Of a stretch of DNA of 64,000 nt, positions 1 to 64,000 are shown piece after piece. Positions within the stretch are counted from its first letter, which is position 1. Each line of letters opens with the position of its first letter. The translations under genes and the position numbers were made by a program. Source of the stretch: a bacterium (lineage in GTDB: Bacteria > Bacteroidota > Ignavibacteria > SZUA-365); contig JAHLLD010000001.1 of NCBI GenBank assembly GCA_020444325.1, positions 62,001 to 126,000 on the forward strand. The letters are read 5' to 3'. The notes beneath the pieces were generated by a model. The model was not told where the DNA came from. It saw only the letters and a program-made list of their open reading frames with translations, and did not search any database.

Positions 1-618
1 CTTAATCCTCGCCGCTGCGCGTGTGATTTTACGTGTGACGAAGGTCTCGCCACGACGCGGTGACTCATGGTTGAACAGGATACCGTTACATGCATAAAGG
101 TTGTATGCTTCCCGGTAGTTCACGACGATCCAGTAACCGTAAATCTTTGCAACGGCATAGGGTGAACGCGGATAAAACGGTGTGGTCTCTGTCTGCGGTA
201 TTTCGCGCACCTTTCCGTACAACTCGCTGGTAGACGCCTGGTAGAAACGCGTTTTCACGCCGGTTTCCTTGATCGCATCCAGGAAGCGCAGCGTCCCAAC
301 CGCATCCACTTCCGCCGTATACTCCGGCACCTCGAAGGAGACTTTCACATGACTCTGCGCTGCGAGATTATACACCTCATCCGGATCGATCTTCTCGAGC
401 AACCGATTCAGATTACTTGAATCCGTCATATCACCATAGTGCAGAAACAGCTTTTCATTATACACCGACGGATCATTGTACAGATGGTCAATACGGCCGG
501 TGTTAAAAGATGAACTGCGACGCATGATGCCATGAACCGTGTAGCCTTTCTCGAGCAGGAGCTCTGCGAGGTAAGAGCCATCCTGGCCGGTTATGCCGGT
601 GATTAGAGCGGTCTTCAT
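1..618 (-). CDS. gmd: GDP-mannose 4,6-dehydratase, C-terminus cut by window edge
   Basis: This SDR-family enzyme converts GDP-D-mannose to GDP-4-keto-6-deoxy-mannose, the precursor of GDP-fucose, rhamnose or perosamine. Only the first 206 codons lie in the window. The start is ATG at 618. The NAD(P)-binding motif GITGQDG is near residues 8-14, the SGR-like segment [11 protein letters not shown] follows, and the catalytic STSELYG and SPYAVAK (YxxxK) segments are visible, as is the NHESPRRG motif typical of GMD. It is the most distal gene of the polysaccharide operon in this window. A second, more divergent GMD-type gene lies near the operon start (36,445-37,419), so the family is duplicated within the locus. 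Confidence 0.93.
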
Positions 619-639
619 GTTGATCTAAGTCTCGTTTGG

Positions 640-772
640 TAAAGATTTCGGAAGGAACTGAAGAGCAACGCAGATTTTCGCGGGTTCACCGCAGAGAACG
701 CAGATGAAAAATGTAAAAGCCTGATCAGCGAAAATCTGCGTAAAATCTGTGACAATCTGCGTTCCTCTTTTC
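640..772. repeat. Dispersed intergenic repeat with CGCAGATT units
   Basis: The gap between the Wzi-like gene and gmd is filled with short repeated words of the CGCAGATT / ACGCAGA type. It contains a perfect 13-bp inverted repeat, CGCAGATTTTCGC at 669-681 and its reverse complement at 728-740. It resembles the other CACAGATT-type intergenic repeats in this window (9,592; 45,525; 62,818). No gene or terminator is recognisable in it. Confidence 0.6.
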
Positions 773-2428
773 TTAGAACCCGATGTTGAACCCACCTGAA
801 ATAGTGGTGGTTTTTCCAAGATACGCCGCGGGGACGTAAAGTGCCGCATCGGGGCCGGTGATGTCGCGGAGGGTGAGGGAGGCGAAGAGGCGGCCGTTGT
901 GGGTGAGTTCGTAGCCGGCTTCGAGGTTGATGGTCTGGTTTTCGTAGCGCACGGATTCCATGAAGGGGACTTTAATAGCTTGTCGTCCAGTCACATAGAC
1001 AACGTCGGGACCTTTACGTGCCTTGCTGAATTCGGCCTTGAGTCGGAGTCCTCGCAGGGGCTTCACGATGACGGAGGCGTAGAGTTCGTCCGCATTGTCG
1101 CGCAGGTAATGCCCTAACACGTAACGGTTTGTCTCGAATGTGGTGGTCGCGAGGTTGTGCTTGTACACCATGGGATTTGTGTGCGTGAATTCACCGGTGA
1201 GGATGACGTCTTTAACCGGCCAGTTGCTCAACCGTGCACCTGTCTTGAGGCTGTAGAAGTTGTTGTCCTCGCCCTCTGTGAAGCGGCGCGTGTTCAGCTC
1301 ATCGAAAAACACCGTGGCATAGAGATGAAGGTGACGGATCTGACGGGAACTGATGTCGAGAAACATCTGCGCATTCTGCCCTGTCTTGTTCGCTGCACCG
1401 TTGAGTGTGTGGTCGACGGACTTGTAAAACAGAAAGGGTACAAAGTATGCGGCCTGCAGTCCGACGTCACTGTAGATGATGGAATTCCCGAAAGACACAT
1501 GCAGTTGTTGCAACGGTTTGAAGGTGAACAGGTTCGTGGCCAGGTATTTTTCGCGGAATATCTCGCGGTACACTCCTTCCTGTGTGTTGAATGAGCGTGT
1601 ACTGTCGAGTACTTCCGACACCAGCCAGGCATGAATGTAGTTGAATTCGAACCAGTCCACCGGAGCCAGATGCAGCCGCAGCTGTCCCGGCGAAGGGAAG
1701 CGGCCGGAATAGATATTCGTCCCTGCATACCCGCTCCCCCACTGGAAATAATCCTTCACCAAACCAACAGAACCCCAGTCCCACCCCACGGTAATTCCAC
1801 CCCGTGCTTCGCTGTAATCGCGTCCCCCTGTCGCCGCACCCTTGCTCGGCGTTCCATACCGGTCATTCAGAAACTCCGCACGCGTAATCTGATAGCTCTC
1901 GTGATTATCGCGGAGGCTCGTGTAGATGCCAACATGTTCACCGATATACCCGTATGCGGAAATCCCCTGCCAGCGGTGGTAGAAAAACTCATTCTCAGTA
2001 CTGAAATACTGCAATCCGAGTATCGGCGTCACGTCCAGACGAAACAGGCTGTCCGCATAGAATATCCCTGTTGGGTAAAGGGAAACTGACGCTCGGCTGC
2101 CGTTGCGCAGGAGATCGATATCCCCTCCTTGGCGGATATTGTTTCCCTCTTCAAGCATATAGCTGCGCAGGTAGAAACGCAGTTCTGCACGCTGACGCGC
2201 GCTGAGCCGCAACTCCTGCTGCTGCGCTTCATGAAGTTTCTGCCTAATCAGCTTTTTGCTGTACGGTTTCACACTGGTATTCAGATCGATGATCTGCTCA
2301 GCAGAAAGCTCATCGAGAAACTCATACAGCGTTTCCCAGCGGATGTCCTCAGGCAGATGCTGGGCCTGGATGGACATTGCGCAGAGGAAAAGTAGGGCAA
2401 TCAGCAGAATTTTATGCAGTTTCTGCAT
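773..2428 (-). CDS. Wzi-like outer-membrane capsule assembly protein
   Basis: The 551-residue product begins with a clear signal peptide (hydrophobic stretch ILLIALLFLCAMSIQAQ), so I place the start at ATG 2428 rather than the longer frame that opens at 2464 inside the upstream gene. The rest alternates short amphipathic strands rich in Tyr, Phe and Trp and ends in ...GGFNIGF, as expected for an outer-membrane beta-barrel. The overall pattern matches the capsule-assembly Wzi family, which anchors surface polysaccharide at the outer membrane. Its place at the end of a polysaccharide operon, 2 bp after a glycosyltransferase stop, supports this. The family call is from memory of the pattern and not from a search. 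Confidence 0.65.
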   Translation of the reverse strand: MQKLHKILLIALLFLCAMSIQAQHLPEDIRWETLYEFLDELSAEQIIDLNTSVKPYSKKLIRQKLHEAQQQELRLSARQRAELRFYLRSYMLEEGNNIRQGGDIDLLRNGSRASVSLYPTGIFYADSLFRLDVTPILGLQYFSTENEFFYHRWQGISAYGYIGEHVGIYTSLRDNHESYQITRAEFLNDRYGTPSKGAATGGRDYSEARGGITVGWDWGSVGLVKDYFQWGSGYAGTNIYSGRFPSPGQLRLHLAPVDWFEFNYIHAWLVSEVLDSTRSFNTQEGVYREIFREKYLATNLFTFKPLQQLHVSFGNSIIYSDVGLQAAYFVPFLFYKSVDHTLNGAANKTGQNAQMFLDISSRQIRHLHLYATVFFDELNTRRFTEGEDNNFYSLKTGARLSNWPVKDVILTGEFTHTNPMVYKHNLATTTFETNRYVLGHYLRDNADELYASVIVKPLRGLRLKAEFSKARKGPDVVYVTGRQAIKVPFMESVRYENQTINLEAGYELTHNGRLFASLTLRDITGPDAALYVPAAYLGKTTTISGGFNIGF

Positions 2429-2430
2429 AT

Positions 2431-3147
2431 TTATTTCCAGAATGTATTGTACTTGACAATGCAATAGAGTGCTCGGAAGCCATCGACCCAGCCGATTTTC
2501 TTTCCTTCCTCATATGTACGACCATAATAGGAGATCCCAACCTCATAAATCCGTAAACCCTTTATCTTGCTAATTTTTGCGGTAACCTCAGGCTCAAATC
2601 CGAAACGCTGCTCCTTCAAGTCGATATTTTTGATCACATCTACTCTAAAGACTTTGTAGCACGTCTCCATATCCGTAAGATTAAGATTTGTAAACATATT
2701 TGAGATCGCTGTTAGAATCTGATTCCCAATCGTGTGCCAGAAAAACAGGACACGGTGTGGTCTCCCCCCTTTGAATCGCGACCCGTAAACAACATCGGCG
2801 TGGCCATCAATCACGGGGGCTAATAATACATTGTATTCTTCCGGGTCATACTCGTAGTCTGCGTCCTGAATAACAAGAACATCGCCGTTTGCCTCCTTTA
2901 TCCCTGTATGCAGGGCGGCTCCCTTTCCTAAATTACGTTCATGTCTTAGCAGCTGTACACTATCACTACAACCTTTATTAAAATGACTCTGCATACGCTC
3001 ATATGTCCCATCGTTAGAACAATCATCTACTATTATCATCTCCATCCTCATCCCTTCGGGCAATACGACAGATCGTACTTTTTCAACAACACCCAATATG
3101 GTATCTCGCTCATTGTAAACAGGTATTACTACTGACAGCACTTTCAT
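2431..3147 (-). CDS. Family 2 glycosyltransferase, polyprenyl-phosphate mannosyltransferase-like
   Basis: This 238-residue GT-A glycosyltransferase has the N-terminal nucleotide-binding strand VVIPVYNE, the DD pair at residues 41-42 and the metal-binding QDAD at 94-97, followed by GSRFKGG and a T-D-x-E-T-C-Y-K motif. Those features are typical of the dolichol/undecaprenyl-phosphate mannosyl- or glucosyltransferase (DPM1-like) subgroup. It lacks C-terminal membrane helices, so it is the soluble type. It probably loads a sugar onto polyprenyl phosphate for a membrane GT-C enzyme such as the neighbour at 4,053-5,681; that pairing is inference. It is followed closely by the Wzi-like gene. Confidence 0.85.
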
Positions 3148-3201
3148 TATGTTTCCTTCGAATGCACATTGTTTTGATTGTCGTGGCTATGAGCAATGCC
3201 A

Positions 3202-3957
3202 CTATTCATCATTGATTGCAACAACGATTCTAGACAACCCCACCTTCTTTAAGGTCGCGGCGTCCAGCAATTTGGCCACCCACACCACTTTCTCGAAAAC
3301 TGACATGCTCGACGTAGAGATTTGGTGCTTCTGTCTGAACTTCCCAGAATACAGCCAGCCAAGTACGCCGAGCGAGTTGAAAGCATATTCTGTTGACACT
3401 TGCAAGCCACCCTTCTCAACTACTCCGGCCAATTGCGAACGTGAATATCTGCGATAATGACCAAGCTCTCTATCAAGGTCACAGTATAGCGATTGAAAGG
3501 CGGGGACGAGGATGATAGCAGTGCCACCAGGCTTCAACACGGACTTTATATTTCTCACTACATTCACATCATCTCGGATATGCTCCATTACATTTAGGAT
3601 TACAACAGTATCATATCTGTCGACATGCTCCGGCTCATCGCGTTCTAAATGTTGTTGAGCGACATCAAAGTAACACACGCCACGCAAGTTATGGAGGCCA
3701 GCAAACCTCCTAGACAGGTGCTCAACATATCGCATACTATAATCTGTCAACACTGCATCATGGCCATCATCTATAATGCACTGAGAGATATTTCCAATCC
3801 CACTACCTATTTCTAAAACTAGCCCGGTGCAATATTGGCGTATTGAGGAATACATCCACGAATTGAATCTGGTAGCTATTGATATCGCTTCTAGAGTCTC
3901 TCTTCCAACATGATCTTCATCAAACATTTCCATATCTAACATAACCATAATTTGCAT
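3202..3957 (-). CDS. Class I SAM-dependent methyltransferase
   Basis: The product is about 251 residues. SAM-binding motif I is EIGSGIG at about residues 49-55, and motif IV/post-I regions (VVILNVMEHI and LKPGGTAIILVPAF) are intact. The segment ELGHYRRYS after the core is common in methyltransferases of polysaccharide and lipid-sugar loci. The start is uncertain: a GTG at 3960 and several ATGs (3957, 3945, 3930) lie close together without a good ribosome-binding site; I use 3957. It may O-methylate a sugar residue of the polysaccharide, but the substrate cannot be read from sequence. Confidence 0.82.
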   Translation of the reverse strand: MQIMVMLDMEMFDEDHVGRETLEAISIATRFNSWMYSSIRQYCTGLVLEIGSGIGNISQCIIDDGHDAVLTDYSMRYVEHLSRRFAGLHNLRGVCYFDVAQQHLERDEPEHVDRYDTVVILNVMEHIRDDVNVVRNIKSVLKPGGTAIILVPAFQSLYCDLDRELGHYRRYSRSQLAGVVEKGGLQVSTEYAFNSLGVLGWLYSGKFRQKHQISTSSMSVFEKVVWVAKLLDAATLKKVGLSRIVVAINDE

Positions 3958-4052
3958 CACACATGGATTGAAATACTATTCTCATCTATGCCGCTACAGA
4001 TCTCGCATCCTGATGCGTAGTGCCACCTGTATCCATAGCATGCATCCTCCTA

Positions 4053-5681
4053 TTAATTTGGATTCATAGGCCTAACCCCATCGGGAAATGATCCTCCTCT
4101 CCATTCAACTTTGTCAATTTCCTTTGGAATGCATGGCTGCTCACAACCCCAACAAAGTCCTTCCATTGGCACCACATATTGTATACCATTGTATACCATA
4201 TGTTTGACAGCTGGATGAGCAATTCGCCTGACTGAAAAAACATGTTTCGATCCATCCACTATTGATCTGCCATGGAACCGAAGCACTCCAGCGGCATAAA
4301 GTACTATTATAAGTGGAGCTACCAATTTCCAATTAGCTCGACATTTGAACAACACAAAGGCAAAGGGGAGAGACACGAATACGACTAGTACACCATAGGC
4401 AAAACGAATATTAGGGGCAGTGATAAACCAGGCTATCAAGACAACGATTAGCGGAGTCAATGCCACCGCACTTCGAAAACGATCCGTGTAATAATTCAAT
4501 ATCAGCTTCAAACCAAATGGTACTCCCAGAAATGACATAACCGCGACAACCCGATTGGGTACAACCATATGCTGCCACCACATGATATACCTGTCCACTA
4601 TATTGCTAGGCACATCAGTCCAATCTGAGGCTGCTATCGCCCATTTGTAAACAAAGTCTCTAACTTGCACCACGGTATCTATCGACATCATCCAGTCCGG
4701 GTGGATCCAAGTGCCATATACCATCGGGTACAGAGGATACCCGGTAGTAATCAGATTTTTGGCCAGATGAGTGGCAACTGAAATGGCGCCTATACCTGCA
4801 ATCCAATATACCCTTGTGTCCTTCTCTAGGATCATTGCTGATCCAATAAATAAAATATACAGTAACGCTGAAGCCTTAATTGGTATAACAAGCGATGCAA
4901 CAAGGGCGAGTAATAGTACGTAGCCGACCTTATCACTTTCATTAACAGCATCAAAATAGTTCAACAGTATCGAATAAAGGAACACTGTATACAATCCGAG
5001 AGCCACATCCGCCATCGGTGTCGACAAATACGACGTAACATACCCATACAACATTATCGCTGAGAGGCCAAGTGAGTAAGAGAAAACCTTGGCCTTAAGT
5101 CTTCGCACTGTTATGAATACATGTAGAGATAACAGGATAGACACAAGGCCATTCAGTGAATACGTAGCTGAGTAGTCACCAAAGATAGCCCTACCAACTG
5201 CATGTAAGCTGAACATGCTCGAGTGCAGCCCATACCTTACATTTAAATTCCCTATGCCTGGCACAGACGCGTATTGATTGGTTAATGCGATTTGCGGTAT
5301 ATAATACCCGCCAGCATCACCTAACCTGGGTAAAGCGAGGGACGCTACGACAATACCTATAGCGATCGGCGCTAAAAACAAATATTGGTTCTTGCCAATA
5401 CCATAAGAAAATTCATTACATACCCTTTGACGGACAATTTGTCTTACCCCAAATAATATACCAAAAGTAAAGATAGATAGAGCGTACCAAGAATTCACTG
5501 GGAAAAAACATGACCAACCATGACTGACAACCCCTATAAACAACAATCCTAGCAAACTAATGCCAAATGGGTCATTCGTCAACCTCACGCTCTTCACGCC
5601 CAATATATCATGCATTAGCAGTGATCCATAACCGAATGCAGCAAAGGAATGCAGCACCCATGACAGCAGCAATAAATGCAT
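4053..5681 (-). CDS. Multi-spanning membrane protein of polysaccharide locus (GT-C-like)
   Basis: The 542-residue protein has roughly a dozen hydrophobic helices across its length and ends with a short soluble tail containing CWGCEQPC, a two-CxxC-like motif. A loop after the third to fourth helix contains LPRLGDAGGYYIPQ, an acidic luminal loop of the type seen in membrane GT-C glycosyltransferases. It resembles the family annotated as LIC_10190 membrane proteins in sugar clusters, but I am not certain. Its context between a sugar transferase and glycosyl/methyltransferases suggests transfer of a lipid-linked sugar on the periplasmic side. Its base composition is more A+T-rich than that of the sugar transferase upstream. 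Confidence 0.6.
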   Translation of the reverse strand: MHLLLLSWVLHSFAAFGYGSLLMHDILGVKSVRLTNDPFGISLLGLLFIGVVSHGWSCFFPVNSWYALSIFTFGILFGVRQIVRQRVCNEFSYGIGKNQYLFLAPIAIGIVVASLALPRLGDAGGYYIPQIALTNQYASVPGIGNLNVRYGLHSSMFSLHAVGRAIFGDYSATYSLNGLVSILLSLHVFITVRRLKAKVFSYSLGLSAIMLYGYVTSYLSTPMADVALGLYTVFLYSILLNYFDAVNESDKVGYVLLLALVASLVIPIKASALLYILFIGSAMILEKDTRVYWIAGIGAISVATHLAKNLITTGYPLYPMVYGTWIHPDWMMSIDTVVQVRDFVYKWAIAASDWTDVPSNIVDRYIMWWQHMVVPNRVVAVMSFLGVPFGLKLILNYYTDRFRSAVALTPLIVVLIAWFITAPNIRFAYGVLVVFVSLPFAFVLFKCRANWKLVAPLIIVLYAAGVLRFHGRSIVDGSKHVFSVRRIAHPAVKHMVYNGIQYVVPMEGLCWGCEQPCIPKEIDKVEWRGGSFPDGVRPMNPN

Positions 5682-5710
5682 TTACAACCTACAGTTATTT
5701 TGACGTGATA

Positions 5711-7228
5711 TCAATTGCTACGTGCTTGACGAAGCAAAATATTGTACATTGCGCTTAAAAAGTACCTAACATCTGTCCTGATTGGCGCTTCATCGTACGC
5801 ATCGAGATAGCGGCGCTCGGACTCCATGACCTCATCGAGTGTCTTTGGCATGTCCGCGTAAAAAGGCGGCACCAAGCCTGGCTTGTGCTGCACCCTGCGT
5901 TTCTGCAGGTCCTCTGCATACAGACTGAAAAAATGCCGGCTGAGGGGACGCACACCCACGAGCTTGAGTTCCCCCTTGAGAACATTCAGGAACATTGGAA
6001 ATTCATCCAGCCAGAGCTTGCGCATGAAGCGTCCGAGTCCTGTCACGCGGAAGTCATCCTTGAACTTCCCACCCTCCGCGAGTCCATCCTGCCTGTAGAC
6101 ATACTCCTGAAGATACTCCGCGAATGGATACATGGTGCGCATTTTGTAAACGCCGATGATCTTGCCATCCTTCCCGTGACGACGCAGTTTGACGAGTGGA
6201 CCGTAGGTGGGACTCATATCGAATGCGGGGGCCTTGATTTTGCGAGCGGCGAAATACAGTCGATTCTTGGAATCCACCTCTCCCAGCACCTCGAATCCAC
6301 ATGAATAGAGGCGTCCCAGAGATTCCGCCCTCGATAGCACACGGTTATTACCGCGTGTCAGCAGGAAATAAATCTGCTTCGTCACAGGCAGCTTTGGAAA
6401 GACACGCTTGAACACGTAGTCCAAGGGGTAGTATATCCAGTTAAGCAACGGTGGATACTTCTCCAGCAAGCGGTTCTTGCGCTGCATCTGTGTTTCCACG
6501 CAGCCCACGAATACGCCTCCGGCGGGGAGGCGTTCATTAACTGCTTCGAGGAACTTGTTGATATACTGGAAATCGTTGATGCGATGCAGGTTGACGATAT
6601 TCCGGTAATACCCTTCAGGCTGCGCCTGGATGCTGAATTGCTCGGTCGTGGAGATGAAGAGGGTCTCACCCGGATGCTCGCCGAGATGACGACGAATAAA
6701 TGCAAAGGCGGTCGTGCCCGCCTGCTCGATAATCGTATCGTGGAGAGCGGTATCCATCCGCCACTCTTCCACCGCACGCTCCAACTCCTTATCAAACTCC
6801 AGTCGAGGAAGCTCTTCCAGCTTCTCGCGCTGTTTGCTGGCACGGCCGAGTTCGAGATCCAAAGTATAGACGTAAGTCGCCAGCAGCTCGAATGCCGTAG
6901 TGAAGACCATGGCGCCGAGCAGAACCCCACGTGAATGGTCAAACTGTCCGTACAGCACCACCGCCGTGATAACAAGCAGGAGGATGACATTCGTGCGAAA
7001 TACGATCTTCGTCGCGTCATTCATGCTCAGATCGCGGCGAATCCCATACTTCTGCCCCACCAGCGACCCGAAAATCCACACCGACGCAAAGGTCAGGAGC
7101 GGAGCTTCATAGCTGAGGAAGAAGCGATAAATCCCATGTCCCTTGAACAGGGAGGTACAATAGAACGCCAGGAGGACAAACACCACATCCATACCGACAA
7201 ACAGTATATAGCGGCGAAGTTTTGTCAC
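5711..7228 (-). CDS. Polyprenyl-phosphate sugar transferase (initiating enzyme)
   Basis: The 505-residue protein has four hydrophobic helices in the first ~110 residues, a central globular region and a C-terminal bacterial sugar transferase domain at about residues 356-505. Diagnostic motifs are VYKMRTM, the LDEFPMFLNVLKGELKLVG block and VRPL, followed by KPGLVPP. Such enzymes start polysaccharide synthesis by moving a sugar phosphate onto undecaprenyl phosphate. The start codon is GTG at 7228 with a GGAAAG ribosome-binding site, and it overlaps the stop of the upstream gene by 4 bp (GTGA), implying translational coupling. The central region is longer than in WbaP and does not look like a CoA-binding domain. 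Confidence 0.85.
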   Translation of the reverse strand: MTKLRRYILFVGMDVVFVLLAFYCTSLFKGHGIYRFFLSYEAPLLTFASVWIFGSLVGQKYGIRRDLSMNDATKIVFRTNVILLLVITAVVLYGQFDHSRGVLLGAMVFTTAFELLATYVYTLDLELGRASKQREKLEELPRLEFDKELERAVEEWRMDTALHDTIIEQAGTTAFAFIRRHLGEHPGETLFISTTEQFSIQAQPEGYYRNIVNLHRINDFQYINKFLEAVNERLPAGGVFVGCVETQMQRKNRLLEKYPPLLNWIYYPLDYVFKRVFPKLPVTKQIYFLLTRGNNRVLSRAESLGRLYSCGFEVLGEVDSKNRLYFAARKIKAPAFDMSPTYGPLVKLRRHGKDGKIIGVYKMRTMYPFAEYLQEYVYRQDGLAEGGKFKDDFRVTGLGRFMRKLWLDEFPMFLNVLKGELKLVGVRPLSRHFFSLYAEDLQKRRVQHKPGLVPPFYADMPKTLDEVMESERRYLDAYDEAPIRTDVRYFLSAMYNILLRQARSN

Positions 7229-8280
7229 CTTTCCTTGCCATTGAATTCCAGAAGGTAGTGCAGCATCCAGTCGGATACATCAATTTTATCGTGCAGCATC
7301 CCGTTTCTCCTCTGCGACCAGACATCCCGGCGATTCTGTACGCTCAACAACTCCTCCAACCTGCGAAGGAGGAGTCCCGGCTGACTCCCGGGCACACCGT
7401 ATCCGAGTTGATAGTGATTCTCTATGTCGTCAAGATAACTGATACGTCCCACAAAGTCATTGTAGCGCAGAAAAGGCGTACCCAGTACCCCCGCTTCCGC
7501 TGCCATTGTCTGACTGTCGCCAATATAGATCTCGGCGCAGGCGAGCACATGGTGCATATCCGAAGGATCGATAGGCATGCGCATGGACTCAAACCGTTCG
7601 GACAACAACCGCTCCGAAGTAATCCACACATCCATGTGCGGCTCGAGGCGTTCGATGAGTTGCGCCGCGAGATTGTCTGTAATCCCTCTAATCCCCTCAT
7701 CGTGATGCGCGTTCAGGCTGGAGAAGCGCAACACGGCATACGGTCTGTCAGACTGAAAATACTGACGCATCACCGACTGATCAGGTATAAAACGGTTCGG
7801 ATGCAGGTATGCCAGTTCATGGTAGCCACGATAGAACACCGTTTTCGATTCCCAACGTCCCATACGGCATCCGACAGGAGCCAGAATACTGCTCGCCCAG
7901 GGATATGCAAGTTTTGCATAAAGTGGGACAACATCCCAGTCATCTTCATTTACATTCACGCTCGGGATACCGAAAAACTTCCCGACATGCGAGATCTCGA
8001 CACTGGTGCCGACCAGCAAATCCGGCCGCGTCTTCGCCACCAGTCCCCACATGCGATAGTCCCTTTTCAGCATCCCCATCGCCAGCCCTACCTTCGAATC
8101 CCCGCGTCCTTCAGGCAGAATATTATGGTACTCCCACCCCGTCGCCCGCAGCAATTCTTCAAGCACATCCTTCTTTTTGATCAGGATAACGGTCTCATGC
8201 CCCAATCCCTTCAAGTCAGCAATGACATGCTTGAACAAATGAAAGTGGGCCGGGTGGCCCATGTAGAAGAGCAATTTCAA
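7225..8280 (-). CDS. DUF354 family protein, GT-B-like
   Basis: The 351-residue product matches the DUF354 family, a GT-B-fold group related to UDP-GlcNAc 2-epimerase and MurG-like enzymes. Recognisable parts are the N-terminal GHPAHFHLFK, the EDDWDVVP loop, YRGYHELAYLHP and the nucleotide-binding-like GDSQTMAAEAG. The reaction is not established; a glycosyltransferase or epimerase role in polysaccharide synthesis is inferred from fold and context. The reading frame starts with TTG at 8280. Upstream sequence is a repeat-like AAATTACAAATATC stretch (8,276-8,345), so the native start and ribosome-binding site may have been altered by the repeat. Confidence 0.8.
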   Translation of the reverse strand: MKLLFYMGHPAHFHLFKHVIADLKGLGHETVILIKKKDVLEELLRATGWEYHNILPEGRGDSKVGLAMGMLKRDYRMWGLVAKTRPDLLVGTSVEISHVGKFFGIPSVNVNEDDWDVVPLYAKLAYPWASSILAPVGCRMGRWESKTVFYRGYHELAYLHPNRFIPDQSVMRQYFQSDRPYAVLRFSSLNAHHDEGIRGITDNLAAQLIERLEPHMDVWITSERLLSERFESMRMPIDPSDMHHVLACAEIYIGDSQTMAAEAGVLGTPFLRYNDFVGRISYLDDIENHYQLGYGVPGSQPGLLLRRLEELLSVQNRRDVWSQRRNGMLHDKIDVSDWMLHYLLEFNGKER

Positions 8281-8345
8281 ATTACAAATATCAAATTGCA
8301 GATTTCAAACAAACCAGGAGCAGGGATTGCTTTCCATGATGTGTA
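8276..8345. repeat. Short AT-rich intergenic repeat abutting a gene start
   Basis: The 130-bp gap between the six-hairpin protein and the DUF354 gene contains the words TTTCAAATTACAAATATC and CAAATTGCAGATTTCAAAC. Such words are common in dispersed intergenic repeats. The repeat reaches the TTG start of the DUF354 frame. The remainder up to 8,410 shows nothing recognisable. Confidence 0.4.
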
Positions 8346-8410
8346 CTCGGAAATTTGTGTTCAACGAGAAAGCAATCTCTGATTACAGATGCCCACATTT
8401 TGCGGATACC

Positions 8411-9610
8411 TCAGACCAACGAGCTCAACGCTACAGTCATCCAAGCGTTGGACCAGCGCATGTAGGAGATTTTGTTGGTGTAGAGGGGGAATTTCTGGTA
8501 GTAGAAGTAGCCCTTACGGTCTTGCATGTTCTTGATGGTATAGTCGGCGATGGTGTGGGCGAAGTCGCGGTACTCGTCGAACATGTTGAACGTAATGATG
8601 CCCTGGGACTGATTATGAATCTCTACAGGCCATTCAGTCGGCAGGCGCCACCATGACCGTCCTTCATCAGTGAACTGCTGATTGCGATAGTACTGCAGTC
8701 CTTTCTGCACCGCCTGCTCCCACGCCGGCTTTCGCAGTCCACTCAGACGCATGATCTCTTCGATGGACTCAATCACGTAGCCTTGATGAAAATCGATCTG
8801 TCGACTTTCCTGCCCTGTATCTATATCAATGAGATAATTCCAGCAACCACTATCCAATTGCTTATTGACAACGAAATCGACACTACGTTCCACCAAGTCC
8901 AATAATTTAGGGTCACTTCCTGAAATTGCGAGGTGCCTTGCAATGACCTCAGCCCCAAGCAGTGAAGCATTATAGCACGCGTCTCTCATCACAGGAGTAT
9001 AGGAGAAGCAAAGGCCACTTTCATCGACCGTCCGTTCAATATGATGCAGGATAAACTCAACCGCACCGCCAATCATATCTCCGACCATCAATTCATTCTT
9101 TGGAACCTCCAATTCATTGGATCTACCCAGCAATAAGAAATACTCATACAATCCCTTGCAAACGAATCCGGTGACAACAGTAGAAGGGATATAGGGTGCC
9201 ATATGTTTCATTGGTGAAGCCCATGGGAAGTCATATCCCCAGCAGTAGCTGCTGTAGCTGCTGGATGGATGCGATTTCAACCACTGAAAATGCTCTTGCG
9301 CCAATTCCAGATACCGCACATCTCCAGTCTTCGCATACAGCTGACTGTATGCACGCAGAAAAAGTCCGATCGCCTTCGGATTCCTCCCCTTCCTCACCCC
9401 AATCAGAGGCCTTATGTTGAACGGATTCCGTTTCTGCACCTGAATCGCCAACACCGGCCCCCACTTCCCCAACCACTGGAATGGCAGCCACGACTTCAAC
9501 GTATCATACGGATCATACCCCTCAAAATTCTCCGCTTCCACATATTCGAGCAGTTTTCCGAGGGCATCGTCAACCTGTGTATTTGAAGATCTTCTGTGCA
9601 ATCTGTGCAA
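8411..9610 (-). CDS. Six-hairpin (alpha/alpha toroid) glycosidase-like protein
   Basis: The 399-residue frame has repeating helical hairpins with aromatic patches (YDFPWASPM, CYNASLLGAE, CWNYLIDIDTG, QIDFHQGYVIESIEE), which is the look of (alpha/alpha)6-barrel proteins such as glycoside hydrolases, lyases or epimerases. Proteins of this type are frequent in exopolysaccharide clusters, but the reaction is unknown. No signal peptide is visible, so a cytoplasmic role is likely. The start is problematic: no ATG exists before about residue 135, and the only upstream initiator is TTG 9610, which lies inside a dispersed repeat (9,592-9,636). The first ~12 residues are therefore repeat-encoded and the true start may be lost. 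Confidence 0.65.
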   Translation of the reverse strand: MHRLHRRSSNTQVDDALGKLLEYVEAENFEGYDPYDTLKSWLPFQWLGKWGPVLAIQVQKRNPFNIRPLIGVRKGRNPKAIGLFLRAYSQLYAKTGDVRYLELAQEHFQWLKSHPSSSYSSYCWGYDFPWASPMKHMAPYIPSTVVTGFVCKGLYEYFLLLGRSNELEVPKNELMVGDMIGGAVEFILHHIERTVDESGLCFSYTPVMRDACYNASLLGAEVIARHLAISGSDPKLLDLVERSVDFVVNKQLDSGCWNYLIDIDTGQESRQIDFHQGYVIESIEEIMRLSGLRKPAWEQAVQKGLQYYRNQQFTDEGRSWWRLPTEWPVEIHNQSQGIITFNMFDEYRDFAHTIADYTIKNMQDRKGYFYYQKFPLYTNKISYMRWSNAWMTVALSSLV

Positions 9611-9636
9611 TAATCTGTGAAATCCGTGGTTGCCTT
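9592..9636 (-). repeat. CACAGATT-type dispersed repeat, partial copy
   Basis: On the minus strand this reads AAGGCAACCACGGATTTCAC followed by AGATTATTGCACAGATTGCACAG. It aligns closely with the left half of the repeat at 62,818. It sits exactly between the stop of the bi-domain oxidoreductase and the coding region of the six-hairpin protein, and supplies the apparent start of the latter. Confidence 0.75.
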
Positions 9637-9639
9637 TGG

Positions 9640-11787
9640 TTATAGGTGAACCATTTTTCGATCTCTAATAGACTCGAGCACCGCGAACGTCGCCCTCGAC
9701 GACAAATAGATCTCCTCAAACGGAATAGGCGCCGGCTTCCCCTCCTTGATCGCATCGATGAACGCCTTCACCCCAGCCGCATGCCCCTTATCCTGCTTCT
9801 TCAACTTCACCTTCCGTTCTTTCTCACCATACACCATCATCACACTGAAATCATCCACCACAGCCGACACCCCATTGCAGAACACCTCCAGATATTCTTT
9901 CGACAGTTTCTTGCTGCCATTCGAGAAATATGAGATTGTCGCCGAGCTGCCATTTGCAAAACCCAGCGACACCGATACCGTATCCCTCAGCTTGCTTCCT
10001 GAGGCAGTCTCATGGGCTGAAACGGAGGTGATCGGCGCACCAGCGATGAACATGGCCAAATCGATGAAATGGCAGGCTTCTCCTACAATGCGCCCCCCAC
10101 CAACGTTGGGATCATGCACCCAGTGGTCCGGAGGCAAGATCCCTGCATTTACACGATACTGTATCGCTTTGGGCTGTGCATCGTCGAACATGCGCTTGAG
10201 CTCAGCAATATGCGGCGCAAAGCGGCGATTGAAGCCCAGCATGACCCGAGATAAATATGCAGTTTCTGCATATTTTTGTGCGATTGACTCCAATTCCTCC
10301 GGGAAAAGTGCCAACGGCTTCTCCACGAACACATCCTTCCCTGCCTCTATTGCCTGCAACACATACTGCGCGTGCGTATCGTGACGCGTCATGACGAAAA
10401 GTGCATCCACTTTATCATCAGTCATGATTTTTGACGCGTCATCCGTCGCATAGCTGAAACCATACTTGTCCATCACATATCGTGACGTATTGCCATGCCT
10501 GGTCGAGATTCCGACGAAGTCTACCTGATCTCTCAGATTCGGTAGAATCATGTTCTGCGCGAAAGAACCAGCACCGATGAATGCGACGCCTGGCTGAGCA
10601 CTCCCTGGCTTCGGCGCTATGGCATTTGCTTTCGCAGGATTCCACACCGTGTGTTCAATTTCTTTTTCTGTATCGTATTTCAGTAGGACGGCGCAGAAAT
10701 GCTCCTGCTTCGCCAGTATCATATCATACGCCTCTTTCGCACGTTCGATCGGAAACTCGTGCGTGATCAGCGGTTCGATATTCAGCTTTCCATCTGCAAG
10801 CAAATCCAGGTAAGCCTGCATGTTCCGCTGTTCCGTCCAGCGCACATAACCGATCGGATAATCGATCCCCTGTTCCTCGTACTGCGCATCATAGCGTCCG
10901 GGACCGTAAGATGACGACATCCGCAGATCCAACTCTTTGCGATAAAAGTTCTTGCGCTCAAACCCCGTCGGAACGGCACCAACAACAACAACTTTGCCCT
11001 TCTTCCGGCAGATTTCTCCAGCGAAATTCACTGGTTGCAGAGATGACGTTCCAGCAGTTATGATCACTGCATCAACTCCAATACCATCAGTCAAAAGAGC
11101 AATCTGCTGCGCTGCACTATCTGAATCAGAACTAAAAGAATGCCGGAAGCCACAGATTTTTGCCAGTTTAATTGCACGAGAATCGATATCGAACCCGATC
11201 GGAGTCGCGCCAGCAGCGGAAATCAATTGCATTGTAAGCTGACCAATGAGGCCGAGACCAATAACAGCACAGCGCTCACCCAGATTCAGATCCGCCTGAC
11301 GCACTCCCTGCATTGCAATGGATGCGATAGTCGCCAGTGCGGCATGTCGCATATCCGTTCCGTCATGAACCTTGGCACATAGATTCTTCCCAACAGACAA
11401 CACTTCGGCATGTGCTGCATCAGCCCCACCGCAAACAACACGGTCTCCAATACTAAATCCCCTCACATCATTTGCCACGCCTAGGACAGACCCTGCAGCT
11501 GCATAGCCGAGGGCAGAGTAGGCCTCAAGCTTGTTCATGACAAGGTTGTAGGTATCCCTTACACCGTTGGAGCGAGCAAGTTCAATAACTTGCCGTACTT
11601 CCCTCTGACGCGATTTAGCCTTGCCAATGTAACTTTTACGAGCATCCAAGACAGTTTTGCCCTCAGTCCCACCGGAAATAACAGTAGCCGTGGACTTGAC
11701 CAATATCTTACCATATGTTTTCTGTGGCGCAGACACGCTATGTATCTGCATCATGCCGTCTTTTAAATTTTGAATAAGTTGTTTCAT
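9640..11787 (-). CDS. Bi-domain oxidoreductase: zinc-type alcohol dehydrogenase fused to Gfo/Idh/MocA
   Basis: The 715-residue protein joins two NAD(P)-binding enzymes. Residues ~1-365 are a medium-chain dehydrogenase with GYAAAGSVLGV, the Rossmann motif VIGLGLIGQL and GDRVVCGGADAAHAE. Residues ~395-715 are a Gfo/Idh/MocA oxidoreductase with VAFIGAGSFAQNM and the EKPLAL motif. This exact fusion is known as the bi-domain-containing oxidoreductase of polysaccharide clusters. It may oxidise and reduce a sugar in two steps, but the substrate is not established. ATG 11787 is the start. The stop codon lies at the edge of a dispersed repeat. Confidence 0.85.
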   Translation of the reverse strand: MKQLIQNLKDGMMQIHSVSAPQKTYGKILVKSTATVISGGTEGKTVLDARKSYIGKAKSRQREVRQVIELARSNGVRDTYNLVMNKLEAYSALGYAAAGSVLGVANDVRGFSIGDRVVCGGADAAHAEVLSVGKNLCAKVHDGTDMRHAALATIASIAMQGVRQADLNLGERCAVIGLGLIGQLTMQLISAAGATPIGFDIDSRAIKLAKICGFRHSFSSDSDSAAQQIALLTDGIGVDAVIITAGTSSLQPVNFAGEICRKKGKVVVVGAVPTGFERKNFYRKELDLRMSSSYGPGRYDAQYEEQGIDYPIGYVRWTEQRNMQAYLDLLADGKLNIEPLITHEFPIERAKEAYDMILAKQEHFCAVLLKYDTEKEIEHTVWNPAKANAIAPKPGSAQPGVAFIGAGSFAQNMILPNLRDQVDFVGISTRHGNTSRYVMDKYGFSYATDDASKIMTDDKVDALFVMTRHDTHAQYVLQAIEAGKDVFVEKPLALFPEELESIAQKYAETAYLSRVMLGFNRRFAPHIAELKRMFDDAQPKAIQYRVNAGILPPDHWVHDPNVGGGRIVGEACHFIDLAMFIAGAPITSVSAHETASGSKLRDTVSVSLGFANGSSATISYFSNGSKKLSKEYLEVFCNGVSAVVDDFSVMMVYGEKERKVKLKKQDKGHAAGVKAFIDAIKEGKPAPIPFEEIYLSSRATFAVLESIRDRKMVHL

Positions 11788-11817
11788 GTCTTAATTAAAT
11801 GATTGTTCTGCTTATAC

Positions 11818-12939
11818 TCAACTACTCAATGCAGACTCAAAACCATTGATAATACTGTTAACCATGTTTACTTCAGTATATCTATCATCATATATCTTTT
11901 TTGAATTTCGTCCCATCTCTTCTCTAAGCTCCCTATCACGAATCAACTTCGCCAACGCGATTGCGATTTCATCTGGAGAGACAATATCTAATACTATTCC
12001 ATTGTAGCCATCCTTGACCATGTCAGGAATCGCACCCATGTTTGACGACACGACAGGGAGGGAACATGCCATTGCTTCGATAATAGACCATGGCTGGCCC
12101 TCTGGAGCCTTCGGGGTAAAAGTAAATATATCTGCCTGCATTAGCAGTTTGCATTTATCCTCCCATTCGCTAACTACACCGAAAAATCGTACAGATAGTC
12201 CGTTCTCGCGTACAACCTTCTTACATATTCGCTCCGTCTTTTCATCCCTCCATGCGCCTACCACATTAAGCAAGCAATCTATCCCCATATTCTTTAGCAC
12301 CCTCACACCATTAATCGTCTCTATGATTCCTTTAGATGGCTGTAAATTAGATAGGTACAATACAGTGACAACACGACCTCTGGTCCGGTGATCCGGGATA
12401 TCATAGTCAGCACCATTTGTTACGACACTAATTCGATTCATTGGCAATACGTTCTCTAATTGCCCCGTTAATCTTTTTGAAAGGACCAGCCCCGTCGCTA
12501 CTCTTTTCATGGTCATTCTGTAATACACTCTTGTAGCTACAGATGCATTATTCTGCCACTGTAGCAGAGCGCTACCGCGCAAGACAACTACCACCCTCCG
12601 ACCGAACAATGAGGATAACCATATATAGACACTGTCCTTTAAGAATCCAATTGTAGACTGACTGATTGGTATCTGCACCAAGCTAGGGCGCTGCGTAGAC
12701 AAGGCAACAACAAATCGCACATATAAATTAATGTTCTTGAATACCGCACCATACTGATGCCTGGTCGATTCACGAAACGCTTTATGGATACCCGTATTAA
12801 AATGCACCATATAATATCTATCAGACAACATTCGAGACCCCATTATTATCTTTGTTGCAATAGCAGGGCCCATATACGGTGGCGGAAGCTTCCCGAGAAT
12901 CAACACTTTATCTTTTACTCGATCACTATCTTTTCTCAT
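11818..12939 (-). CDS. Glycosyltransferase family 4
   Basis: This 373-residue GT-B enzyme has the N-terminal GKLPPPYMGPAIAT loop, the middle VLYLSNLQPSKGI and the C-terminal donor-binding APEGQPWSIIEAMACSLPVV with the E-x7-E type arrangement of retaining GT4 enzymes, followed by NGIVL. It transfers a sugar from a nucleotide donor to the growing lipid-linked oligosaccharide at the cytoplasmic face. It overlaps the upstream polymerase gene by 4 bp (ATGA), so the two are translationally coupled. Donor and linkage cannot be predicted. Confidence 0.87.
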   Translation of the reverse strand: MRKDSDRVKDKVLILGKLPPPYMGPAIATKIIMGSRMLSDRYYMVHFNTGIHKAFRESTRHQYGAVFKNINLYVRFVVALSTQRPSLVQIPISQSTIGFLKDSVYIWLSSLFGRRVVVVLRGSALLQWQNNASVATRVYYRMTMKRVATGLVLSKRLTGQLENVLPMNRISVVTNGADYDIPDHRTRGRVVTVLYLSNLQPSKGIIETINGVRVLKNMGIDCLLNVVGAWRDEKTERICKKVVRENGLSVRFFGVVSEWEDKCKLLMQADIFTFTPKAPEGQPWSIIEAMACSLPVVSSNMGAIPDMVKDGYNGIVLDIVSPDEIAIALAKLIRDRELREEMGRNSKKIYDDRYTEVNMVNSIINGFESALSS

Positions 12940-14180
12940 TTATACAACCTGGCTGTAATTGCATAGGAGATCATAACATAGCCCGGATATATAGTCGGGA
13001 CCGTGGATATACTATACACAATAGTCACGATCACCGTTGAAACATAAATGAACCGAAGGCCTGCCCCTGACTCCTCAAACGACTTTGCGAGAGAGGTGAT
13101 CATAAATATTATATAAGCAAATAGGCCTATCACTCCCGCGCTAACCATAATGCGCAAATAATCATTGTGTGCGACTACGGTAAATAATCCTGGAGATGCA
13201 CTAACATTTTCGTCAAAAGAACCACCAAACAGTTGCGCAATAATATTCGCGTCTGCCCACCGATCATATATATATAGCCAACGAGTCATACGACCGTGGA
13301 ATGCTTGACTCTCACTCCTCGTACCCTCAAGTATTTCTATTTCATTTGATACAAGCGCTTCTTCAGAAAGCCGGTCAATAATTGCTTGATCATCTGCCAG
13401 TACGACGACAACAAGTAGACCTACAATTCCAACGACCAACACAAGCGGAGAATGTTTTTTAAAGAACAAGTACAGCACCACGATAGAGAACACTGCTGCA
13501 TAAGTTGCTATGTGGTTAATACTTATTAAAGTCAGCACTGCATAGATACAATACGCAACAAAAGCAATATTTCGCCAACGCTTAGACTTAAATGATGAAG
13601 ATATAAGCCGATAGAAGAGTGCGATCCCGACGAACACAAGATACATAGAATAATTCAATGAATCAGCGTAAAAGCCAGTATATCGTTGCAATCCCCTTGA
13701 CATTTCCACATTTATTGGGCCAACAACAACTTCCCACAACAACATTAAAGCTGGAACGGATGCAGATATCAATATCGTCATTATAATTCCATCCAGCATC
13801 CTCTCATTTGTTAAATGCCTTCTGGCGTAATACATAACATATACAGGCAATGATATCTTCAATGCAGACTGTAACGCATCAAAAGATATATTGTTCTGAA
13901 GCAAGAGTATCGTTGCGTTGGCTAACACCAGAATGGAGAACACCCTAAAGGCCGCACTCGGTACACGCACACCTCGCATTATTGGTCTACTCGTCAATGA
14001 CACCTTGAGAATTAAGAGCGGCAAACCTATTCCAACTACGTATAGTGGGGATAATAGCGGTGATACTTCTTTTAGAGAATAGAAAGCATCGATGACTGGT
14101 TTGTATAACAGTAAATAGACAAACCATTTTGCTTCACTTGGAAGGTCACTTAGCCATCTTTTATATTCACTTAGATTCAA
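12936..14180 (-). CDS. O-antigen polymerase / ligase-like membrane protein (Wzy candidate)
   Basis: The 414-residue protein has about ten to twelve membrane helices and one large periplasmic loop near residues 280-340. This loop contains RMTRWLYIYDRWADANIIAQLFGGS and the short HNDYLR motif that is typical of the O-antigen ligase/polymerase (Wzy_C) superfamily. With a Wzx flippase in the same operon (29,384) it is the best candidate for the Wzy polymerase. The start is TTG 14180 preceded by TAGGAT as ribosome-binding site. Upstream lie decayed mobile elements, so this gene and those after it may now be separated from the main promoter. Confidence 0.75.
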   Translation of the reverse strand: MNLSEYKRWLSDLPSEAKWFVYLLLYKPVIDAFYSLKEVSPLLSPLYVVGIGLPLLILKVSLTSRPIMRGVRVPSAAFRVFSILVLANATILLLQNNISFDALQSALKISLPVYVMYYARRHLTNERMLDGIIMTILISASVPALMLLWEVVVGPINVEMSRGLQRYTGFYADSLNYSMYLVFVGIALFYRLISSSFKSKRWRNIAFVAYCIYAVLTLISINHIATYAAVFSIVVLYLFFKKHSPLVLVVGIVGLLVVVVLADDQAIIDRLSEEALVSNEIEILEGTRSESQAFHGRMTRWLYIYDRWADANIIAQLFGGSFDENVSASPGLFTVVAHNDYLRIMVSAGVIGLFAYIIFMITSLAKSFEESGAGLRFIYVSTVIVTIVYSISTVPTIYPGYVMISYAITARLYK

Positions 14181-14274
14181 TAGTTATCCTATGACTCGTT
14201 GATAACGTCTGGGTAGAACTGTAACCTTTATAGTACTCCCATGATGGACCTAAGAGATCTCTGGGGACCTCAGC

Positions 14275-14446
14275 ATGAGCACGAAATACCGTATAGAACT
14301 ATGTATCCTCCAGCAACTTCTCTACGGGTAGTTGCCTGTCGAAGAGGTCGCAGAGGTATTGATATCAGTGAGCGACAGATGTATCGCAATAGAAGCCGAG
14401 TTCTCGAGGATGGAGTTATGGGATTGGCGACATGCCCACGTTAGTT
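14275..14446 (+). pseudogene. Decayed helix-turn-helix fragment, probable transposase remnant
   Basis: Between the polymerase gene and the IS481-type remnant is a 408-bp stretch without an intact gene. Reading plus-strand frames from ATG 14275 gives MSTKYRIELCILQQLL, a stop codon, then PVEEVAEVL; after a one-base shift it continues ISERQMYRNRSRVLEDG. Joined, this looks like the N-terminal helix-turn-helix of a transposase. With a nonsense codon and a frameshift in under 180 bp it is a dead fragment. The sequence from 14,447 to 14,588 shows nothing else I can name. Confidence 0.4.
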
Positions 14447-14588
14447 CGACCAATTACACATGTTCCTTAATAATAAGAAACGATGTACTTGCGATCCATC
14501 GAAGGAGGAATGGCGATAACAAGCAGGAGTTAGTATCAAATCTAACAACTGATATAATCGCCCACTTACATTTAACACAGAATGTCAG

Positions 14589-15619
14589 ATGACCACAACA
14601 GAGACAATCATCAAGAGCAAGCTCAGGCTCCTTGAGCTGGCCAACACATCTGGGAGCGTCATGAAGGCGTGTAAGATCATGGGCTACTCCTGTGACCGTT
14701 TCTACCGTTTCAAGAAGATCTACGAGACCGGCGGCGCGATGGCGTTGCAGGACCTGTCTCGCCGGAAGCCCAATCTGAAAAATCGAGTAATTGAGGGGAT
14801 CGAAAACGCTGTCGTGAACTGCGCGTTTGTGATACCGACCTATGGGCAGCTCCGCGTCTCAAATGAACTGCGCAGGAATGTAATCAATGTTTCCCCGCCT
14901 CGGCACGAAACATCTAGCTGCGCCACGATCTCGAAACCTTCACTAAACGGCTGAAGGCATTGGAAGCCAGGGTCGCCCAAGAGGGACTGATTTTAACCGA
15001 GGACCAGGTTCGTGCTCTCGAACGAAAGCGGGAAGAACTAAAAGCCCATGGTGAGATCAAAACTGAGCACCCCGGTAACCTTGGTGCACTGGGCACGTAC
15101 TACGTCGGCACCGCTAAAGGTGTCGGGCGCATCTATCAGTAGACGTCTATCGATAACTATTCTAAGGTCACCAAGGCGAAAGTCTACGACCGCAAAAACT
15201 CACTTGTTGCTGACGTGCTGCTCAATGACCTGGTCGTCCCGTTCTACGAAGAGCATGAGCTCCGGTTACTTCGGATTTTGACGGATCGCGGGACGGAATA
15301 CAACGGCAATCGGGAAACCCACGACTATCAGCTCTATCTGGCCCTAGAAGAAATCAATCATTCCAAGACCAAGGCACGTCGGCCACAGACGAATAAAATC
15401 TGCGACTGATTCCATAAAACGGTCGAAGACGGGTCTTACACAGTGGCATTCCGGGAAACTGTGTACACCTCGCTTGAGCCGCTGCAAGAGGATCTCGACG
15501 CCTGGCTCGCTGAATACAACAGAGAACGGACTCACGCAGGAAAGTACTGCTTCGGGAGAACACCCATACAGACCTTTGTTGACGCTGCGCCGATCGCAAA
15601 ACACAAACACCTTGACTAA
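14589..15619 (+). pseudogene. IS481-family transposase, inactivated
   Basis: Three reading frames add up to one IS481-type transposase. ATG 14589 opens the helix-turn-helix domain (ACKIMGYSCDRFYRFKKIYE). Near 14,915 the frame shifts, and [20 protein letters not shown] continues it. A TAG at 15,140-15,142 replaces an expected Gln codon before TSIDNYSK, and a TGA at 15,407-15,409 replaces an expected Arg in the ICERFHKT motif, where the catalytic Glu also reads Asp. The frame ends at TAA 15,617. The rve-type integrase core (TSID, LTDRGTEY) is otherwise recognisable. The following 219 bp to 15,838 contain no gene. Two nonsense codons and a frameshift show it is not functional. Confidence 0.85.
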
Positions 15620-15838
15620 CTAAAGACCTATTCTGACGATATGGCAGAGGAGCAGATCAACACTGTCTGTCAGAACTTAGGTCTTAGAAAGCACACCAAA
15701 TCCGTCTGTTCTACGCAATATTCTTATGCAATTCGATTTGTTGTTTACAGTAGAACCTCTGCACAAACTCGTAGAATTGCTATTCGAACAGAATCTTTCG
15801 TTTGCCAGCGCAATGTTTAAATGCACAAGACAGATTTG

Positions 15839-17065
15839 TCACCGTTTCAGTTTTCTCATTGCAATTCGCTTCTTTATGATGTTTATCTGACCCATAGCTT
15901 CCGGCATTATATGGTATAGTCTGTCCTTCCATGTACTCTTTTCTGCTTCATACTCTAGAGCTCTTTCTACTAACGCTTGATCATAATCTATTTTTTCAAT
16001 GCCGCCCAGCGTATCATTCAGACTGGTTGCACGATCATCCCAATTTAGGAACCGTACAGCATATTCTCTAGCACTACGCTTCATTGATACGATTTTATCC
16101 TTGTCATTAATTAATTCTTGCAGTACAGACGTGAGGATCTCCTGCTTAACCTCCACCATTTGCCAATAGTATCCATCTCCCCTTCTAAACGACCTTTCCA
16201 CAGGAATCGATACGCCATACTCAGAACGCACAAATTCACTCATAGGAGGGTGACCTGTTGCGACAACAGCCAAGCCACTGGATATGGCCTCTGGTAATGT
16301 TAAGCCCAAACCATCCAATCTGCTTGGATACACATATATATCTGCAGACGAATATAATCCAGGGGCCGGTATTGTTTTTCTTATCACTTGCAACCTACCT
16401 GCCTTAGATAGCTTCGATATCGCTGAACGCGCCATGTTACTAATTTTCGACAGCGATACCTGTGTATGTACCACTAGTTTAAAATCTCCACTAATTCGGG
16501 AGGCCGCGTTCAATAGCATATCAGTTCCTTTTCTATAAGGACTCACTCCACATGAATGAAACAGTACCGGGATCTCATGATCTGCCTCTTTGGCTGGCGC
16601 AAAGAGGTTAGTATCCACGCCCCATGGTATGTGATACGATTGCGGATGCTCCTTAAACACCGAATAATGCCTCTTTGTATTGCATAGTAAAAAATCATAA
16701 AGCCAAAACAACGGAACTGTATCATGAGTATAGTAATCAATATAGGAGCCAGTAATGACACCCTCTTCCTTGCACCACACAACAGGCTCCCACCAAGATT
16801 GCTCATTGAATAACACTATGTCTATTTTATTTAGAGATATCCATTTTATAAAATCCGCTTTATCTATAGCAGTCCGGATCGGTCTTCCGGTAACCTTACC
16901 CCACCAGACATTCTCTTTATTGTATGCACGACTACGCTTATCCTGGTAGCCCCCACGTGCATAAATATACACCTTGTTCTCAATCGCTATTAATCTTTCA
17001 TACTGGCGCGATACATAAGCAGCGCCTCTTTCAAACCACGTTGTTACGATTCCGACATTAGCCAT
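15839..17065 (-). CDS. Glycosyltransferase family 4
   Basis: This GT-B enzyme is about 408 residues long from the preferred ATG 17065, which is preceded by an AGGA ribosome-binding site; a longer frame opens at 17083. It starts with ANVGIVTTWFERGAAYVSRQ, common in GT4 proteins of surface-polysaccharide loci, and carries a C-terminal donor site with ADIYVYPSRLDGLGLTLPEA followed by GLAVVATGHPPM. It probably adds one sugar during repeat-unit assembly. The region is A+T-rich compared with the genes near 20-28 kb. It lies between the epimerase gene and the dead IS481 element. Confidence 0.85.
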   Translation of the reverse strand: MANVGIVTTWFERGAAYVSRQYERLIAIENKVYIYARGGYQDKRSRAYNKENVWWGKVTGRPIRTAIDKADFIKWISLNKIDIVLFNEQSWWEPVVWCKEEGVITGSYIDYYTHDTVPLFWLYDFLLCNTKRHYSVFKEHPQSYHIPWGVDTNLFAPAKEADHEIPVLFHSCGVSPYRKGTDMLLNAASRISGDFKLVVHTQVSLSKISNMARSAISKLSKAGRLQVIRKTIPAPGLYSSADIYVYPSRLDGLGLTLPEAISSGLAVVATGHPPMSEFVRSEYGVSIPVERSFRRGDGYYWQMVEVKQEILTSVLQELINDKDKIVSMKRSAREYAVRFLNWDDRATSLNDTLGGIEKIDYDQALVERALEYEAEKSTWKDRLYHIMPEAMGQINIIKKRIAMRKLKR

Positions 17066-17115
17066 GATAAGTCCTAAATGCAATAGCGTAAACCATTACG
17101 ACTACAACACAATTG

Positions 17116-18069
17116 CTATTGAAAGAGCGAGCTATCGTCATTTCTGTCCCTATAATATCGCACTGTTTTTTCAATACCAGTCTCGAACTCTACAATCGGC
17201 GAATAACCAGTGCATCTCTTCAGCAATTCAATATCAGCATAACTGTGCTTGATATCTCCTGGACGCGACTCTGCGTACTCAGGCACTATCGTGGTCCCTA
17301 GTATTCGATTCAGCAACATCACAAGCTGATTTAATGTCACTTGCCCGTGTGTCGCGCAATTTATTGCTTTCCCAACAACAGCTTCTTTAGTTGCTGCAAG
17401 AATATTCGCAGAGACTACGTTTTTCACAAAAGTAAAATCTCTGCTTTGCTCACCATCACCATATATTTTTGGAGCAACCTCTTTCATCATAAGGTTTATG
17501 AATTTCGGTATGACCGCAGAATATTGAGACGATGGATCCTGCCGGGGTCCAAACACGTTAAAATACCTCAGCGCCACAGTCTCCAATCCGTACAGTTCCG
17601 CATATACACGGCAATAATTCTCCCCAGTCAGCTTCGAGACAGCATAGGGAGAAAGAGGAACCGGCACCATTGTCTCGACCTTTGGCAGTGTTGGATTGTC
17701 ACCATATACAGATGATGAAGACGCGTACACAATACGACGAACTCCGTGACTCCTAGCTGCTTCCAAGATATTCAGTGTCCCTACAACGTTAACTTCATTG
17801 GTTGTGATTGGATCATTAATTGATCGTGGTACAGATGGAAGTGCAGCTTGGTGCAATATGACTTCCATTCCTTCAACAGCACGGTTGACAACATGAAAGC
17901 TTCGTATATCCCCTTCAATCAGTTCAATATGGTCTTCATACTCTGTCAAATTCTCTCTTTTCCCAGTAGAGAAGTTGTCCAACACACTGACATCATGCCC
18001 GCGATTCACAAATTCCTCAACGAGGTTCGAACCAATAAAACCGCCTCCGCCAGTTATCAACACTTTCAT
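17116..18069 (-). CDS. NAD-dependent sugar epimerase, UDP-GlcNAc/UDP-GlcNAcA 4-epimerase type
   Basis: The 317-residue extended SDR protein has the GGGGFIGSNLVEE Rossmann motif, the catalytic SSSSVYG and SPYAVSK (YxxxK), and RYFNVFGPRQDPSSQYSAV. The RQDPxSxYSAVIP segment is characteristic of the WbpP/TviC group of UDP-HexNAc 4-epimerases, so conversion of UDP-GlcNAc(A) to UDP-GalNAc(A) is likely, but UDP-glucose 4-epimerase activity cannot be excluded. Start ATG 18069. The gene lies just inside the right side of the ISL3 insertion as read along the operon. Confidence 0.82.
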   Translation of the reverse strand: MKVLITGGGGFIGSNLVEEFVNRGHDVSVLDNFSTGKRENLTEYEDHIELIEGDIRSFHVVNRAVEGMEVILHQAALPSVPRSINDPITTNEVNVVGTLNILEAARSHGVRRIVYASSSSVYGDNPTLPKVETMVPVPLSPYAVSKLTGENYCRVYAELYGLETVALRYFNVFGPRQDPSSQYSAVIPKFINLMMKEVAPKIYGDGEQSRDFTFVKNVVSANILAATKEAVVGKAINCATHGQVTLNQLVMLLNRILGTTIVPEYAESRPGDIKHSYADIELLKRCTGYSPIVEFETGIEKTVRYYRDRNDDSSLFQ

Positions 18070-18163
18070 ACTACAAATATATCCTTCACTTGTGTATACT
18101 AATGTAAGTTTCGCATAGACTTCCTAGTCTACCAATAAAAGCAAATCACGTCATTCTCAAAAT

Positions 18164-19489
18164 GAGGCTCTTCGCTGTATTGTGCGGGTAGGTATCGTAG
18201 ATTGCGCTCGATTTGAGTAGGTTCCGGTTATGTACTACAGCACCCGAACGCCGATGACTTCTCCGACTGATGCCCTTTTCACTGCCGCTCTTGGCCTCAT
18301 GCCCCCCTGGGAATGCAAGAAAACCGAATTCTCCTCTGATGCTTCGCGCCTCGATCTCTGGATCGATTTCGTCCCTGGAAGCAGGTTCGACTGCCCGGAG
18401 TTGTGCGGTGGCAGGACAGCCGGTTCATGACACGGTGGACAAAGAATGGCGTCATATGGACTTTTTTCAGCACACGTGTTATCTGCACGCTCGTGTTCCG
18501 CGGGTGCGCTGTGATGCATGCGGGGTTCAGCAGGTCACCGTCCCCTGGGCGCGTCCGGGAAGTGGCTTTACGCTGCTGTTTGAAGCTCTTGCGATGAGCA
18601 TGGCCCCGCACATGCCCGTGGCCGACATTGCCCGCCAGTTCCGCATTCACGATACGCGGCTCTGGCGCATTCTCCGGTTTCATATCGCGCGTGCACGGGA
18701 GCATGAAGACTACTCTACGGTAGAGTGCATCGCACTTGATGAGACCTCTCGCCGTCGGAGGCACCGGTATGTGAGTATCGTTACTGATGCGGATGCGCGT
18801 CGCGTTCTGTTTGCCTGTGAGGGACGCGGGCAGGATGTGTTAGGCCGCTTTGCCGATGATTTTCATGCGCACGGGAGTGATCCGGACGAAATCCGGGTCA
18901 TCAGCATGGTCATGTCGCCCGCGTTCATTGCAGGTGTGCGCGAGGTTCTGCCCAATGCCCATATGACGTTTGATCGTTTTCATATCATGAAGCTACCCAA
19001 CGAAGCCCTCGACCGTGTTCGCAGAGAAGAAGCGCAGGAGAACCCGCATTTGAAGGGCAGGCGGTTTCTGTGGCTCCGTCGTCCACGGCAGCTGAGCGTA
19101 TCACAGGAGCGTAAACTCTCAGATCTGCGGTATTGCGCGCACAAGACAAACAATGCATACGCTCTCGTCCTGGGACTACGCGCATTCTTTGATATTGAAG
19201 CACATCAGTCGGTCGCATATCTGAAGCGATGGTATCACTGGACCCGATGCAGTAGGATCGAGCAGATGAAGGAGTTTGCGCTTACGATCAAGCGACACTG
19301 GGATGGCGTCCTTCGTTTTCACCAGTCACACATGACTGCAGGCTTTCTCGAAGGTATCAACAGCTTGGTTCAGGCATCCAAACTAAAGGCACGAGGGTAT
19401 CGATCCACAGACAACTGGATCACGATGATCTATCTGATTGCCGGGAAGCTCGATTATCAGCTTACCTACAAGTAGTAGCGAGGAACCCC
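18164..19489 (+). mobile_element. ISL3-family insertion sequence
   Basis: The element contains one transposase frame and imperfect terminal inverted repeats. The left end reads GAGGCTCTTCGCT (18,164-18,176) and the right end is AGCGAGGAACCCC (19,477-19,489), which matches the reverse complement of the left end at 10 of 13 positions. A GGCTCTTC-type end fits the ISL3 family. I could not find the expected 8-bp target duplication, so the exact ends are uncertain or the flanks have diverged. It is inserted on the strand opposite to the operon, between an acyltransferase gene and the epimerase gene. Confidence 0.75.
18230..19475 (+). pseudogene. ISL3 transposase with N-terminal frameshift
   Basis: The long frame from ~18,415 to 19,475 encodes most of an ISL3 transposase: the zinc-like RCDACGV segment, DDE residues in IALDETS, MTFDRFHIMK and FLEGINSL. 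The expected N-terminus (PPWECKKTEFSSDASRLDL, then GSRFDCPE) lies in another frame starting near 18,230. The two frames join if one T is removed at about 18,400 (GAGTTGTGC to GAGTGTGC), restoring CPEC before AGQPVHDTVDK. The element therefore carries a +1 frameshift in its N-terminal zinc-binding domain and is probably inactive, unless this is a sequencing error or programmed frameshift. Confidence 0.8.
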
Positions 19490-19515
19490 ATGTTTTCTAT
19501 CAATATCAACGTTTT

Positions 19516-20097
19516 TCAGGGCCTCTTTCCGATCATTTTCACAGGTTGACCAATATAGATTCCATTTGCAATCGTCTTCGTCCTACTTGTCACGACTGAA
19601 CCAGCACCAACGATTACACCATCATCTATTCTGCTACCACTCGTGACCAAACAGCCGCGACTTATTTGAACATCGCTTCCAATTATTATTGGGTCATGGG
19701 TTGTGACCTGGTCGTGTATTCGACTATGTGAACTATAACCATGATCACCATCCCGAATACTCGAGTACTCCCCGATACCTGAGTAATCTCCAATTACAAC
19801 CTGCACACCACTGCTGATAAGCAAATCTTGCACAAGATTCACATGATTGCCGATTTCAAGTATGGCCTCTCTCCCCACATCCAATGAAATCCTGTATCCA
19901 ATCGTTACCGACGATCCTAGCCTGATATTACCATTTGGCACTTGCCGAAACGTGGGCCATTGCTTACACTTCAGCTTGTTACCAACCCGGCAGCCGTGCA
20001 GCCGTAGATAGCAGCGCAGCAACCAGCCGCGCATCATCCACAACGCTTTGCGCAGCTGGTGCTCGGTGGCTGCCATATTGTTCAGAATGGCGCTCAT
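19516..20097 (-). CDS. Left-handed beta-helix acyltransferase (hexapeptide repeat)
   Basis: The 193-residue protein shows hexapeptide repeats ([LIV]-G-x4) from about residue 55 to the end, including DIQ-like turns such as GIGEYSSIRDGDHGYSS and GSDVQISRGC and the terminal GIYIGQPVK. This is the WbbJ/NodL/LacA type of acetyl-CoA-dependent O-acyltransferase. An N-terminal helical extension (about 35 residues) precedes the repeats. It overlaps the GNAT gene upstream by 4 bp. It could be an O-acetyltransferase, or the transferase that unloads the carrier-protein acyl group made by this block; the second idea is inference. Confidence 0.82.
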   Translation of the reverse strand: MSAILNNMAATEHQLRKALWMMRGWLLRCYLRLHGCRVGNKLKCKQWPTFRQVPNGNIRLGSSVTIGYRISLDVGREAILEIGNHVNLVQDLLISSGVQVVIGDYSGIGEYSSIRDGDHGYSSHSRIHDQVTTHDPIIIGSDVQISRGCLVTSGSRIDDGVIVGAGSVVTSRTKTIANGIYIGQPVKMIGKRP

Positions 20098-20576
20098 GGC
20101 CGTAACTGCTTTCTCATCTGGTACAGTTCGCGTTTGAAACCGAGACTTTCCCAGAGTTTCCAGGCATGCTCGTTATCGGTCAGAACCTGCAACTCAAGAG
20201 AATCCACATCTCGCTCGCGAAACCACATCTGTAGTTCGCGAATCATTCTCAGGACGAGAGGGCCAGTGCGATGCTGTTCCTCCAGGTAAAGCCCGTCCAC
20301 ATATCCGACCTTCTTGCTTCCGAGGTACGGTGGTGTGATCCGGATATACCCGAAAACGAACCCGACGATACGGTCATCTTCGACAGTCGCGACCATCTGG
20401 TAGAAGCGCCCAAGACTTTTACGCAGGCCGTCGAGCCATAGATGCTCACCGTTCTCTACAAGCGGCATCTGCAGTCCCTTGTCGCTCATGCTCTCGTAGT
20501 AATCACGAAAAAGTGGCGGCAACTGGTCCAAACGCTCATCATCACGCCCCAGTATTTCTATGCGAATATCGCTCAT
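20094..20576 (-). CDS. GNAT-family N-acyltransferase
   Basis: The 160-residue protein follows the GNAT pattern: beta-strand VGYVDGLYLEEQHRTGPLVLRMIRE in the CoA/acyl pantetheine site, then LELQVLTDNEHAWKLWESLGF, the classic NxxAxxxYexxGF-like motif 4. The Q/RxxGxG/A loop is present only in altered form (EEQHRTGPL). It is linked by 4-bp overlaps to the acyl carrier protein gene upstream and the beta-helix acyltransferase downstream, which suggests the acyl donor may be the carrier protein rather than acetyl-CoA. Confidence 0.82.
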   Translation of the reverse strand: MSDIRIEILGRDDERLDQLPPLFRDYYESMSDKGLQMPLVENGEHLWLDGLRKSLGRFYQMVATVEDDRIVGFVFGYIRITPPYLGSKKVGYVDGLYLEEQHRTGPLVLRMIRELQMWFRERDVDSLELQVLTDNEHAWKLWESLGFKRELYQMRKQLRP

Positions 20577-20842
20577 CCGTTACTCGCCGAGCTTAGGACA
20601 CACTGCATGAAGCCGCCGAGCGTCGTGAACACATCCGGATCATGCTCTGTAAAGTCGATCTCCGTTTGAAACTCTTCCTCGACATCGGTAATGAGGCCAA
20701 AGAAATCCATTGAATCGAAGACGCCGGATCCAGTAAGATGGTAATCATCAGTCAATTCCGGTCGCTCTAGTCCAAGCATTTCGACCTTCTCATCGATTTT
20801 CTGTTCGATAAAAGATTTCAGGTTCTCTCGATCCATCGTCAT
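20573..20842 (-). CDS. Acyl carrier protein (ACP 1)
   Basis: The 89-residue protein is a small acidic four-helix carrier with the phosphopantetheine attachment motif GVFDSMDF; the modified Ser is residue 44. It overlaps the adenylating enzyme gene upstream and the GNAT gene downstream by 4 bp each. The simplest reading is that the ligase loads an acyl or aminoacyl group on this carrier and the acyltransferases pass it to a sugar. This is the second carrier in the block; the first is at 23,567. Confidence 0.88.
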   Translation of the reverse strand: MTMDRENLKSFIEQKIDEKVEMLGLERPELTDDYHLTGSGVFDSMDFFGLITDVEEEFQTEIDFTEHDPDVFTTLGGFMQCVLSSASNG

Positions 20843-22398
20843 TTCTCCATGACCAACAATTGTTTTCTATCGATTTTCCCACTGGGTGTTATCGGGAACT
20901 GAGCAAGGACCGTAAAGCGGGTCGGAACCATGTACTCCGGCAGATGCTCACGGCAGAGATGCAACGCTTCTCCCTGCAGCGTCGTTCCCGCCGAAGAGAG
21001 GAGGAACGCATGTAGTCCGTGCACCATTCCTGTCGAATCCTGAAGGGGTAAGACGACCGTCTCCGTCACAGCATCCATCGAGCGGAGGAAGGATTCCACC
21101 TCCGCGATTTCCACGCGATAACCCCGGATCTGCACCTGATGGTCTATCCTCCCTAAGTATTGCAGCGTTCCGTCTTCCAGTTCGTTGACCAAGTCACCCG
21201 TTCGATACCAGATTCCCACCTCACCCTCGATTTTCACGAAACTATGCTTAGTGCGGTCGGCATCTTTCAAATATCCATTCGTAACCTGAGGACCGGAAAC
21301 AAGCAATTCACCTCTTGCACCCCACTTCAGGGGGTGTAAATGCTCGTCGACGATACGAAAGCGATGGGTCGAAAAAATCTTCCCGATGGGGACGATCCCG
21401 TTCACGGCAAGAGCCGGAGAACTGGACGCCTTCCATTCATGTCTGGAAATATTGATGGTGATCTCCGTTGGACCATACCCATTGACAATGACGGAATTCG
21501 GAGCGGCCTGACTCCAAGATTCTGCCACGTGATCCGGCAATCCTTCACCGGTAAACAGTGTATAACGCAGTGTAGGAAGACTGTTCGGCTTCAGCATCCT
21601 GACCTGCTTCATGCGCAGGGCAATCGAAGGCACCGAACTCCAGACGGTCAACTTCTTCCGGTTAATAAAGCGGTTCGGGAGAAGAAGATCATTCGGTGAA
21701 AGTGGACATAGGCAGGCACCCGCGGACCAGCAGACAAACATGTCATGAACGCTGGGGTCGAAGGTCGTGTCAAACGCCTGCGAGATACGGTCATCGGGGC
21801 CTAAATCATATTCCCCCCGGATGAACTCGATGTAAGCTTCCAGGTTCGCATGCGTTACAGGAATTCCCTTTGGCTCCCCGGTGGTCCCCGATGTGAACAA
21901 GAAGTAGGCTTCAGTGGAATGCTCTTCGAACAGCATACTTCGCTCCATGCTGTCTGAAGCTTCGTCTCCTGCTCCCGCCTCCTCGCACAGCGGGGCAAGT
22001 ATTTCAACGTCGATAAGGGACAACTGTGTTGCATGGTCATCCAGCATCTTCCTTACATACTCTTCGAACTCCTCACTCACGATCGCGGTACCACTCTGCG
22101 CCAGGTCAAGCATCCGCGACGTACGGGAAACTGGGAACTTCAGGTTGATCGGAAGGTAGGGACGACCGGATCGTAGAATACCGAGTATCCCTACGTACGT
22201 GACAAAGGAACGCGAGGCGAATATCGCGACGGGGGTGCGTCGCGTTCCTTCACGACTCTCGATTACGCGCGCGATTTCTCCTGCTGCCCGCCAGAGTTCC
22301 CGGTAGGACCATTGCGTGGAATCGATCTCCAGCGCAGGCCGATCCGGATACTGCAGTACAATTGCCGCGACTCGATGAATAATAGTCACAGTGTCCAA
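20839..22398 (-). CDS. AMP-forming acyl/aminoacyl-ACP ligase (adenylation enzyme)
   Basis: The 519-residue protein is an ANL-superfamily enzyme similar to DltA and stand-alone NRPS adenylation domains. The P-loop FTSGTTGEPKG is at 168-178, FDTTFDPSVHD follows at about 209, YGPTE is at 308-312, and the C-terminal SGKIDRK gives the catalytic Lys. It activates a carboxylate with ATP and transfers it to a carrier, most likely ACP 1, whose gene overlaps by 4 bp. The start is TTG 22398, preceded by AGGAGG; it overlaps the previous gene by 13 bp. The substrate (amino acid or hydroxy acid) cannot be read by eye. Confidence 0.88.
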   Translation of the reverse strand: MDTVTIIHRVAAIVLQYPDRPALEIDSTQWSYRELWRAAGEIARVIESREGTRRTPVAIFASRSFVTYVGILGILRSGRPYLPINLKFPVSRTSRMLDLAQSGTAIVSEEFEEYVRKMLDDHATQLSLIDVEILAPLCEEAGAGDEASDSMERSMLFEEHSTEAYFLFTSGTTGEPKGIPVTHANLEAYIEFIRGEYDLGPDDRISQAFDTTFDPSVHDMFVCWSAGACLCPLSPNDLLLPNRFINRKKLTVWSSVPSIALRMKQVRMLKPNSLPTLRYTLFTGEGLPDHVAESWSQAAPNSVIVNGYGPTEITINISRHEWKASSSPALAVNGIVPIGKIFSTHRFRIVDEHLHPLKWGARGELLVSGPQVTNGYLKDADRTKHSFVKIEGEVGIWYRTGDLVNELEDGTLQYLGRIDHQVQIRGYRVEIAEVESFLRSMDAVTETVVLPLQDSTGMVHGLHAFLLSSAGTTLQGEALHLCREHLPEYMVPTRFTVLAQFPITPSGKIDRKQLLVMEK

Positions 22399-23570
22399 GT
22401 ATCCTCCTTCTCGCCGCCATAAACCTGGAAGTCCTTTCCTTCATCGGCGACGAGTTCGATCAGCAGTCCGCCCGTCTGTACCGGTGAGAGAAAGACAACC
22501 CTGTGATACGGTTTGGGAGCAAGCAGTACCCTGCCATCGATAGGATGATACCCCAGGTCGCGGAAATATGCGACTCCTTCTTCCAGAGATCGCACTTCGA
22601 AGGCGATGTGATGAATCGGATTGAAGGGCAGTTTCTGCTGGTGGGCAGACACGATGCTGTTTTCTCTGATCGGCGACACGATCTCCACGTCGACGTTCTC
22701 GTATACATGGTACTGGCAGTTCACACCGATGGCTTCGACAACACCCTCGTACGCAATACGCGCTCCGAGCAGTCCGAGCAGTTTCCTGATCTTCATTTCA
22801 TACTTGGATACAATCCCAATATGGTCGAGCCGCAAGATAGGATGGTCAGCTGACGCGGAATCTTCGTCCGGCTTTTCCAGGAAGTAGTCAGGAGTAGCGG
22901 CCAGGACACTATGAACATTTTCTCGCAGACCTGCGAGTGGTCCCACGGCGACCGAGAGGCCAGCGAGGTTCCTCAGGCTCCACGAATCACCTGCGATGCC
23001 TGCTAGAGCTTCCATCGAAAACTTCACACGCTTCCCTTCTAGCAATTCAAATCTGAAGCCAACCGCTCTTCCTGCGCATTCAGAGTCCTCACCGCCCACC
23101 TCATACTTCTTCCAGAAACGATGGGGTACCTCCGCCTCTTCCTCGAACCATGGAATTAATGCTGCCGCCGAATCATCGCCGATGAGAACAAGTGAGGCCT
23201 CCCTACCGGCGGCACGCGACAGCGGGGATCGCTCATCATAGCCGGTGACGCTATCTGCATTGAGCAGGTAATCGGCCAGAGGGCCGCATGCGGTCCAGAC
23301 GACATGCGCTCCACATCTCGGCTGCAGTTTCACCCACGAAGCAGTTGCCAAGACGCTCGCGATCCCCTCGTTGTCACCGTCGTTGGCAGAACAGTCGATA
23401 GTGAGCACCGTTGTCCATTCTAGCGACCGGAGAAGAGCCTCCCGAGCATCCTCGTTGGTGCGAAGATATGACAACAGCGCGCGATCCGTAATAATCAGGA
23501 CGAGGATTTCTGATTCTTGAATTCCGGTATGCAGATAGTTGATCAAAGATGTATAATCAATCTTGCTCAT
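22386..23570 (-). CDS. Fusion: AAC(3)-like domain plus VOC/glyoxalase domain
   Basis: The 394-residue protein appears to be two domains. Residues ~245-394 are a VOC domain like methylmalonyl-CoA epimerase, with likely metal ligands H250 (RLDHIGIV), H321 (HHIAFEV) and E372 (LLIELV). Residues ~1-160 resemble the aminoglycoside 3-N-acetyltransferase (AAC(3)/YokD) fold: CGAHVVWTACGPLADYLL and DERSPLSRAAGREASLVLIG match the ...V.A.GP.A and SP.GRL...VLLIG pattern of that family, though the usual catalytic His region looks degenerate. I infer N-acyl transfer or carrier binding plus an epimerase/isomerase step on the acyl group. The AAC(3) assignment is from pattern memory only. It overlaps ACP 2 by 4 bp. 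Confidence 0.6.
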   Translation of the reverse strand: MSKIDYTSLINYLHTGIQESEILVLIITDRALLSYLRTNEDAREALLRSLEWTTVLTIDCSANDGDNEGIASVLATASWVKLQPRCGAHVVWTACGPLADYLLNADSVTGYDERSPLSRAAGREASLVLIGDDSAAALIPWFEEEAEVPHRFWKKYEVGGEDSECAGRAVGFRFELLEGKRVKFSMEALAGIAGDSWSLRNLAGLSVAVGPLAGLRENVHSVLAATPDYFLEKPDEDSASADHPILRLDHIGIVSKYEMKIRKLLGLLGARIAYEGVVEAIGVNCQYHVYENVDVEIVSPIRENSIVSAHQQKLPFNPIHHIAFEVRSLEEGVAYFRDLGYHPIDGRVLLAPKPYHRVVFLSPVQTGGLLIELVADEGKDFQVYGGEKEDTWTL

Positions 23571-23800
23571 CGGCTCCCGATCTTCTGCTGAAGAATTTCC
23601 ATCGCCATTGCCGGACTCACACAGTCAACAACTTCCGTATCTGTAAACTCGACCTCGAATTCTTCTTCCAGAGCTGCGACAAGGTTCAGATGTTTGAGGC
23701 TGTCCCAGCCTGATGTGTTCTCTGGTCCGGTCGTACTGCTGATGGCAGCTGGGTCCAGGCCGAGTACCTGTGAAAACACACGATATATTTGTTCACGCAT
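23567..23800 (-). CDS. Acyl carrier protein (ACP 2), partner of FkbH-like enzyme
   Basis: From ATG 23800 the product is 77 residues, a normal ACP length; a longer frame upstream overlaps the FkbH gene and is not used. The phosphopantetheine site is WDSL with Ser34. The gene overlaps the FkbH-like gene by 8 bp and the VOC-fusion gene by 4 bp. FkbH-like proteins load a glyceryl group from 1,3-bisphosphoglycerate onto a dedicated ACP of this kind, so this is the likely acceptor. Confidence 0.88.
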   Translation of the reverse strand: MREQIYRVFSQVLGLDPAAISSTTGPENTSGWDSLKHLNLVAALEEEFEVEFTDTEVVDCVSPAMAMEILQQKIGSR

Positions 23801-25523
23801 GAATAACCTCGATATATGACAATTCGTTGGGCTGGTACCTGCTGACCTGAAGCGTGAAGCCACTCGCCCCGTCTTCACCCGTATCGGACGGAGTGAATCC
23901 GCAGCGCGGATAGTACTCAGCAACCTGCATGTTCTTCTCGGTAGGGATATACATCCCGTTCAGCGTTTCCACCCCACGCGAAGCGCAATGCGCCACAATA
24001 CTTTGCATCACTGCGTACTCGATGTTGCGTCCGATGATGCGGCAGCTCATGAGAAGCGTATCGATGTCGCAGCACGCTTCCGTATGATGCAGGATGCATG
24101 CCGCGGTGATTCCGCTGTCCCCGTAATTATCCTGCACCGCAAACGCGAATACATCCGTGTTGTCAGACTCCGTGAACGCGGTGATGTCGGCCTCAGTGTA
24201 GCGCCGGGTGGTCAGGTTAAACTGATTCGTTTTCTGTGTCATTTGCGCGATACGAGGGATGGTGTCAGGATCGTTACAAGAAACCATCATCTTGATACCA
24301 AGACCCTGCAGATAACTCTCAAAGTCCGAATGGCGCTCACGCTCCTCAGTGCGCATACGTTCTTCGTGGTACTGTCGCTTCCGCTGAAGATCTTCGGAGG
24401 ACAGTGACAGCTGCGTGAAACGTGTTTCGAGTTCCCGAAACAGTGCCGGGTAACGATAGAGTTTCGCCGGTACCTGGAAGGTCGTGACCTCGGGCAGCTG
24501 GGCGCGGACAAGGCCAATCTCGAAATCCGAATCATCAAGGAAAACGAAGGAATCCAGGCCCAGATTGAGTTCTGCGGCTGCGTCCCTTATGCTATCCGTT
24601 TTCGGGTACCAGGAAACCCGTTTTACCGTCAGGTCATCGTCTCTCAACACCATCCACGGGTGATCACGCAGCATGGCATCCACATCCTCGGCATTGTTTT
24701 TACTACACAGACCGAGCAGGACACCGCGCTTCCCGAGTGCCTTGGCTCGCTGCTGAATCTCATCGAAGACGGAGCCCGGGTACTGATGCGGATCGAGTTG
24801 CACACCGGAAGGTGTGTCTTCTCCGAGGATGCCTCCCCAGAGTGTGTTGTCGCAGTCCATCAGAAGCAACTTCGCCGTACGTCCGGCGAGTGAATCGAAC
24901 CAGGGCTTCACAGAAGTCGCTAGCTCTTTATAAAACGGAACGGCATACAACGCGCTAGCATTATACCAGCCGCGCCAGTCCAGTGCTGATTCGAGCGACG
25001 CGCGCGCATAGATCTTGTCGACGTTGATAAGACGGCCATTCTGAGGGAGAGCATCCCGGAGATGCGCATTGCATCGATCAACGAAGTCATCATACGCAGT
25101 AGCATTCGCATATCCGGCAGTAAACGGAAAGGCAGAGAACTCCGTCCAGAGAAGCAGCGGCACCTGAGAGAGGTTTCTAGCCACGAGCGTGATTTCCGAA
25201 GCGACGTGCCGGAATAGTGCTTCTCGCTCCGCAGTCTCCATCAACTCCAGTCGGTGTGGCAGTCCTTCGGCAGCATTGGCCGCCTCCCAGATCACCATCA
25301 CCACGCGCGCGTTGACGCCGGCACTCTCCTGAACGATTTGATCATAGTCTCCAAGCGTGACATTCACGAAAACACCTGTGGAGCGCAGCGCATACTCGAG
25401 AACGTCCTTCACCGGTTGCACGATGACATTAGAGAGCACCTTCACTCCCATCGGCTCCCCATGCATGGATCCTCCCAAGTCCCGGTTTGCCGCGATGATC
25501 TCCGCGAATTTCATATCCTTCAT
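23793..25523 (-). CDS. FkbH-like HAD-IIIC enzyme (glyceryl-ACP forming type)
   Basis: The 576-residue protein has an SGNH-like N-terminal region (~1-215) and a HAD domain with the nucleophile motif DCDNTLWGG at 223-231, GLCSKNN as motif II and FLDDSDFE as motif III, then a GNAT-like C-terminal region with QKTNQFN and YGDSGI. This architecture defines FkbH proteins, which convert 1,3-bisphosphoglycerate to glyceryl-ACP in polyketide and surface-glycan pathways. It overlaps the MaoC-SDR gene upstream by 4 bp and the ACP 2 gene downstream by 8 bp, supporting a dedicated pair. It is the best clue to a glycerate-derived acyl group. Confidence 0.9.
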   Translation of the reverse strand: MKDMKFAEIIAANRDLGGSMHGEPMGVKVLSNVIVQPVKDVLEYALRSTGVFVNVTLGDYDQIVQESAGVNARVVMVIWEAANAAEGLPHRLELMETAEREALFRHVASEITLVARNLSQVPLLLWTEFSAFPFTAGYANATAYDDFVDRCNAHLRDALPQNGRLINVDKIYARASLESALDWRGWYNASALYAVPFYKELATSVKPWFDSLAGRTAKLLLMDCDNTLWGGILGEDTPSGVQLDPHQYPGSVFDEIQQRAKALGKRGVLLGLCSKNNAEDVDAMLRDHPWMVLRDDDLTVKRVSWYPKTDSIRDAAAELNLGLDSFVFLDDSDFEIGLVRAQLPEVTTFQVPAKLYRYPALFRELETRFTQLSLSSEDLQRKRQYHEERMRTEERERHSDFESYLQGLGIKMMVSCNDPDTIPRIAQMTQKTNQFNLTTRRYTEADITAFTESDNTDVFAFAVQDNYGDSGITAACILHHTEACCDIDTLLMSCRIIGRNIEYAVMQSIVAHCASRGVETLNGMYIPTEKNMQVAEYYPRCGFTPSDTGEDGASGFTLQVSRYQPNELSYIEVIHA

Positions 25524-26707
25524 CGCATTACCTGCCCACCGTTGACACGAATCGTCTCGCCCGTACAGTAGCTGCTGTCCCGCGAAAGCAAGAAGGCGAT
25601 AACTCCGGCAATATCCTTAGGGTCAGCTAGCCGCTTCATTGGAGCGGTTGCCTGGATACGCGTTTTTACAATTGAAGGGAGTCCGGCGATAAGCTTTGTG
25701 TCCGTCATACCGGGCGCTACGATATTCACGCGGATGGAGTACGGAGCGAGCGCCACTGCGAGTGATCGCGCGAGTCCTTCAAGCGCGGACTTCGCCGTGA
25801 TATAGGGCATCCACTCAGCGCTCGGTGTATCGACGGCCTGCGTCGAAAGAAACACGATGCTGCCTTCACCTCTCTCTTTCATGTGCGGCAATACGGACTG
25901 CACGGCATTCCACGCGCCGCGCAGTTCAATATCGAGGGCCTCCTCGAAATCCTGCCACGAAAGTTCCTCGTAGGTACTGTCGTCTAGCGGACTTGTCACA
26001 CAATAGACGAGACCGTCCAGTCCGCCCAGACGATACGCGGCCTGCCTCGCTGCGTCCTCCATCTCCTCCGACTTTCTCACATCAGCCTCGACGACTAACG
26101 CTTCTCCGCTGCCGGCACGGATCGTTTCCACGACACTGCTCGCGGCGTTCCTGTCGCTGTGACAGTGTACGGCAACCGGTCGGGCACGATGTCCCAACTC
26201 CTGTGCGACAGCGGTGCCGATCCCGCCGCTACCTCCAACAACGAGCACGGCGGCATAGGAAGCAGAATTTCGCGAGTCCTGAACTTTCTCCGGTTGCGGG
26301 CTGAGCACTTTGACGTGCGCTTCTCCGCGTGTGACGACCTGTCTACGGTGGTTCCGAATGATCACATCCAGGACGATGGTTTTCGTGCGCTTCTTTTTGC
26401 TGGTGACCGTTGCCGTGACCGTGATGGCGTCTCCTTCATAGACCGGTCGCACGAACTCCAGTGTCTGCCGATGCCAGAGAGCACCATCACCGGGCAGCTT
26501 CGTACCGATCAGCGTTGAAATAAACGCGGCGCCAAGCATCCCGTGCGCAATAGGCTTCATGAATTGCGTCGCCGCGGCAAACTGTTTGTCGATGTGCAAT
26601 TTGTTGTCATCACCAGTCAATGCGGCAAACCGGGTAATGTCGTCTGTTGTAATCCGGTGCCGTACTTTCTCTTTATCTCCAATCTGTATGTCTGCAAATG
26701 CTCTCAT
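25520..26707 (-). CDS. Fusion: MaoC-like hydratase plus SDR ketoacyl reductase
   Basis: The 395-residue protein joins a hot-dog (R)-enoyl hydratase domain (~1-140; TGDDNKLHID and AHGMLGA active-site segments) to a FabG-like SDR (~150-395; GGSGGIG at 158-164, Y302 and K306 in YITAK, IRVNIVAPG and C-terminal GETIRVNGGQ). It could hydrate/dehydrate and reduce a carrier-bound acyl chain, for example in making a 3-hydroxyacyl group. It is the first gene of the acyl block and overlaps both neighbours by 4 bp. Fusion of these two domains is uncommon; each exists alone in fatty-acid metabolism. Confidence 0.87.
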   Translation of the reverse strand: MRAFADIQIGDKEKVRHRITTDDITRFAALTGDDNKLHIDKQFAAATQFMKPIAHGMLGAAFISTLIGTKLPGDGALWHRQTLEFVRPVYEGDAITVTATVTSKKKRTKTIVLDVIIRNHRRQVVTRGEAHVKVLSPQPEKVQDSRNSASYAAVLVVGGSGGIGTAVAQELGHRARPVAVHCHSDRNAASSVVETIRAGSGEALVVEADVRKSEEMEDAARQAAYRLGGLDGLVYCVTSPLDDSTYEELSWQDFEEALDIELRGAWNAVQSVLPHMKERGEGSIVFLSTQAVDTPSAEWMPYITAKSALEGLARSLAVALAPYSIRVNIVAPGMTDTKLIAGLPSIVKTRIQATAPMKRLADPKDIAGVIAFLLSRDSSYCTGETIRVNGGQVMR

Positions 26708-27492
26708 GATTTAGATTCCTGAAGTCGTTTCTTCTCCACTCGCCTGTCTATATCCACGACGAATGCAATCGCCTTCCTCAGCAAGCATCGTAGCAGCTTA
26801 ACCGTATTAGAGGTATATCGTGGTATCCCATATTCCTTCAGAATTCTATATCCCTCACTGAACCTCGTGCATCCTCCGCTCACACCACCCGTTTGGAATC
26901 CTGTCAGTGTTTGCGGAACATATGCGAACCTTGCACCCTCGCGCTTTGCGCGCAGCAGAAATTCGTAATCAGCATCGACGCGATAGCTTTCGTCGAACAG
27001 CCCAATGCGCTCATATAGTGCTTTTTTAACGAAGCAGGTAGGATGGAAAATCGATGGTTTGTTCTCCAGATCCTCGCTGTTGCTTGATGGCTGCTTATGC
27101 CTGAAATACGAGAATGAAGGATATTCTGTGAAAACCATCTGGTTTCCGTGGAGTATATCTGCGTCGGAGGATTCTGCAAACTGCAGCACAGTATTGATCG
27201 TCCAGGGGAAATAGAAGTCACCGGCATTGACGATACCAATCCACTCGCCAGTAGCTACGCGAATTCCCTTGTTCATGGCATCATAAATACCCTCGTCGGG
27301 TTCACTGCTGTAAGTCGTGATGACATCTGGGTATCGAGCGACGATATCTGTTGTTCCATCCTCTGATCCTCCATCCATGACGATGTACTGGTCTGGATGT
27401 CGCAATTGATCGCGAATGGATCTAATCGTCCTCTCGATTCTCTTGACATCGTTGAAGGCTATCGTAACAATCGACACAGTAGCCATTGTCAT
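26704..27492 (-). CDS. Family 2 glycosyltransferase
   Basis: The 262-residue GT-A protein has the VSIVTIAFNDVKRIERTIRS start, YIVMDGGSEDGT as nucleotide-binding segment, EGIYDAMNKGI and the metal-binding NAGD in place of the usual DxD. That set is typical of the colanic-acid WcaA/PssE-like group of GT2 enzymes. It overlaps the upstream GT2 gene and the downstream MaoC-SDR gene by 4 bp each, tying the acyl block to sugar transfer by translation coupling. The sugar donor is unknown. Confidence 0.87.
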   Translation of the reverse strand: MTMATVSIVTIAFNDVKRIERTIRSIRDQLRHPDQYIVMDGGSEDGTTDIVARYPDVITTYSSEPDEGIYDAMNKGIRVATGEWIGIVNAGDFYFPWTINTVLQFAESSDADILHGNQMVFTEYPSFSYFRHKQPSSNSEDLENKPSIFHPTCFVKKALYERIGLFDESYRVDADYEFLLRAKREGARFAYVPQTLTGFQTGGVSGGCTRFSEGYRILKEYGIPRYTSNTVKLLRCLLRKAIAFVVDIDRRVEKKRLQESKS

Positions 27493-28376
27493 CTACCTAT
27501 CAGAACGACACGCATGACAACACCATAGTTCCTTTTCTCAAGTGGTGATTCCAGGCATGCTTTTAGGGCGTACCGCAGGGCACGCAACCTGGTTTCGCGC
27601 AGCAATCGCATCGCGATCGCGCGGTAGAGTTTTGCTCTGTACCGATTGCTCATGCTCTTCCTGTGTTTCGCGATGAAACGCTCCCTGCCATGTACATAGT
27701 TCGCACTGTTGCCGGTGATACTGTCTCCGTACTCGTATCTGTTTGTCTCCGGGCTGCGGACGGCTTTGAAGAATACGCGCGTTCTCAAGCGGTAATACAG
27801 GTCTACTTCCTGCATGCTCTGCATGTTCGGATCGAAACCGTCTACAAGTGCGAATGTATCCTTTTTCATCAGAACCGACGAAGTGAGCGGTCCATACCAA
27901 CCCATCTCCAGGACAGTTTGCAGAGATCCTTCATGCTCGTTGCTACCATCATCATCCCGTTTCCCACTCCCGCTGTGTACCGCCACGCGCGTATAAATGA
28001 GAGGGTGGTCACGCTCGACAGACAGTAGCGCCTCGACCTGCTTCTCAAGCTTTTGCTGCTCCCATGTATCATCCGAGTCCAGGAATGCAATCAAGTCACT
28101 CGATGCGGCCTCGACACCGTCATTGCGCGCCTGAGCCGCACCATGTGATCTGTCCTTCCGGATCACTCGTACGATACCATCGTAGCGATTCGTCAGGATA
28201 TCCTCAACCGGCCGATCCGATCCGTCGTCGACGATGATGATCTCTTTCGGCTTCAGCGTTTGGCGAGCAGCGCTATCTATGGCGGCCTGCAAAGGTTTGA
28301 ATCGATTCTTCACCGGGATAATGACCGCAATTCGGGCTTCCTCCACGTTTCCCGGTCGATACGCTTCGGTGCTCAC
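27489..28376 (-). CDS. Family 2 glycosyltransferase
   Basis: I start this gene at GTG 28376, preceded by AGGGAGG and overlapping the previous stop by 4 bp (GTGA); the frame stays open to 28493, but that extension has no glycosyltransferase sequence and lies within the neighbour. The 295-residue product starts the fold at VIIPVKNRF, has IIIVDDGSD, and FLDSDDTWEQQK with the DxD motif. It is a GT-A inverting transferase. The donor is unknown. All three GT2 genes here (26,704; 27,489; 28,373) are coupled or nearly so. Confidence 0.87.
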   Translation of the reverse strand: MSTEAYRPGNVEEARIAVIIPVKNRFKPLQAAIDSAARQTLKPKEIIIVDDGSDRPVEDILTNRYDGIVRVIRKDRSHGAAQARNDGVEAASSDLIAFLDSDDTWEQQKLEKQVEALLSVERDHPLIYTRVAVHSGSGKRDDDGSNEHEGSLQTVLEMGWYGPLTSSVLMKKDTFALVDGFDPNMQSMQEVDLYYRLRTRVFFKAVRSPETNRYEYGDSITGNSANYVHGRERFIAKHRKSMSNRYRAKLYRAIAMRLLRETRLRALRYALKACLESPLEKRNYGVVMRVVLIGR

Positions 28377-29290
28377 AGCCTCCCTCGCAATGCACGTATA
28401 ACGATCGTTTTTCCTGCATGCAACATGATCAGTGCCAGCTGTTTTGCTCCGGCCAGTGCGTACCACTCCTTCATGATCTGCCGGAACCCACAATCACCAG
28501 TGAGAACTAGAGCATTTACGATCAGAAAGGAAAATTTGTCAGATGCACCAATTGCGATCGCTTTGCGCTGTGATCGTTTCTCAAACACCTCGTACATTAC
28601 CCGGTATGTTTGCAGTGCTTTTTGTGCTCTGAAGACCTCGTTTTGCATGGAGAACAGGCCGCCCGCGTGTACCCTGTAGGCCGCATGGGGACCCTCCACA
28701 GATCTGGCTATTCCAAATCTCGTAACCAAAGCGAGCAGAAGGCGATCGCCGTACTGCACCCTGTTGAGTATTTCGAGATCCTTTTCCTTTATACAATCTC
28801 TGCGAAATAGCACTGTCGCCGTCGGTGGAATTACGCCGCGCAACACATCCGTTTGTCGTAACTCCCTCTTCCTGATGTTCCGCGTACCTACTTCTCTTCC
28901 TTCCCTATCAACGATGGTAACAGACGAATACGAAGCAGCGACACCCGGCTCTCTAGCCATCACTGCCATTTGCTTTAAAAGCTTGTTCGGATCGATCCAG
29001 AAATCATCTCCTTCACACAAAGCGATGTACCTGCCCCTGCACTTCCGAAGACCATTCGTGAGATTCCGCATAGGACCTTCGTTTTTCGCATTCACGAACA
29101 GTCGTAGTGTCTGGTTTTCGACGTCCATTGACCGGACAAATCCCGCGGTATTATCCGTGGAGCAATCATCGGTAACCACAATTTCGACGGATAAATCGCC
29201 GAGGTTCTGCTGACAGATTCCCGTGAGAGCATCTGTGATGAACTCCTCGTGATTATAGGTTATGACCAGAATACTTACATCAAAACTCAT
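28373..29290 (-). CDS. Family 2 glycosyltransferase
   Basis: The 305-residue protein begins VSILVITYNHEEFI, followed by IVVTDDCSTDNT and ALCEGDDFW with the EGDD motif that marks many O-antigen GT2 enzymes. ATG 29290 has the strong ribosome-binding site AGGAGG six bases upstream. It is separated from the flippase gene by 93 bp in which no gene or terminator is evident. It probably transfers one residue of the repeat unit; donor unknown. Confidence 0.88.
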   Translation of the reverse strand: MSFDVSILVITYNHEEFITDALTGICQQNLGDLSVEIVVTDDCSTDNTAGFVRSMDVENQTLRLFVNAKNEGPMRNLTNGLRKCRGRYIALCEGDDFWIDPNKLLKQMAVMAREPGVAASYSSVTIVDREGREVGTRNIRKRELRQTDVLRGVIPPTATVLFRRDCIKEKDLEILNRVQYGDRLLLALVTRFGIARSVEGPHAAYRVHAGGLFSMQNEVFRAQKALQTYRVMYEVFEKRSQRKAIAIGASDKFSFLIVNALVLTGDCGFRQIMKEWYALAGAKQLALIMLHAGKTIVIRALRGRL

Positions 29291-29383
29291 CGTCCCTCCT
29301 CGCGAAGCGTGTGCCGTGTGCCGGATTAAGCAACCGAGCGCTCACCCAATGCCATGGTACACCTTGTGCAGGATCAGAGCTGC

Positions 29384-30856
29384 TCACTTCATGATCCGTT
29401 TTCTGAGTGTCAGTAGCTCCTGAAGACCGTTCATCCTCAGCAGCCAGCTCGTCAATCCATACACCGTCAGCACACCGAATGTTTTTATCGCAAATCCCAA
29501 TGCCATGGACATCTGCGCATTATCATATTGCCAGAGCAAATGGTACAGTGTTGTTATGATCGCCCCAGCCGCCAACGCGATGAACGCATAACTGTAGATC
29601 CAGTTTACGATCCTCTTGAACGGTATACGAACAATGCCTCCAGCCGTCCAGAAGTTGAGCATGACGCCGATCGCTTGCCCCACGGTGAGCGCCACCAGGT
29701 ACCCAGTAATACCGAAATAGAATCCGACGGGCATGCAGATCGTCAACACTGCTTTCTTGTAGAGTTCCAGACGCAAAAAGCTCTTCCCGTGCCGCGTTCC
29801 ACTGACGACGTTAACAAGAATAGCCGACATGGGATACGCGTAGGCGAACAGCATGGCAAGGCGCAGGTACGGTGCGGATGCGAGCCACTTATCCGTGAAG
29901 AGCAATACGATAATTTCATCTGCGGATACGTACAGCACCGCTGACATAGCGAAAACGACTAAGCTCAACACGTTCAGGCTTCTCGATACCGCTTTTCTGA
30001 TTGCAGCATGGTCGTCCTGCATCTTGCTAATGAGGGGGAAGAATACTCGTACGAGGCTGTTTCCGGCATACCGGATGATCATCGTGTTGAAGGAAACCGC
30101 ACGATAGTATAGTCCCAGATCGGCAGCCGAGAACAGCTTCCCTATAATGAGGATGTCCACCCGCTGGTATACCGTGTTAATCGCCCCGGCAAGAAACATC
30201 CTCCCGCTGAACGGCAGATGCTTCCGCAGTATCCGCGTGTTGAAATGCAGTCTCGGGATCCATTCTTCTACCGACCAGATGATGACGGTCTGAACTGCCA
30301 TACCCATTATGGCCTGAATAACCAGGGCCCAGACCCCGTAACCCAAATATGCCATGGTTATCGCCACGGAGCCCGCCACGATCGACGATACGAAGCTAGC
30401 ATAGGTTTGAACACGGAAACGCATTTCCCGTGTCAAAATCGCAATATGCACCACATTCAACGAACCAATTATTGGATTGATCGCAAGCAGACGCATAATG
30501 TCTGCAATCCTCGGTTCGTCGTAGAACCGGGCTATCACCTCACTGCCAGTGTATAGCACGATCGCGATCAAAGCGCCGATGGTAATATTCAAATAAAATA
30601 TTGTTGAGTACTCTTCGTTTGATACCTCTTTTGCCTGAATAAGGGAGGAACTCAGTCCGAGGTCGATCAGTATCGTAGATATCGATACGAAGAACATCGA
30701 CATGGCGACAAGACCAAATTCTTCGGGACCGAGGATTCGCGCGAGCAATACTGTCACGAAAAACGTAACACCCTGCTTCAGTAACTTACCTGATACATCC
30801 CATGCATATGCGGAAACGCCCTTCCGCTGGATATCTTTCCTGTCAACGTCTGACAC
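29384..30856 (-). CDS. wzx: Wzx-type polysaccharide flippase
   Basis: The 490-residue protein has about 12-14 membrane helices and the start GVSAYAWDVSGKLLKQG then LARILGPEEFGLVAM, which is the signature of the MATE-like PST/WzxC flippases. It moves the lipid-linked repeat unit across the inner membrane for Wzy-dependent polymerisation. The start is GTG 30856 with an AGAGGA ribosome-binding site. With the Wzy-like protein at 12,936 and the initiating transferase at 5,711 it completes a Wzx/Wzy-type pathway in one operon. Confidence 0.87.
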   Translation of the reverse strand: MSDVDRKDIQRKGVSAYAWDVSGKLLKQGVTFFVTVLLARILGPEEFGLVAMSMFFVSISTILIDLGLSSSLIQAKEVSNEEYSTIFYLNITIGALIAIVLYTGSEVIARFYDEPRIADIMRLLAINPIIGSLNVVHIAILTREMRFRVQTYASFVSSIVAGSVAITMAYLGYGVWALVIQAIMGMAVQTVIIWSVEEWIPRLHFNTRILRKHLPFSGRMFLAGAINTVYQRVDILIIGKLFSAADLGLYYRAVSFNTMIIRYAGNSLVRVFFPLISKMQDDHAAIRKAVSRSLNVLSLVVFAMSAVLYVSADEIIVLLFTDKWLASAPYLRLAMLFAYAYPMSAILVNVVSGTRHGKSFLRLELYKKAVLTICMPVGFYFGITGYLVALTVGQAIGVMLNFWTAGGIVRIPFKRIVNWIYSYAFIALAAGAIITTLYHLLWQYDNAQMSMALGFAIKTFGVLTVYGLTSWLLRMNGLQELLTLRKRIMK

Positions 30857-30904
30857 TGAAAGTCCTCTTCACCCGTTGACCTGCCACTGCAGGGAGCCAG
30901 CTGC

Positions 30905-32044
30905 TCATCCCATCTTCCACAGCACATCTTGGATATGCTCGACGACGTCATGCCCGAGATCGCCATACATTGGCAGGCACAGTACAGATTCCGAAATCCC
31001 CTTCGCGACAGGTGTGTAACTATCCCTATACGACGCATAACTTTCAACCTGTGTGATCAGGGGATAGAAATACTTTCGCGTGTAGATTCCCTGCGCACGG
31101 AGCGCATCATACGCCGCATCGCGTGCCGCCTGGCCTGCTTTACCAAACAGCACCGGAAAATAGGCGTAGTTCCACTCCACATCCGGATCAATCTCCGGAA
31201 TGGAAATGAACTCGAAACCACTCAGCGAGTTCCGGTACAGCGTGTCCAGTTCGCGTCGTCTCGCCAGCTCATCATCGATCTCATCGAGTACCAGCAATCC
31301 CCATAGCGATTGGATTTCATTCAGCTTCGCATTCATTCCGATTTCTTCTACAGTCGTCTCGCTGGTGATACCGAAGTTACGCAGAAGATTGATCTTCTTC
31401 TGCGCTTCCTCGGATTTCGAGAAGACCGCTCCACCCTCCATAGTATTAAACAGTTTCGTCGCGTGGAAACTTAGGACGGAGGCATCGCCCCATTCCGTAA
31501 TGGGACGACCTTTGTAGCGGACGCCGAATACATGTGCGGCGTCGTAAATCACGCTTAGTCCGTACTTCTCGGCGATAAAGTCAACCTTCTCAACATCACA
31601 CGGATAGCCGTAGACATGTACAGGAAGAATTGCGCTCGTGCGTGAAGTGATATGCGATTCAATCTGAGCGGGATCTATTCCGAATCCCTCAGGTTCAATA
31701 TCACAGAAGACAGGGATGAGACCGCACCATAAAATGGCATGTGCCGTAGCGATAAATGAAAATGGTGTCGTGATAACCTCGCTGCCGGGAGGGCAGAAAG
31801 CCTTCAGGGCGAGCATCAATCCGAGCGTTCCGTTTGACACCAGGGAGGGATACGGTGCCCCGAGATACGAGGATAGACGTTCTTCAAGCCGCTGATGAAA
31901 CTTCCCGTTGTTCGTCAACCACCGGCTTGACCAGATATCCTCTAATTCCTTCGTAAAAACTTCCTTGCCGGGAAGCAATGGAGACGTCACATGGACCGGT
32001 GATTTTTCGTTATTCTTTGATTCGTTCACTGTGCTCGAACTCAA
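30905..32044 (-). CDS. vioA: DegT/DnrJ-family sugar aminotransferase, VioA-like
   Basis: The 379-residue PLP enzyme has SNGTLGLMLAL near the N-terminus, YDAAHVFG and the PLP-lysine motif SFHATKLFN. The early WLTNNG segment and the overall pattern match VioA, the dTDP-4-keto-6-deoxyglucose aminotransferase that makes dTDP-4-amino-4,6-dideoxyglucose (dTDP-Qui4N). A formyltransferase of the VioF type (35,750), RfbA (33,682) and RfbB (63,029) are in the same window, so a dTDP-Qui4NFo route is likely. The frame opens with TTG 32044; GTG 32029 is an alternative. Neither has a strong ribosome-binding site. Confidence 0.75.
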   Translation of the reverse strand: MSSSTVNESKNNEKSPVHVTSPLLPGKEVFTKELEDIWSSRWLTNNGKFHQRLEERLSSYLGAPYPSLVSNGTLGLMLALKAFCPPGSEVITTPFSFIATAHAILWCGLIPVFCDIEPEGFGIDPAQIESHITSRTSAILPVHVYGYPCDVEKVDFIAEKYGLSVIYDAAHVFGVRYKGRPITEWGDASVLSFHATKLFNTMEGGAVFSKSEEAQKKINLLRNFGITSETTVEEIGMNAKLNEIQSLWGLLVLDEIDDELARRRELDTLYRNSLSGFEFISIPEIDPDVEWNYAYFPVLFGKAGQAARDAAYDALRAQGIYTRKYFYPLITQVESYASYRDSYTPVAKGISESVLCLPMYGDLGHDVVEHIQDVLWKMG

Positions 32045-32046
32045 GA

Positions 32047-32625
32047 TTAAGATTCAAGAACCCTGCCATCCACAAGTGTATACTGCATGCCTGACACTGA
32101 ACAACGGGTTGTTTCCGATTGCGAGAAATCGAGACGCTCACCCGCTTCACTGACCCACCCAACTACCCTAGCGGGTGTGCCTAAAACGAGCGCGTAGTCA
32201 GGGACATCTCTGGTAACCACCGCTCCAGCTCCCACAATGGCGTGCTTCCCAATTCTGGTGCCGCATACGATGGTGCAGTTGGCTCCAAGCGAAGCGCCTT
32301 CTTTGACTCGGGTTTCCACGTAGTGCTCAGACCCTCGCTGTGGATATTTGCATCTAGGCTTCAGCACGTTGGTGAACACCATGGACGGACCACAGAAGAC
32401 ATAGTCTTCGAGAATGACGCCTTCGTAAATCGAAACATTATTCTGCACCTTGCAGAAATCTCCGATCAAAACGTTGTTCCCCACATTCACGTTTTGACCG
32501 AACACGCAGCTTCTGCCGATTCGAGCACCGCTTTGTACGTGAGTGAAGTGCCAGATCTTGGTCCCTACTCCGATAAGAACATCTTCATCGACGAAGGCAG
32601 ATTGGTGAACAAAGCATGATTCCAT
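32047..32625 (-). CDS. wbpD: WbpD/WlbB-type N-acetyltransferase
   Basis: The 192-residue left-handed beta-helix protein contains GTKIWHFTHVQSGARIG, QNVNVGNNV, FCGPSMVFTNV and GANCTIVCG. Those segments are highly characteristic of WbpD/WlbB, which acetylates the 3-amino group of UDP-2-acetamido-3-amino-glucuronate. The next gene upstream encodes the matching WbpB/WlbA dehydrogenase, so the pair is functionally linked. The product would be UDP-2,3-diacetamido-glucuronate. The C-terminal ~35 residues extend past the helix. Confidence 0.88.
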   Translation of the reverse strand: MESCFVHQSAFVDEDVLIGVGTKIWHFTHVQSGARIGRSCVFGQNVNVGNNVLIGDFCKVQNNVSIYEGVILEDYVFCGPSMVFTNVLKPRCKYPQRGSEHYVETRVKEGASLGANCTIVCGTRIGKHAIVGAGAVVTRDVPDYALVLGTPARVVGWVSEAGERLDFSQSETTRCSVSGMQYTLVDGRVLES

Positions 32626-32658
32626 CTATCAGTACCTTTGTATCGATTGGTACAACAT

Positions 32659-33642
32659 CTACGCGAGATTCCTGCCTCGAAGCAGGGCATGGATTCGTTC
32701 ATCGTCGGGGACGTTGATCGGACTGTCATGGCGTAAATTATGAACGAGTTGGATTGAAGGATACGCATCCTCCAGCCCAAAGCCATTTCCATCAAGAGTC
32801 GCCTTATATACTTCTGTATGCAGGTCGGCGAATCCCCCGGTAAATTCTACTTCCTTCCCATCCACGGTGATCGACCGAAACGTGCTTCCGCCGCTCTCGA
32901 CGACGTCGGCGGGGAGATCATCTCTCTCGAGAGACAAATACCAGCGAACATCGGCATTCCTGAGATTGAGATAGCCGCTCATCCTGCGTGTCTGGGAAAG
33001 ATGCATCTCGCTTGAACGCACATAGCCAAATAGCCAAAGGAGGAGATCGAAAAAATGGACACCGATATTCGTTGCTATTCCGCCTGATTTCTCTACCTGG
33101 CCTTTCCAAGAATAATCATACCAAACTCCCCGTGTGGTGATATAAGTAAGATCAACCTGGCACCGATTGTCTCCCTTATTCTGTTCTGTACTCTTGAACT
33201 GCCGATCCAGTTTCGCCTTCAGCTCCAAGATGGAAGGGTGGACACGCAGTTGCAGGACCGTCCAGATTCGCTGGCCGTACTCCTGTTCGAGTTCTGCCAA
33301 TGCATCCAGGTTCCATGGATTGAGCACAACGGGTTTTTCACAAACGGCATCAGCGCCAACACGCAGAGCTTGCCGAATATGTGCGTCATGTAGATGATTT
33401 GGTGTACATATACTAACATAATTCACACGTCCTTCGCTAGGCCCTCTACGCAACTTCTCAATATGTCTGTCAAATCGCTCATACTCGGTGAAGAAACTCG
33501 CCTTTGGAAAATAGCTATCCAAAATACCAACAGAATCATGTGGATCGCAAGCAGCGAGTAAGTTGCTACCAGTATTCTGTATCGCTTTGAGATGCCGTGG
33601 TGCTATGTAGCCGGCAACGCCGATTAGTGCAAAATTTTTCAT
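32659..33642 (-). CDS. wbpB: UDP-GlcNAcA 3-dehydrogenase (WbpB/WlbA), Gfo/Idh/MocA family
   Basis: From ATG 33642 the product is 327 residues; an in-frame TTG lies at 33654. NFALIGVAGYIAPRHLKAI, DSYFPKASFFTEYERFDRH and ICTPNHLHD with CEKPVVLNPWN match WbpB/WlbA, the NAD-dependent enzyme that oxidises UDP-N-acetylglucosaminuronate at C3. WbpE-like (34,552) and WbpD-like (32,047) enzymes follow the same pathway. The first enzyme, UDP-GlcNAc 6-dehydrogenase (WbpA), and the 2-epimerase (WbpI) are not in this window and must be elsewhere. Confidence 0.88.
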   Translation of the reverse strand: MKNFALIGVAGYIAPRHLKAIQNTGSNLLAACDPHDSVGILDSYFPKASFFTEYERFDRHIEKLRRGPSEGRVNYVSICTPNHLHDAHIRQALRVGADAVCEKPVVLNPWNLDALAELEQEYGQRIWTVLQLRVHPSILELKAKLDRQFKSTEQNKGDNRCQVDLTYITTRGVWYDYSWKGQVEKSGGIATNIGVHFFDLLLWLFGYVRSSEMHLSQTRRMSGYLNLRNADVRWYLSLERDDLPADVVESGGSTFRSITVDGKEVEFTGGFADLHTEVYKATLDGNGFGLEDAYPSIQLVHNLRHDSPINVPDDERIHALLRGRNLA

Positions 33643-33681
33643 ATTAAGCGACAAGTAGATATAAGATCTGAATACAATAAT

Positions 33682-34545
33682 CTAACCAAGCAACTCCTTT
33701 AGATATACGCCATATGGATTCTTATTGTACAGATTCGCAAGTTCACCAAGTTGAGAATCAGAAATGTGGCCCTGTCTCCATGCAACCTCTTCAGGACACC
33801 CTATCTTCAAACCTTGCCGCTGCTCGATCGTTTCGATGAAACTCGCCGCCTGCAACAAGGATTCATGTGTCCCTGTGTCGAGCCACGCGGTACCACGCCC
33901 GAAAACACTCACATTCAGAGTACCTTCTTCGAGATACATGTTGTTGAGATCAGTAATTTCCAATTCACCTCTTGGAGACGGAGTCAAGTCTCTTGCAATT
34001 TTGCTTGCTCTGCCATCAAAAAAATACAGTCCTGGCACAGCATAGTTCGACCTTGGAACTGCTGGCTTCTCCTCTATGGACAAAGCGCGGAACGACTCGT
34101 CAAACTCAACAACACCGTATCTTTTAGGATCTCTGACATAGTACGCGAAAATCGTACCCCCATGGCCAAGCTCAGCAGCATCCTTTACCGTTCGCTCCAG
34201 GTTTGCGCCATAGAAGAGATTGTCGCCCAGGATAAGGCAACTCGGTTCGCCTCCAATAAACTCCTCCCCGATGATAAATGCCTGTGCTAGGCCTTCAGGT
34301 TTTGGCTGCTCAGCATACTCAAGTGTCAGCCCCCATTGCGAGCCATTACCCAGCAACCTTTTAAATAAAGGGAGGTCATGGGGAGTGGAGATTATAAGAA
34401 TCTCCCGTATCCCTGCGAGCATAAGCGTCGTCAGGGGATAATAGATCATTGGCTTGTCGTAAATCGGTAGCAATTGCTTGGATACGACCAGCGTCGATGG
34501 ATACAATCTGGTTCCTGAACCACCTGCGAGAATAATGCCTTTCAT
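33682..34545 (-). CDS. rfbA: Glucose-1-phosphate thymidylyltransferase
   Basis: The 287-residue enzyme forms dTDP-glucose from glucose 1-phosphate and dTTP. The nucleotide-binding [38 protein letters not shown] and [11 protein letters not shown] motifs are intact and the length is normal. It feeds the dTDP-sugar routes in this window: the VioA/VioF-like enzymes here and WecE/WecD at 42.7-44.5 kb. The next enzyme, RfbB, is encoded at 63,029 on the other strand and not next to it. Confidence 0.96.
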
Positions 34546-34551
34546 GTGAGC

Positions 34552-35700
34552 CTACCGAACTGCTTCAATGATTGTATTTGCGACAAATTTCTGCATTTCA
34601 TCAGTGAGTTCCGGATAGACCGGCAGTGACAGCACTTCAGCTGAGATTTGGTCCGCCACCGGGAAAGAGTTTGAAGCACTTGGAAGGTGTCCGAAGCATT
34701 TCTGTGCATGGAAGGGCACAGGGTAATACACTGCGTTTCCAATCCCATTCTCGTTCAGTTTATCCATGACGGTCTCTCTGTTGCGAAGCCGTATGGCGTA
34801 CTGGTTATAGATGTGAGGGTAAGCAATATCCCTGTGAATTCCATCTGCCTCATACACAGACCTGGGCGTGAGTACGGTCTCCACATCCTTGAAGAGATTG
34901 TTGTAGTTGGCAGCGTTTGCCCTGCGACCTTCATGCCACGCATCCAGATACTTCAGTTTGACGTTCAGTACCGCGGCCTGCATGGCATCGAGACGGAAAT
35001 TTCCACCGATCACTTCATGGTAATAGCGCTTTTCAGCACCATGGACACGCATAAGTTCAATGCGCCGCGCCAGTACCTCATCGTTCGTAGTAATGATGCC
35101 ACCATCACCGAAAGCCCCCAGATTCTTGCTCGGGAAGAAGGAGAAACAGCCAACAGTGCCAATACTGCCCACGCGGCGGCCATCCCGGAATGCTGTACCG
35201 ATAGCCTGGGCGGCATCCTCGATGACAAACAGTCCCTTCTCGTTCGCGAATGCCATGATGGGGTCCATGTCCGCAGACTGACCGAAAAGGTGCACCGGCA
35301 CGACAGCTTTGATGTTGAGGTCATCCTTGTACTTCTCGTACGCAGTCTCGATTCCCTTTGGATCGATATTGAACGTGATCGGGTCGATATCAATAAAGAT
35401 AGGCGTAGCATTCAGTCGCGAAACGACACCTGCCGTAGCGAAGAAGGAGAATGTTGGTACGATGACTCCATCACCGGGGCCGATATTCAGCGCCATCATG
35501 GCCAAGAGCAATGCGTCCGTGCCGGAGGAAACACCGATGGCATGCTTAGCACCAACATACGCTGCGATGTTGTCTTCCAGCTTTTTGACTTCGGCACCGA
35601 GAATGAACGCCTGGTCTTCAGCTACTTTGAGAAGTACGGGTTCAACTTCGTTATTGATCTGCTGGTACTGGGCTTTAAGGTCTAAGAGGGGGACTTGCAT
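34552..35700 (-). CDS. DegT-family sugar aminotransferase, WbpE/WlbC-like
   Basis: I place the start at ATG 35700, giving 382 residues beginning MQVPLLDLKAQYQQI; the longer open frame overlaps the upstream gene. SSGTDALLLAMMAL, EDAAQAIGTAFRDGR and the PLP-lysine motif SFFPSKNLGAFGDGG fit the WbpE/WlbC group, which aminates the 3-keto sugar made by WbpB. Other DegT aminotransferases (e.g. FdtB, DesV) share this motif, so the pathway context with WbpB and WbpD genes is the main reason for the call. Confidence 0.8.
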   Translation of the reverse strand: MQVPLLDLKAQYQQINNEVEPVLLKVAEDQAFILGAEVKKLEDNIAAYVGAKHAIGVSSGTDALLLAMMALNIGPGDGVIVPTFSFFATAGVVSRLNATPIFIDIDPITFNIDPKGIETAYEKYKDDLNIKAVVPVHLFGQSADMDPIMAFANEKGLFVIEDAAQAIGTAFRDGRRVGSIGTVGCFSFFPSKNLGAFGDGGIITTNDEVLARRIELMRVHGAEKRYYHEVIGGNFRLDAMQAAVLNVKLKYLDAWHEGRRANAANYNNLFKDVETVLTPRSVYEADGIHRDIAYPHIYNQYAIRLRNRETVMDKLNENGIGNAVYYPVPFHAQKCFGHLPSASNSFPVADQISAEVLSLPVYPELTDEMQKFVANTIIEAVR

Positions 35701-35749
35701 GATATATTCGATAGTTGAGAATGAGAAATCTATATACTTTTGCCAAAGC

Positions 35750-36442
35750 CTATTTGTCTTTTTCCAGGTTGATGGATACAAATACCTTGTTACCTGCTGA
35801 GTCAATAAAATAGGCGTTTTTGTATGGTGGATGCGTAAGAGCCCTTAGTTTATTAATTAGATCATGGTATGTACCAACTTCCTCAAGATTAATCTCAAGC
35901 AACTGACGGTAATCCCTAAAATAGTTAACGTTTCCTTCCTCTGGGATGAACGTATCGTAACCGCGATTGAGGATGCGCTCAAAATTTTCAAGAAGTAAGT
36001 CTCGCTCGATCCTCATGAGAGCTTCGTACACACTAGCAGATGTATCCCAATCCTTAATATTGTATTCCAGTTGAACGATAATTGGTCCGTGGTCCAATTT
36101 CGCATCAATCTCATGAATTGTCACACCCGCTTTCTGCCCGTCCATGATTGAGAAGACATGCGGGAACCAACCTCGATGAATTGGATTGAAACCGGGATGT
36201 ACATTTATACATCGAACGCATTCTACCATTTCAACTGGGAATAATTGCTTACAATGAATTGAAAAAACAACATCGTATTTATGGGCGATCACAGTAGAGC
36301 GTTCCTTTACATTCAAACGCTTGACCCCAGATAGAGGTCCATTTGGCGATTGATAAATATCTATGCAATCGTATTTATCCTTCAATTCTGAAGCCGTTGT
36401 ATAGCCAAATGGATTGTCAGTAAGTATTAAAACTTTTTTCAA
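35750..36442 (-). CDS. Sugar N-formyltransferase, VioF/QdtF type
   Basis: The 230-residue protein has the formyltransferase core: INVHPGFNPIHRGWFPHVF with the catalytic Asn-His pair and IHEIDAKLDHGPII with the catalytic Asp. It lacks the first Rossmann motif of full-length methionyl-tRNA formyltransferase, and its size and N-terminal KVLILTDNPFGY match dTDP-4-amino-sugar N-formyltransferases. With RfbA and the VioA-like transaminase it likely makes dTDP-4-formamido-4,6-dideoxyglucose using N10-formyl-tetrahydrofolate. The start is TTG 36442 with AGAGG upstream. The 4-amino versus 3-amino specificity is inference. Confidence 0.82.
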   Translation of the reverse strand: MKKVLILTDNPFGYTTASELKDKYDCIDIYQSPNGPLSGVKRLNVKERSTVIAHKYDVVFSIHCKQLFPVEMVECVRCINVHPGFNPIHRGWFPHVFSIMDGQKAGVTIHEIDAKLDHGPIIVQLEYNIKDWDTSASVYEALMRIERDLLLENFERILNRGYDTFIPEEGNVNYFRDYRQLLEINLEEVGTYHDLINKLRALTHPPYKNAYFIDSAGNKVFVSINLEKDK

Positions 36443-36444
36443 CG

Positions 36445-37419
36445 TTAGAAAGCCTCTATCGCATCTATATCCGAATCCACCATCAACTCAACCAGCTGTT
36501 TGAAAAGTGTATTGTGCTCCCATCCCAGTTCGGCTTTTGCACGCGAGGGATCACCGAGAAGCAATTCAACTTCAGCTGGGCGATAAAACGCAGGATCTAC
36601 CACAACATGATCTTCCCAGTTCAATCCAACATGATCAAAGGCCACCTTCACAAATTCACGTACGCTGTGTGTTTTTCCGGTTGCGATGACATAATCCTTC
36701 GGCTCATCCTGCTGCAGAATCAGCCACATCGCCTCAACGTATTCTTTCGCGTAGCCCCAGTCCCGTTTTGCATCCAGGTTTCCGAGCCGTAACTCCTTCG
36801 CCTTTCCTTGCTTGATGCGGGCGACGGTTGATGTAATTTTCCTGGTTACGAATTCGAAGCCACGACGCGGTGATTCATGATTGTAAAGAATACCGCTCGC
36901 CGCTTTGATTCCGTATGCCTCGCGATAGTTTCTGGTCAGATCGAATCCTGCAACTTTTGTGATGCCGTAAGCACTGCGGGGATGGAAGGGCGTATCTTCA
37001 TTCTGCGGGGTCTCACGCACCTTCCCGAACATCTCGCTGGAACCTGCGAAGTAGAAACGGCAATCTGGTGCGTTTTCCTTGATAGAGGAGAGCAGATAAT
37101 GCGTACCGTTGATATTCGTGTTGAAGGTGGAGAATTCGTCCTCGAATGAGTAGCTCACGAAACTCTGTGCCGCAAGGTGATAGCACTCATTAGGCTGCAC
37201 GTCACGCACTACCTTGAACAGGCTCGGGTAGCTTTCAAGGGATGCGGGGTGCAGATGAATATCGTCAATCAAATGCTGTATGCGTCCCAATCGCTGCGTC
37301 GGTGCTTCTATAGCTACGCGGCGCACAATGCCATGTACTTCGTAGCCCTTCGCAAGGAGTAATTCCGCGAGATAGCTGCCGTCCTGTCCAGTGATACCTG
37401 TGATAAGTGCTTTCTTCAT
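36445..37419 (-). CDS. GDP-mannose 4,6-dehydratase family protein (second copy)
   Basis: The 324-residue extended SDR starts [20 protein letters not shown], with GSSEMFGKV and the catalytic SAYGITK, then [16 protein letters not shown] and LGNLDAKRDWGYAKEYVEAMW. These are GMD family signatures. It diverges from the gmd copy at the window start (for example RRVAIEAPTQRLGRIQHL in place of [14 protein letters not shown]), so it may use another substrate or form a different product. It directly follows the antiterminator gene, in the first sugar position of the operon. Confidence 0.83.
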   Translation of the reverse strand: MKKALITGITGQDGSYLAELLLAKGYEVHGIVRRVAIEAPTQRLGRIQHLIDDIHLHPASLESYPSLFKVVRDVQPNECYHLAAQSFVSYSFEDEFSTFNTNINGTHYLLSSIKENAPDCRFYFAGSSEMFGKVRETPQNEDTPFHPRSAYGITKVAGFDLTRNYREAYGIKAASGILYNHESPRRGFEFVTRKITSTVARIKQGKAKELRLGNLDAKRDWGYAKEYVEAMWLILQQDEPKDYVIATGKTHSVREFVKVAFDHVGLNWEDHVVVDPAFYRPAEVELLLGDPSRAKAELGWEHNTLFKQLVELMVDSDIDAIEAF

Positions 37420-37428
37420 CTGATCTCA

Positions 37429-37941
37429 CTATCTATCTGCCAGAGTTTCAATTTCTCCAAGTGCAACCTCAGCGATCAGCGTCTGCTGTATCGATTCGAT
37501 TGACACCGCAACGCGCTTCTCGCCCCGGTATTCGACCATGCTTCCACGCATTCCCATGAGGGGTCCGTGCTTGACCCTCACTGCTGTACCTGCGGCAAGC
37601 CGTTCAGAAGTCACAGTCAGCTCATCCGCACTGCTGACCGCGAGGCGAACACTTTCTATTATTTCCGGACGAACTTCCGCCAGCTCTCCCGAAAAATGCA
37701 CGTATTTGAGCGCTCCCGCAACGTCAAAAGCGGCCATGCGTTCGCGCTCGTTGACATGGACGAAGATGTAGCCAGGGAAGAGCGGGACGATGACTTTCTT
37801 CTTCCGGTCTGACCAGATGCGGATTTCTTCGCGGAGGGGGAGGAAATTCTCTATGTCCTTTTCGGAGAGCTGCATTTCGACTTTTTTTTCCCAGCGAGGG
37901 CGGACGTAGAGGACACGCCATTTCCGCTTAGTGACAGGCAT
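37429..37941 (-). CDS. UpxY-family NusG-like transcription antiterminator
   Basis: From ATG 37941 the product is about 170 residues. It has the NGN-domain start KWRVLYVRPRWEKKVEMQL, FLPLREEIRIWSDRKKKVIVPLFPGYIFV and a C-terminal KOW motif (GTAVRVKHGPLMGMRGSMVEYRG). This is the UpxY/LoaP-like class of NusG paralogues that are encoded first in capsule and exopolysaccharide operons and let RNA polymerase read through terminators in long operons. Its position as the first gene of a ~38 kb same-strand operon fits that role exactly. The upstream leader holds a terminator-like hairpin (38,062-38,105). Confidence 0.85.
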   Translation of the reverse strand: MPVTKRKWRVLYVRPRWEKKVEMQLSEKDIENFLPLREEIRIWSDRKKKVIVPLFPGYIFVHVNERERMAAFDVAGALKYVHFSGELAEVRPEIIESVRLAVSSADELTVTSERLAAGTAVRVKHGPLMGMRGSMVEYRGEKRVAVSIESIQQTLIAEVALGEIETLADR

Positions 37942-38360
37942 TTGATCTTGGGGGCACGATGACACAAAGTCACAAAGACACGAAGGGGATGGTATAGCTC
38001 CGCCAATTCAGTCCCATTTTTTAGGATGAAGAGGCGGTTGAAAATCGCTTCTATGTAGAAAAAGAACACCTACTTGGGCCTGGGTTGGGCCTGTGGGGTG
38101 TTCTTCTAGCTGTGGGCTCTCCGGTGAAGGTATAGCTGACATTGGCAGAAGGATTCCCCTTCCACCAACACATTCAGCTCCTTTCTTCCTCCACTTCCCT
38201 TCCCGTTCCGCGGAGAACCTTTATCCATCAAGCGTCCAGATATCTGTAATTCAAAACTGCTTCGAACAACGTCAACCAGGCATTTATGTTGTTGCGGCCA
38301 CCCTGATGTGACGCTTGCCTCGGCGTAGTTCCGCATCGCGGAACGAAGCCGGGACTAAAC
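37942..38360. other. Leader region upstream of upxY-like gene
   Basis: This ~420-bp gap precedes the polysaccharide operon. It holds, from the gene outward, a repeat-like ACAAAGTCACAAAGACACGAAGG stretch (37,962-37,987), an A+T-rich block, and the terminator-like hairpin listed separately. I could not identify a convincing promoter by eye. No conserved small gene is visible. If UpxY-type control applies, the target site of the antiterminator should be in this leader. Confidence 0.45.
38062..38105 (-). terminator. Hairpin with T-run, terminator or attenuator before the polysaccharide operon
   Basis: The arms AAGAACACC (38,062-38,070) and GGTGTTCTT (38,097-38,105) pair perfectly with a 26-nt spacer that contains two GGGCC-type words. 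Read on the minus strand the second arm runs straight into TTTTTC, giving a T-rich tail. It lies after the DUF151 gene and before the upxY-like gene, so it either ends the etfBA-DUF151 transcript or acts as an attenuator that UpxY overcomes. Confidence 0.5.
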
Positions 38361-38930
38361 TCAGTCTCCTGATTCCAATCGGAGGATCTCATCCCGCAGG
38401 CGAGCGGCATCTTCGTAATCCTCCTTCGATATCGCCTCGTCCAGCTTTTCTTTCAGCTCAGTGAGCTTCTTTTCCCGCGGTTCCATGTAGGAGTCTGCGT
38501 CCATGCTGTCGCTGATGTCCTCACCCTCGGGGGTGAATCCGGCTTCGGCGAGCACTTCTTCACTGACAAAAATCGGGATGTTGTAGCGAACGGCAAGGGC
38601 AATTGCGTCGGAGGGACGAGAATCTACCTCATCTCCCACCGCGGTGTCTATGCTCAGGCGTGCATAGAACGTGCCTTCTTTCAGTTCGGTAATCGTGACT
38701 TCGGTGATGGTATAGCCCAGGGTGTCGACCACGTTCTTGAAGAGATCGTGCGTCATGGGTCGCGGTGGCTTGATGCCTTCAATCTCCAGGGCAATGGCCT
38801 GCGCCTCGAATGCCCCGATGATGATCGGCAGCCGCCGTGCTCCATCCACCTCGCGAAGGATCAGAGCATACGCCCCGCCGGAGGAGGTGGAGGTGGAGAG
38901 ACCTAGTATGTCGACACGGGATTTCGCCAT
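38361..38930 (-). CDS. DUF151 bifunctional nuclease-family protein with UVR motif
   Basis: The 189-residue protein has the DUF151/BFN domain (~5-140: ALILREVDGARRLPIIIGAFEAQAIA, SRPSDAIALAVR) and a C-terminal UvrB/UvrC-type motif (~155-185: LKEKLDEAISKEDYEDAARLRDEI). The fusion is common in Bacteroidota and related phyla. BFN proteins were first described as nucleases in plants, but the bacterial role is unclear. It lies downstream of etfA on the same strand, after a set of three palindromes, and seems to be a housekeeping gene. Confidence 0.88.
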   Translation of the reverse strand: MAKSRVDILGLSTSTSSGGAYALILREVDGARRLPIIIGAFEAQAIALEIEGIKPPRPMTHDLFKNVVDTLGYTITEVTITELKEGTFYARLSIDTAVGDEVDSRPSDAIALAVRYNIPIFVSEEVLAEAGFTPEGEDISDSMDADSYMEPREKKLTELKEKLDEAISKEDYEDAARLRDEILRLESGD

Positions 38931-38963
38931 TTACCTATCTGTAATCATCTTCTGGGTCTTGCT

Positions 38964-39074
38964 GGGCGGATTCATGAATCCGCCCGGTAATCATCGAAGG
39001 TCTCTGACGGCGGATTCGTGAATCCGCCTCGTAACCTTCTGGGGGTCTGTCTGGGCGGGTTCATGAATCCGCCC
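38964..39074. repeat. Three tandem palindromes GGCGGATTCATGAATCCGCC-type
   Basis: The gap between etfA and the DUF151 gene holds three spaced palindromes: GGCGGATTCATGAATCCGCC within 38,964-38,985, a copy with CG in place of CA near the centre at 39,009-39,028, and a copy with one changed arm base at 39,053-39,074. Centres are about 44-45 bp apart. The spacers share words such as GGGTCT. They could form hairpins on RNA or be a REP-like dispersed family. Confidence 0.85.
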
Positions 39075-39097
39075 TGCAAGACCCCGGGGTCTACGAT

Positions 39098-40066
39098 CTA
39101 CGCGAGGAAGGTTTTCAATTCCTCTGTCAGCGCCGGAACTACGTCGAACACGTCCCCCACGATGCCGTAGTCGGCGACCTGGAAGATGGGGGCATCTTTG
39201 TCTTTGTTGACGGCTACGATGCACTTGCTGGAGGACATGCCGGCGAGGTGCTGGATGGCGCCGCTGATGCCGAGGGCGACGTAGAGATTCGGGGAGACGG
39301 TCTTGCCCGTCTGTCCCACCTGCTCGGCATGGGGACGCCAACCGGCATCAACCACGGCGCGGGATGCGCCTGTGGCTGCACCAAGCACGCTGGCCAGGTC
39401 CTCGACGAGATTCCAGTTCTCGGCACCCTGCAGTCCGCGTCCACCAGACACAATATTCACGGCTTCCGTCACATCCAGCTTGCCGCTGGCGATGGACGTA
39501 CCGGTGCTCTTCGTGGCGAAATCATCATCGGTCAGCTCGGGAGCGAACGCTTCCACAGCTGCTTCGTCTCCACTCGCCGTTCCGGCGGAGAAAACGTTGG
39601 GACGCAGGGTGAAGATTTTCTTCACGCTGTTGATTTTGATCTTGATGAGGGCCTTGCCGGCATACACGGGACGCACGGCGTGGATGTCACCGCTCTCGAC
39701 AACGAGATCGGTGACATCGGGTGCAATCGCGCCGTCCATTTGCACCGCAAGACGCGGAGCAAGGTCCTTGCCCAGCGCCGTTGCCGGCATCATGACGACG
39801 TCGGCGCCTTCTTTTTCGGCAATCTGCCTGATGGTTTTGGCATATGCAGAATTTGCATAAAGCGCGAGACGGTCATCGGTTACGTGCACGGTTTTCGCGG
39901 CACCATAGCCGCCCATACCCTTCGCTGCCGCATCATCGGCACCGAACAGCACAGCCGTCACCTCCGTCCCCATCTCACCGGCGACCTTCGCAGCCGCCCG
40001 AATCGCTTCGTACCCGGCCTTCTTGACCTGTCCGTCGCGGGTTTCCGTAATTACGAGTATACTCAT
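39098..40066 (-). CDS. etfA: Electron transfer flavoprotein alpha subunit
   Basis: The 322-residue protein has the N-terminal [20 protein letters not shown] and the C-terminal FAD-binding segment [25 protein letters not shown] then [24 protein letters not shown], which is definitive for EtfA/FixB. With EtfB it carries electrons from acyl-CoA and other flavin dehydrogenases to the quinone pool. It is encoded after etfB with a 129-bp gap filled by a repeat, an unusual separation for genes normally joined. Confidence 0.96.
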
Positions 40067-40087
40067 GATTCTATACTAAATATCTTG

Positions 40088-40192
40088 TGGGACACTAAGA
40101 CACGGAGACACTAAGACACGAAGGGGTTTTAGAAGCGCTACCTGAAAAATTCATCTTGGTGGCTTCGTGTTTTCGTGTCTTTGTGCTCCTCC
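40088..40192. repeat. Dispersed repeat between etfB and etfA
   Basis: The gap holds GACACTAAGACACGGAGACAC / TAAGACACGAAGG on the left and CTTCGTGTTTTCGTGTCTTTGTG on the right, an imperfect inverted pair. It matches the ACAAAGACACGAAGG word in the leader at 37,962. Such elements are widespread non-coding repeats; no gene fits here. Confidence 0.7.
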
Positions 40193-40195
40193 AGA

Positions 40196-40945
40196 TTAAA
40201 TGACTTTTGCTTCCTCATGCAGCAAACGCACAAGCTCTTTCACTGCGTCGGGGCCTTCGCCAACGATTTTGCCGGCTTCCTTGATGGGCGGCTTGCTCAT
40301 TTCGATGACTTCGACGCGATTTTCGTAGGGTGCGGGTTCGACGTCTTCGATGGGCTTGCGCTTGGCCTGCATGATACCCTGGAGCTTCGGATAGCGGGGG
40401 TCGTTGAGTCCCTTCTGCGCCGAAATCACGGCAGGGAGCTTGCTGGTGATCGTTTCTGAACCACCCTCGATGTCGCGTTCGGCGGCGAAACTGCCATCAT
40501 CGGCGATTTCCAGCTTTGCGGCGACGGAGACGGAAGGGATTTCCAGCATTTCACCGAGCAGACCGCTCATCTGCCAGCCGTCGTAGTCGATGGACTGCCG
40601 TCCGCAGAACACCACATCCGGCGCTTTGTCCTTCAGCGCATCCGCGATCGCACGGGCGGTGCCGAAACCGTCGCGGGGCTCGGAGACGATATGGAGGCCC
40701 TTGTCGGCGCCCATCGCCAGTCCCTTGCGGATCGTTTCCTTGACCGCATCCGGTCCCACGCACACAATCGTCACTTCCCCTTCACCGCGCGCCTCTTTCA
40801 GCTGCAGTCCGGCCTCGACGGCGTATTCGTCATAAGGGTTCAGAATGTACGTAACACCTGACGGATCAATCGTCTTCCCGTCACCCCCTACCTGCACTTT
40901 CGTGGTCGTGTCAGGCACATGGCTGACGCACACAAAAATATTCAT
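40196..40945 (-). CDS. etfB: Electron transfer flavoprotein beta subunit
   Basis: The 249-residue protein starts NIFVCVSHVPDTTTKVQV, has NPYDEYAVEAGLQLKE and the signature GRQSIDYDGWQMSGLLGEML plus LPAVISAQKGLNDPRYPKL of EtfB/FixA. It forms a heterodimer with EtfA and binds AMP. The C-terminal region is the normal regulatory tail. It is the first gene of the etfBA-DUF151 unit; the 231 bp upstream (40,946-41,177) should contain its promoter, but I found only a weak candidate. Confidence 0.96.
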   Translation of the reverse strand: MNIFVCVSHVPDTTTKVQVGGDGKTIDPSGVTYILNPYDEYAVEAGLQLKEARGEGEVTIVCVGPDAVKETIRKGLAMGADKGLHIVSEPRDGFGTARAIADALKDKAPDVVFCGRQSIDYDGWQMSGLLGEMLEIPSVSVAAKLEIADDGSFAAERDIEGGSETITSKLPAVISAQKGLNDPRYPKLQGIMQAKRKPIEDVEPAPYENRVEVIEMSKPPIKEAGKIVGEGPDAVKELVRLLHEEAKVI

Positions 40946-41177
40946 CGATCGTCCTTAGCTGCGTTAAACGTATGGTTCACATTGATGTAAATATATCAGG
41001 GGCGGGGGTGTATTCCAAGCCGGAATGCAACCATAAACTTCCGCTATGCCGCGATCGTCATCTTGCCCATGCCCAGATCATTCCGCACAGTTTCGCGCGA
41101 GGCTAAGCATGGTAAATCTGACAATGCGAAGGAAAGCTAACGTAAATCGAGATTCACACGAGCCATTGCGCTTCTAC

Positions 41178-42704
41178 TCATCTCTTACTGTATAAATACA
41201 GGTCATTTGACGAATGCACAAGTGGCCTATCCGGAAGAACCTTGTCTGTTAAAAAGTAATCAACATCTTCAAGGGAGTCGAGTAAAGCGGTCTGTCCATT
41301 CATAATTCGTGTCTTAAGCTGGATTCGTCTGTACCACCAGTGAACATTGCTAGGTGTCGCTGGGATCATTTTGTTCAGTATGTATCGCCTTCTACCCGCT
41401 TTCCGGCTAAAGCTAAGTGGCATATCTATCACCCTCTCATTCAGAACGAAAATCTGGCTTTGTTTAGGCGTATTTCGATGAACATACTCCAACATATTTC
41501 GATACTTGTTGTCAACAAGGTGAAGAGATCTCTGGAAAACCAATTGTCTTGTACTAGTTCCAACCAACACAAGTGCAACAAACAGATATCCCCATGAGAG
41601 GATTCTGCCAGAGCCGAAACGGACCTTTGTCACGTGCATAACGCCTAGTATTGTCAGCAATAAATGCACAGAGGCTAAACGGAACAGATAGTATTTTGAA
41701 AAAGTGAACCTGAAGTCAACAGCTGAAATGAACAAGGTCACCACAAGAAGTGAGGACAACACCAGCATCAAGTATCCATATTCCCGACTCCCACCATTTG
41801 TGCTGCGAAGGGCATGGCGACCAAGTACAAATCCAACAACTACAGACAAAACATAGAAAACAAATGACTCGAAACGGTTTTGTATGAAACGCCCTGCTGG
41901 CCAAAAAAGTGTAAGGTGGTGAGGATTTCTAATTCGCACATATATTTCATTTGCTATGCCATCATTGCCGCCGGTAAGCAACTCTGGATGGTATAACAAC
42001 ATAATTCCAACCACAAAAAAAGGTATCACGGTACCGCTCAGAATTATACCAATGCACCTACGCCAACTCCCTATATCCCTATTGATGATAATAAACAATC
42101 CAAGAGCTAGCATCCACCAGCCACCGACAAGAACGTGGAATAAGGTGGCCGCACTACCGAAAACAGCCGCATAATAGTACCGTCGATTGAGCAAATACCG
42201 GAGCGAAGTAAACACGCAAACATAGGCTATGGATTTTGGCTCAACATCTAGAAAGATCCATTCTCCTCCCACAATGGACTGACCGAGTAGTATAAAAAGC
42301 ATCACGGAGATCAAGAGATCGAGCTTTGCAGCGTTAATGTGGCTGCGTTCAATATGGTTGACTATAAAAACGAGATTGTATACAAGCAGTACTCCAATAA
42401 TCATCAAAAGCATCAACCGTCCCAGCCCAATTCCAACAAGCTTGAGGAGGTATCCAACTAAGTAGTTGAATACAAAACTTTCTCCGTAATGCATACCCTC
42501 GGATAGAATCTCTCCCGCTTCAAAACTCCCGACCTTCTCCATAGCAAGAGTGAGGTATACCTCTTCGTTCGGATTAGGATACCAGCCCCCGTACATCAAC
42601 ATCAGCATTGCAAACAGAATCAGAACCACAACCCAACGTGGAGCGAACTGCCATTTTGATAATCTACCCCACACTTCAGATAATACCATGTTAGAATCAC
42701 GCAT
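41178..42704 (-). CDS. Multi-spanning membrane protein, GT-C-like
   Basis: From ATG 42704 the protein has about 508 residues with ten or more helices; the longer frame to 42803 overlaps the transaminase and is not used. An acidic first loop (WYPNPNEEVYLTLAMEKVG), EPKSIAYVCVF and FHVLVGGWWM resemble DUF6798-like/GT-C membrane proteins. Such proteins often act on lipid-linked sugars, but no activity is proven. It is the last gene of the 45.5-41.2 kb sugar unit, overlapping the WecE gene by 8 bp. A second ATG at 42689 is possible. Confidence 0.6.
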   Translation of the reverse strand: MRDSNMVLSEVWGRLSKWQFAPRWVVVLILFAMLMLMYGGWYPNPNEEVYLTLAMEKVGSFEAGEILSEGMHYGESFVFNYLVGYLLKLVGIGLGRLMLLMIIGVLLVYNLVFIVNHIERSHINAAKLDLLISVMLFILLGQSIVGGEWIFLDVEPKSIAYVCVFTSLRYLLNRRYYYAAVFGSAATLFHVLVGGWWMLALGLFIIINRDIGSWRRCIGIILSGTVIPFFVVGIMLLYHPELLTGGNDGIANEIYVRIRNPHHLTLFWPAGRFIQNRFESFVFYVLSVVVGFVLGRHALRSTNGGSREYGYLMLVLSSLLVVTLFISAVDFRFTFSKYYLFRLASVHLLLTILGVMHVTKVRFGSGRILSWGYLFVALVLVGTSTRQLVFQRSLHLVDNKYRNMLEYVHRNTPKQSQIFVLNERVIDMPLSFSRKAGRRRYILNKMIPATPSNVHWWYRRIQLKTRIMNGQTALLDSLEDVDYFLTDKVLPDRPLVHSSNDLYLYSKR

Positions 42705-43821
42705 AGAACGATTTGACACTAGCCACAATTGTCTCAACCTCGATATCTGAGAGAGGATAGTACAGCGGCAAACGCACAAGTGTTTGTTCGTATCGCTCCG
42801 CATTTAGTAACACACGCCCATCATGGTTACCTCGAAAGTACCGCGACAAGTGCAAAACTTGGTAATGGAATACTGCATGGACACCTGCCTTATTAAGGTG
42901 CTGGAGAAGCGCATCCCGCTCGTTTTCGTTTCTGGTCAGCACGTAGAAAATATGTCCATTGTTCGTCGACTTCTCGGGAACGCGCGGTAGGGTGACCAGT
43001 TCGTCTTGTTCCAACACACTCAGGGTTCTCGAATAGTACTCCCAAATCTGTACGCGCCTATCGATCACAGTATTGAGATGCAGAAGCTGTGCATACAGAA
43101 AGGCAGCGTTCAGTTCCGAAGGCAGAAAGCTCGACCCAATGTCTACCCAGCCATATTTATCAACCTCACCCCGCCAGAAGGCCGCACGGTTCGTTCCTTT
43201 TTCCCAAATAATCTCAGCACGTTTACGTAAATCAGGATTATTCACCACCAACATGCCACCTTCACCACAGTTGATATTCTTCGTTTCATGGAAGGAGAAG
43301 GTGCCCAGATCACCTATGCCACCGAGCGGCTGGTCGCCATAGCAAGCGTCGATGGCCTGTGCAGCATCCTCAACCACAGCGACACCCTGACTGGTGGCCA
43401 GTGCACAGACTGCATCCATGTCACAGGCCATTCCTGCATAGTGCACCACGACTATGGCTTTCGTCCTTGGACTGATCAATTGGGCGATGCTTTCAACATC
43501 CACGTTCGGATGATCGGTACAGCTGTCGGCAAATTTCAATGCAGCGCCACGCAGCACAAAGGCATTTGCCGAAGAAACGAATGTGTAGGCTGGAAGAATG
43601 ACCTCGTCGCCAGGACCAATATCCAACAGTATGGCCGCCATTTCCAGAGCATCTGTGCAGCTCGTTGTGAGCAGGCATTTGCCAAAATCGTAGCGCTCCT
43701 CAAAGAACCTCTGACAAAGTCCAGTATAATATCCGTTACCCGATATCTTTCCACGCTTCACAGCATCAGCAATGAGTTCAAGCTCGGTTCCGATTAACGC
43801 TGGTTTATTAAACGGGATCAT
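42697..43821 (-). CDS. wecE: dTDP-4-amino-4,6-dideoxygalactose transaminase
   Basis: The 374-residue PLP enzyme closely follows E. coli WecE/RffA as I know it: MIPFNKPALIGTELELI, CTDALEMAAILLDIGPGDEV, VEDAAQAIDA, the PLP-lysine motif SFHETKN, then EKGTNRAAFWRGEVDKYGWVD and DIGSSFLPSELNAAFL. It converts dTDP-4-keto-6-deoxyglucose to dTDP-4-amino-fucose (Fuc4N). The next gene upstream is a WecD-like acetyltransferase, completing a dTDP-Fuc4NAc route together with rfbA and rfbB elsewhere in the window. Confidence 0.94.
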   Translation of the reverse strand: MIPFNKPALIGTELELIADAVKRGKISGNGYYTGLCQRFFEERYDFGKCLLTTSCTDALEMAAILLDIGPGDEVILPAYTFVSSANAFVLRGAALKFADSCTDHPNVDVESIAQLISPRTKAIVVVHYAGMACDMDAVCALATSQGVAVVEDAAQAIDACYGDQPLGGIGDLGTFSFHETKNINCGEGGMLVVNNPDLRKRAEIIWEKGTNRAAFWRGEVDKYGWVDIGSSFLPSELNAAFLYAQLLHLNTVIDRRVQIWEYYSRTLSVLEQDELVTLPRVPEKSTNNGHIFYVLTRNENERDALLQHLNKAGVHAVFHYQVLHLSRYFRGNHDGRVLLNAERYEQTLVRLPLYYPLSDIEVETIVASVKSFYA

Positions 43822-43823
43822 TT

Positions 43824-44549
43824 TTATGCATTGCTCCAGAAATGTAGGACGTACCGTCTGCGTAGCTCGGTGAATCCTAGGCGTTCATAAAAACGGCACG
43901 CACCGATATTATCCAGTTGAGTGGCGACCTGCAACGCTGTGCATTTATTATTGGCGGCATATTCAAAAACACCCCCGATGAGCTGAGCACCTATGCCTCT
44001 ACCCTGAGTGGCTGGGTCGACGGCAATGAGACCGATCACTGCAATATCGGCCTGAAGCGCAATTGTCACGAACCCGGTGATGCTTCTATCCTCTTCGGAA
44101 ACAAGAACTTCGTCCGCTATCTCGCGTGAAAGTGAACGTTTAAGCCAAAGGTTGTAAAGTCGTTCATAGGTCCCCTCCGGCATCTGAGGATCCGTGAGGA
44201 AGCGGGAATGCTGTCCACTAACGAGGGCGATATCCCGCAGGCGATGGGGAAGTTCATCATTCACAGAAAAACTATGGATTGGTCCACCCGAAATATTGGA
44301 TCTATCATCAACGTTGGATTGAAAAACGACCTTTGTATCCACCAATCTTGCACCAGCATTCTCCCAATCTTTGACCAGACTTTCTTTCCCATGAGGTATG
44401 AAAATGTAGGTCAATACCGCGTTCGCTTTTCGGAGTGCTGAGATAAAATCGTTGACAGGTAACTGTTCGCTTCCATCAAAATCGATCCGGTAGGTGTTGA
44501 AACCGAGAAAATCACTGTCCCATTGAAGTCGCATCAGTTTATGCCGCAT
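43824..44549 (-). CDS. WecD-like GNAT acetyltransferase
   Basis: I choose ATG 44549 because GGAGGA lies at the ideal distance upstream; the gene then has 241 residues and overlaps the GtrB-like gene by 11 bp. The N-terminal half lacks known motifs but follows the WecD pattern (LQWDSDFLGFNTYRI). The C-terminal half is a GNAT fold with IGLIAVDPATQGRGIGAQLI and QVATQLDNIGACRFYERLGF. It would acetylate dTDP-Fuc4N using acetyl-CoA. Placement 2 bp before the wecE gene supports this. Confidence 0.82.
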   Translation of the reverse strand: MRHKLMRLQWDSDFLGFNTYRIDFDGSEQLPVNDFISALRKANAVLTYIFIPHGKESLVKDWENAGARLVDTKVVFQSNVDDRSNISGGPIHSFSVNDELPHRLRDIALVSGQHSRFLTDPQMPEGTYERLYNLWLKRSLSREIADEVLVSEEDRSITGFVTIALQADIAVIGLIAVDPATQGRGIGAQLIGGVFEYAANNKCTALQVATQLDNIGACRFYERLGFTELRRRYVLHFWSNA

Positions 44550-45471
44550 CAGTATCCTCCGCGACAATGTATGGCGGACGCATCTTCACCCTTTCAAATA
44601 TCTGTCCAATGTAAAGTCCGACGATGCCGAGAACCAGGATGACATTACCGGTTAGGAACCAAATCGAGATAATCATGCTCGCCCAACCGCTCACAGTGAT
44701 CCCGCCAACGAAGTATCGATACAAGATCACAACAGCAAAAACCATAGCCATGGCAGAAAGAATGAGGCCGTAGCGTACCGCCAATTTCAGAGGTTTATCC
44801 GAAAAACCGAGCATTACGTTTAAGGCTAGCCCCACCAATCGCCGAAGCGAATAAGAAGTCTTTCCTTCCTTTCGCTCGTCATGTCGGACGGGAACACTTG
44901 TCCTTTTGAAGCCAACCCACTGAATGGTAGAGGGGAAGTAGCGCATCCCGTCTCCCATTTCTGTGATAGCATTAATGGTTCGCGAGTTATAGATACCAAA
45001 ATTCCCTATGGCGGGCTCCTGCCGGGTCTGAGTCAGGTAACCGAGTACAGCATAAAATGCCTTCGAGGACAAGCGTTTCAGTAGTCCATCACGTCTGAAT
45101 TCCCGTCGTCCTTGGACGATTTCCCAACCCTCGAGCGCCTTACGATAAAGTGGGGCAATTTCTTCTGGACGGTCCTGCAGATCGCAGTCCATGATTACGA
45201 CCCACTCACCCCGAAATAGATGCATACCTGCGAAGATGGCAGCGTGCTGACCAAAATTTCGCGATAAGCGAAACCCTCGAATTCGAGAGTCACGATTAGC
45301 GAGATCCTGAATCACCTCCCACGCCCTATCGGGGCTATCATCATTTACGAGGAGCACCTCTGCTGTCACCCCTATACTCTCTGTGGTTGCAAAGATGCGC
45401 GCAACCAATTCTCGTAAGCACACCTCGCAGCCGTAGACGGGAGAGATGACAGAAATCGTTGGTCGGTCCAC
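44539..45471 (-). CDS. GtrB/ArnC-like polyprenyl-phosphate glycosyltransferase
   Basis: The 310-residue protein is a GT2 enzyme with VISPVYGCEVCLRELV, LLVNDDSPDRAWEV, DCDLQDRPEEI (DxD) and two C-terminal membrane helices (~230-255 and 265-290), the GtrB/DPM1-like arrangement. It would load a sugar on undecaprenyl phosphate, for a membrane transferase such as the 41,178 gene. Start is GTG 45471 with GAGG seven bases upstream. It is the first gene of this four-gene unit, next to the left island-flanking repeat. Confidence 0.88.
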   Translation of the reverse strand: MDRPTISVISPVYGCEVCLRELVARIFATTESIGVTAEVLLVNDDSPDRAWEVIQDLANRDSRIRGFRLSRNFGQHAAIFAGMHLFRGEWVVIMDCDLQDRPEEIAPLYRKALEGWEIVQGRREFRRDGLLKRLSSKAFYAVLGYLTQTRQEPAIGNFGIYNSRTINAITEMGDGMRYFPSTIQWVGFKRTSVPVRHDERKEGKTSYSLRRLVGLALNVMLGFSDKPLKLAVRYGLILSAMAMVFAVVILYRYFVGGITVSGWASMIISIWFLTGNVILVLGIVGLYIGQIFERVKMRPPYIVAEDTDAA

Positions 45472-45524
45472 TCTTCAGCCTCAAATTAGAATCGCAATGG
45501 AAGTAATATACGGGAAATCGGAAA

Positions 45525-45640
45525 GGCAACCACGAATTGCACAGATTATTCCACAGATCCCACAAATCGGTTCTGTATTCCCGTCTGTGAATCCTGCTTG
45601 CCACGCCGTAGCCCTTGGGCGAAGGCGGGTGGCTGCCTTT
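45525..45640 (+). repeat. Dispersed repeat, left flank of accessory island
   Basis: It begins GGCAACCACGAATTGCACAG and continues ATTATTCCACAGATCCCACA, then CTGCTTGCCACGCCGTAGC, GGCGAAGGCGGGTGGCTGCC. It has the same order of words as the copy at 62,818-62,978 on the same strand and orientation. The 17-kb accessory region lies exactly between the two copies. It fills the gap between the GtrB-like gene and the T9SS GH16 gene. Confidence 0.8.
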
Positions 45641-45651
45641 CTCCATTCAGA

Positions 45652-47628
45652 TCACTTCAGCACGGTCATCAACCTCGACTGTGTGACTTCTCCGATGTCC
45701 ATGCGGCAGATATAGGTCCCGTTTTGGAGCGTCGATACGTCGAAGTCCTGCACGTGATGGCCAGGCTCGTATGTCCGCTCCCTGACCTGCTGTACGGCAC
45801 GACCCAGCATGTCGTAGATGGTAAAACGAACATTGCCTCGTTTTGCGACCTGAAATGAGACATTTGTCTTACCTGCGGCTGGATTTGGGTAGAGGCTCTG
45901 CAGCATGCTCCGTTGAGGAACTGGTGTGATGATATCACTTGTGATCGGCGGCGAGCTGCAGGTGTCTACACTCACGTAGTCGATCTCATAGCGGACAGGA
46001 AACTGTGATGTGTCTATGTCAAATCCCGGCCAATTTCCGCCGATTGCAAGGTTCAGGATGACGAAAAACGGCCTGTGGAACTCTGCGGTACCGTTTATTC
46101 CATCCTTGATATTGGCTATGTGATATTGGACACCATCAAGGATCCAGATGATTGATTCCTGATCCCAGAACACGGTGTATACATGCCATTCACCCGGATC
46201 AAACCCTGTCGTTCCGCCGTAGTCAGCCTGGCAGGTATCCCACCAGTGCATCGCACCGTGTACGTTGTCTGAAGTATTTATGTGTTCCATGATGTCAATC
46301 TCACCACAGGCCGGCCAGGCAACGAAAGGAAACGATGTTCCAAGCATCCATGCAGCGGACCAGGCCCCCTGCACCTGAGGGACCCTGGCACGAACTGAAA
46401 CACAGCCATATTTCATGCACTTGAGTCCCTGTGTCTTCAGGCGTGCAGAGGTGAACGCACGGCCATTGTAATCTTCATGGTGTGCTTCAATGACAAGTAC
46501 AGTGTCCTCAATACGTGCATTCGTGTTCCTGTCCGTATAGTACTGCTGCTCGTTGTTTCCCCATCCATTGACACCCGTTCCAATGTCGAAAGTCCAGATG
46601 TTGCTGTCAATTTCAGGGCCATTGAAATCATCCCTCCATGTAGTTTCCTCACAGGCTGAATCCGGCGGAATCGAACTTGAGCGATACACTCCTTTCGTTC
46701 TCGTGCCTGCATAGAGGTAGCCGTTTCCATCTGAGCAAAGTGCAGTGATATCGGGGTCGCAGAGGCCGTCGTTGATCTCTGTCCAGCTGTCAGCATGATT
46801 GAGGGACATGAACACCCCTCCTCCATTCGTCCCTGCATACACCGTGTCATGGTCAACACACAGGGCACGCACATCCATGTTGAGGAGTCCCTCATTGACT
46901 GCTGTCCAATCCGCATTGTCCTGCTGTGAGCGGAAAATGCCGGAGGAGCCGCCGAGGTAGATGAAATCAGGTTCATGGACGGCCAGAATCGGCATCCCTG
47001 TCTGAGCCACCTTGCCAAAACTGTTCCTCAGGGCTCCATTCTCCAGGTGTATGGTGTCGACATAAACGGAGTCATTCAATTCGTAGGCAGCATAGAGCAA
47101 CTTGTCCATCGAAATCGCAATGGCACGGATATTTCCCAAGGTATGCCCCGTGTATTCAGCAGTATCAGCAAGACCGTCGAATCTGTACAGGCTCGTCCAA
47201 GCTGCCATGTAGGTCGTATCCGCATCGAAGGCGAACCCCCAGACCATGCTTGAATCCTCCCAGACCCTTGTCCAGCTCTGTCCATCATCTGTCGATCGGT
47301 GTGCCTGACCAAGCCCTCCGATGAAGACCCAGTCCCTGTCATTGATGCCGATACAGGTGACATTTGTTCCGATCAGGCTGGAATCCGTTATATCCCAGGT
47401 GTAGCCATGGTCGGTAGACCGATACACGCCATCATATGCAGTTCCTGCATAAACGTGTCCCTTGGAATTCACGGCCAGGCAGGTGATCTCACGATACTCA
47501 CCTGCCGGAGGATTCAAGTCCGGTCCATACGTGGGCACCCATCCTCGCTGTGCTGAGAGCTGCTGGACATTCACACACAGAACGATAAGCAGTGTCGTTG
47601 TCAATGTTTGTCGAATCAGGCAATTCAT
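45652..47628 (-). CDS. Secreted GH16 enzyme with beta-propeller-like repeats and T9SS signal
   Basis: The 658-residue protein has a signal peptide (~1-26), BNR/YCF48-like repeats (~45-320: VYAGTAYDGVYRSTDHGYTW, VYAGTNGGGVFMS, LYAGTRTKGVYRS), a GH16 beta-jelly-roll domain (~330-572) with the catalytic motif GEIDIMEH at 442-449 (Glu nucleophile and acid/base) and a C-terminal type IX sorting domain (~580-658: LYPNPAAGKTNVSF, IYDMLGRAV, GTYICRMDIG). It probably cleaves a beta-1,3- or beta-1,3/1,4-glucan or galactan outside the cell. GGAGG precedes ATG 47628. It is 13 bp from the gene upstream, so it belongs to the 50.8-45.7 kb operon. Confidence 0.92.
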   Translation of the reverse strand: MNCLIRQTLTTTLLIVLCVNVQQLSAQRGWVPTYGPDLNPPAGEYREITCLAVNSKGHVYAGTAYDGVYRSTDHGYTWDITDSSLIGTNVTCIGINDRDWVFIGGLGQAHRSTDDGQSWTRVWEDSSMVWGFAFDADTTYMAAWTSLYRFDGLADTAEYTGHTLGNIRAIAISMDKLLYAAYELNDSVYVDTIHLENGALRNSFGKVAQTGMPILAVHEPDFIYLGGSSGIFRSQQDNADWTAVNEGLLNMDVRALCVDHDTVYAGTNGGGVFMSLNHADSWTEINDGLCDPDITALCSDGNGYLYAGTRTKGVYRSSSIPPDSACEETTWRDDFNGPEIDSNIWTFDIGTGVNGWGNNEQQYYTDRNTNARIEDTVLVIEAHHEDYNGRAFTSARLKTQGLKCMKYGCVSVRARVPQVQGAWSAAWMLGTSFPFVAWPACGEIDIMEHINTSDNVHGAMHWWDTCQADYGGTTGFDPGEWHVYTVFWDQESIIWILDGVQYHIANIKDGINGTAEFHRPFFVILNLAIGGNWPGFDIDTSQFPVRYEIDYVSVDTCSSPPITSDIITPVPQRSMLQSLYPNPAAGKTNVSFQVAKRGNVRFTIYDMLGRAVQQVRERTYEPGHHVQDFDVSTLQNGTYICRMDIGEVTQSRLMTVLK

Positions 47629-47641
47629 GTATCCTCCAAAT

Positions 47642-49273
47642 TCACAGTCTGACTTTGTTGCAGTGATCGGTACAGGAACCCGGAAGTTCGACCTCCACTG
47701 TGATCACTCCTTCTCCGTCACCCTTCTCCTTTTTGACTTCCTGTCTGACATGGTTGATGTACTCCGCCGGTGCGTGCTGAAGCTGTGTCTCCCGGCAACA
47801 GGACAACAGTCTCTCCACATATGTTTCCAGGACTTCTTCATTCTCTGAGCAGAGAGCTCCATACACGATCTCATCTTTTGTGCTGAGTGTGAGAGGGGCA
47901 CGAAACTGTTTCTTCACTGGATCCGTCTCGAGCTGTTCCAGTGGACCAATCGTGATATCAACACCACCCTCAAATACAGCGGCCTGCATCGCAGACGGAA
48001 ACTGTGAGCGCAGATAGGGCACTGTTGGCACATCTGCACACACAATTTTCTGGGCTTCCCTGGCTTTCTCTTCCATCTCGCGTGCACGCTCGGGTGTAAA
48101 CCGGCTCAGGTCCAGATACAGCGTTCCACCGGCAGAATCCATCGGGAATAGGTTTTTAACGGTGTGCATGAGATCAATCATCGAAGGACCACGATAGATT
48201 CCTTCTTCCTTTCCCAGATAGGCAATGAACTCACCAAACCTTCCCTCAGGCACTTCTTCAAGTACGATATATGTATAGTGAGGTGAATCCTGATTGAACC
48301 TGCTGACGATGCGCTGTTCCTCTGCCGCATGGTAGAGTGCGTTCTCCGTTTGACGATCCAACTTTCCCGATACCTCAATTGCCATCTCTTTCTGAAATTC
48401 ACTGACAAGTGCTTTCATTTCCTCGATTCTTGAGGCAATCCAGGGTACTGCACCTGCATAACCGGCATCCCTGAACTGTTCAAGATGCCTGCGATTGACC
48501 TTCTCCCATACATCATCCTGGCTTTGTGTATCCTCCAGGTCCACTGCTTTGATGAGTCCGAGTCCTTCATCTTCTTCGCCAAACACAGCGGATGAAAGCA
48601 GAACGAGTTCTATTGTATCATCCGTGAGGTTCTCTATCACCAGGTGTTTATGATCTCCGAATGCTTCCAGCTGATCTGCATATTGCAGTTCCATCCTTTG
48701 CCGCTTAACACGTGAGGCAGTGTAATAGTCCTTGACCATTTCCCTGGCCTCGCTGATAAATTCGGATTTGACACCATCGTTTTCGAGCGCCTCAGACACC
48801 CTCTTGATGAAGCGCTTCAGGGAAATTGACCGGCCCCGTATTCTGAGAATTCCCTGATCCATCGCTGTCTGCAGTGGCATCACCCGATCATCTTCATCTC
48901 CTTCAATGCGCACGAATGCCTTAGATCTGTCGGTAAGGAGATAGTGGTACCGTGTTTTGACATTCGGGGCATCTCGTGTGTGGTCCATGCAGAATGCGTC
49001 CGCATCTTTTTTCATGCGTGGAGAGAGACGATAGCTCCCTTTGAGCAATCCCATACGTTGAGCCGCCTCCACAGCCACCGTGGAGAAAAGGAGGAGCAGC
49101 AATACATTGAGTATGATCAGCAGCGCATATCGATGCAATGCCGTTTTTCCCTTCCTGTTCTGCATGCTCAGGGGGTATCCTGGAGTGGCACGTTGCCCCA
49201 GCAAATTATTTGCAGAAATTTCGGAGAGTACAGGTGTTGTGGCATGCAAATCTCCAGCCCGTGTCCGTGACAT
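47642..49273 (-). CDS. Membrane-anchored protein of unknown function
   Basis: From ATG 49273, which has AGGAG at good distance, the product is 543 residues. It has one membrane segment at about residues 51-68 (LLIILNVLLLLLFSTVAVEA); the rest is hydrophilic and helix-rich with many Glu/Lys pairs, and the C-terminus holds two Cys-containing stretches (LLSCCRE and GSCTDHC). The segment EVSGKLDRQTENALYHA vaguely recalls peptidoglycan-binding repeats, which I do not consider sufficient. I do not recognise the family. It lies between an unknown exported protein and the GH16 enzyme on the same transcript. Confidence 0.8.
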   Translation of the reverse strand: MSRTRAGDLHATTPVLSEISANNLLGQRATPGYPLSMQNRKGKTALHRYALLIILNVLLLLLFSTVAVEAAQRMGLLKGSYRLSPRMKKDADAFCMDHTRDAPNVKTRYHYLLTDRSKAFVRIEGDEDDRVMPLQTAMDQGILRIRGRSISLKRFIKRVSEALENDGVKSEFISEAREMVKDYYTASRVKRQRMELQYADQLEAFGDHKHLVIENLTDDTIELVLLSSAVFGEEDEGLGLIKAVDLEDTQSQDDVWEKVNRRHLEQFRDAGYAGAVPWIASRIEEMKALVSEFQKEMAIEVSGKLDRQTENALYHAAEEQRIVSRFNQDSPHYTYIVLEEVPEGRFGEFIAYLGKEEGIYRGPSMIDLMHTVKNLFPMDSAGGTLYLDLSRFTPERAREMEEKAREAQKIVCADVPTVPYLRSQFPSAMQAAVFEGGVDITIGPLEQLETDPVKKQFRAPLTLSTKDEIVYGALCSENEEVLETYVERLLSCCRETQLQHAPAEYINHVRQEVKKEKGDGEGVITVEVELPGSCTDHCNKVRL

Positions 49274-49432
49274 AATCATTCTCCTGCACATTGGAACAGT
49301 TGATGAAAATGGACAACCCGCCGTCGGCGAAAACACCGTACAACATGATCGGGAAATCTTTTGTCGCTGAGTCGGCATAATGTGAAAAAATTCACCGAGA
49401 AAAAAATTGGTCCATCGATAACATTACATGCA

Positions 49433-49480
49433 GTGGACCGGGAAGCCTCCAGGGTGAAACCTGGAAGCCTCCCGGACCAC
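49433..49480. terminator. Strong hairpin between two unknown genes
   Basis: Arms at 49,433-49,453 (GTGGACCGGGAAGCCTCC, AGG) and 49,460-49,480 pair over 21 bp with three mismatches and a 6-nt loop. It lies 8 bp after the stop of the exported protein gene. There is no T-run, so it could be an mRNA processing/stability hairpin that lets the downstream genes be transcribed at a lower level, and not a full terminator. Confidence 0.6.
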
Positions 49481-49488
49481 CACATCAC

Positions 49489-50775
49489 CTAGTCTACCGG
49501 AAGCATCACTGTCGGAGTACGAATGATGTGGCCGGAGTCGGCATACCTGATTTGTCTCAGAAAAGACTGCCAGGAAGCTGGATGATGCTTTTTCACCCAG
49601 CGGTAGAATGCTGCAATGCGCATGAAACTGGTTGTGGCATCGTAGACCTGGGGACAGATATTGCGGATCAGCTCGGGACGTGCCGCCAGTGCCTGACTGT
49701 ACTCATCAAGATGAACGACAGAATCTCCGTGCGCCCTTGTTTCCGCATCTATCAGTAGTTTTTCCAGTTCATACTGATCAAGGCTGATGGCCAGCGAAAG
49801 CGGAGACGGGACTCTGTCATCATGCTCACCGGCTATCACGTGAAGATGGCGAGTGAGACGGACAGCACGATTGCGATGAAATGGAGTGAGCTGTGTTTGC
49901 CTGCCTTCATTCTGTGTCAGCCTCTCATCTCTGAGTACTCGTCGGATGGAGTCCTCTATGTGACGTTCATCATACGAATCATAATCCCTCAGCGCCTTCC
50001 AGAAACGCCAGTAGGGCAAGCCCGTCAGATTGAGTTGACCATCTCCAGCTGAAAAGGTGATCGTCTGCTCATAATCAGAGATGATGTAGCTTCTGAAAGC
50101 ATTATCTCCCCAGAATTGTTCGTTGAACAATTCGAGAGCGAGCCAACCTCGAAAACCTGAAGCCAGATCCGGTTCATGCTCTCCAGCGCAGAGAAGGTAA
50201 TCACCCCTGTATCTGGGAAGATACCGTGAATTCGATCCCATCAGCAGCTTATCCACCTGCCAGAGTCTCCAGCCAATGCACCTGTCCCGGACGCTCTCAT
50301 GCAGTCCGATGACCTTTCCACCCTGCCGATACACGTTACGTGTACGTGTCCCGTCATCATCCGCCAACCTGTGGAACAGCGTCATGCAGGTTTTCACTTC
50401 CGAATCGACAAAGCGGGCTGCGGGAATGGCTATCCACAACGGGATAGGTATGGCAACCTCATTCCCGTCGAGGGAAACCGTGATTCTCTGATCCCGTGAG
50501 CCAGCATCATAGCGCAGCTTCACATCAGCCGGTTTTACTCCATCTGCCGGCTGAGCCACTGCATCGAATGCTACTCCCCCGGTACGATAGTGATACCATT
50601 GACTGAGAAAGCCCGGGTACACCCCGGTGGTGTCGGACAACACCTCCACCGCATCATATTCAAATACGACACCGGGAAAGCTCACCTGCGCATGAAGCAC
50701 TGGTATAGCTGGCTGAAACAGCAGAACAGCAAGCAGAAAGCCCGTAAAACTGAAAAAATGGAAAAATCTGATCAT
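49489..50775 (-). CDS. Exported protein of unknown function
   Basis: The 428-residue product has a signal peptide (FFHFFSFTGFLLAVLLFQPAIPVLHAQ) and no lipobox, so it is periplasmic or secreted. It is rich in Tyr, Trp and Arg, with DNAFRSYIISDYEQTI, and several paired charged segments. I do not recognise the family. AGGAGG lies 5 bp before ATG 50775 (2 bp before ATG 50778). A -24/-12 promoter-like site is at 50,814-50,829, giving a leader of about 28 nt. It is the first gene of the operon ending with the T9SS GH16 enzyme. Confidence 0.82.
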   Translation of the reverse strand: MIRFFHFFSFTGFLLAVLLFQPAIPVLHAQVSFPGVVFEYDAVEVLSDTTGVYPGFLSQWYHYRTGGVAFDAVAQPADGVKPADVKLRYDAGSRDQRITVSLDGNEVAIPIPLWIAIPAARFVDSEVKTCMTLFHRLADDDGTRTRNVYRQGGKVIGLHESVRDRCIGWRLWQVDKLLMGSNSRYLPRYRGDYLLCAGEHEPDLASGFRGWLALELFNEQFWGDNAFRSYIISDYEQTITFSAGDGQLNLTGLPYWRFWKALRDYDSYDERHIEDSIRRVLRDERLTQNEGRQTQLTPFHRNRAVRLTRHLHVIAGEHDDRVPSPLSLAISLDQYELEKLLIDAETRAHGDSVVHLDEYSQALAARPELIRNICPQVYDATTSFMRIAAFYRWVKKHHPASWQSFLRQIRYADSGHIIRTPTVMLPVD

Positions 50776-50813
50776 CATAACCTCCTGTGAGTAATTATGG
50801 GTACCATTATTGC

Positions 50814-50829
50814 GGCAAGATCCGGGCCA
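50814..50829 (-). promoter_or_regulatory. Sigma-54-type promoter of the exported-protein/GH16 operon
   Basis: On the minus strand the sequence TGGCCCGGATCTTGCC matches the sigma-54 consensus TGGCACG-N4-TTGCW except at one position of the -24 box and the last base. GG and GC are spaced by the required 10 bp. The predicted start of transcription is near 50,803, about 28 bp before ATG 50775. Confidence 0.7.
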
Positions 50830-50886
50830 AAGAGCTTACCCCTTGTAATTCATGCACTTACTCACACAACATTTGTACGGCAACTT

Positions 50887-50918
50887 GGGAGAATCTCCCA
50901 TGGAGCAGAATTTTTCCC
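50887..50918. promoter_or_regulatory. Paired activator-binding sites (UAS), 5' of exported-protein operon
   Basis: Site 1, GGGAGAATCTCCC (50,887-50,899), is palindromic. Site 2, CAGAATTTTTCCC (50,906-50,918), has a degenerate left half. Centres are 19 bp apart, about 90 and 109 bp upstream of the predicted sigma-54 start. The same layout occurs at 56,181-56,213. They are candidates for binding by the activator encoded at 51,122. Confidence 0.6.
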
Positions 50919-51082
50919 ATATTCTCACATTGTCAGATTGCTTTGCATGTCGGTATCACCTTCCTGTGTGCGCAATCCCCACCTTGCGACTTTCACGGTA
51001 AACGGCTAGTTTTCTCCTGAATCACGATATCCCGAGGTTTCTTCTCCCCATCACAGCGGATTCATCCTGCTGTTCATGATAC

Positions 51083-51098
51083 TGGGGTCAAGCCTGCA
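51083..51098 (+). promoter_or_regulatory. Weak -24/-12-like site before the activator gene
   Basis: TGGGGTCAAGCCTGCA keeps GG-N10-GC but the rest of the -24 box differs from consensus. The predicted start would leave a leader of only about 12 nt before ATG 51122. It may be chance; the gene may instead have an ordinary promoter. Confidence 0.25.
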
Positions 51099-51121
51099 TT
51101 CCATCACCCTGCGAGGCGGCC

Positions 51122-52957
51122 ATGATCACTTCACACATCCTCTACCTCTCCGATTTTACACAGGATAACGAGACGCTTGAGCTCTGCGGGTCGGGTCAAT
51201 CCCCCAAAAACGAGCAAGCCTTCCTTTCTCTAAGCTGCACCGGCAGGGGCTGGTTAACCAAAGCAGAGGACGGTCTATCTCTCAAGCTTACGGGAGACTT
51301 TTCACACGTGGTCATTACCCATGAACACAATGAATACCCGTGGGAAGGCTCTTGTACCTCTCTTGAAGTCGGTGATGTGCTGACACTGGATGAAAAAGAG
51401 AAAATATTCCTGCTTGATGAGAGCAGTACACTTCAGGCAGATGTGGAAAATGCACATCAGATGCTCGGAACCTTGCTCAGCATCCTTCGCACATTTCCCG
51501 CAGACAGGCACGGACGCAATACGCTGGACCCCTTCACCATTGTCAAACGGTTCAGTTCACAGTTGCAAAAGGCACTGGGTGCAACAGGAAGATATGTCTC
51601 GTACTCAAGGCCGGGTGAGTCAGATGAAAATTGGAATGTTGAAGCAGACACAGCAGGAAAACGAATCCATGCTTCCGAACTCATCCAGAAGGCCCTGGTC
51701 AAGGTCAACAGGACCCTGATGATTGATACATCAACAGAGCTTCACAACGAATACAAAGGTGAACTGGATTATGATAAAGTGCTCGTTGCTCCGTTGTACC
51801 GCGATAATAAACGGAACGGCTACATGATGTTCACCTGGGATACCCCAGAGATTGCAGAAGATACCACTCTTATGCTCTCAACTGTAGCTGTGAATGCGCT
51901 CGATATGGTTCTGTTCCAGAATGAACTGTTCTCAACGCTGAATGTTTCAACCACACGCACAGCAAACGCTGCAAATGGTATTGGAACGGAAGCTCAGCTG
52001 AGTAAGAGCTTCGATACCATAATTGAGACTCGCATGAAGCCCCTGGCAAAACACACAGTGGGAAAGGAGAAATCCATACTGCTGCTCGGTGAATCGGGAT
52101 CAGGGAAAGGCTACATGGCAAAGAAGTTTCATGAAAAGTTCTATGGTGACAAAAAGTGGAAAGAAATCAATCTCATGGAATTTTCCTCGGACCTGCGCAT
52201 ATCAAAACTTACGGGATGGAAGAAAGGAAGCTTCACAGGAGCACATGAAAACTACAAGGGTGTCTTCCATGAAGTGGGGGATGGTGTTCTCTTCATTGAT
52301 GAGTTCGGCGATCTCAGCACTGACCAACAGGTTGCACTGCTTACCATGCTGGGTTCAAAAAAATACTCTCGAGTCGGGGAGGAAACTGTACAAGACATTA
52401 AGTGCAAGATAGTTGCAGCAACAAACCGCCATCTCCCCACACTCATCCGGGAAGGAAAGTTCCGTGAAGACCTACTCCATCGCTTCTTCGCAGTCAGGAT
52501 TCCACCGTTGAATGAACGTCGCTATGACATTGCGAAAATTATCCGCGAGTATCTTAAGGATAACGAATTGAATATGTCAAAAGATGCCTTCAACTACCTT
52601 ATCAAACAAGACTATACAGAAGCAAACAACTGGCTCATCAGGAAAATCCTGGATCATCTCCACATTTATTATACAACCGAGGGCAAACAAGGGAAGTGGA
52701 ATGTGCAGGTGGTCAGGACTGCATGGGAAGAAGTGATGGACCTCTACGGGGGAGAAGTTTCAGGTCAGGCCCCCTATTTCCAGACCTTCTCTTTTATGGA
52801 ATTTGATCAGCTCAAGCATGAATATGTTGTCGCAGTTGAAAGCATAGAAGGGAACAAAGGTCTCAAACCTCGTCAAATAGCCAAGAAACTTCATATTGAG
52901 TTTACAACCTATGTTCATTGGTTAGGCTGGACACCTAGTGACAGGGAGGATACATGA
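51122..52957 (+). CDS. Sigma-54-dependent activator: N-terminal FHA-like, GAF, AAA+, HTH
   Basis: The 611-residue protein has an N-terminal beta-rich region (~1-105), a GAF domain (~113-270, VLVAPLYRDNKRNGYMMF), an AAA+ domain with Walker A GESGSGKG (323-330), the sigma-54 contact loop GSFTGA (369-374; usually GAFTGA), Walker B VLFIDEFGDLS (389-399) and arginine finger FREDLLHRF (447-455), and a C-terminal HTH (LKPRQIAKKLHIEFTTYV). The N-terminal part is FHA-like in length and ending (LEVGDVLTLD) but lacks the canonical phospho-threonine motif. It should bind UAS sites and drive sigma-54 promoters. ATGA overlap couples it to the kinase gene. It is the probable regulator of the island. Confidence 0.88.
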   Translation: MITSHILYLSDFTQDNETLELCGSGQSPKNEQAFLSLSCTGRGWLTKAEDGLSLKLTGDFSHVVITHEHNEYPWEGSCTSLEVGDVLTLDEKEKIFLLDESSTLQADVENAHQMLGTLLSILRTFPADRHGRNTLDPFTIVKRFSSQLQKALGATGRYVSYSRPGESDENWNVEADTAGKRIHASELIQKALVKVNRTLMIDTSTELHNEYKGELDYDKVLVAPLYRDNKRNGYMMFTWDTPEIAEDTTLMLSTVAVNALDMVLFQNELFSTLNVSTTRTANAANGIGTEAQLSKSFDTIIETRMKPLAKHTVGKEKSILLLGESGSGKGYMAKKFHEKFYGDKKWKEINLMEFSSDLRISKLTGWKKGSFTGAHENYKGVFHEVGDGVLFIDEFGDLSTDQQVALLTMLGSKKYSRVGEETVQDIKCKIVAATNRHLPTLIREGKFREDLLHRFFAVRIPPLNERRYDIAKIIREYLKDNELNMSKDAFNYLIKQDYTEANNWLIRKILDHLHIYYTTEGKQGKWNVQVVRTAWEEVMDLYGGEVSGQAPYFQTFSFMEFDQLKHEYVVAVESIEGNKGLKPRQIAKKLHIEFTTYVHWLGWTPSDREDT

Positions 52958-54312
52958 CCTGGCACCGGAAAACAGAGGGCGGTGGCAACGTACACATCGT
53001 GCGGAATGATCTTGGTGTGGAAGGGATAAAAAAAACACACCAACTACGGAAGGGGGAAACAATCGAACAATGCCAGAAACTGCTCTCAGCCCTGAGAACG
53101 GCACACAGTGAGGGCGCTGCCATACCGAATATCTTCGACGGCGATGTGGAGAAAGACGGATACTGGATGGTGATGGAGAGAATTCCTCTGCAGCATGCCG
53201 GTCTTGTATTCAAGCCTTCAAGTCATGGAGCAAACTCAGCAGAATTGTACGGAAGTATAAGGCATCTTCTTGTACAGATACTTCGCACACTTGAAATTCT
53301 TCACAGATATGAGATTATTCATCAGGACATCAAGCCTGAGAATATCCTCTGTGATCCGGTCAGTCAGGAATATTTTCTGATTGATTTTGGTGAGTCGAAA
53401 ACAAAAGAATACTATCTGGATCCACCCGATACCATTCCTGGCCGCAACAGCATATATGCTCCCACAGAGTACAGAACCCCGGAATCCTGGGACCTCTACT
53501 CCCTGGGGCTTACGGCAGCTGTATTGCTTACACATACGAAATTCAGCAGAGTTGTCAACCCAGCTGAAGTATCTACGAAACGTCTTTCCATATTTCAAAA
53601 ACTCAAGCAAATGCCAGGGCTCCCGACTGATATCCGGCAGGTCCTTGACCGAACACTTGCAGTTGATGTACGTGAGCAACCCGTATCCGCAAGGGAGCTT
53701 CTGGATATACTTGAGCCACCACCTCCAGAAAGGACATTGTCATTCCTGCAAAAACTGACTCTGGTTGTCCTGCTGCTTGTAGCAATGACCTCGCTTACAT
53801 ACTTCAGCTTTTTCAACAATGCATCCGGAGTAGACAACATCCCTGCACAACCATTGGATAAAGTTGTGACAGATACAAATGTGCAAGTGCAACCGGGTGA
53901 ACAAAGGTCAGGACAGGATAATACCCAAGCGGAAAAGCCGGGAAACATTGCTGGGAAGCGGACCCCGGTTCTGCACATAGAACATCCGACAGCAGGACAA
54001 TTCTGTGCTGAAATTAACACTGTCCGGGGGAAGGCCATGCCAGGCAGTCGTGTTGAGGTATTTGTTTCTGAGAAAAAAGATGGTGGCCGCACATGGTATG
54101 CTCAGAAGGCAGCAATCTCCCGGCAGGACAGCACCTGGGAAACCGCTGTACATATAGGCGGCAACAAAACCGAGCACGGGACGGAGTTTGAGATCGTTGT
54201 GATTACCGGTCTGTCAGACACAATTGCCTATGGTACCCAGGTTGAAAATCTGCCTGAAAAGGGCATTCGCAATACCGTTGTCGTGAAATGCAGGAACATT
54301 GACCGACAATGA
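52954..54312 (+). CDS. Transmembrane Ser/Thr protein kinase with unusual ectodomain
   Basis: The 452-residue protein has a kinase domain (~5-255) with a Gly-rich loop, catalytic lysine K26 in GIKK, HQDIKPEN (123-130), DFG (144-146) and the APTE segment near 169 as in PknB-like enzymes. One membrane helix is at ~264-286. The outer part (~338-445) holds VRGKAMPGSRVEVFVSEKK and WYAQKAAISRQDSTWETAV, which resemble the downstream lipoprotein. The N-terminal kinase is cytoplasmic, so it can signal to the activator. Overlap with the activator gene by 4 bp implies a dedicated pair. The kinase core is divergent but appears active. Confidence 0.88.
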   Translation: MTWHRKTEGGGNVHIVRNDLGVEGIKKTHQLRKGETIEQCQKLLSALRTAHSEGAAIPNIFDGDVEKDGYWMVMERIPLQHAGLVFKPSSHGANSAELYGSIRHLLVQILRTLEILHRYEIIHQDIKPENILCDPVSQEYFLIDFGESKTKEYYLDPPDTIPGRNSIYAPTEYRTPESWDLYSLGLTAAVLLTHTKFSRVVNPAEVSTKRLSIFQKLKQMPGLPTDIRQVLDRTLAVDVREQPVSARELLDILEPPPPERTLSFLQKLTLVVLLLVAMTSLTYFSFFNNASGVDNIPAQPLDKVVTDTNVQVQPGEQRSGQDNTQAEKPGNIAGKRTPVLHIEHPTAGQFCAEINTVRGKAMPGSRVEVFVSEKKDGGRTWYAQKAAISRQDSTWETAVHIGGNKTEHGTEFEIVVITGLSDTIAYGTQVENLPEKGIRNTVVVKCRNIDRQ

Positions 54313-54341
54313 GTCCTTTCTAACAAACCAAGGAGTACAAT

Positions 54342-54761
54342 ATGAAACACCTGCTTCTCATTCTTCTCAGCATTTCCATGTTTTCCGTTTCCTGTGCACA
54401 GGATGTCGAGAAGGGCAGCGACATGGAGTCCCTTGAAATCAGCATCCTTGACCCGGAGGCAGATGGTACTGTTTCGACAAAATATCGTGTAAAGGGCACT
54501 GTCTCTGATCCAGAAGTAGAGGTCTGGGTTATTGTCCTTGCTGAGGAAGTCGGTGAATACTGGGTGCAGGGACGTGCAACGGTAAAAAGTGATGGAAGCT
54601 GGTCCATCATCTGTCACTTCGGTGAAGCCGGGACACCGAGTGGGACACCGTTTGTCATTCAGGCAGTCGTCAATCCGGAAGAGGACATTGATACGGGTGA
54701 TAAACTGGACTACTGGCCGGAAGCAGAAGGAGCTTCCGACCCGGTGTCCGTGCAGAGGTAG
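54342..54761 (+). CDS. Lipoprotein with same domain as the kinase ectodomain
   Basis: The 139-residue protein has a lipobox with modified Cys18 (SVSC). Residues ~31-125 hold VKGTVSDPEVEVWVIV, YWVQGRATVKSDGSWSIIC and GTPFVIQAVV, which match the order and spacing of motifs in the kinase ectodomain: a V-x-G turn, VEV strand, W/Y-x-V/A-Q strand, D-x-x-W strand and hydrophobic final strand. It has a 29-bp spacer and AAGGAG ribosome-binding site after the kinase gene. It could be a decoy or a sensing partner at the periplasmic or outer-membrane surface; inference. Confidence 0.82.
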   Translation: MKHLLLILLSISMFSVSCAQDVEKGSDMESLEISILDPEADGTVSTKYRVKGTVSDPEVEVWVIVLAEEVGEYWVQGRATVKSDGSWSIICHFGEAGTPSGTPFVIQAVVNPEEDIDTGDKLDYWPEAEGASDPVSVQR

Positions 54762-54764
54762 TTT

Positions 54765-56036
54765 TCACTTCAATGGCTCATAGCTGAAGCTCTTGAAAAC
54801 AATCTCCACCCTGTCTCCATGTTCAGGGGGAATGTTGTCAAGCAGCCAAATATTCATCCTGGGTCTGAGGTCTCCACCGACAGTGGGGACCTCAGGTCCG
54901 TTATAAGTCCAGCGGTGTGGTTTCTCTCCCGGAAAGATGGATGAGAATTCCACCCTGTCGGGAAACCACGCTATCTGATGTGTTCCCGGTCCGATGGGAC
55001 CATCGAAACGGTGACGGTTTCCATCGATTTCCCACCATTGTTTCACGAACTGGTACGGCAGTCCATCCATCTCACCGAAATATCCAATTTCAACGTCCAA
55101 TTCCTGATCGTACTGTAACGAGTCGGACCAGGTGAACATACCGCAGATTACTGTGGGCTCCAGGTCCACTCCTCCTGCCCTGGTGAATGGACTCCGAATT
55201 TCTTCGATTTCCCACGTGTATCGTCCATACCCGAAAGTCCTGTCCTTCGGCATACCTATCACCTCTGCACAGGACCACTGTCCTTCATCGCTTTTCACAA
55301 GACTCAGGATCAACCTTCCATTCTCAATCCGTACATTCTTCTCTTTGAAAAGACAGGGCCCCGGGCCCACCAGGTCTTCTCCATGGTCCTTCACTTCCCA
55401 CATCCACGACGAAAACTCCACAATCGTGGGATACCCCGTGGGGGTGGCAGAGCCACCCCCGTCCGTATCGGAACCGTTGTCAACATGCGCTCCACTGCCC
55501 TCACCACTGAGCTGATACCCGTGCTGCTGTAGCCACTTGCTCCAATCGGTTTCAGAGGATTCAGTCAGCTCGATTGCCTGCTCAAGCAGCGTCTCACCGA
55601 TTCGTTGCTGTACGGCATATCCCGCATCCGTTGTTCCACTGTTATCGATGCGGTGATTCATCGCCCATGTCGGCCAGATTGGCTTTGCGAGGTCTTCACT
55701 CCACTCATCCTCATCGATCCCGCGCAGGGAAGCAACAGCAGTGACGAAAGACGCGCTTCCTTCCGCGTCTGCGATGAGCTGCTCAAACGCTCCACTCGAG
55801 AGAAACCTCGCACGATGGGCATCAGTGTAGCAGCCGTAGGAAGGACTCCCGCCGGGAAATACTTCTTCCCTCATCGCGTTCTCGATGACTTCGCGCAGCA
55901 GCACACGTGCCCGCTGAACATCCACAGTCTCGATGCTCTCAATCGAGGGTGATTCACTCCCACTCACATCTCCATCGCTGCATCCGGTGCCGAGTAACAC
56001 CAGAAGCAAAATCTGCAGCATTACAAAATGTCTCAT
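54765..56036 (-). CDS. GH16-like lipoprotein with N-terminal extension
   Basis: From ATG 56036, preceded by GGAGG, the product is 423 residues. A lipobox gives Cys19 (LLGTGC). Residues ~35-190 are an unknown mostly helical region with DADGxx-rich linker (HVDNGSDTDGGGSATPTG). The C-terminal ~215 residues have the GH16 jelly-roll pattern: YGRYTWEIEEI, the catalytic-like ELDVEIGYFGEM (E-x-D-x-E) and MNIWLLDN. It is convergent with the kinase-lipoprotein unit, 3 bp apart. A sigma-54-like site at 56,080-56,094 lies 44 bp upstream. It may hydrolyse or bind a beta-glycan. Confidence 0.82.
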   Translation of the reverse strand: MRHFVMLQILLLVLLGTGCSDGDVSGSESPSIESIETVDVQRARVLLREVIENAMREEVFPGGSPSYGCYTDAHRARFLSSGAFEQLIADAEGSASFVTAVASLRGIDEDEWSEDLAKPIWPTWAMNHRIDNSGTTDAGYAVQQRIGETLLEQAIELTESSETDWSKWLQQHGYQLSGEGSGAHVDNGSDTDGGGSATPTGYPTIVEFSSWMWEVKDHGEDLVGPGPCLFKEKNVRIENGRLILSLVKSDEGQWSCAEVIGMPKDRTFGYGRYTWEIEEIRSPFTRAGGVDLEPTVICGMFTWSDSLQYDQELDVEIGYFGEMDGLPYQFVKQWWEIDGNRHRFDGPIGPGTHQIAWFPDRVEFSSIFPGEKPHRWTYNGPEVPTVGGDLRPRMNIWLLDNIPPEHGDRVEIVFKSFSYEPLK

Positions 56037-56079
56037 GACATCCTCCAGTTTTTTGAAAATGGGTGCGATGGAAATGAGG

Positions 56080-56094
56080 ACCATAATCGTGCCA
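56080..56094 (-). promoter_or_regulatory. Sigma-54-type promoter of the GH16-like lipoprotein gene
   Basis: On the minus strand TGGCACGATTATGGT has a perfect -24 box TGGCACG, the right N4 spacer and TGGT in place of TTGC at -12. The G at -12 remains but C is changed, as in the divergent promoter at 56,279. Predicted start near 56,068. Confidence 0.5.
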
Positions 56095-56180
56095 GAACTG
56101 TCCGAGCGGTGATTGGGCTCAAATTACGGGTTTTCTCCTCTTTTTCACTGGCCACACGGCGGCGAATCCTGAAAAAAGAC

Positions 56181-56213
56181 GGGAATTATTCCCGTGTTTC
56201 AGGAAATATTCCC
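56181..56213. promoter_or_regulatory. Paired activator-binding sites (UAS) between divergent units
   Basis: Site 3, GGGAATTATTCCC (56,181-56,193, part of a 17-bp perfect palindrome ACGGGAATTATTCCCGT), and site 4, AGGAAATATTCCC (56,201-56,213), have centres 20 bp apart. They are about 98-139 bp from the predicted starts of the two divergent sigma-54-like promoters (56,068 and 56,305). The pairing and spacing repeat those at 50,887-50,918. Confidence 0.65.
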
Positions 56214-56278
56214 GGATCCCCTGAATTTCGTCCCTGCCGTCTTGCCCATTCTGTTGTCCTTTCGGCAATCTGAGTACA

Positions 56279-56293
56279 TGGCACAGTCTTTGT
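56279..56293 (+). promoter_or_regulatory. Sigma-54-type promoter of the MoxR-VWA operon
   Basis: TGGCACAGTCTTTGT matches TGGCACG-N4-TTGC except for the last box base and A for G at position 7. GG is 10 bp from the -12 G. Predicted start near 56,305, about 40 bp before ATG 56345, which is preceded by AGGAGACAGG. This is the best sigma-54-like site for the operon. Confidence 0.6.
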
Positions 56294-56344
56294 CCTCTGT
56301 ATCGCAGGAAAGCACGACAATCATGCGCAGATACAGGAGACAGG

Positions 56345-57577
56345 ATGAGAGAGTCCAGACAGCAAACGACTTCTGAAACACGGCACATTCTGCAGCAGGC
56401 CTGTGAGCTCATGGGGAGTATCGGACTGCAGTCACGGGTGGATGCCGGTGGTGAGGGACTCCATTCCATCGAGGAGCGAAGGGATGGAATCATTTCCCTT
56501 CGAGGCACGGTCAACGATGAGATACTCGATCTCAGTTTCTGTCTGGCGAAGGTCACAACGGAAAACCGAATGAATGTCGGTGTCCTCTTTCAACATCTCG
56601 AGAAGATCGGACACTTCGGCATCAATGTTTCCTTCATTCACAATCGCGATACCTCGGACGCTGGCACAGCAAAACTGTATGCCAGCTTCGGGGTGAAGCT
56701 GCAGCACTTCAGTCTTCCGCGTCTGAGTCTTCTCTCCGAGATCACAAAATCTCTCAACGAGTTTGCAAAGGCCATCCAGCTGCAGCTGCCACGCACACCG
56801 CGCGACACGGAGCTCAGGGAGCGCTACAACAGAGCCGGTGTCAGCGAGCACCTGGTTCCAGTATTTCCTCTGGACGAAGACCTCATGCAATTGCTTCCAC
56901 CGGAGTTGCCTCCCCTGCTGCACTGTCTGATGGATTATCTGAGAGCGGGGATATCATTTGCACTTCATTCCCGTCACCAGGTCCATGAGCACTTCCTGCT
57001 CTCCTGTCTTGCTTCAGCCGGCACTTCATCCAGTGGATTTACCATTGGAAGGACACAGGATGTGATGCTTCCGCCCAATTCTGTTGCACAGTTGGTAGCG
57101 AAATCACCTGGCATCGTGGCATTGCCTTTCACGACCGTGGTACCGACTGCCGAACACCGTCCTGCCCTCCCTGCAGTACTGCATGCCTTACATGCCAGGG
57201 GCACTGCAGTGATTTTCTGTCAGTACAGGACCGCTTCCGGCTGGCTGCAGCAGCTGCGGGAGGAGGGACATGAGGTTCAACTGCCTGTCATCCAGGTACC
57301 CGTCATTCCTTTCGATGTGCTGCAGGAATATGTGCTCCGCACAGAGGCCGCCGGTATCGGTGGACTCTCGGAGGAACAGCTGCGTTCGGCAAGGGAGCAT
57401 GTATCGGAGATGATGCATCTCTGTGGACCTGAAAACAGGGAAGGACTGCTCCCAGCCGTTATCCGCCGTGAACTCACTCTGCAGAAGAGCGGCGGCAGGG
57501 ATGGTGCCCTCTCACCCAATGCCTTCATCATCTCGCTTGAACACGCATTCATGAAAGACAATAAGGAGCTGCCATGA
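56345..57577 (+). CDS. Unknown protein, first gene of MoxR-VWA operon
   Basis: The 410-residue soluble protein is not recognised. The first ~130 residues have alternating strand/helix segments (DGIISLRGTVNDEILDLSFCLAK, VGVLFQHLEKIGHF), compatible with a small sensor or binding domain. The C-terminal half has VIQVPVIPFDVLQEYVLRTEAAGI and helices that resemble the end of an AAA+ module as in the next protein, but no Walker motif is visible. AGGAGACAGG precedes the ATG. It overlaps the MoxR-like gene by 4 bp. In known MoxR/VWA systems an extra partner protein is frequent; this could be one. Confidence 0.75.
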   Translation: MRESRQQTTSETRHILQQACELMGSIGLQSRVDAGGEGLHSIEERRDGIISLRGTVNDEILDLSFCLAKVTTENRMNVGVLFQHLEKIGHFGINVSFIHNRDTSDAGTAKLYASFGVKLQHFSLPRLSLLSEITKSLNEFAKAIQLQLPRTPRDTELRERYNRAGVSEHLVPVFPLDEDLMQLLPPELPPLLHCLMDYLRAGISFALHSRHQVHEHFLLSCLASAGTSSSGFTIGRTQDVMLPPNSVAQLVAKSPGIVALPFTTVVPTAEHRPALPAVLHALHARGTAVIFCQYRTASGWLQQLREEGHEVQLPVIQVPVIPFDVLQEYVLRTEAAGIGGLSEEQLRSAREHVSEMMHLCGPENREGLLPAVIRRELTLQKSGGRDGALSPNAFIISLEHAFMKDNKELP

Positions 57578-58650
57578 AAAACCTCCCCCCGATTTACAAC
57601 ATCACGGATGACATCCTCGACCTCGGGGACTATGATCTGATTGCGATTGATGGTCCCCCCGGGAAACACCCCGTCATCGTGTACAAGCGCCTGCTGCGAC
57701 AGCTTGCACAGTCACTCTATGGGGTCCATGGACATAATGTACACGTCTCCTCGGATACAGCCCTGGGCAAGACGGCCGTTCTCGAAGCGCTACTCGTGCC
57801 CGAAACAGCAAAAGTAATCATGAAAGCCTTCTCACTCCCCGTCCGTGAAGTTCGCAGTTTCTCCTACCCTGTCGCTGCCGTCGAATCCGCAGCGGAATGG
57901 TACAGAACCCTGCAGCTCAAGGGCGGGGAAACAACGTACGTGTACTCTCCACTCTTCTCATGGCTGGCGGAGCTGGAGGACGAACTGGAACGTGATCCCG
58001 AGGCAGCGATTGTCCCTGTATGCTGGCTGCTCGAGATGGGACGTGCGATCTCACCGTCAATCCAATCAGGACTTCTGGGCATCATTACCCGGGGAATTAT
58101 CCAGCATCCTGACGGGCGGGAATTTTGTCATGTCGGAAGAGCAACAAGATTTGTATCCGACAGCAACTATTTAGGACTCGAAGGACAGGGCCGGAGCAGA
58201 GGTGGTGGCCCGATGGAGAGTTTTCAAATGTGTGCTCCAGACAGAAGTCTTTTCCGTCGTTTCCCCGTCGTGGTCCGGCCGCGTCCCTTCCAGCTCGAAG
58301 AGGAAACAGCCATTCTCATGCACCTGCTCCACTGGGAAGGCATCAGGGATTACGATGAGGCACTGCTGCATACTGTCGTAAGGATCTCGCACCGCGTACG
58401 CGAGTTCCAAAGGAGCGGTGTTTTTTTATCGGCCAACCCCGGGATCGCGATTTGCATGGAAATGCTGCGGATGTCGCTGGAGAGAGGCCGTGATGACGAT
58501 CTTATCACGGATGACCTGCTTACAACGACACTGCTGGGAAACTGCAGTGAGGAAGAGCAGAGAGAACACATCCCGGTCCTGCTCGAGCAGGTCACAGGAA
58601 GCAAGCGCGGGAAACTCTCGCGGCTGTCCGCACTGGAAAACATGCTGTGA
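57574..58650 (+). CDS. MoxR-like AAA+ protein with altered Walker residues
   Basis: The 358-residue protein follows the MoxR outline: a P-loop-like SDTALGKTAV (60-69), where the first Gly is Ser; WLLEMGRA (151-158) followed by PSIQSGLL, where the Walker B Asp is Leu but Glu is retained; SDSNYLG (195-201) as sensor 1; SLFRRF (225-230) as arginine finger; then a helical lid. MoxR ATPases partner VWA proteins in assembling or remodelling complexes. Here the altered Walker motifs suggest reduced or absent ATP hydrolysis. It is in one operon with the VWA gene, 6 bp apart. The MoxR call is by motif order only. Confidence 0.75.
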   Translation: MKNLPPIYNITDDILDLGDYDLIAIDGPPGKHPVIVYKRLLRQLAQSLYGVHGHNVHVSSDTALGKTAVLEALLVPETAKVIMKAFSLPVREVRSFSYPVAAVESAAEWYRTLQLKGGETTYVYSPLFSWLAELEDELERDPEAAIVPVCWLLEMGRAISPSIQSGLLGIITRGIIQHPDGREFCHVGRATRFVSDSNYLGLEGQGRSRGGGPMESFQMCAPDRSLFRRFPVVVRPRPFQLEEETAILMHLLHWEGIRDYDEALLHTVVRISHRVREFQRSGVFLSANPGIAICMEMLRMSLERGRDDDLITDDLLTTTLLGNCSEEEQREHIPVLLEQVTGSKRGKLSRLSALENML

Positions 58651-58656
58651 TGCATC

Positions 58657-60717
58657 ATGAATCACTTTGAATACACCAGGCGCCTGCCATTTCCCTACCG
58701 CTCTCACCTTCAACGGTATGGCATTGCCATGGCCGATGCATTTCGGATGGAATTGCCAACCGCAATCCGCAAACATGCGCGTGAAAAATTCGACCGTGCT
58801 GCTGCAGATGCACGTGCGGCAGCCAATCGCACGCTGTTCGATGGGGACAGGTTGCCGCACCCTACGGACACGGAAGTGCAGCTCGCTCCCTGCTATGTCC
58901 AATCCTGGCCGCTGGAAATCGCGGTACAAAGTGCGATCGGACTGACCTGCTTTCTCGATGCGAGGCGGTATACACAGTATCTGCCGGAGGCCTGCAGAAA
59001 CAGCGACAAACTGCTTGAATCGCTGGTCGATAAAGCGGCGGATGAGAACGTCCCCGTCGAAGGACTCCTCAACCTCTGCGCAAAGGCTGTGGAAGGACGC
59101 ATGCTGTCTGAGCTGATTCGGCGACATGCTGACCTCGATGTCCCCATAGAGAGCTACCGCCTCTTCCTGGCGGCGCAGCAGAGCATGCAGTTCTCCAGTA
59201 TCGCCGAAATAATCGATGCCGCTGTTCTGTTTTCCGATGTCCTGCCCCAGGGACAGCAGCTGCGCATGCATCCCATTTCGCGCAAACTGTTCCGTCTGTT
59301 GTCTGATGCCTCAGAAACCTATCTCGAGGCACTGCCCGGACTCCGTTCCGAGATCCTCTTGTACAAAGGCATCCAGTGGGCTTTCGATCTGGCCCTCATT
59401 CTTGTCAAACACGTCAGCCGTCAACAGCGGGATGAGAACAGACGAAACAGGAATGTTCAACGAAAACAGATCGAACCACTTGCCGCGCTTCGTCCCCCCC
59501 GCATGTTGAATCGTCCATCAAACCCGGGGTGGAGACTGCAGGAGCAGTTGATTCCACAGGAGGACGAGGATGAAACTGATGACGGCGATTCCGGTAACAA
59601 TGAGAAGAAGCAAAGCAATGCGGATGACAGCAGGGATGAAGCTGCTGCCCGTGCTGCCCGGGCACTCCAGGATCTGTCAACGACGATTCAGCAGACCCTG
59701 CCACCCCGCGAGGCTGTGGATTCCTCCCATACAGAGCTTGCCGCACAGCTCAGGGATCATGCATTCGAGGAAGGTCCCACGGAATTCGAGCTCGAGCGCA
59801 TGGAAATACGGCTGCGGCAATCGCATCTGGATTTCACTGTCGGCGGAATCATCGAAACCGTGGTCAAGGCGGACTGCGATAATGAGATACTCGAACGCCT
59901 GCGCTATGATGCCAATCCCCTCGCAAACGCAATCGACGGATTGTTTTTCCACGGCAAAGTAAACCCTGAGGTTCACATCGAACATCGGCACACACGGGGT
60001 GCAATCGATCCGGCACGCCTGGCTGTCATCAGTTTCTCGGAAACGGTGTATCGCCGCATGTACCCTGTGCGAAAAGAAGGGAAAGATCATTCCGCGCTGC
60101 TCGCCATTGCCGCGGATGTTTCCTCCTCGCTTTCTCGCAGGCAGCTGGCCATGGTGAAGTTGCTTTGTTCCGGATTTCTCCTCTCCAAGGCACATCGGAT
60201 GGAAATGCTGATGGCCATGTACACCGGCATTCAAACAACCAGGCGCAGGCAGCTTGAAGCGCTGGTGGATTGGATTATTCATCCCGTAAAGACCGCAAAG
60301 CGTTCGCCGGAGGAAGCAATGCACGCACTCGCCGGGTATTCCTCATCCAGAGGTCAACAGCTCGATGCCCTCACCCTGAAGCATCTCATCGACACATGCA
60401 TGGATTGCAGAGTAGATCCGGAGCAGACCCTGTACTACTGCTGGATAACGGATGCGGTGTGGAAGCCAAGCGGAATGATGCAGGGAACGCCGCATCAAGA
60501 AGTAAAGGCAGTACTCTCAGGACTGAAGCACATGTATGGTCAATCGCTTCATCTCACACTCATCATCCTCGGTGATAATGAGCATGGCCTCGCGGACCTT
60601 CCAGATGCCGTCGTGCGGGTGAAAAATGAGGAACTCAGCGATGTCGGTGCCACAGCCCAACGGCTTGCGGATTACGTTGCCGGCATGGTCATAAAGCAGG
60701 GAAGGAGTGTGACATGA
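58657..60717 (+). CDS. VWA-domain protein, partner of MoxR-like protein
   Basis: The 686-residue protein has a helical N-terminal ~300 residues, an acidic, Lys/Asp-rich linker (DEDETDDGDSGNNEKKQSNAD) around 305-335 and a C-terminal VWA domain with the MIDAS motif AADVSSSLS (D-x-S-x-S) at about residue 485, as in CoxE/ViaA/BatA-like partners of MoxR ATPases. LTLIILGDNEH near the end could be the VWA strand with the last acidic residue. No signal peptide is seen, so it is cytosolic. Start ATG 58657 follows the stop of the MoxR-like gene by 6 bp. Confidence 0.82.
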   Translation: MNHFEYTRRLPFPYRSHLQRYGIAMADAFRMELPTAIRKHAREKFDRAAADARAAANRTLFDGDRLPHPTDTEVQLAPCYVQSWPLEIAVQSAIGLTCFLDARRYTQYLPEACRNSDKLLESLVDKAADENVPVEGLLNLCAKAVEGRMLSELIRRHADLDVPIESYRLFLAAQQSMQFSSIAEIIDAAVLFSDVLPQGQQLRMHPISRKLFRLLSDASETYLEALPGLRSEILLYKGIQWAFDLALILVKHVSRQQRDENRRNRNVQRKQIEPLAALRPPRMLNRPSNPGWRLQEQLIPQEDEDETDDGDSGNNEKKQSNADDSRDEAAARAARALQDLSTTIQQTLPPREAVDSSHTELAAQLRDHAFEEGPTEFELERMEIRLRQSHLDFTVGGIIETVVKADCDNEILERLRYDANPLANAIDGLFFHGKVNPEVHIEHRHTRGAIDPARLAVISFSETVYRRMYPVRKEGKDHSALLAIAADVSSSLSRRQLAMVKLLCSGFLLSKAHRMEMLMAMYTGIQTTRRRQLEALVDWIIHPVKTAKRSPEEAMHALAGYSSSRGQQLDALTLKHLIDTCMDCRVDPEQTLYYCWITDAVWKPSGMMQGTPHQEVKAVLSGLKHMYGQSLHLTLIILGDNEHGLADLPDAVVRVKNEELSDVGATAQRLADYVAGMVIKQGRSVT

Positions 60718-61814
60718 AACACTACAATATGAAAGGTGTGGAAATACTGAATTCCGGTCTGGAGATCAGGGCACCCCGGATTGCAACTTCGCTGTATTAC
60801 CGCACCACGCTCAGTATCCTCATCATCCATTTGCGCACCCTCGACAACCTGCGCATGAAGCTTGAGCGAATTGGCGGAACTGTGCGTACACTCGAAGAAT
60901 TCCATGAACTGTTGCGGCTGCCTGTGCAGATTGCATCTTCAAGGGGATCGGTACAATGCTCCCTCGCAGACCGCGATCGCCTCAGGCACCTGTTGTATGA
61001 GATCGGGGGTGGAAGTGTGCATTTGGACATCAGGCAGAGCAATGACTCCGGACTACCGATTTTCTTTCTCTGCAGAACAACGCCCACGCACATAACCTGT
61101 CCTGTCATTCTCGAAGAATTTCATGCATCTCCCGGATACCATTTCACAGACGCACGATTCAAGACACTCAGGATACTCGGTGAGAAACAGGTCTGTCTGC
61201 GTGTGGCGCGCTTCCGGGAAAAAACAGGGGATTTCTTCGGGTATGAGTTCGACAGGGCCAACGATGTGCTTCTCCAGGACCTGGGGGTTTATCTCCTCTC
61301 CGCAATGTGGGATGAGCTTCAGCGCCCCGCGTTTATTCTCTGCGATGCCCTCAATCCGGCCCTGAGCCATTTCCAGGAGGCAACGGAATTGACGTCCCTT
61401 GCCTGGACGGCCGATCCTACGACATTAAGCTCCCGGGTAACCCCGCACATCCTGCGTTTTTTCCGCGACGTCTATCCGCGGGAAGCAATAGCGCGCTTCC
61501 TGGAAACACTCGAAACTCTCAGCGGAGCTCACCGCAGGAAAATACCGGCTCGAGCGGAAAAACTGCATTTTGCACTTGAAGAATCCTACACCACGTTTCT
61601 CGAAACCCCGGTGCCCTGGAGCAGCGTGCGCAGCAGCGTGCCCATCTGGAAGATTCTTTACGCCAACCTCAACCGCATGACAACATTGCACGGCGTACTT
61701 CAGGAGAACCAGCCGCTGATGGAAGCAGCTGCAGAGCTGGACAGCATCGCAGAGGAGATCATCGGCGAGTTCCTCGATTCCATCGGAAGTCCCAGACCAG
61801 GAAGCACTACTTAG
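60714..61814 (+). CDS. Unknown protein in MoxR-VWA operon
   Basis: The 366-residue soluble protein overlaps the VWA gene by 4 bp. I do not recognise the family. It has several helix-rich segments, a short Cys pattern (VQCS, FFLCR, LCDA) and a basic middle (ARFREKTGDFFGYEFDRA). Tandem CACTACTTAGAA copies at the 3' end include its TAG stop. Because it is always-overlapping with the VWA gene in this operon it is probably a third structural part of the system. Confidence 0.75.
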   Translation: MKHYNMKGVEILNSGLEIRAPRIATSLYYRTTLSILIIHLRTLDNLRMKLERIGGTVRTLEEFHELLRLPVQIASSRGSVQCSLADRDRLRHLLYEIGGGSVHLDIRQSNDSGLPIFFLCRTTPTHITCPVILEEFHASPGYHFTDARFKTLRILGEKQVCLRVARFREKTGDFFGYEFDRANDVLLQDLGVYLLSAMWDELQRPAFILCDALNPALSHFQEATELTSLAWTADPTTLSSRVTPHILRFFRDVYPREAIARFLETLETLSGAHRRKIPARAEKLHFALEESYTTFLETPVPWSSVRSSVPIWKILYANLNRMTTLHGVLQENQPLMEAAAELDSIAEEIIGEFLDSIGSPRPGSTT

Positions 61815-61828
61815 AACACTACTTAGAA
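61805..61828 (+). repeat. Tandem 12-bp duplication over a stop codon
   Basis: CACTACTTAGAA occurs twice in a row, at 61,805-61,816 and 61,817-61,828. The first copy contains the stop of the unknown gene; the second copy lies in the spacer before the PRPP synthetase ribosome-binding site (AAGGAG). It is a recent small slippage event. Confidence 0.9.
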
Positions 61829-61840
61829 GGAGACACGATC

Positions 61841-62788
61841 ATGCGCGACGACAGGATTACGCTACTCGGAGGAAGTGGGAGTCCTTCACTGACCCGCAAC
61901 ATCTGCGACTACCTGGAGATCGTCCCCGCTCAAAGCAGCGTGCGGAAATTTTCTGAAGGCAATATTTTCGTGAAAATCGAAGAGAATGTCCGGGGACGGG
62001 ATGTCTATCTGCTTCAGTCCACCGCAGCCCCAGTCAACGATAATTTCATGGAGCTGCTGTTCTGGATAGACGCCTGCAAACGCGCGAGCGCCGCGAGTGT
62101 GACAGCCATCATCCCGTGGTTCAGCTACTCAAAGGGGGACAAGAAAGACGAACCCAGAGTATCGATCAGGGCGCGCGTCTGTGCCGATGCAATCGAAACC
62201 GCCGGCGCTGACCGTGTGGTTACCGTGGATCTCCACGCTGCGCAGATCCAGGGTTTCTTTCGCATCCCCGTCGACGACCTGCGTGCCGCTCCCCTGCTCT
62301 GTTCGGCTCTCGAAGCGGAAGTCCGCGGTCCCGCCGTCATCGTCTCGCCCGATGCCGGATTTGCAAAACGCGCCCGAATCTTTGCCGACCGCCTTGGTCT
62401 TCCCCTGGCAATCGCGGAGAAACAGCGTGCTGCACATGACGAAAAGGCGTCAGTAGGTGGTATCATCGGGGATGTTGCCGGGAAGACGGCCATTCTGGTC
62501 GACGATTTCACCATCAGTGCCGGCACACTGATTTCAGCAGCAGACCGGCTGCTCGAACATGGAGCCAGCCGCGTGCTCGCTGCAGTCACCCATGGCGTAT
62601 TCGCATCAGATACCATTCGCCGCATCGACGAAAGCCGCATCGAGAAGCTCTTCATCACCGACACCGTCGAGCCAGCGCAGTCCCACCAAAGCGGAAAAAT
62701 CACCATCTGCAGCATCGCCCCGCTCATCGGCGAAGCCATACGCAGAATCCACACCCGCCAGAGCATCAGTGTGCTGTTTGAGAGTTAA
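61841..62788 (+). CDS. prs: Ribose-phosphate pyrophosphokinase
   Basis: The 315-residue protein is a PRPP synthetase-family enzyme with IIPWFSYSKGDKKDEPRVSI (in place of YARQDRK of classical enzymes), DLHAAQIQGFF at ~129, VSPDAGFAKRA and the PRPP loop VDDFTISAGT at ~222. The DKKDEPR form is found in a subgroup of bacterial PRPP synthetases. It makes phosphoribosyl pyrophosphate from ribose 5-phosphate and ATP. It is preceded by AAGGAG and is 26 bp from the unknown gene, so it is co-transcribed. Whether it is housekeeping or part of the system is open. Confidence 0.88.
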   Translation: MRDDRITLLGGSGSPSLTRNICDYLEIVPAQSSVRKFSEGNIFVKIEENVRGRDVYLLQSTAAPVNDNFMELLFWIDACKRASAASVTAIIPWFSYSKGDKKDEPRVSIRARVCADAIETAGADRVVTVDLHAAQIQGFFRIPVDDLRAAPLLCSALEAEVRGPAVIVSPDAGFAKRARIFADRLGLPLAIAEKQRAAHDEKASVGGIIGDVAGKTAILVDDFTISAGTLISAADRLLEHGASRVLAAVTHGVFASDTIRRIDESRIEKLFITDTVEPAQSHQSGKITICSIAPLIGEAIRRIHTRQSISVLFES

Positions 62789-62817
62789 GGCTGATGGAAA
62801 ACGCAACCAGAGATAAA

Positions 62818-62978
62818 GGCAACCACAGATTCCACAGATTATTCCACAGATTCCACAGAAGAAATTTTCATGTCCGTTTGTGGAATCTGCTTGCCACGCC
62901 GTAGTCCCGCATTGGCGGGACGAAGGCGGGTGTACGAATCTGTGGAATCTGTGGTTGCCTTTTCCTGTGGCTGCCTTT
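62818..62978 (+). repeat. Dispersed repeat with long inverted ends, right flank of accessory island
   Basis: The element starts GGCAACCACAGATTCCACAG and ends with the inverted form CTGTGGAATCTGTGGTTGCC at 62,940-62,959, followed by GGCTGCCTTT. In the middle are GCTTGCCACGCCGTAG and a GTCCCGC-ATT-GGCGGGAC hairpin, then GAAGGCGGGTG. It can fold into a long stem-loop on RNA or DNA. It is the best-preserved copy in the window and matches 45,525-45,640 in the same orientation and 9,592-9,636 in part. Confidence 0.85.
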
Positions 62979-63028
62979 CAGTAAATCCCGGGATTTTTCC
63001 TTAAGTTACAGGATTGAATCCGTCACTA

Positions 63029-64000
63029 ATGCCTGAACGCAACTTGAGCCCAAACACTTTCACCCCGACTTCCCTCCTCATTACCGGCGGAGCGGGATTT
63101 ATCGGCAGTAATTTTGTCCGCACCTATATAGAGAGCCATCCGGATGTGAAGGTTACGGTGCTGGATGCGCTGACATATGCGGGGAACCTGGAGAATCTGG
63201 CGGACCTTGAGGGACGCTTCTCTTTCGTGAAGGCGGATATAACGGATGCGGAGGCGGTGCGGAAAGCGCTGGCGGAGCATGCGGTGGATGCAGTGGTGCA
63301 CTTTGCGGCGGAGTCGCATGTGGATCGCAGCATTCTGGGTCCCATGGTCTTCACGCAGACGAACGTGCTGGGCACGCATGTAATGCTCGAGGAGAGCCGA
63401 CGCCACGGAATTATGCGCTTTCTGCATATTTCCACGGATGAGGTGTATGGTTCGCTCGGACCCGAGGGCAGTTTCACCGAAGCGTCGCCCATCGATCCCA
63501 CCTCCCCCTATGCGGCGTCGAAGGCGGCGTCGGACCTGGTGGTGCAGTCGTACATCAAGACCTTCGACTTCCCGGCACTCATCACGCGCTGCTCGAACAA
63601 CTACGGTCCCTGGCAGTTCCCCGAAAAGCTCATTCCCCTCATGCTCATCAATGCGATGAACGACAAGCCGCTGCCGGTGTATGGCGACGGGATGAATGTG
63701 CGGGACTGGATTCACACGCGCGACCACTCGCTGGCGGCTATGCAGGTTCTGCATAATGGCACGCCGGGCGAGGTCTACAATGTGGGCTCGAGCAACGAGT
63801 GGCCCAACATCGACATCGTGAAGCTGATTTTGAAGACGCTCGGCAAGCCCGAGTCGCTCATCACCTTCGTGAAAGATCGTCCCGCCCACGACCGCCGCTA
63901 CGCCATCGACTCCTCCAAAATCGCCCGCGACCTGAACTGGAAAGCCTCCGTGCCCTTCGATGAAGGCATCGCTGAAACCATCGCATGGTACCAGCAGAAT
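63029..64000 (+). CDS. rfbB: dTDP-glucose 4,6-dehydratase, 3' end cut by window edge
   Basis: The 324 codons in the window include LLITGGAGFIGSNFVRTYIE (NAD-binding), DALTYAGNLENL, HFAAESHVDRSI, HISTDEVYG, SPYAASKAASD (YxxxK), RCSNNYGPWQFPEKL and GDGMNVRDWIHTRDH. These are definitive for RfbB/RmlB. It forms dTDP-4-keto-6-deoxyglucose, the common substrate of the VioA-like transaminase (30,905) and WecE (42,697). Start ATG 63029; the frame runs off the window. It lies just beyond the right flanking repeat, on the plus strand, away from the other dTDP-sugar genes. Confidence 0.97.
   Translation, partial: MPERNLSPNTFTPTSLLITGGAGFIGSNFVRTYIESHPDVKVTVLDALTYAGNLENLADLEGRFSFVKADITDAEAVRKALAEHAVDAVVHFAAESHVDRSILGPMVFTQTNVLGTHVMLEESRRHGIMRFLHISTDEVYGSLGPEGSFTEASPIDPTSPYAASKAASDLVVQSYIKTFDFPALITRCSNNYGPWQFPEKLIPLMLINAMNDKPLPVYGDGMNVRDWIHTRDHSLAAMQVLHNGTPGEVYNVGSSNEWPNIDIVKLILKTLGKPESLITFVKDRPAHDRRYAIDSSKIARDLNWKASVPFDEGIAETIAWYQQN

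Follow-up and report, generated by a model that had tools for sequence, protein, structure and literature searches.

Acyl groups on amino sugars help to set the antigenicity of surface glycans and their recognition by phages, and the source of these groups is often unknown. Acylation of glycan amino sugars by way of carrier proteins is already known. In Vibrio cholerae O1, the wbe tetronate genes (an ACP, an AMP ligase and an acyltransferase) acylate perosamine, so that a carrier, a ligase and a transferase encoded in an O-antigen operon N-acylate an amino sugar. To our knowledge this operon has one carrier system only, and no FkbH, MaoC-SDR or VOC; its likeness to the locus analysed here is one of description, not of sequence. 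The flagellar locus of Campylobacter jejuni holds, among others, AAC(3)-like, GNAT, several ACP and amino-acid-activating genes, and we know of no MaoC-SDR or VOC fusion in it. The locus (about cj1295-cj1308) is associated with dimethylglyceric-acid-substituted pseudaminic acid. The published account places the FkbH-domain gene cj1302 in it and reports that a cj1295 mutant is unable to make the sugars carrying glyceric acid (PMC7099621). The resemblance to our locus lies in a glycan locus with an FkbH-domain gene and glyceric-acid groups on sugars, whereas the C. jejuni genes act on flagellin pseudaminic acid; here again the likeness is drawn from descriptions and not from sequences.

The individual enzymes have precedents elsewhere. 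Tetronate clusters use FkbH together with an ACP and a FabH-like enzyme (PMC4979870), and OocJ contains a DH-MT-FkbH-ACP module that the authors of its description consider non-functional there (PMC4552970). In both, FkbH and an ACP make a carrier-bound three-carbon unit, and processing domains stand beside FkbH. By contrast, the parts described below are separate small proteins encoded in a glycan operon in which no polyketide synthase was recognised. The dlt operon likewise has a discrete amino-acid adenylating ligase and a small carrier protein.

The stretch of DNA that was analysed, 64,000 nucleotides long and called the window hereafter, contains on its minus strand a run of seven ORFs from 26707 down to 20094 which, with a hexapeptide acyltransferase gene, makes eight overlapping genes. 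They are given below in gene order with their neighbours.

29384-37965, minus strand: operon head, with genes for UpxY, a Gmd-like protein, an N-formyltransferase, two DegT proteins, RmlA, a Gfo/Idh/MocA protein, a NeuD-like protein and Wzx
26704-27492, minus strand: family 2 glycosyltransferase directly upstream of the block (PF00535, 7.2e-21)
25520-26707, minus strand: MaoC dehydratase-SDR reductase fusion, module A, 395 aa (PF01575, PF13561)
23793-25523, minus strand: FkbH-type HAD-IIIC glyceryl transferase (predicted), module A, 576 aa (TIGR01686)
23567-23800, minus strand: acyl carrier protein ACP2, module A, 77 aa from its ATG (PF00550)
22386-23570, minus strand: fusion of an AAC(3)-fold probable pseudo-acyltransferase with a methylmalonyl-epimerase-like VOC domain, module A, 394 aa
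20839-22398, minus strand: amino-acid adenylating (DltA/NRPS-like) ligase, module B, 519 aa, TTG start (TIGR01733)
20573-20842, minus strand: acyl carrier protein ACP1, module B, 89 aa (weak PF00550)
20094-20576, minus strand: GNAT acyltransferase, module B, 160 aa (PF00583)
19516-20097, minus strand: left-handed beta-helix (WbbJ-like) hexapeptide acyltransferase, module B, 193 aa (NF007240, below cut-off)
18270-19475, plus strand: ISL3-family transposase, separating the block from the remaining operon genes (NF033550, 297.1 bits, cut-off 180)

Within the seven-gene run the overlaps are, in gene order, 4, 8, 4, 13, 4 and 4 bp, the 8 bp being shared by FkbH and ACP2. A further 4 bp is shared with the upstream glycosyltransferase and another 4 bp with the downstream hexapeptide acyltransferase. 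The initial annotation had described these seven genes, with overlaps of 4 to 13 bp and a beta-helix acyltransferase following, exactly as they stand. Domain models also agree with the families that it named (MaoC-SDR, FkbH, two ACPs, VOC, AMP-forming ligase and GNAT), the model for ACP1 being weak. We think it probable that the block prepares two carrier-bound acyl groups, one derived from glycerate and one aminoacyl, for transfer to amino sugars of the polysaccharide made by the surrounding operon. Most of its parts are familiar, while their combination appears to be new and rare. What is new to us is the combination of two modules, a MaoC-SDR linked to FkbH in a glycan operon, and the fusion of a probably dead AAC(3)-like domain to VOC; no published description of any of the three was found in the literature searched, which was that of one library.

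Glycan genes lie on both sides, as had been claimed. Upstream, in the orientation of the block, come a UpxY-type antiterminator (145.5 bits, cut-off 100), a GDP-mannose-dehydratase-like gene scoring just under its cut-off, a formyltransferase that passes the dTDP-4-amino-4,6-dideoxyglucose model (284.1 against a cut-off of 238) and RmlA (485.8 against 360.65), together with two DegT aminotransferases, a Gfo/Idh/MocA dehydrogenase, a NeuD-like acetyltransferase, a Wzx flippase and three family 2 glycosyltransferases. Downstream, the transposase is followed by an epimerase, glycosyltransferases, a Wzy-like gene and an initiating sugar transferase; RmlB, above its cut-off, lies at the right edge of the window (about 63074-64021). 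Since the operon contains these sugar genes, RmlA, the formyltransferase and RmlB among them, it should be able to make a dTDP-amino sugar, and possibly GDP- and UDP-amino sugars too. None of the genes identifies the acceptor sugar, and the operon is compatible with several amino sugars.

The block is not restricted to the window. G009, a genome of another genus of the same family, has the whole set of eight genes, MaoC-SDR first and the hexapeptide transferase last, in the order of the window; the proteins are about 49-67% identical, and the flanks match too, with a glycosyltransferase on one side and a glycosyltransferase followed by Wzy on the other. For the eight genes and the upstream glycosyltransferase, the two genomes differ at 0.57-0.69 of third codon positions and at 0.18-0.34 of second positions; the proteins are therefore under constraint. 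Judged from this pattern and from the gene order common to two genera, the block is not a chance run of genes. The homologous locus of G001, which belongs to the genus of the window, keeps in order ETF, a bifunctional nuclease, UpxY, Gmd (91%), DegT, RmlA, MocA and the NeuD-like gene. After the matching glycosyltransferase come only the ligase, ACP1, GNAT and hexapeptide transferase, at about 38-42% identity, and a broken ISL3 transposase (L104:12481-13357) occupies the place of module A. This remnant fits with loss or replacement of module A, whose former presence there is not proven. The upstream family 2 glycosyltransferase keeps its place in both relatives, where it precedes the block (G009, 60%) or module B (G001, 57%), and the hexapeptide acyltransferase is conserved in both; GNAT was found in three of 197 relatives, namely the genome of the window, G009 and G001. 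Placement in a glycan locus thus recurs in independent genomes, for the whole block in G009 and for module B in G001.

Because module B is able to stand alone, the block is a composite of two separable modules. The initial annotation was right about two carrier systems, one loaded by FkbH and the other by a ligase, with transferases at the end; the division into two modules is a change to it. It had also envisaged, as the case that would overturn its proposal, a natural-product cluster that had been relocated beside the sugar genes and has no functional link with them. We rejected a displaced PKS/NRPS cluster on gene context: no PKS or NRPS module was recognised among the annotated genes around the block, and the order of the glycan genes is kept in another genus. 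A related idea, that the product is a small diffusible metabolite or a lipid instead of a glycan substituent, draws on the fact that natural-product pathways typically contain FkbH, A-domain ligases and ACPs, and that the class has large proteins in which FkbH is accompanied by A-domain-like stretches (L076). It is nevertheless very improbable, given an operon without recognised PKS or NRPS and a block that stays between glycosyltransferase genes in two genera, with module B doing so in a third genome.

The analysis shows which genes are present, which catalytic motifs are kept or lost, that the block has two modules and that it is conserved together with glycan genes; the route that follows, with its lactyl product, amino acid and acceptor, is inferred. 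FkbH would dephosphorylate 1,3-bisphosphoglycerate and put the glyceryl group on ACP2. MaoC would take off the C3 hydroxyl as water, giving an enol and then pyruvyl-ACP, and the SDR would reduce the keto group to give lactyl-ACP. The VOC domain, of the methylmalonyl-epimerase type, would set the configuration of the alpha carbon. The AAC(3)-fold domain on which it is carried would be catalytically dead and may serve to dock the carrier protein. In module B, the ligase would adenylate an amino acid and load it on ACP1. GNAT and the hexapeptide transferase would then transfer the groups from their carriers to an amino sugar before polymerisation and, possibly, attach one group to the other. The sugar modified by module A may not be the one modified by module B.

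In module A, FkbH reaches 281 bits with TIGR01686 (cut-off 146.65) and has both DCDNTLW, the HAD DxDxT motif, and SCRxxGR; it should load glyceryl from 1,3-bisphosphoglycerate onto its partner ACP2. The latter matches PF00550 (4.4e-07), carries a GWDSLKHL site and has the same length in G009, counting from its ATG; the longest ORF listed begins at a TTG, at 23923. The MaoC-SDR fusion matches PF01575 (9.9e-21) and PF13561 (1.1e-51). Among the relatives that were aligned, the D..(x)4..H motif of MaoC is kept in eight of eight and the YxxxK of the SDR in six of six fused ones. A dehydratase and a reductase acting on a glyceryl thioester suggest a deoxygenation to lactyl-ACP, the simplest chemistry being loss of the C3 hydroxyl followed by reduction. 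The pathway reconstruction tool BiGMeC writes the FkbH reaction as 1,3-bpg + ACP -> D-lactate-ACP (PMC7901079). We put lactyl forward tentatively as the end product of module A.

The neighbourhoods of FkbH in relatives bear on this point. The survey read 34 FkbH loci (543 ORF-genes) of 48 places listed, the 14 left out including several below the family cut-off. Neighbours were labelled with single-sequence phmmer seeds at E<1e-3, so that absences are soft, and contig ends truncate two of the loci (L077 and L102). MaoC is present in eight loci from eight genera, always within two genes of FkbH and always with an SDR, to which it is fused in six cases and from which it is separate in two; the match in L098 is weak (1.2e-4). 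Full-length relatives of the MaoC-SDR fusion (E<=1e-60) occur in four genomes (G000, G009, G053 and G367), adjoining FkbH in all four. KAS III is recognised in just two of the eight MaoC-bearing loci (L067 and L098); MaoC and SDR therefore do not generally serve chain extension there. Since MaoC-SDR stands beside FkbH in other genera, it points to processing of the glyceryl group. On plasmids, none of four MaoC+SDR pairs inspected, out of 40 records listed, has an annotated FkbH nearby, their neighbours being AMP ligases or thiolase-like genes, which weakens MaoC-SDR as a general marker of FkbH.

Alternatively, module A might transfer the glyceryl group unreduced, as glyceroyl, with VOC only epimerising it and MaoC-SDR serving another thioester, for instance 3-hydroxybutyryl from central metabolism. 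FkbH-ACP-VOC sets devoid of MaoC do exist, in L087 and in L066 (VOC-FkbH-ACP-hexapeptide transferase), and MaoC-SDR pairs elsewhere serve other thioesters; against this stands the tight pairing with FkbH just described, in eight of eight MaoC matches and in four of four closest relatives of the fusion, so that we hold this alternative rather unlikely. If the lactyl route is right, MaoC, SDR, ACP and FkbH, with VOC optional, constitute a testable genetic signature of glycerate-derived acyl groups. Counting against our reading, FkbH homologues include types with no recognised carrier gene nearby: an ACP was recognised in 20 of the 34 loci (the window being counted with ACP1 only, as ACP2 was dropped by an overlap filter). 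In G053 the set clearly belongs to an amino-sugar locus, where it is accompanied by genes for a DegT aminotransferase, a methyltransferase, KAS III and GNAT and, by our own reading of the ORFs, by two putative FdtA/QdtA-like genes.

VOC genes too accompany FkbH, in seven of the 34 loci, six lying within two genes of it and one three genes off; in five loci beyond those with the fusion (L065, L066, L077, L087 and L096) they are standalone genes. In the fusion of the window, the AAC(3)-like part covers about residues 1-240 and VOC about 245-380. The VOC half matches the methylmalonyl-CoA epimerase model TIGR03081 (8.8e-13) at 48.9 bits, below the equivalog cut-off of 114.95, and its predicted structure aligns with 3hdp (Z 15.8, 130 aligned, 2.9 A) and 6wf6 (Z 15.1, 132 aligned, 3.0 A). 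The metal ligands of human MCEE are His50, His122 and Glu172 (PMC6525113). The corresponding positions are kept by alignment (H250, H320/H321, E372), and when the seven VOCs from FkbH loci are aligned the pattern can be followed by eye in every one. Both fold (Z about 15) and ligands thus place the domain in the VOC superfamily, with methylmalonyl-CoA epimerase, from which it differs in its score, its fusion to an AAC(3)-fold domain and its association with FkbH-ACP. Because of the epimerase fold, the metal ligands and the presence of VOCs near FkbH, the likely role of the domain is proton exchange at the alpha carbon of a carrier-bound acid. This would explain why VOC genes are found beside FkbH.

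The other half had been called AAC(3)-like, and a remote AAC(3) fold is indeed what we find, though acetyltransferase activity is improbable. Against PF02522 it scores 13.4 bits (E 0.058), below the gathering threshold of 25. A first model of the whole fusion (pLDDT 68.4) mainly tested the VOC half, and the N-terminus was therefore modelled alone (pLDDT 67.2, from an alignment that contained three true AAC(3) relatives). This model aligns with 6mn3 at Z 13.3 (196 aligned, 3.8 A), and the first unrelated structure stands well apart, at 4.5. The His of the (V/I)H..E motif is replaced, by Pro140 in the window and by Arg in G009. It is present in three of three intact relatives aligned and in the alignments of BA2930 and FrbF, and we take it, by our own count and from entry titles, to be the H183 mutated in BA2930 structure entries. 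The HSSL motif is not kept either, and in place of the HP pair the window has HV and G009 has DP. Because the conserved His is replaced, this half is probably not a working acetyltransferase, and we rejected the idea that it supplies the acyl transfer of the pathway. The best reading is a pseudo-transferase, perhaps acting as a dock for the carrier protein. Should this be right, it offers an example of an AAC(3) fold whose acetyltransferase activity has probably been lost, and the fusion should not be annotated as an aminoglycoside acetyltransferase. The fusion was seen at full strength in two of 197 relatives, the genome of the window included. Its AAC(3)-like half has three other matches in 395 genomes of the phylum, all weak and all AAC(3)-like by alignment, and the two that were run against Pfam both pass PF02522. 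The fusion has no relative in viral contigs, matches only the G009 contig among genome contigs, and gives one weak VOC match, nothing more, against plasmids.

With 330.7 bits, the ligase of module B lies above the cut-off (317.4) of TIGR01733, the model for amino-acid adenylation, and its best solved relatives are NRPS A-domains. The acyl group was thus rightly expected to be ligase-loaded, with amino acids now replacing the "candidate acids" proposed at first. ACP1 scores 19.7 bits with PF00550, just under the Pfam threshold of 20.8, has a GVFDSMDF site and is 56% identical in G009. GNAT matches PF00583 (8.8e-10) and, weakly, a PseH-type sugar N-acetyltransferase (30.3 bits, cut-off 93.1), and the hexapeptide transferase matches the WbbJ model NF007240 at 1.1e-12, below its cut-off. 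Matches to DltA and DltC from the ligase and ACP1 raise the question of a teichoic-acid-like D-alanylation (dlt) system. The ligase, however, reaches 296.1 and 291.9 bits against cut-offs of 476 and 559.85, and ACP1 19-20 against 52-68; among the operon genes scanned there is no annotated MBOAT (DltB) gene, GNAT and the hexapeptide transferase being found instead, in the context of a surface polysaccharide. We therefore rejected a dlt-type system as extremely improbable.

Since the overlapping run encodes two carriers and two plausible transferases, the ACPs could also be used in series: the amino sugar would receive the aminoacyl group, whose amine would afterwards be capped with the hydroxyacyl group to give an N-(hydroxyacyl)aminoacyl chain. 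G001, with module B and no module A, is what an optional cap would lead one to expect; yet there is no condensing enzyme, and separate acylation of two sugars would look alike; we hold the serial order somewhat unlikely. The boldest version of our proposal, unlikely as a whole, is a free-standing route from glycolysis to glycan. In it, FkbH and MaoC-SDR would build lactyl on a carrier from 1,3-bisphosphoglycerate, VOC on its dead AAC(3) scaffold would set the stereochemistry of this group, and the group would be combined with the aminoacyl-ACP into a hydroxyacyl-aminoacyl side chain on an amino sugar. The MaoC+SDR+FkbH sets of eight genera would then represent a general lactyl-ACP pathway, and ISL3 would help to swap module A in and out.

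By eye, an Asp lies in the ligase motif FDPSVH in the window and G009, and FDPSIH in G001; presumably it is the equivalent of GrsA position 235, the usual holder of the substrate amine. Read in the same way against the presumed GrsA positions, the pocket is DPHSLTGIN in the window, DPHYISYIN in G009 and DPHALTGIN in G001. It is near-identical in the window and G001 and different in G009, so the amino acid may differ between the window and G009.

In three polysaccharide loci that are related to each other, ISL3-family transposase genes or remnants sit next to the acyl modules or take their place:

Window 18270-19475, + strand: ISL3-family transposase gene or remnant
L104 (homologous locus of a same-genus genome), 12481-13357: ISL3-family transposase gene or remnant
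L032, 4441-4695: ISL3-family transposase gene or remnant

This placement suggests that ISL3-family transposases play a part in both acyl-module gain and loss. GC3 was compared between the block (window 19516-26707) and the downstream stretch (12936-18069), where the epimerase, GT1 and Wzy genes have lower values (about 0.38-0.40 versus about 0.50-0.64), a fall past the block that is typical of a mosaic locus.

Further genes of these types lie elsewhere:

L034, 6633-7871 (left of the window, same contig, G000:C1): second AMP-forming ligase, 412 aa
L066, 6594-10006 (polysaccharide locus): VOC, FkbH, ACP and hexapeptide transferase (357 aa)
L072, G000:C12:147844-148767 (the window's own genome): shorter FkbH-type protein
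L108, 9507-11680 (Sinorhizobium meliloti pSymB): ACP and full-length FkbH relative, adjoining an MBOAT gene

The second ligase shares a neighbouring glycan region with a hexapeptide transferase and an SDR, and it is related (29%) to the acyl-locus ligase of G053, another genome with MaoC-SDR beside FkbH. The four genes of L066 are perhaps a minimal glyceryl-transfer cassette. The shorter protein (about 342-358 aa) is a distinct FkbH subtype; four of the family's genomes carry it (L072, L073, L074 and L075), each time close to an epimerase. Capsule export genes lie a few kb from the S. meliloti pair.

Follow-up and report, generated by a model that had tools for sequence, protein, structure and literature searches.

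RtcR activates rtcBA, an RNA repair operon, and its AAA+ domain is the closest named one to that of P0002, a sigma-54 activator encoded between two arrays of short near-palindromic sites in the 64-kb window (the whole stretch of DNA analysed here). The similarity amounts to 152.8 bits for NCBIfam and 162 bits (6e-48) for PADLOC RtcR_PspF2, and P0002 adjoins its presumed targets, as a local activator would. However, 152.8 bits is far under the family cut-off (650), the match is limited to residues 313-499, and the N-terminal region of P0002 has neither a Pfam match nor a detected CARF domain, so that we did not assign the protein to the RtcR family. Also unlike RtcR, no rtcA or rtcB was present among the genes examined, and P0002 is adjoined by a Ser/Thr kinase gene.

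For activators of the NtrC type, the tandem upstream activating sites have the consensus TGCACCAnnnTGGTGCA (PMC8743547), and the inverted-repeat sites of sigma-54 activators lie approximately 100-150 bp upstream of the -24/-12 promoter (PMC7057263). The present locus resembles this type in having inverted-repeat sites upstream of candidate -24/-12 elements and a candidate reader, P0002, that is predicted to combine an AAA+ domain with a Fis-like helix-turn-helix (HTH). It differs in the letters of the half-sites (GGGA-W5-TCCC), in the lack of a recognised receiver domain in P0002, and in that two to three putative sites are common to divergent promoters.

The presumed target operon invites comparison with MoxR-vWA systems, which include the pairs NorQ/NorD, RavA/ViaA, and CobS/CobT as well as ternary conflict systems (PMC7159879). 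Here, a MoxR/CobS-like AAA+ protein (P0007) adjoins a vWA-like DxSxS protein (P0008), which is the arrangement that marks such a pair. In contrast to the ternary systems, we found neither a VMAP nor an iSTAND nor any further named third component, and unlike MoxR-vWA systems the operon includes P0003 and P0009, which have no family, and the PRPP synthetase P0010.

Tandem sites in two intergenic regions

The motif GGGA-N5-TCCC is near-palindromic and occurs in tandem in both arrays, each of which is intergenic (Table 1). A previous sequence-only reading had given the site letters and the coordinates 50,887-50,918 and 56,181-56,213, all of which were correct on re-reading, and its spacings from site a to site b of 19 bp (array 1) and 20 bp (array 2), approximately two helical turns, were likewise borne out. 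Its description of the sites as paired copies of the motif holds for both a sites, which are full palindromes, but the b sites fall short of it to different degrees. The third copy in array 2, at 56222, had been missed.

Table 1. Features of the locus, in window positions; promoter elements and targets are predictions
Feature	Position	Strand	Remarks
Array 1 site a GGGAGAATCTCCC	50887..50899	.	perfect 13-bp palindrome with central base, palindrome score 6/6
Array 1 site b CAGAATTTTTCCC	50906..50918	.	one good half-site, 6/8 specified bases
Array 2 site a GGGAATTATTCCC	56181..56193	.	perfect palindrome
Array 2 site b AGGAAATATTCCC	56201..56213	.	7/8
Array 2 third copy TGAATTTCGTCCC	56222..56234	.	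weak, 6/8; 21 bp from site b
Sigma-54-like promoter TGGCCCGGATCTTGCC, to P0004	50814..50829	-	10/11; inferred start ~50803
Sigma-54-like element TGGCACGATTATGGTC, to P0005	56079..56094	-	8/11; inferred start ~56068
Sigma-54-like promoter TGGCACAGTCTTTGTC, to P0003 operon	56279..56294	+	9/11; inferred start ~56305
P0004, presumed target	49489..50778	-	429 aa; apparent N-terminal signal peptide
P0002, sigma-54 activator	51122..52957	+	611 aa; Pfam Sigma54_activat 1e-38
P0001, Ser/Thr protein kinase domain	52954..54312	+	452 aa; Pfam Pkinase 3e-15
P0006, lipoprotein-like	54342..54761	+	139 aa; resembles C-terminal domain of P0001 kinase
P0005, lipoprotein, presumed target	54765..56037	-	likely start ATG 56037 behind GGAGG
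P0003-P0010, presumed target operon	56345..62788	+	
P0003	56345-57577	+	no family match
P0007, MoxR/CobS-like AAA+	57574-58650	+	
P0008, vWA-like	58657-60717	+	DxSxS
P0009	60714-61814	+	no family match
P0010, PRPP synthetase family	61841-62788	+	

In a motif-blind test, all 256 4-base inverted half-sites were scored as pairs 17-22 bp apart across the two whole intergenic regions, and GGGA came top with 29/32. This score was reached by none of 1000 dinucleotide shuffles (maximum 27) and, among the 2145 real intergenic pairs of the contiguous 400 kb around the locus, by a single one, presumably the array 1/array 2 pair itself. The sequence-only reading had named equal frequency of the pairs in random intergenic DNA as the result that would speak against it; this test did not do so.

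An exact search for GGGA-N5-TCCC-N13-18-TCCC returned 11 matches in the whole 4.65 Mb genome and none for the reversed control. Eight of these lie under ORFs of at least 150 aa, one is GC-rich and sits in a 78-bp gap without a sigma-54 element, and the remaining two are array 1 and array 2, the only intergenic ones to have a suitably placed -24/-12 element. The proposed genome-wide clustering of pairs upstream of -24/-12 sites was therefore not borne out; the pairs are restricted to this locus, and the earlier interpretation as a whole is partly supported. Single perfect GGGA-W5-TCCC sites number approximately 3-6 per genome in most relatives (38 in 12 related genomes versus 0 for the reversed control), but we rejected them as a regulon marker, and they define no regulon, because most are unpaired and in coding sequence.

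Candidate sigma-54 promoters

The genome contains rpoN (PF04552, 5e-59), and three candidate -24/-12-like elements, correctly oriented and with implied leaders of 25-40 nt, place the arrays at enhancer distance, as had been proposed: at least two dyad sites lie approximately 77-160 bp upstream of the inferred starts, on one helix face. For P0004, the leader from the inferred start to the ATG would be approximately 25 nt, with AGGAGG before the ATG, and array 1 would fall at roughly -84 to -115. The P0003 operon would have a leader of approximately 40 nt, which puts the centres of the array 2 sites near -77 to -118, and the same centres would lie at about -119 to -160 relative to the start of P0005. 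An alternative P0005 start codon at 56084 was disfavoured, given the GGAGG ahead of the downstream ATG.

When the elements were scored, with the motif already known, that of P0004 outscored the best element of all 134 further upstream regions scored in the 400 kb (maximum 9), and that of P0003 was one of six 9s. The P0003 and P0005 elements carry GT, not GC, at -12, and the string TGGCAC-N5-TNGTC occurs three times on both strands of the 400 kb, two of these flanking array 2 divergently.

The activator P0002 and its neighbours

The AAA+ domain of P0002 has Walker motifs and an intact sigma-54 contact loop of the GAFTGA type, here GSFTGA, a variant that further natural members of this class also have. 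Its C-terminus aligns as a Fis-like HTH, and the structure model shows three helices between residues 558 and 601, where its confidence is moderate; overall, the model (pLDDT 53) was too poor for a fold search. Its confidence is mostly below 40 in residues 1-110, the region compared with the N-terminal FHA domain of FHA-domain sigma-54 activators coupled to a Ser/Thr kinase, and no Pfam match was found there. The sequence-only reading had stated that nothing else in the window explains the shared motif, but P0002, encoded between the arrays, is the obvious candidate, and we take it as the putative binder of both.

Peptide patterns found no close relatives of P0002 in 84,980 genomes, and in 60 relatives matches were to the general AAA+ domain only. 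The N-terminal 280 residues gave nothing convincing in 294 genomes of the class (best 0.004), and the C-terminal region had no match in 11 relatives, a set outside which G010 (discussed below) falls. The kinase gene P0001 overlaps P0002 by 4 bp and encodes one hydrophobic, transmembrane-like segment. Neither P0004 (Pfam and NCBIfam) nor P0005 had a family match, and neither had a homologue in 20 relatives.

A similar array ahead of a homologous operon

In G010, which belongs to another genus, a similar triple array with spacings of 17 and 21 precedes the homologous operon, which supports the array as a conserved cis-element. Only this array and array 2 had a cluster score of at least 34 in approximately 680 kb; taken alone, the G010 array was moderately significant (22/1000). 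No relative of P0002 beyond the general AAA+ domain was found in G010, nor any recognisable -24/-12 element between array and gene, and for that reason the role of P0002 as binder is one that we infer. Ahead of the G010 operon, inspection by eye suggested a sigma-70-like TTGACT-17-TAATTC, for which the scan gave no support. The third homologous operon, in G002, had no array in the sequence covered.

Proposed regulation and alternative explanations

We consider it probable, with considerable room for doubt, that the arrays are enhancer (upstream activator) sites of a local sigma-54 switch, read by P0002 and controlling P0004, P0005, and P0003-P0010. Dimers of P0002 would bind the near-palindromic GGGA-W5-TCCC sites, which follow one another at 19-21 bp along one helix face, and the neighbouring kinase P0001 probably controls P0002. 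Bound P0002 would then oligomerise, loop to RNA polymerase-sigma-54 waiting at the -24/-12 elements, and activate P0004 together with the lipoprotein gene P0005 and the AAA+/vWA/PRPP-synthetase operon. Against this reading stand the weak site b of array 1, the GT at -12 in the P0003 and P0005 elements, the scoring of those elements with the motif already known, and the findings in G010 and G002. Since P0002 would bind both arrays and activate its neighbours, the regulon would be local and not genome-wide.

The arrays might instead be real but bound by another regulator, whether a different sigma-54 activator or a sigma-70-type activator or repressor, with P0002 a mere neighbour. The retention of a similar array in G010 without a P0002 relative or -24/-12 element is in keeping with this, as are the 14 matches to the P0002 query in G000, from which it follows that other activators exist. 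From a global regulator, however, more targets would be expected, and in the window genome intergenic arrays with a -24/-12 element flank P0002-P0001 only, which fits a local regulator; we judge this alternative rather unlikely. Chance, in which short palindromes were simply selected by a reader from 64 kb, draws on the weakness of array 1 site b and on the scatter of single sites in the coding sequence of relatives, but we regard it as improbable in view of the shuffles and real intergenic pairs, the independent recurrence ahead of the homologous operon in G010, and the fact that the sites coincide with the top -24/-12 element in the 400 kb sample. On the minus strand, array 2 site a also resembles a terminator (ACGGGAATAATTCCCGT then CTTTTTT), and a terminator scan detected this stem-loop with its T-run where 0.4 were expected in shuffles. 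That the site is an intrinsic terminator whose likeness to the others is incidental nevertheless seems very improbable, as between divergent genes a minus-strand terminator would stop antisense RNA only, and it would leave sites b and c of array 2, array 1, and the G010 array unexplained, the last two having no terminator.

Within the enhancer reading, an ordinary local switch over a rare gene set is most likely. A more novel version is a tentative possibility: in Ignavibacteria-related bacteria, a rare AAA+/vWA/PRPP-synthetase system not described before, along with associated exported proteins, would be run by a Ser/Thr-kinase-gated, RtcR-like activator whose GGGA-W5-TCCC site is likewise undescribed. 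The regulatory principle itself is already well known; an orphan sigma-54 activator from little-studied Bacteroidota would gain a probable binding site, targets, and a regulator, and the rare gene set a handle for its induction.

The presumed target operon

Of the genomes searched, only 3 carried the gene set, two of them relatives with homologous sets. The P0007 profile gave a weak match to CobS, and its G010 homologue matched AAA_5; the best PDB profile matches, to TAL-effector repeats over 80 residues, were judged spurious and the CobS match was preferred. P0008 had no vWA profile match and its structure model (pLDDT 35) was too poor for a fold search, but the MIDAS-like DxSxS residues D487, S489, and S491 are invariant across the three homologues.

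Tandem sites in two intergenic regions

The sequence-only reading described paired GGGA-N5-TCCC sites in two intergenic regions, and re-reading the window, which spans 62001-126000 of the contig, confirmed both the pairing and the letters given for each site. A third site in array 2 had been missed in that reading, and the spacing from site to site is 19 bp in array 1 and 20 and 21 bp in array 2. On the minus strand, the first site of array 2 with its flank (56179-56195) is also terminator-like, with ACGGGAATAATTCCCGT followed by CTTTTTT.

Features of the two arrays, the neighbouring genes and the array of relative G010 (window positions, or positions in the G010 locus L037)
Feature	Sequence	Position	Strand	Score or family
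Array 1 site a	GGGAGAATCTCCC	50887		
Array 1 site b	CAGAATTTTTCCC	50906		
Array 2 site a	GGGAATTATTCCC	56181		
Array 2 site b	AGGAAATATTCCC	56201		
Array 2 third site	TGAATTTCGTCCC	56222		
Sigma-54-like element, P0004	TGGCCCGGATCTTGCC	50829-50814	minus	10/11
Sigma-54-like element, P0003	TGGCACAGTCTTTGTC	56279-56294	plus	9/11
Sigma-54-like element, P0005	TGGCACGATTATGGTC	56094-56079	minus	8/11
P0002, between arrays		51122-52957		Sigma54_activat domain, 1e-38
P0003		operon 56345-62788		no assigned family
P0007		operon 56345-62788		MoxR/CobS-like AAA+
P0008		operon 56345-62788		vWA-like; DxSxS as in vWA MIDAS sites
P0009		operon 56345-62788		no assigned family
P0010		operon 56345-62788		PRPP synthetase family
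G010 array site	GGGTAAAAATCCC	L037: 710		
G010 array site	GTGAAAAATCCCC	L037: 727		
G010 array site	TGGAAAAATATTCC	L037: from 747		

Because the motif had been read off the sites themselves, we used a motif-free test. It took every possible inverted 4-base half-site, 256 in number, with 5 bases between the halves, and scored each for tandem pairs spaced 17-22 bp in the two intergenic regions. GGGA ranked highest with 29/32 (runner-up 24), a score reached by none of 1000 dinucleotide shuffles (mean 24.1, maximum 27) and by one of 2145 real pairs of intergenic regions in the surrounding 400 kb, presumably the two array regions themselves. The arrays were also the only tandem pairs scoring at least 22/26 against GGGAWWWWWTCCC in 400 kb, a ranking that is partly circular. 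Across the 4.65 Mb assembly, GGGA-N5-TCCC-N13-18-TCCC had 11 exact matches versus 0 for the reversed control; eight lie under ORFs of at least 150 aa, two are the arrays, and the last is a GC-rich match within a 78-bp gap that lacks a -24/-12 element. Perfect GGGAWWWWWTCCC sites numbered 38 in 12 related genomes versus 0 for the reversed word, mostly in coding sequence, an excess that may reflect codon or word bias.

Sigma-54-like promoters and the neighbouring activator

All three sigma-54-like elements are correctly oriented, and those of P0003 and P0005 read GT, not GC, at -12. When the upstream regions of 400 kb were scored, 134 in all, no element exceeded 9/11, a value reached in six regions including that of P0003; the P0004 region, with its element of 10, fell outside this set because the rough gene caller had retained a spurious 77-aa ORF upstream of P0004. 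Two of the three occurrences of TGGCAC-N5-TNGTC in 400 kb (both strands) flank array 2 divergently, and sigma-54-like matches showed no general intergenic enrichment (13 of 231 intergenic at score 9). The implied starts (about 50803, 56305 and 56068) give leaders of 25-40 nt ending at start codons with good Shine-Dalgarno sequences, the P0005 start being shifted to the ATG at 56037, after GGAGG and ahead of a lipoprotein signal. The proposed placement at activator distance from such promoters stood for both arrays: counted from these starts, the site centres fall between about -77 and -160, near the range of 100-150 bp quoted for sigma-54 activators (PMC7057263).

The genome has rpoN, and P0002 encodes a sigma-54 activator whose nearest named family is RtcR, with a score far below the RtcR cut-off. 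It has GSFTGA instead of GAFTGA, a variant also present in other natural activators of the class, and a Fis-like HTH at its C-terminus. The N-terminal 300 residues matched no family and possibly comprise a candidate FHA-like region, then a candidate GAF-like one; no close relative of P0002 was found in the genomes searched. At 51122-54761 the activator gene is followed by a Ser/Thr kinase gene overlapping it by 4 bp and by a lipoprotein gene whose product resembles the kinase C-terminal domain (8e-06, two-sequence comparison), and P0002 may be a kinase-gated activator. On balance the interpretation given in the sequence-only reading is partly supported, and we favour a local sigma-54 switch in which P0002, the neighbouring activator, is the likely binder of the arrays. 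This type of switch is already known; of most interest is the operon apparently controlled, rather than the switch itself.

The operon and its relatives

Across the class and phylum sets searched, the operon is rare, occurring in three genomes in all, with homologous gene sets beyond the source genome only in G002, which belongs to the same genus, and in G010, a member of the same family. The P0003 homologue of G010 has an additional P-loop region at its C-terminus, and the contig showed no PRPP synthetase gene following that operon. A similar triple array lies upstream of the G010 operon (start codon at L037: 936), and it and array 2 were the only three-site clusters scoring at least 34 in about 680 kb. 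Since 22 of 1000 shuffles of the G010 region alone reached its pair score, this array gives moderate support. In G002 the sequence covered showed no array; other genes precede the operon and the contig ends soon after.

No P0002 relative was detected in G010, and no -24/-12 element lies between its array and the gene. Either the array is bound by another protein there, or P0002 has been lost or replaced in that genome, or the likeness to our arrays is partly accidental. We therefore hold with more confidence that the arrays are real activator sites than that they are sites of P0002.

The other presumed targets, P0004 and P0005, had no family match and no homologue in 20 relatives; P0005 looked GH16-like by eye, and profiles gave this no support. 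Near the activator locus, the gene at 45652-47628 (minus strand) encodes a GH16 protein that carries a type IX secretion tail, and in G002 the protein directly before the P0003 homologue (L038: 6230-7711, minus strand) has, by eye, a similar secretion-tail-like C-terminus.
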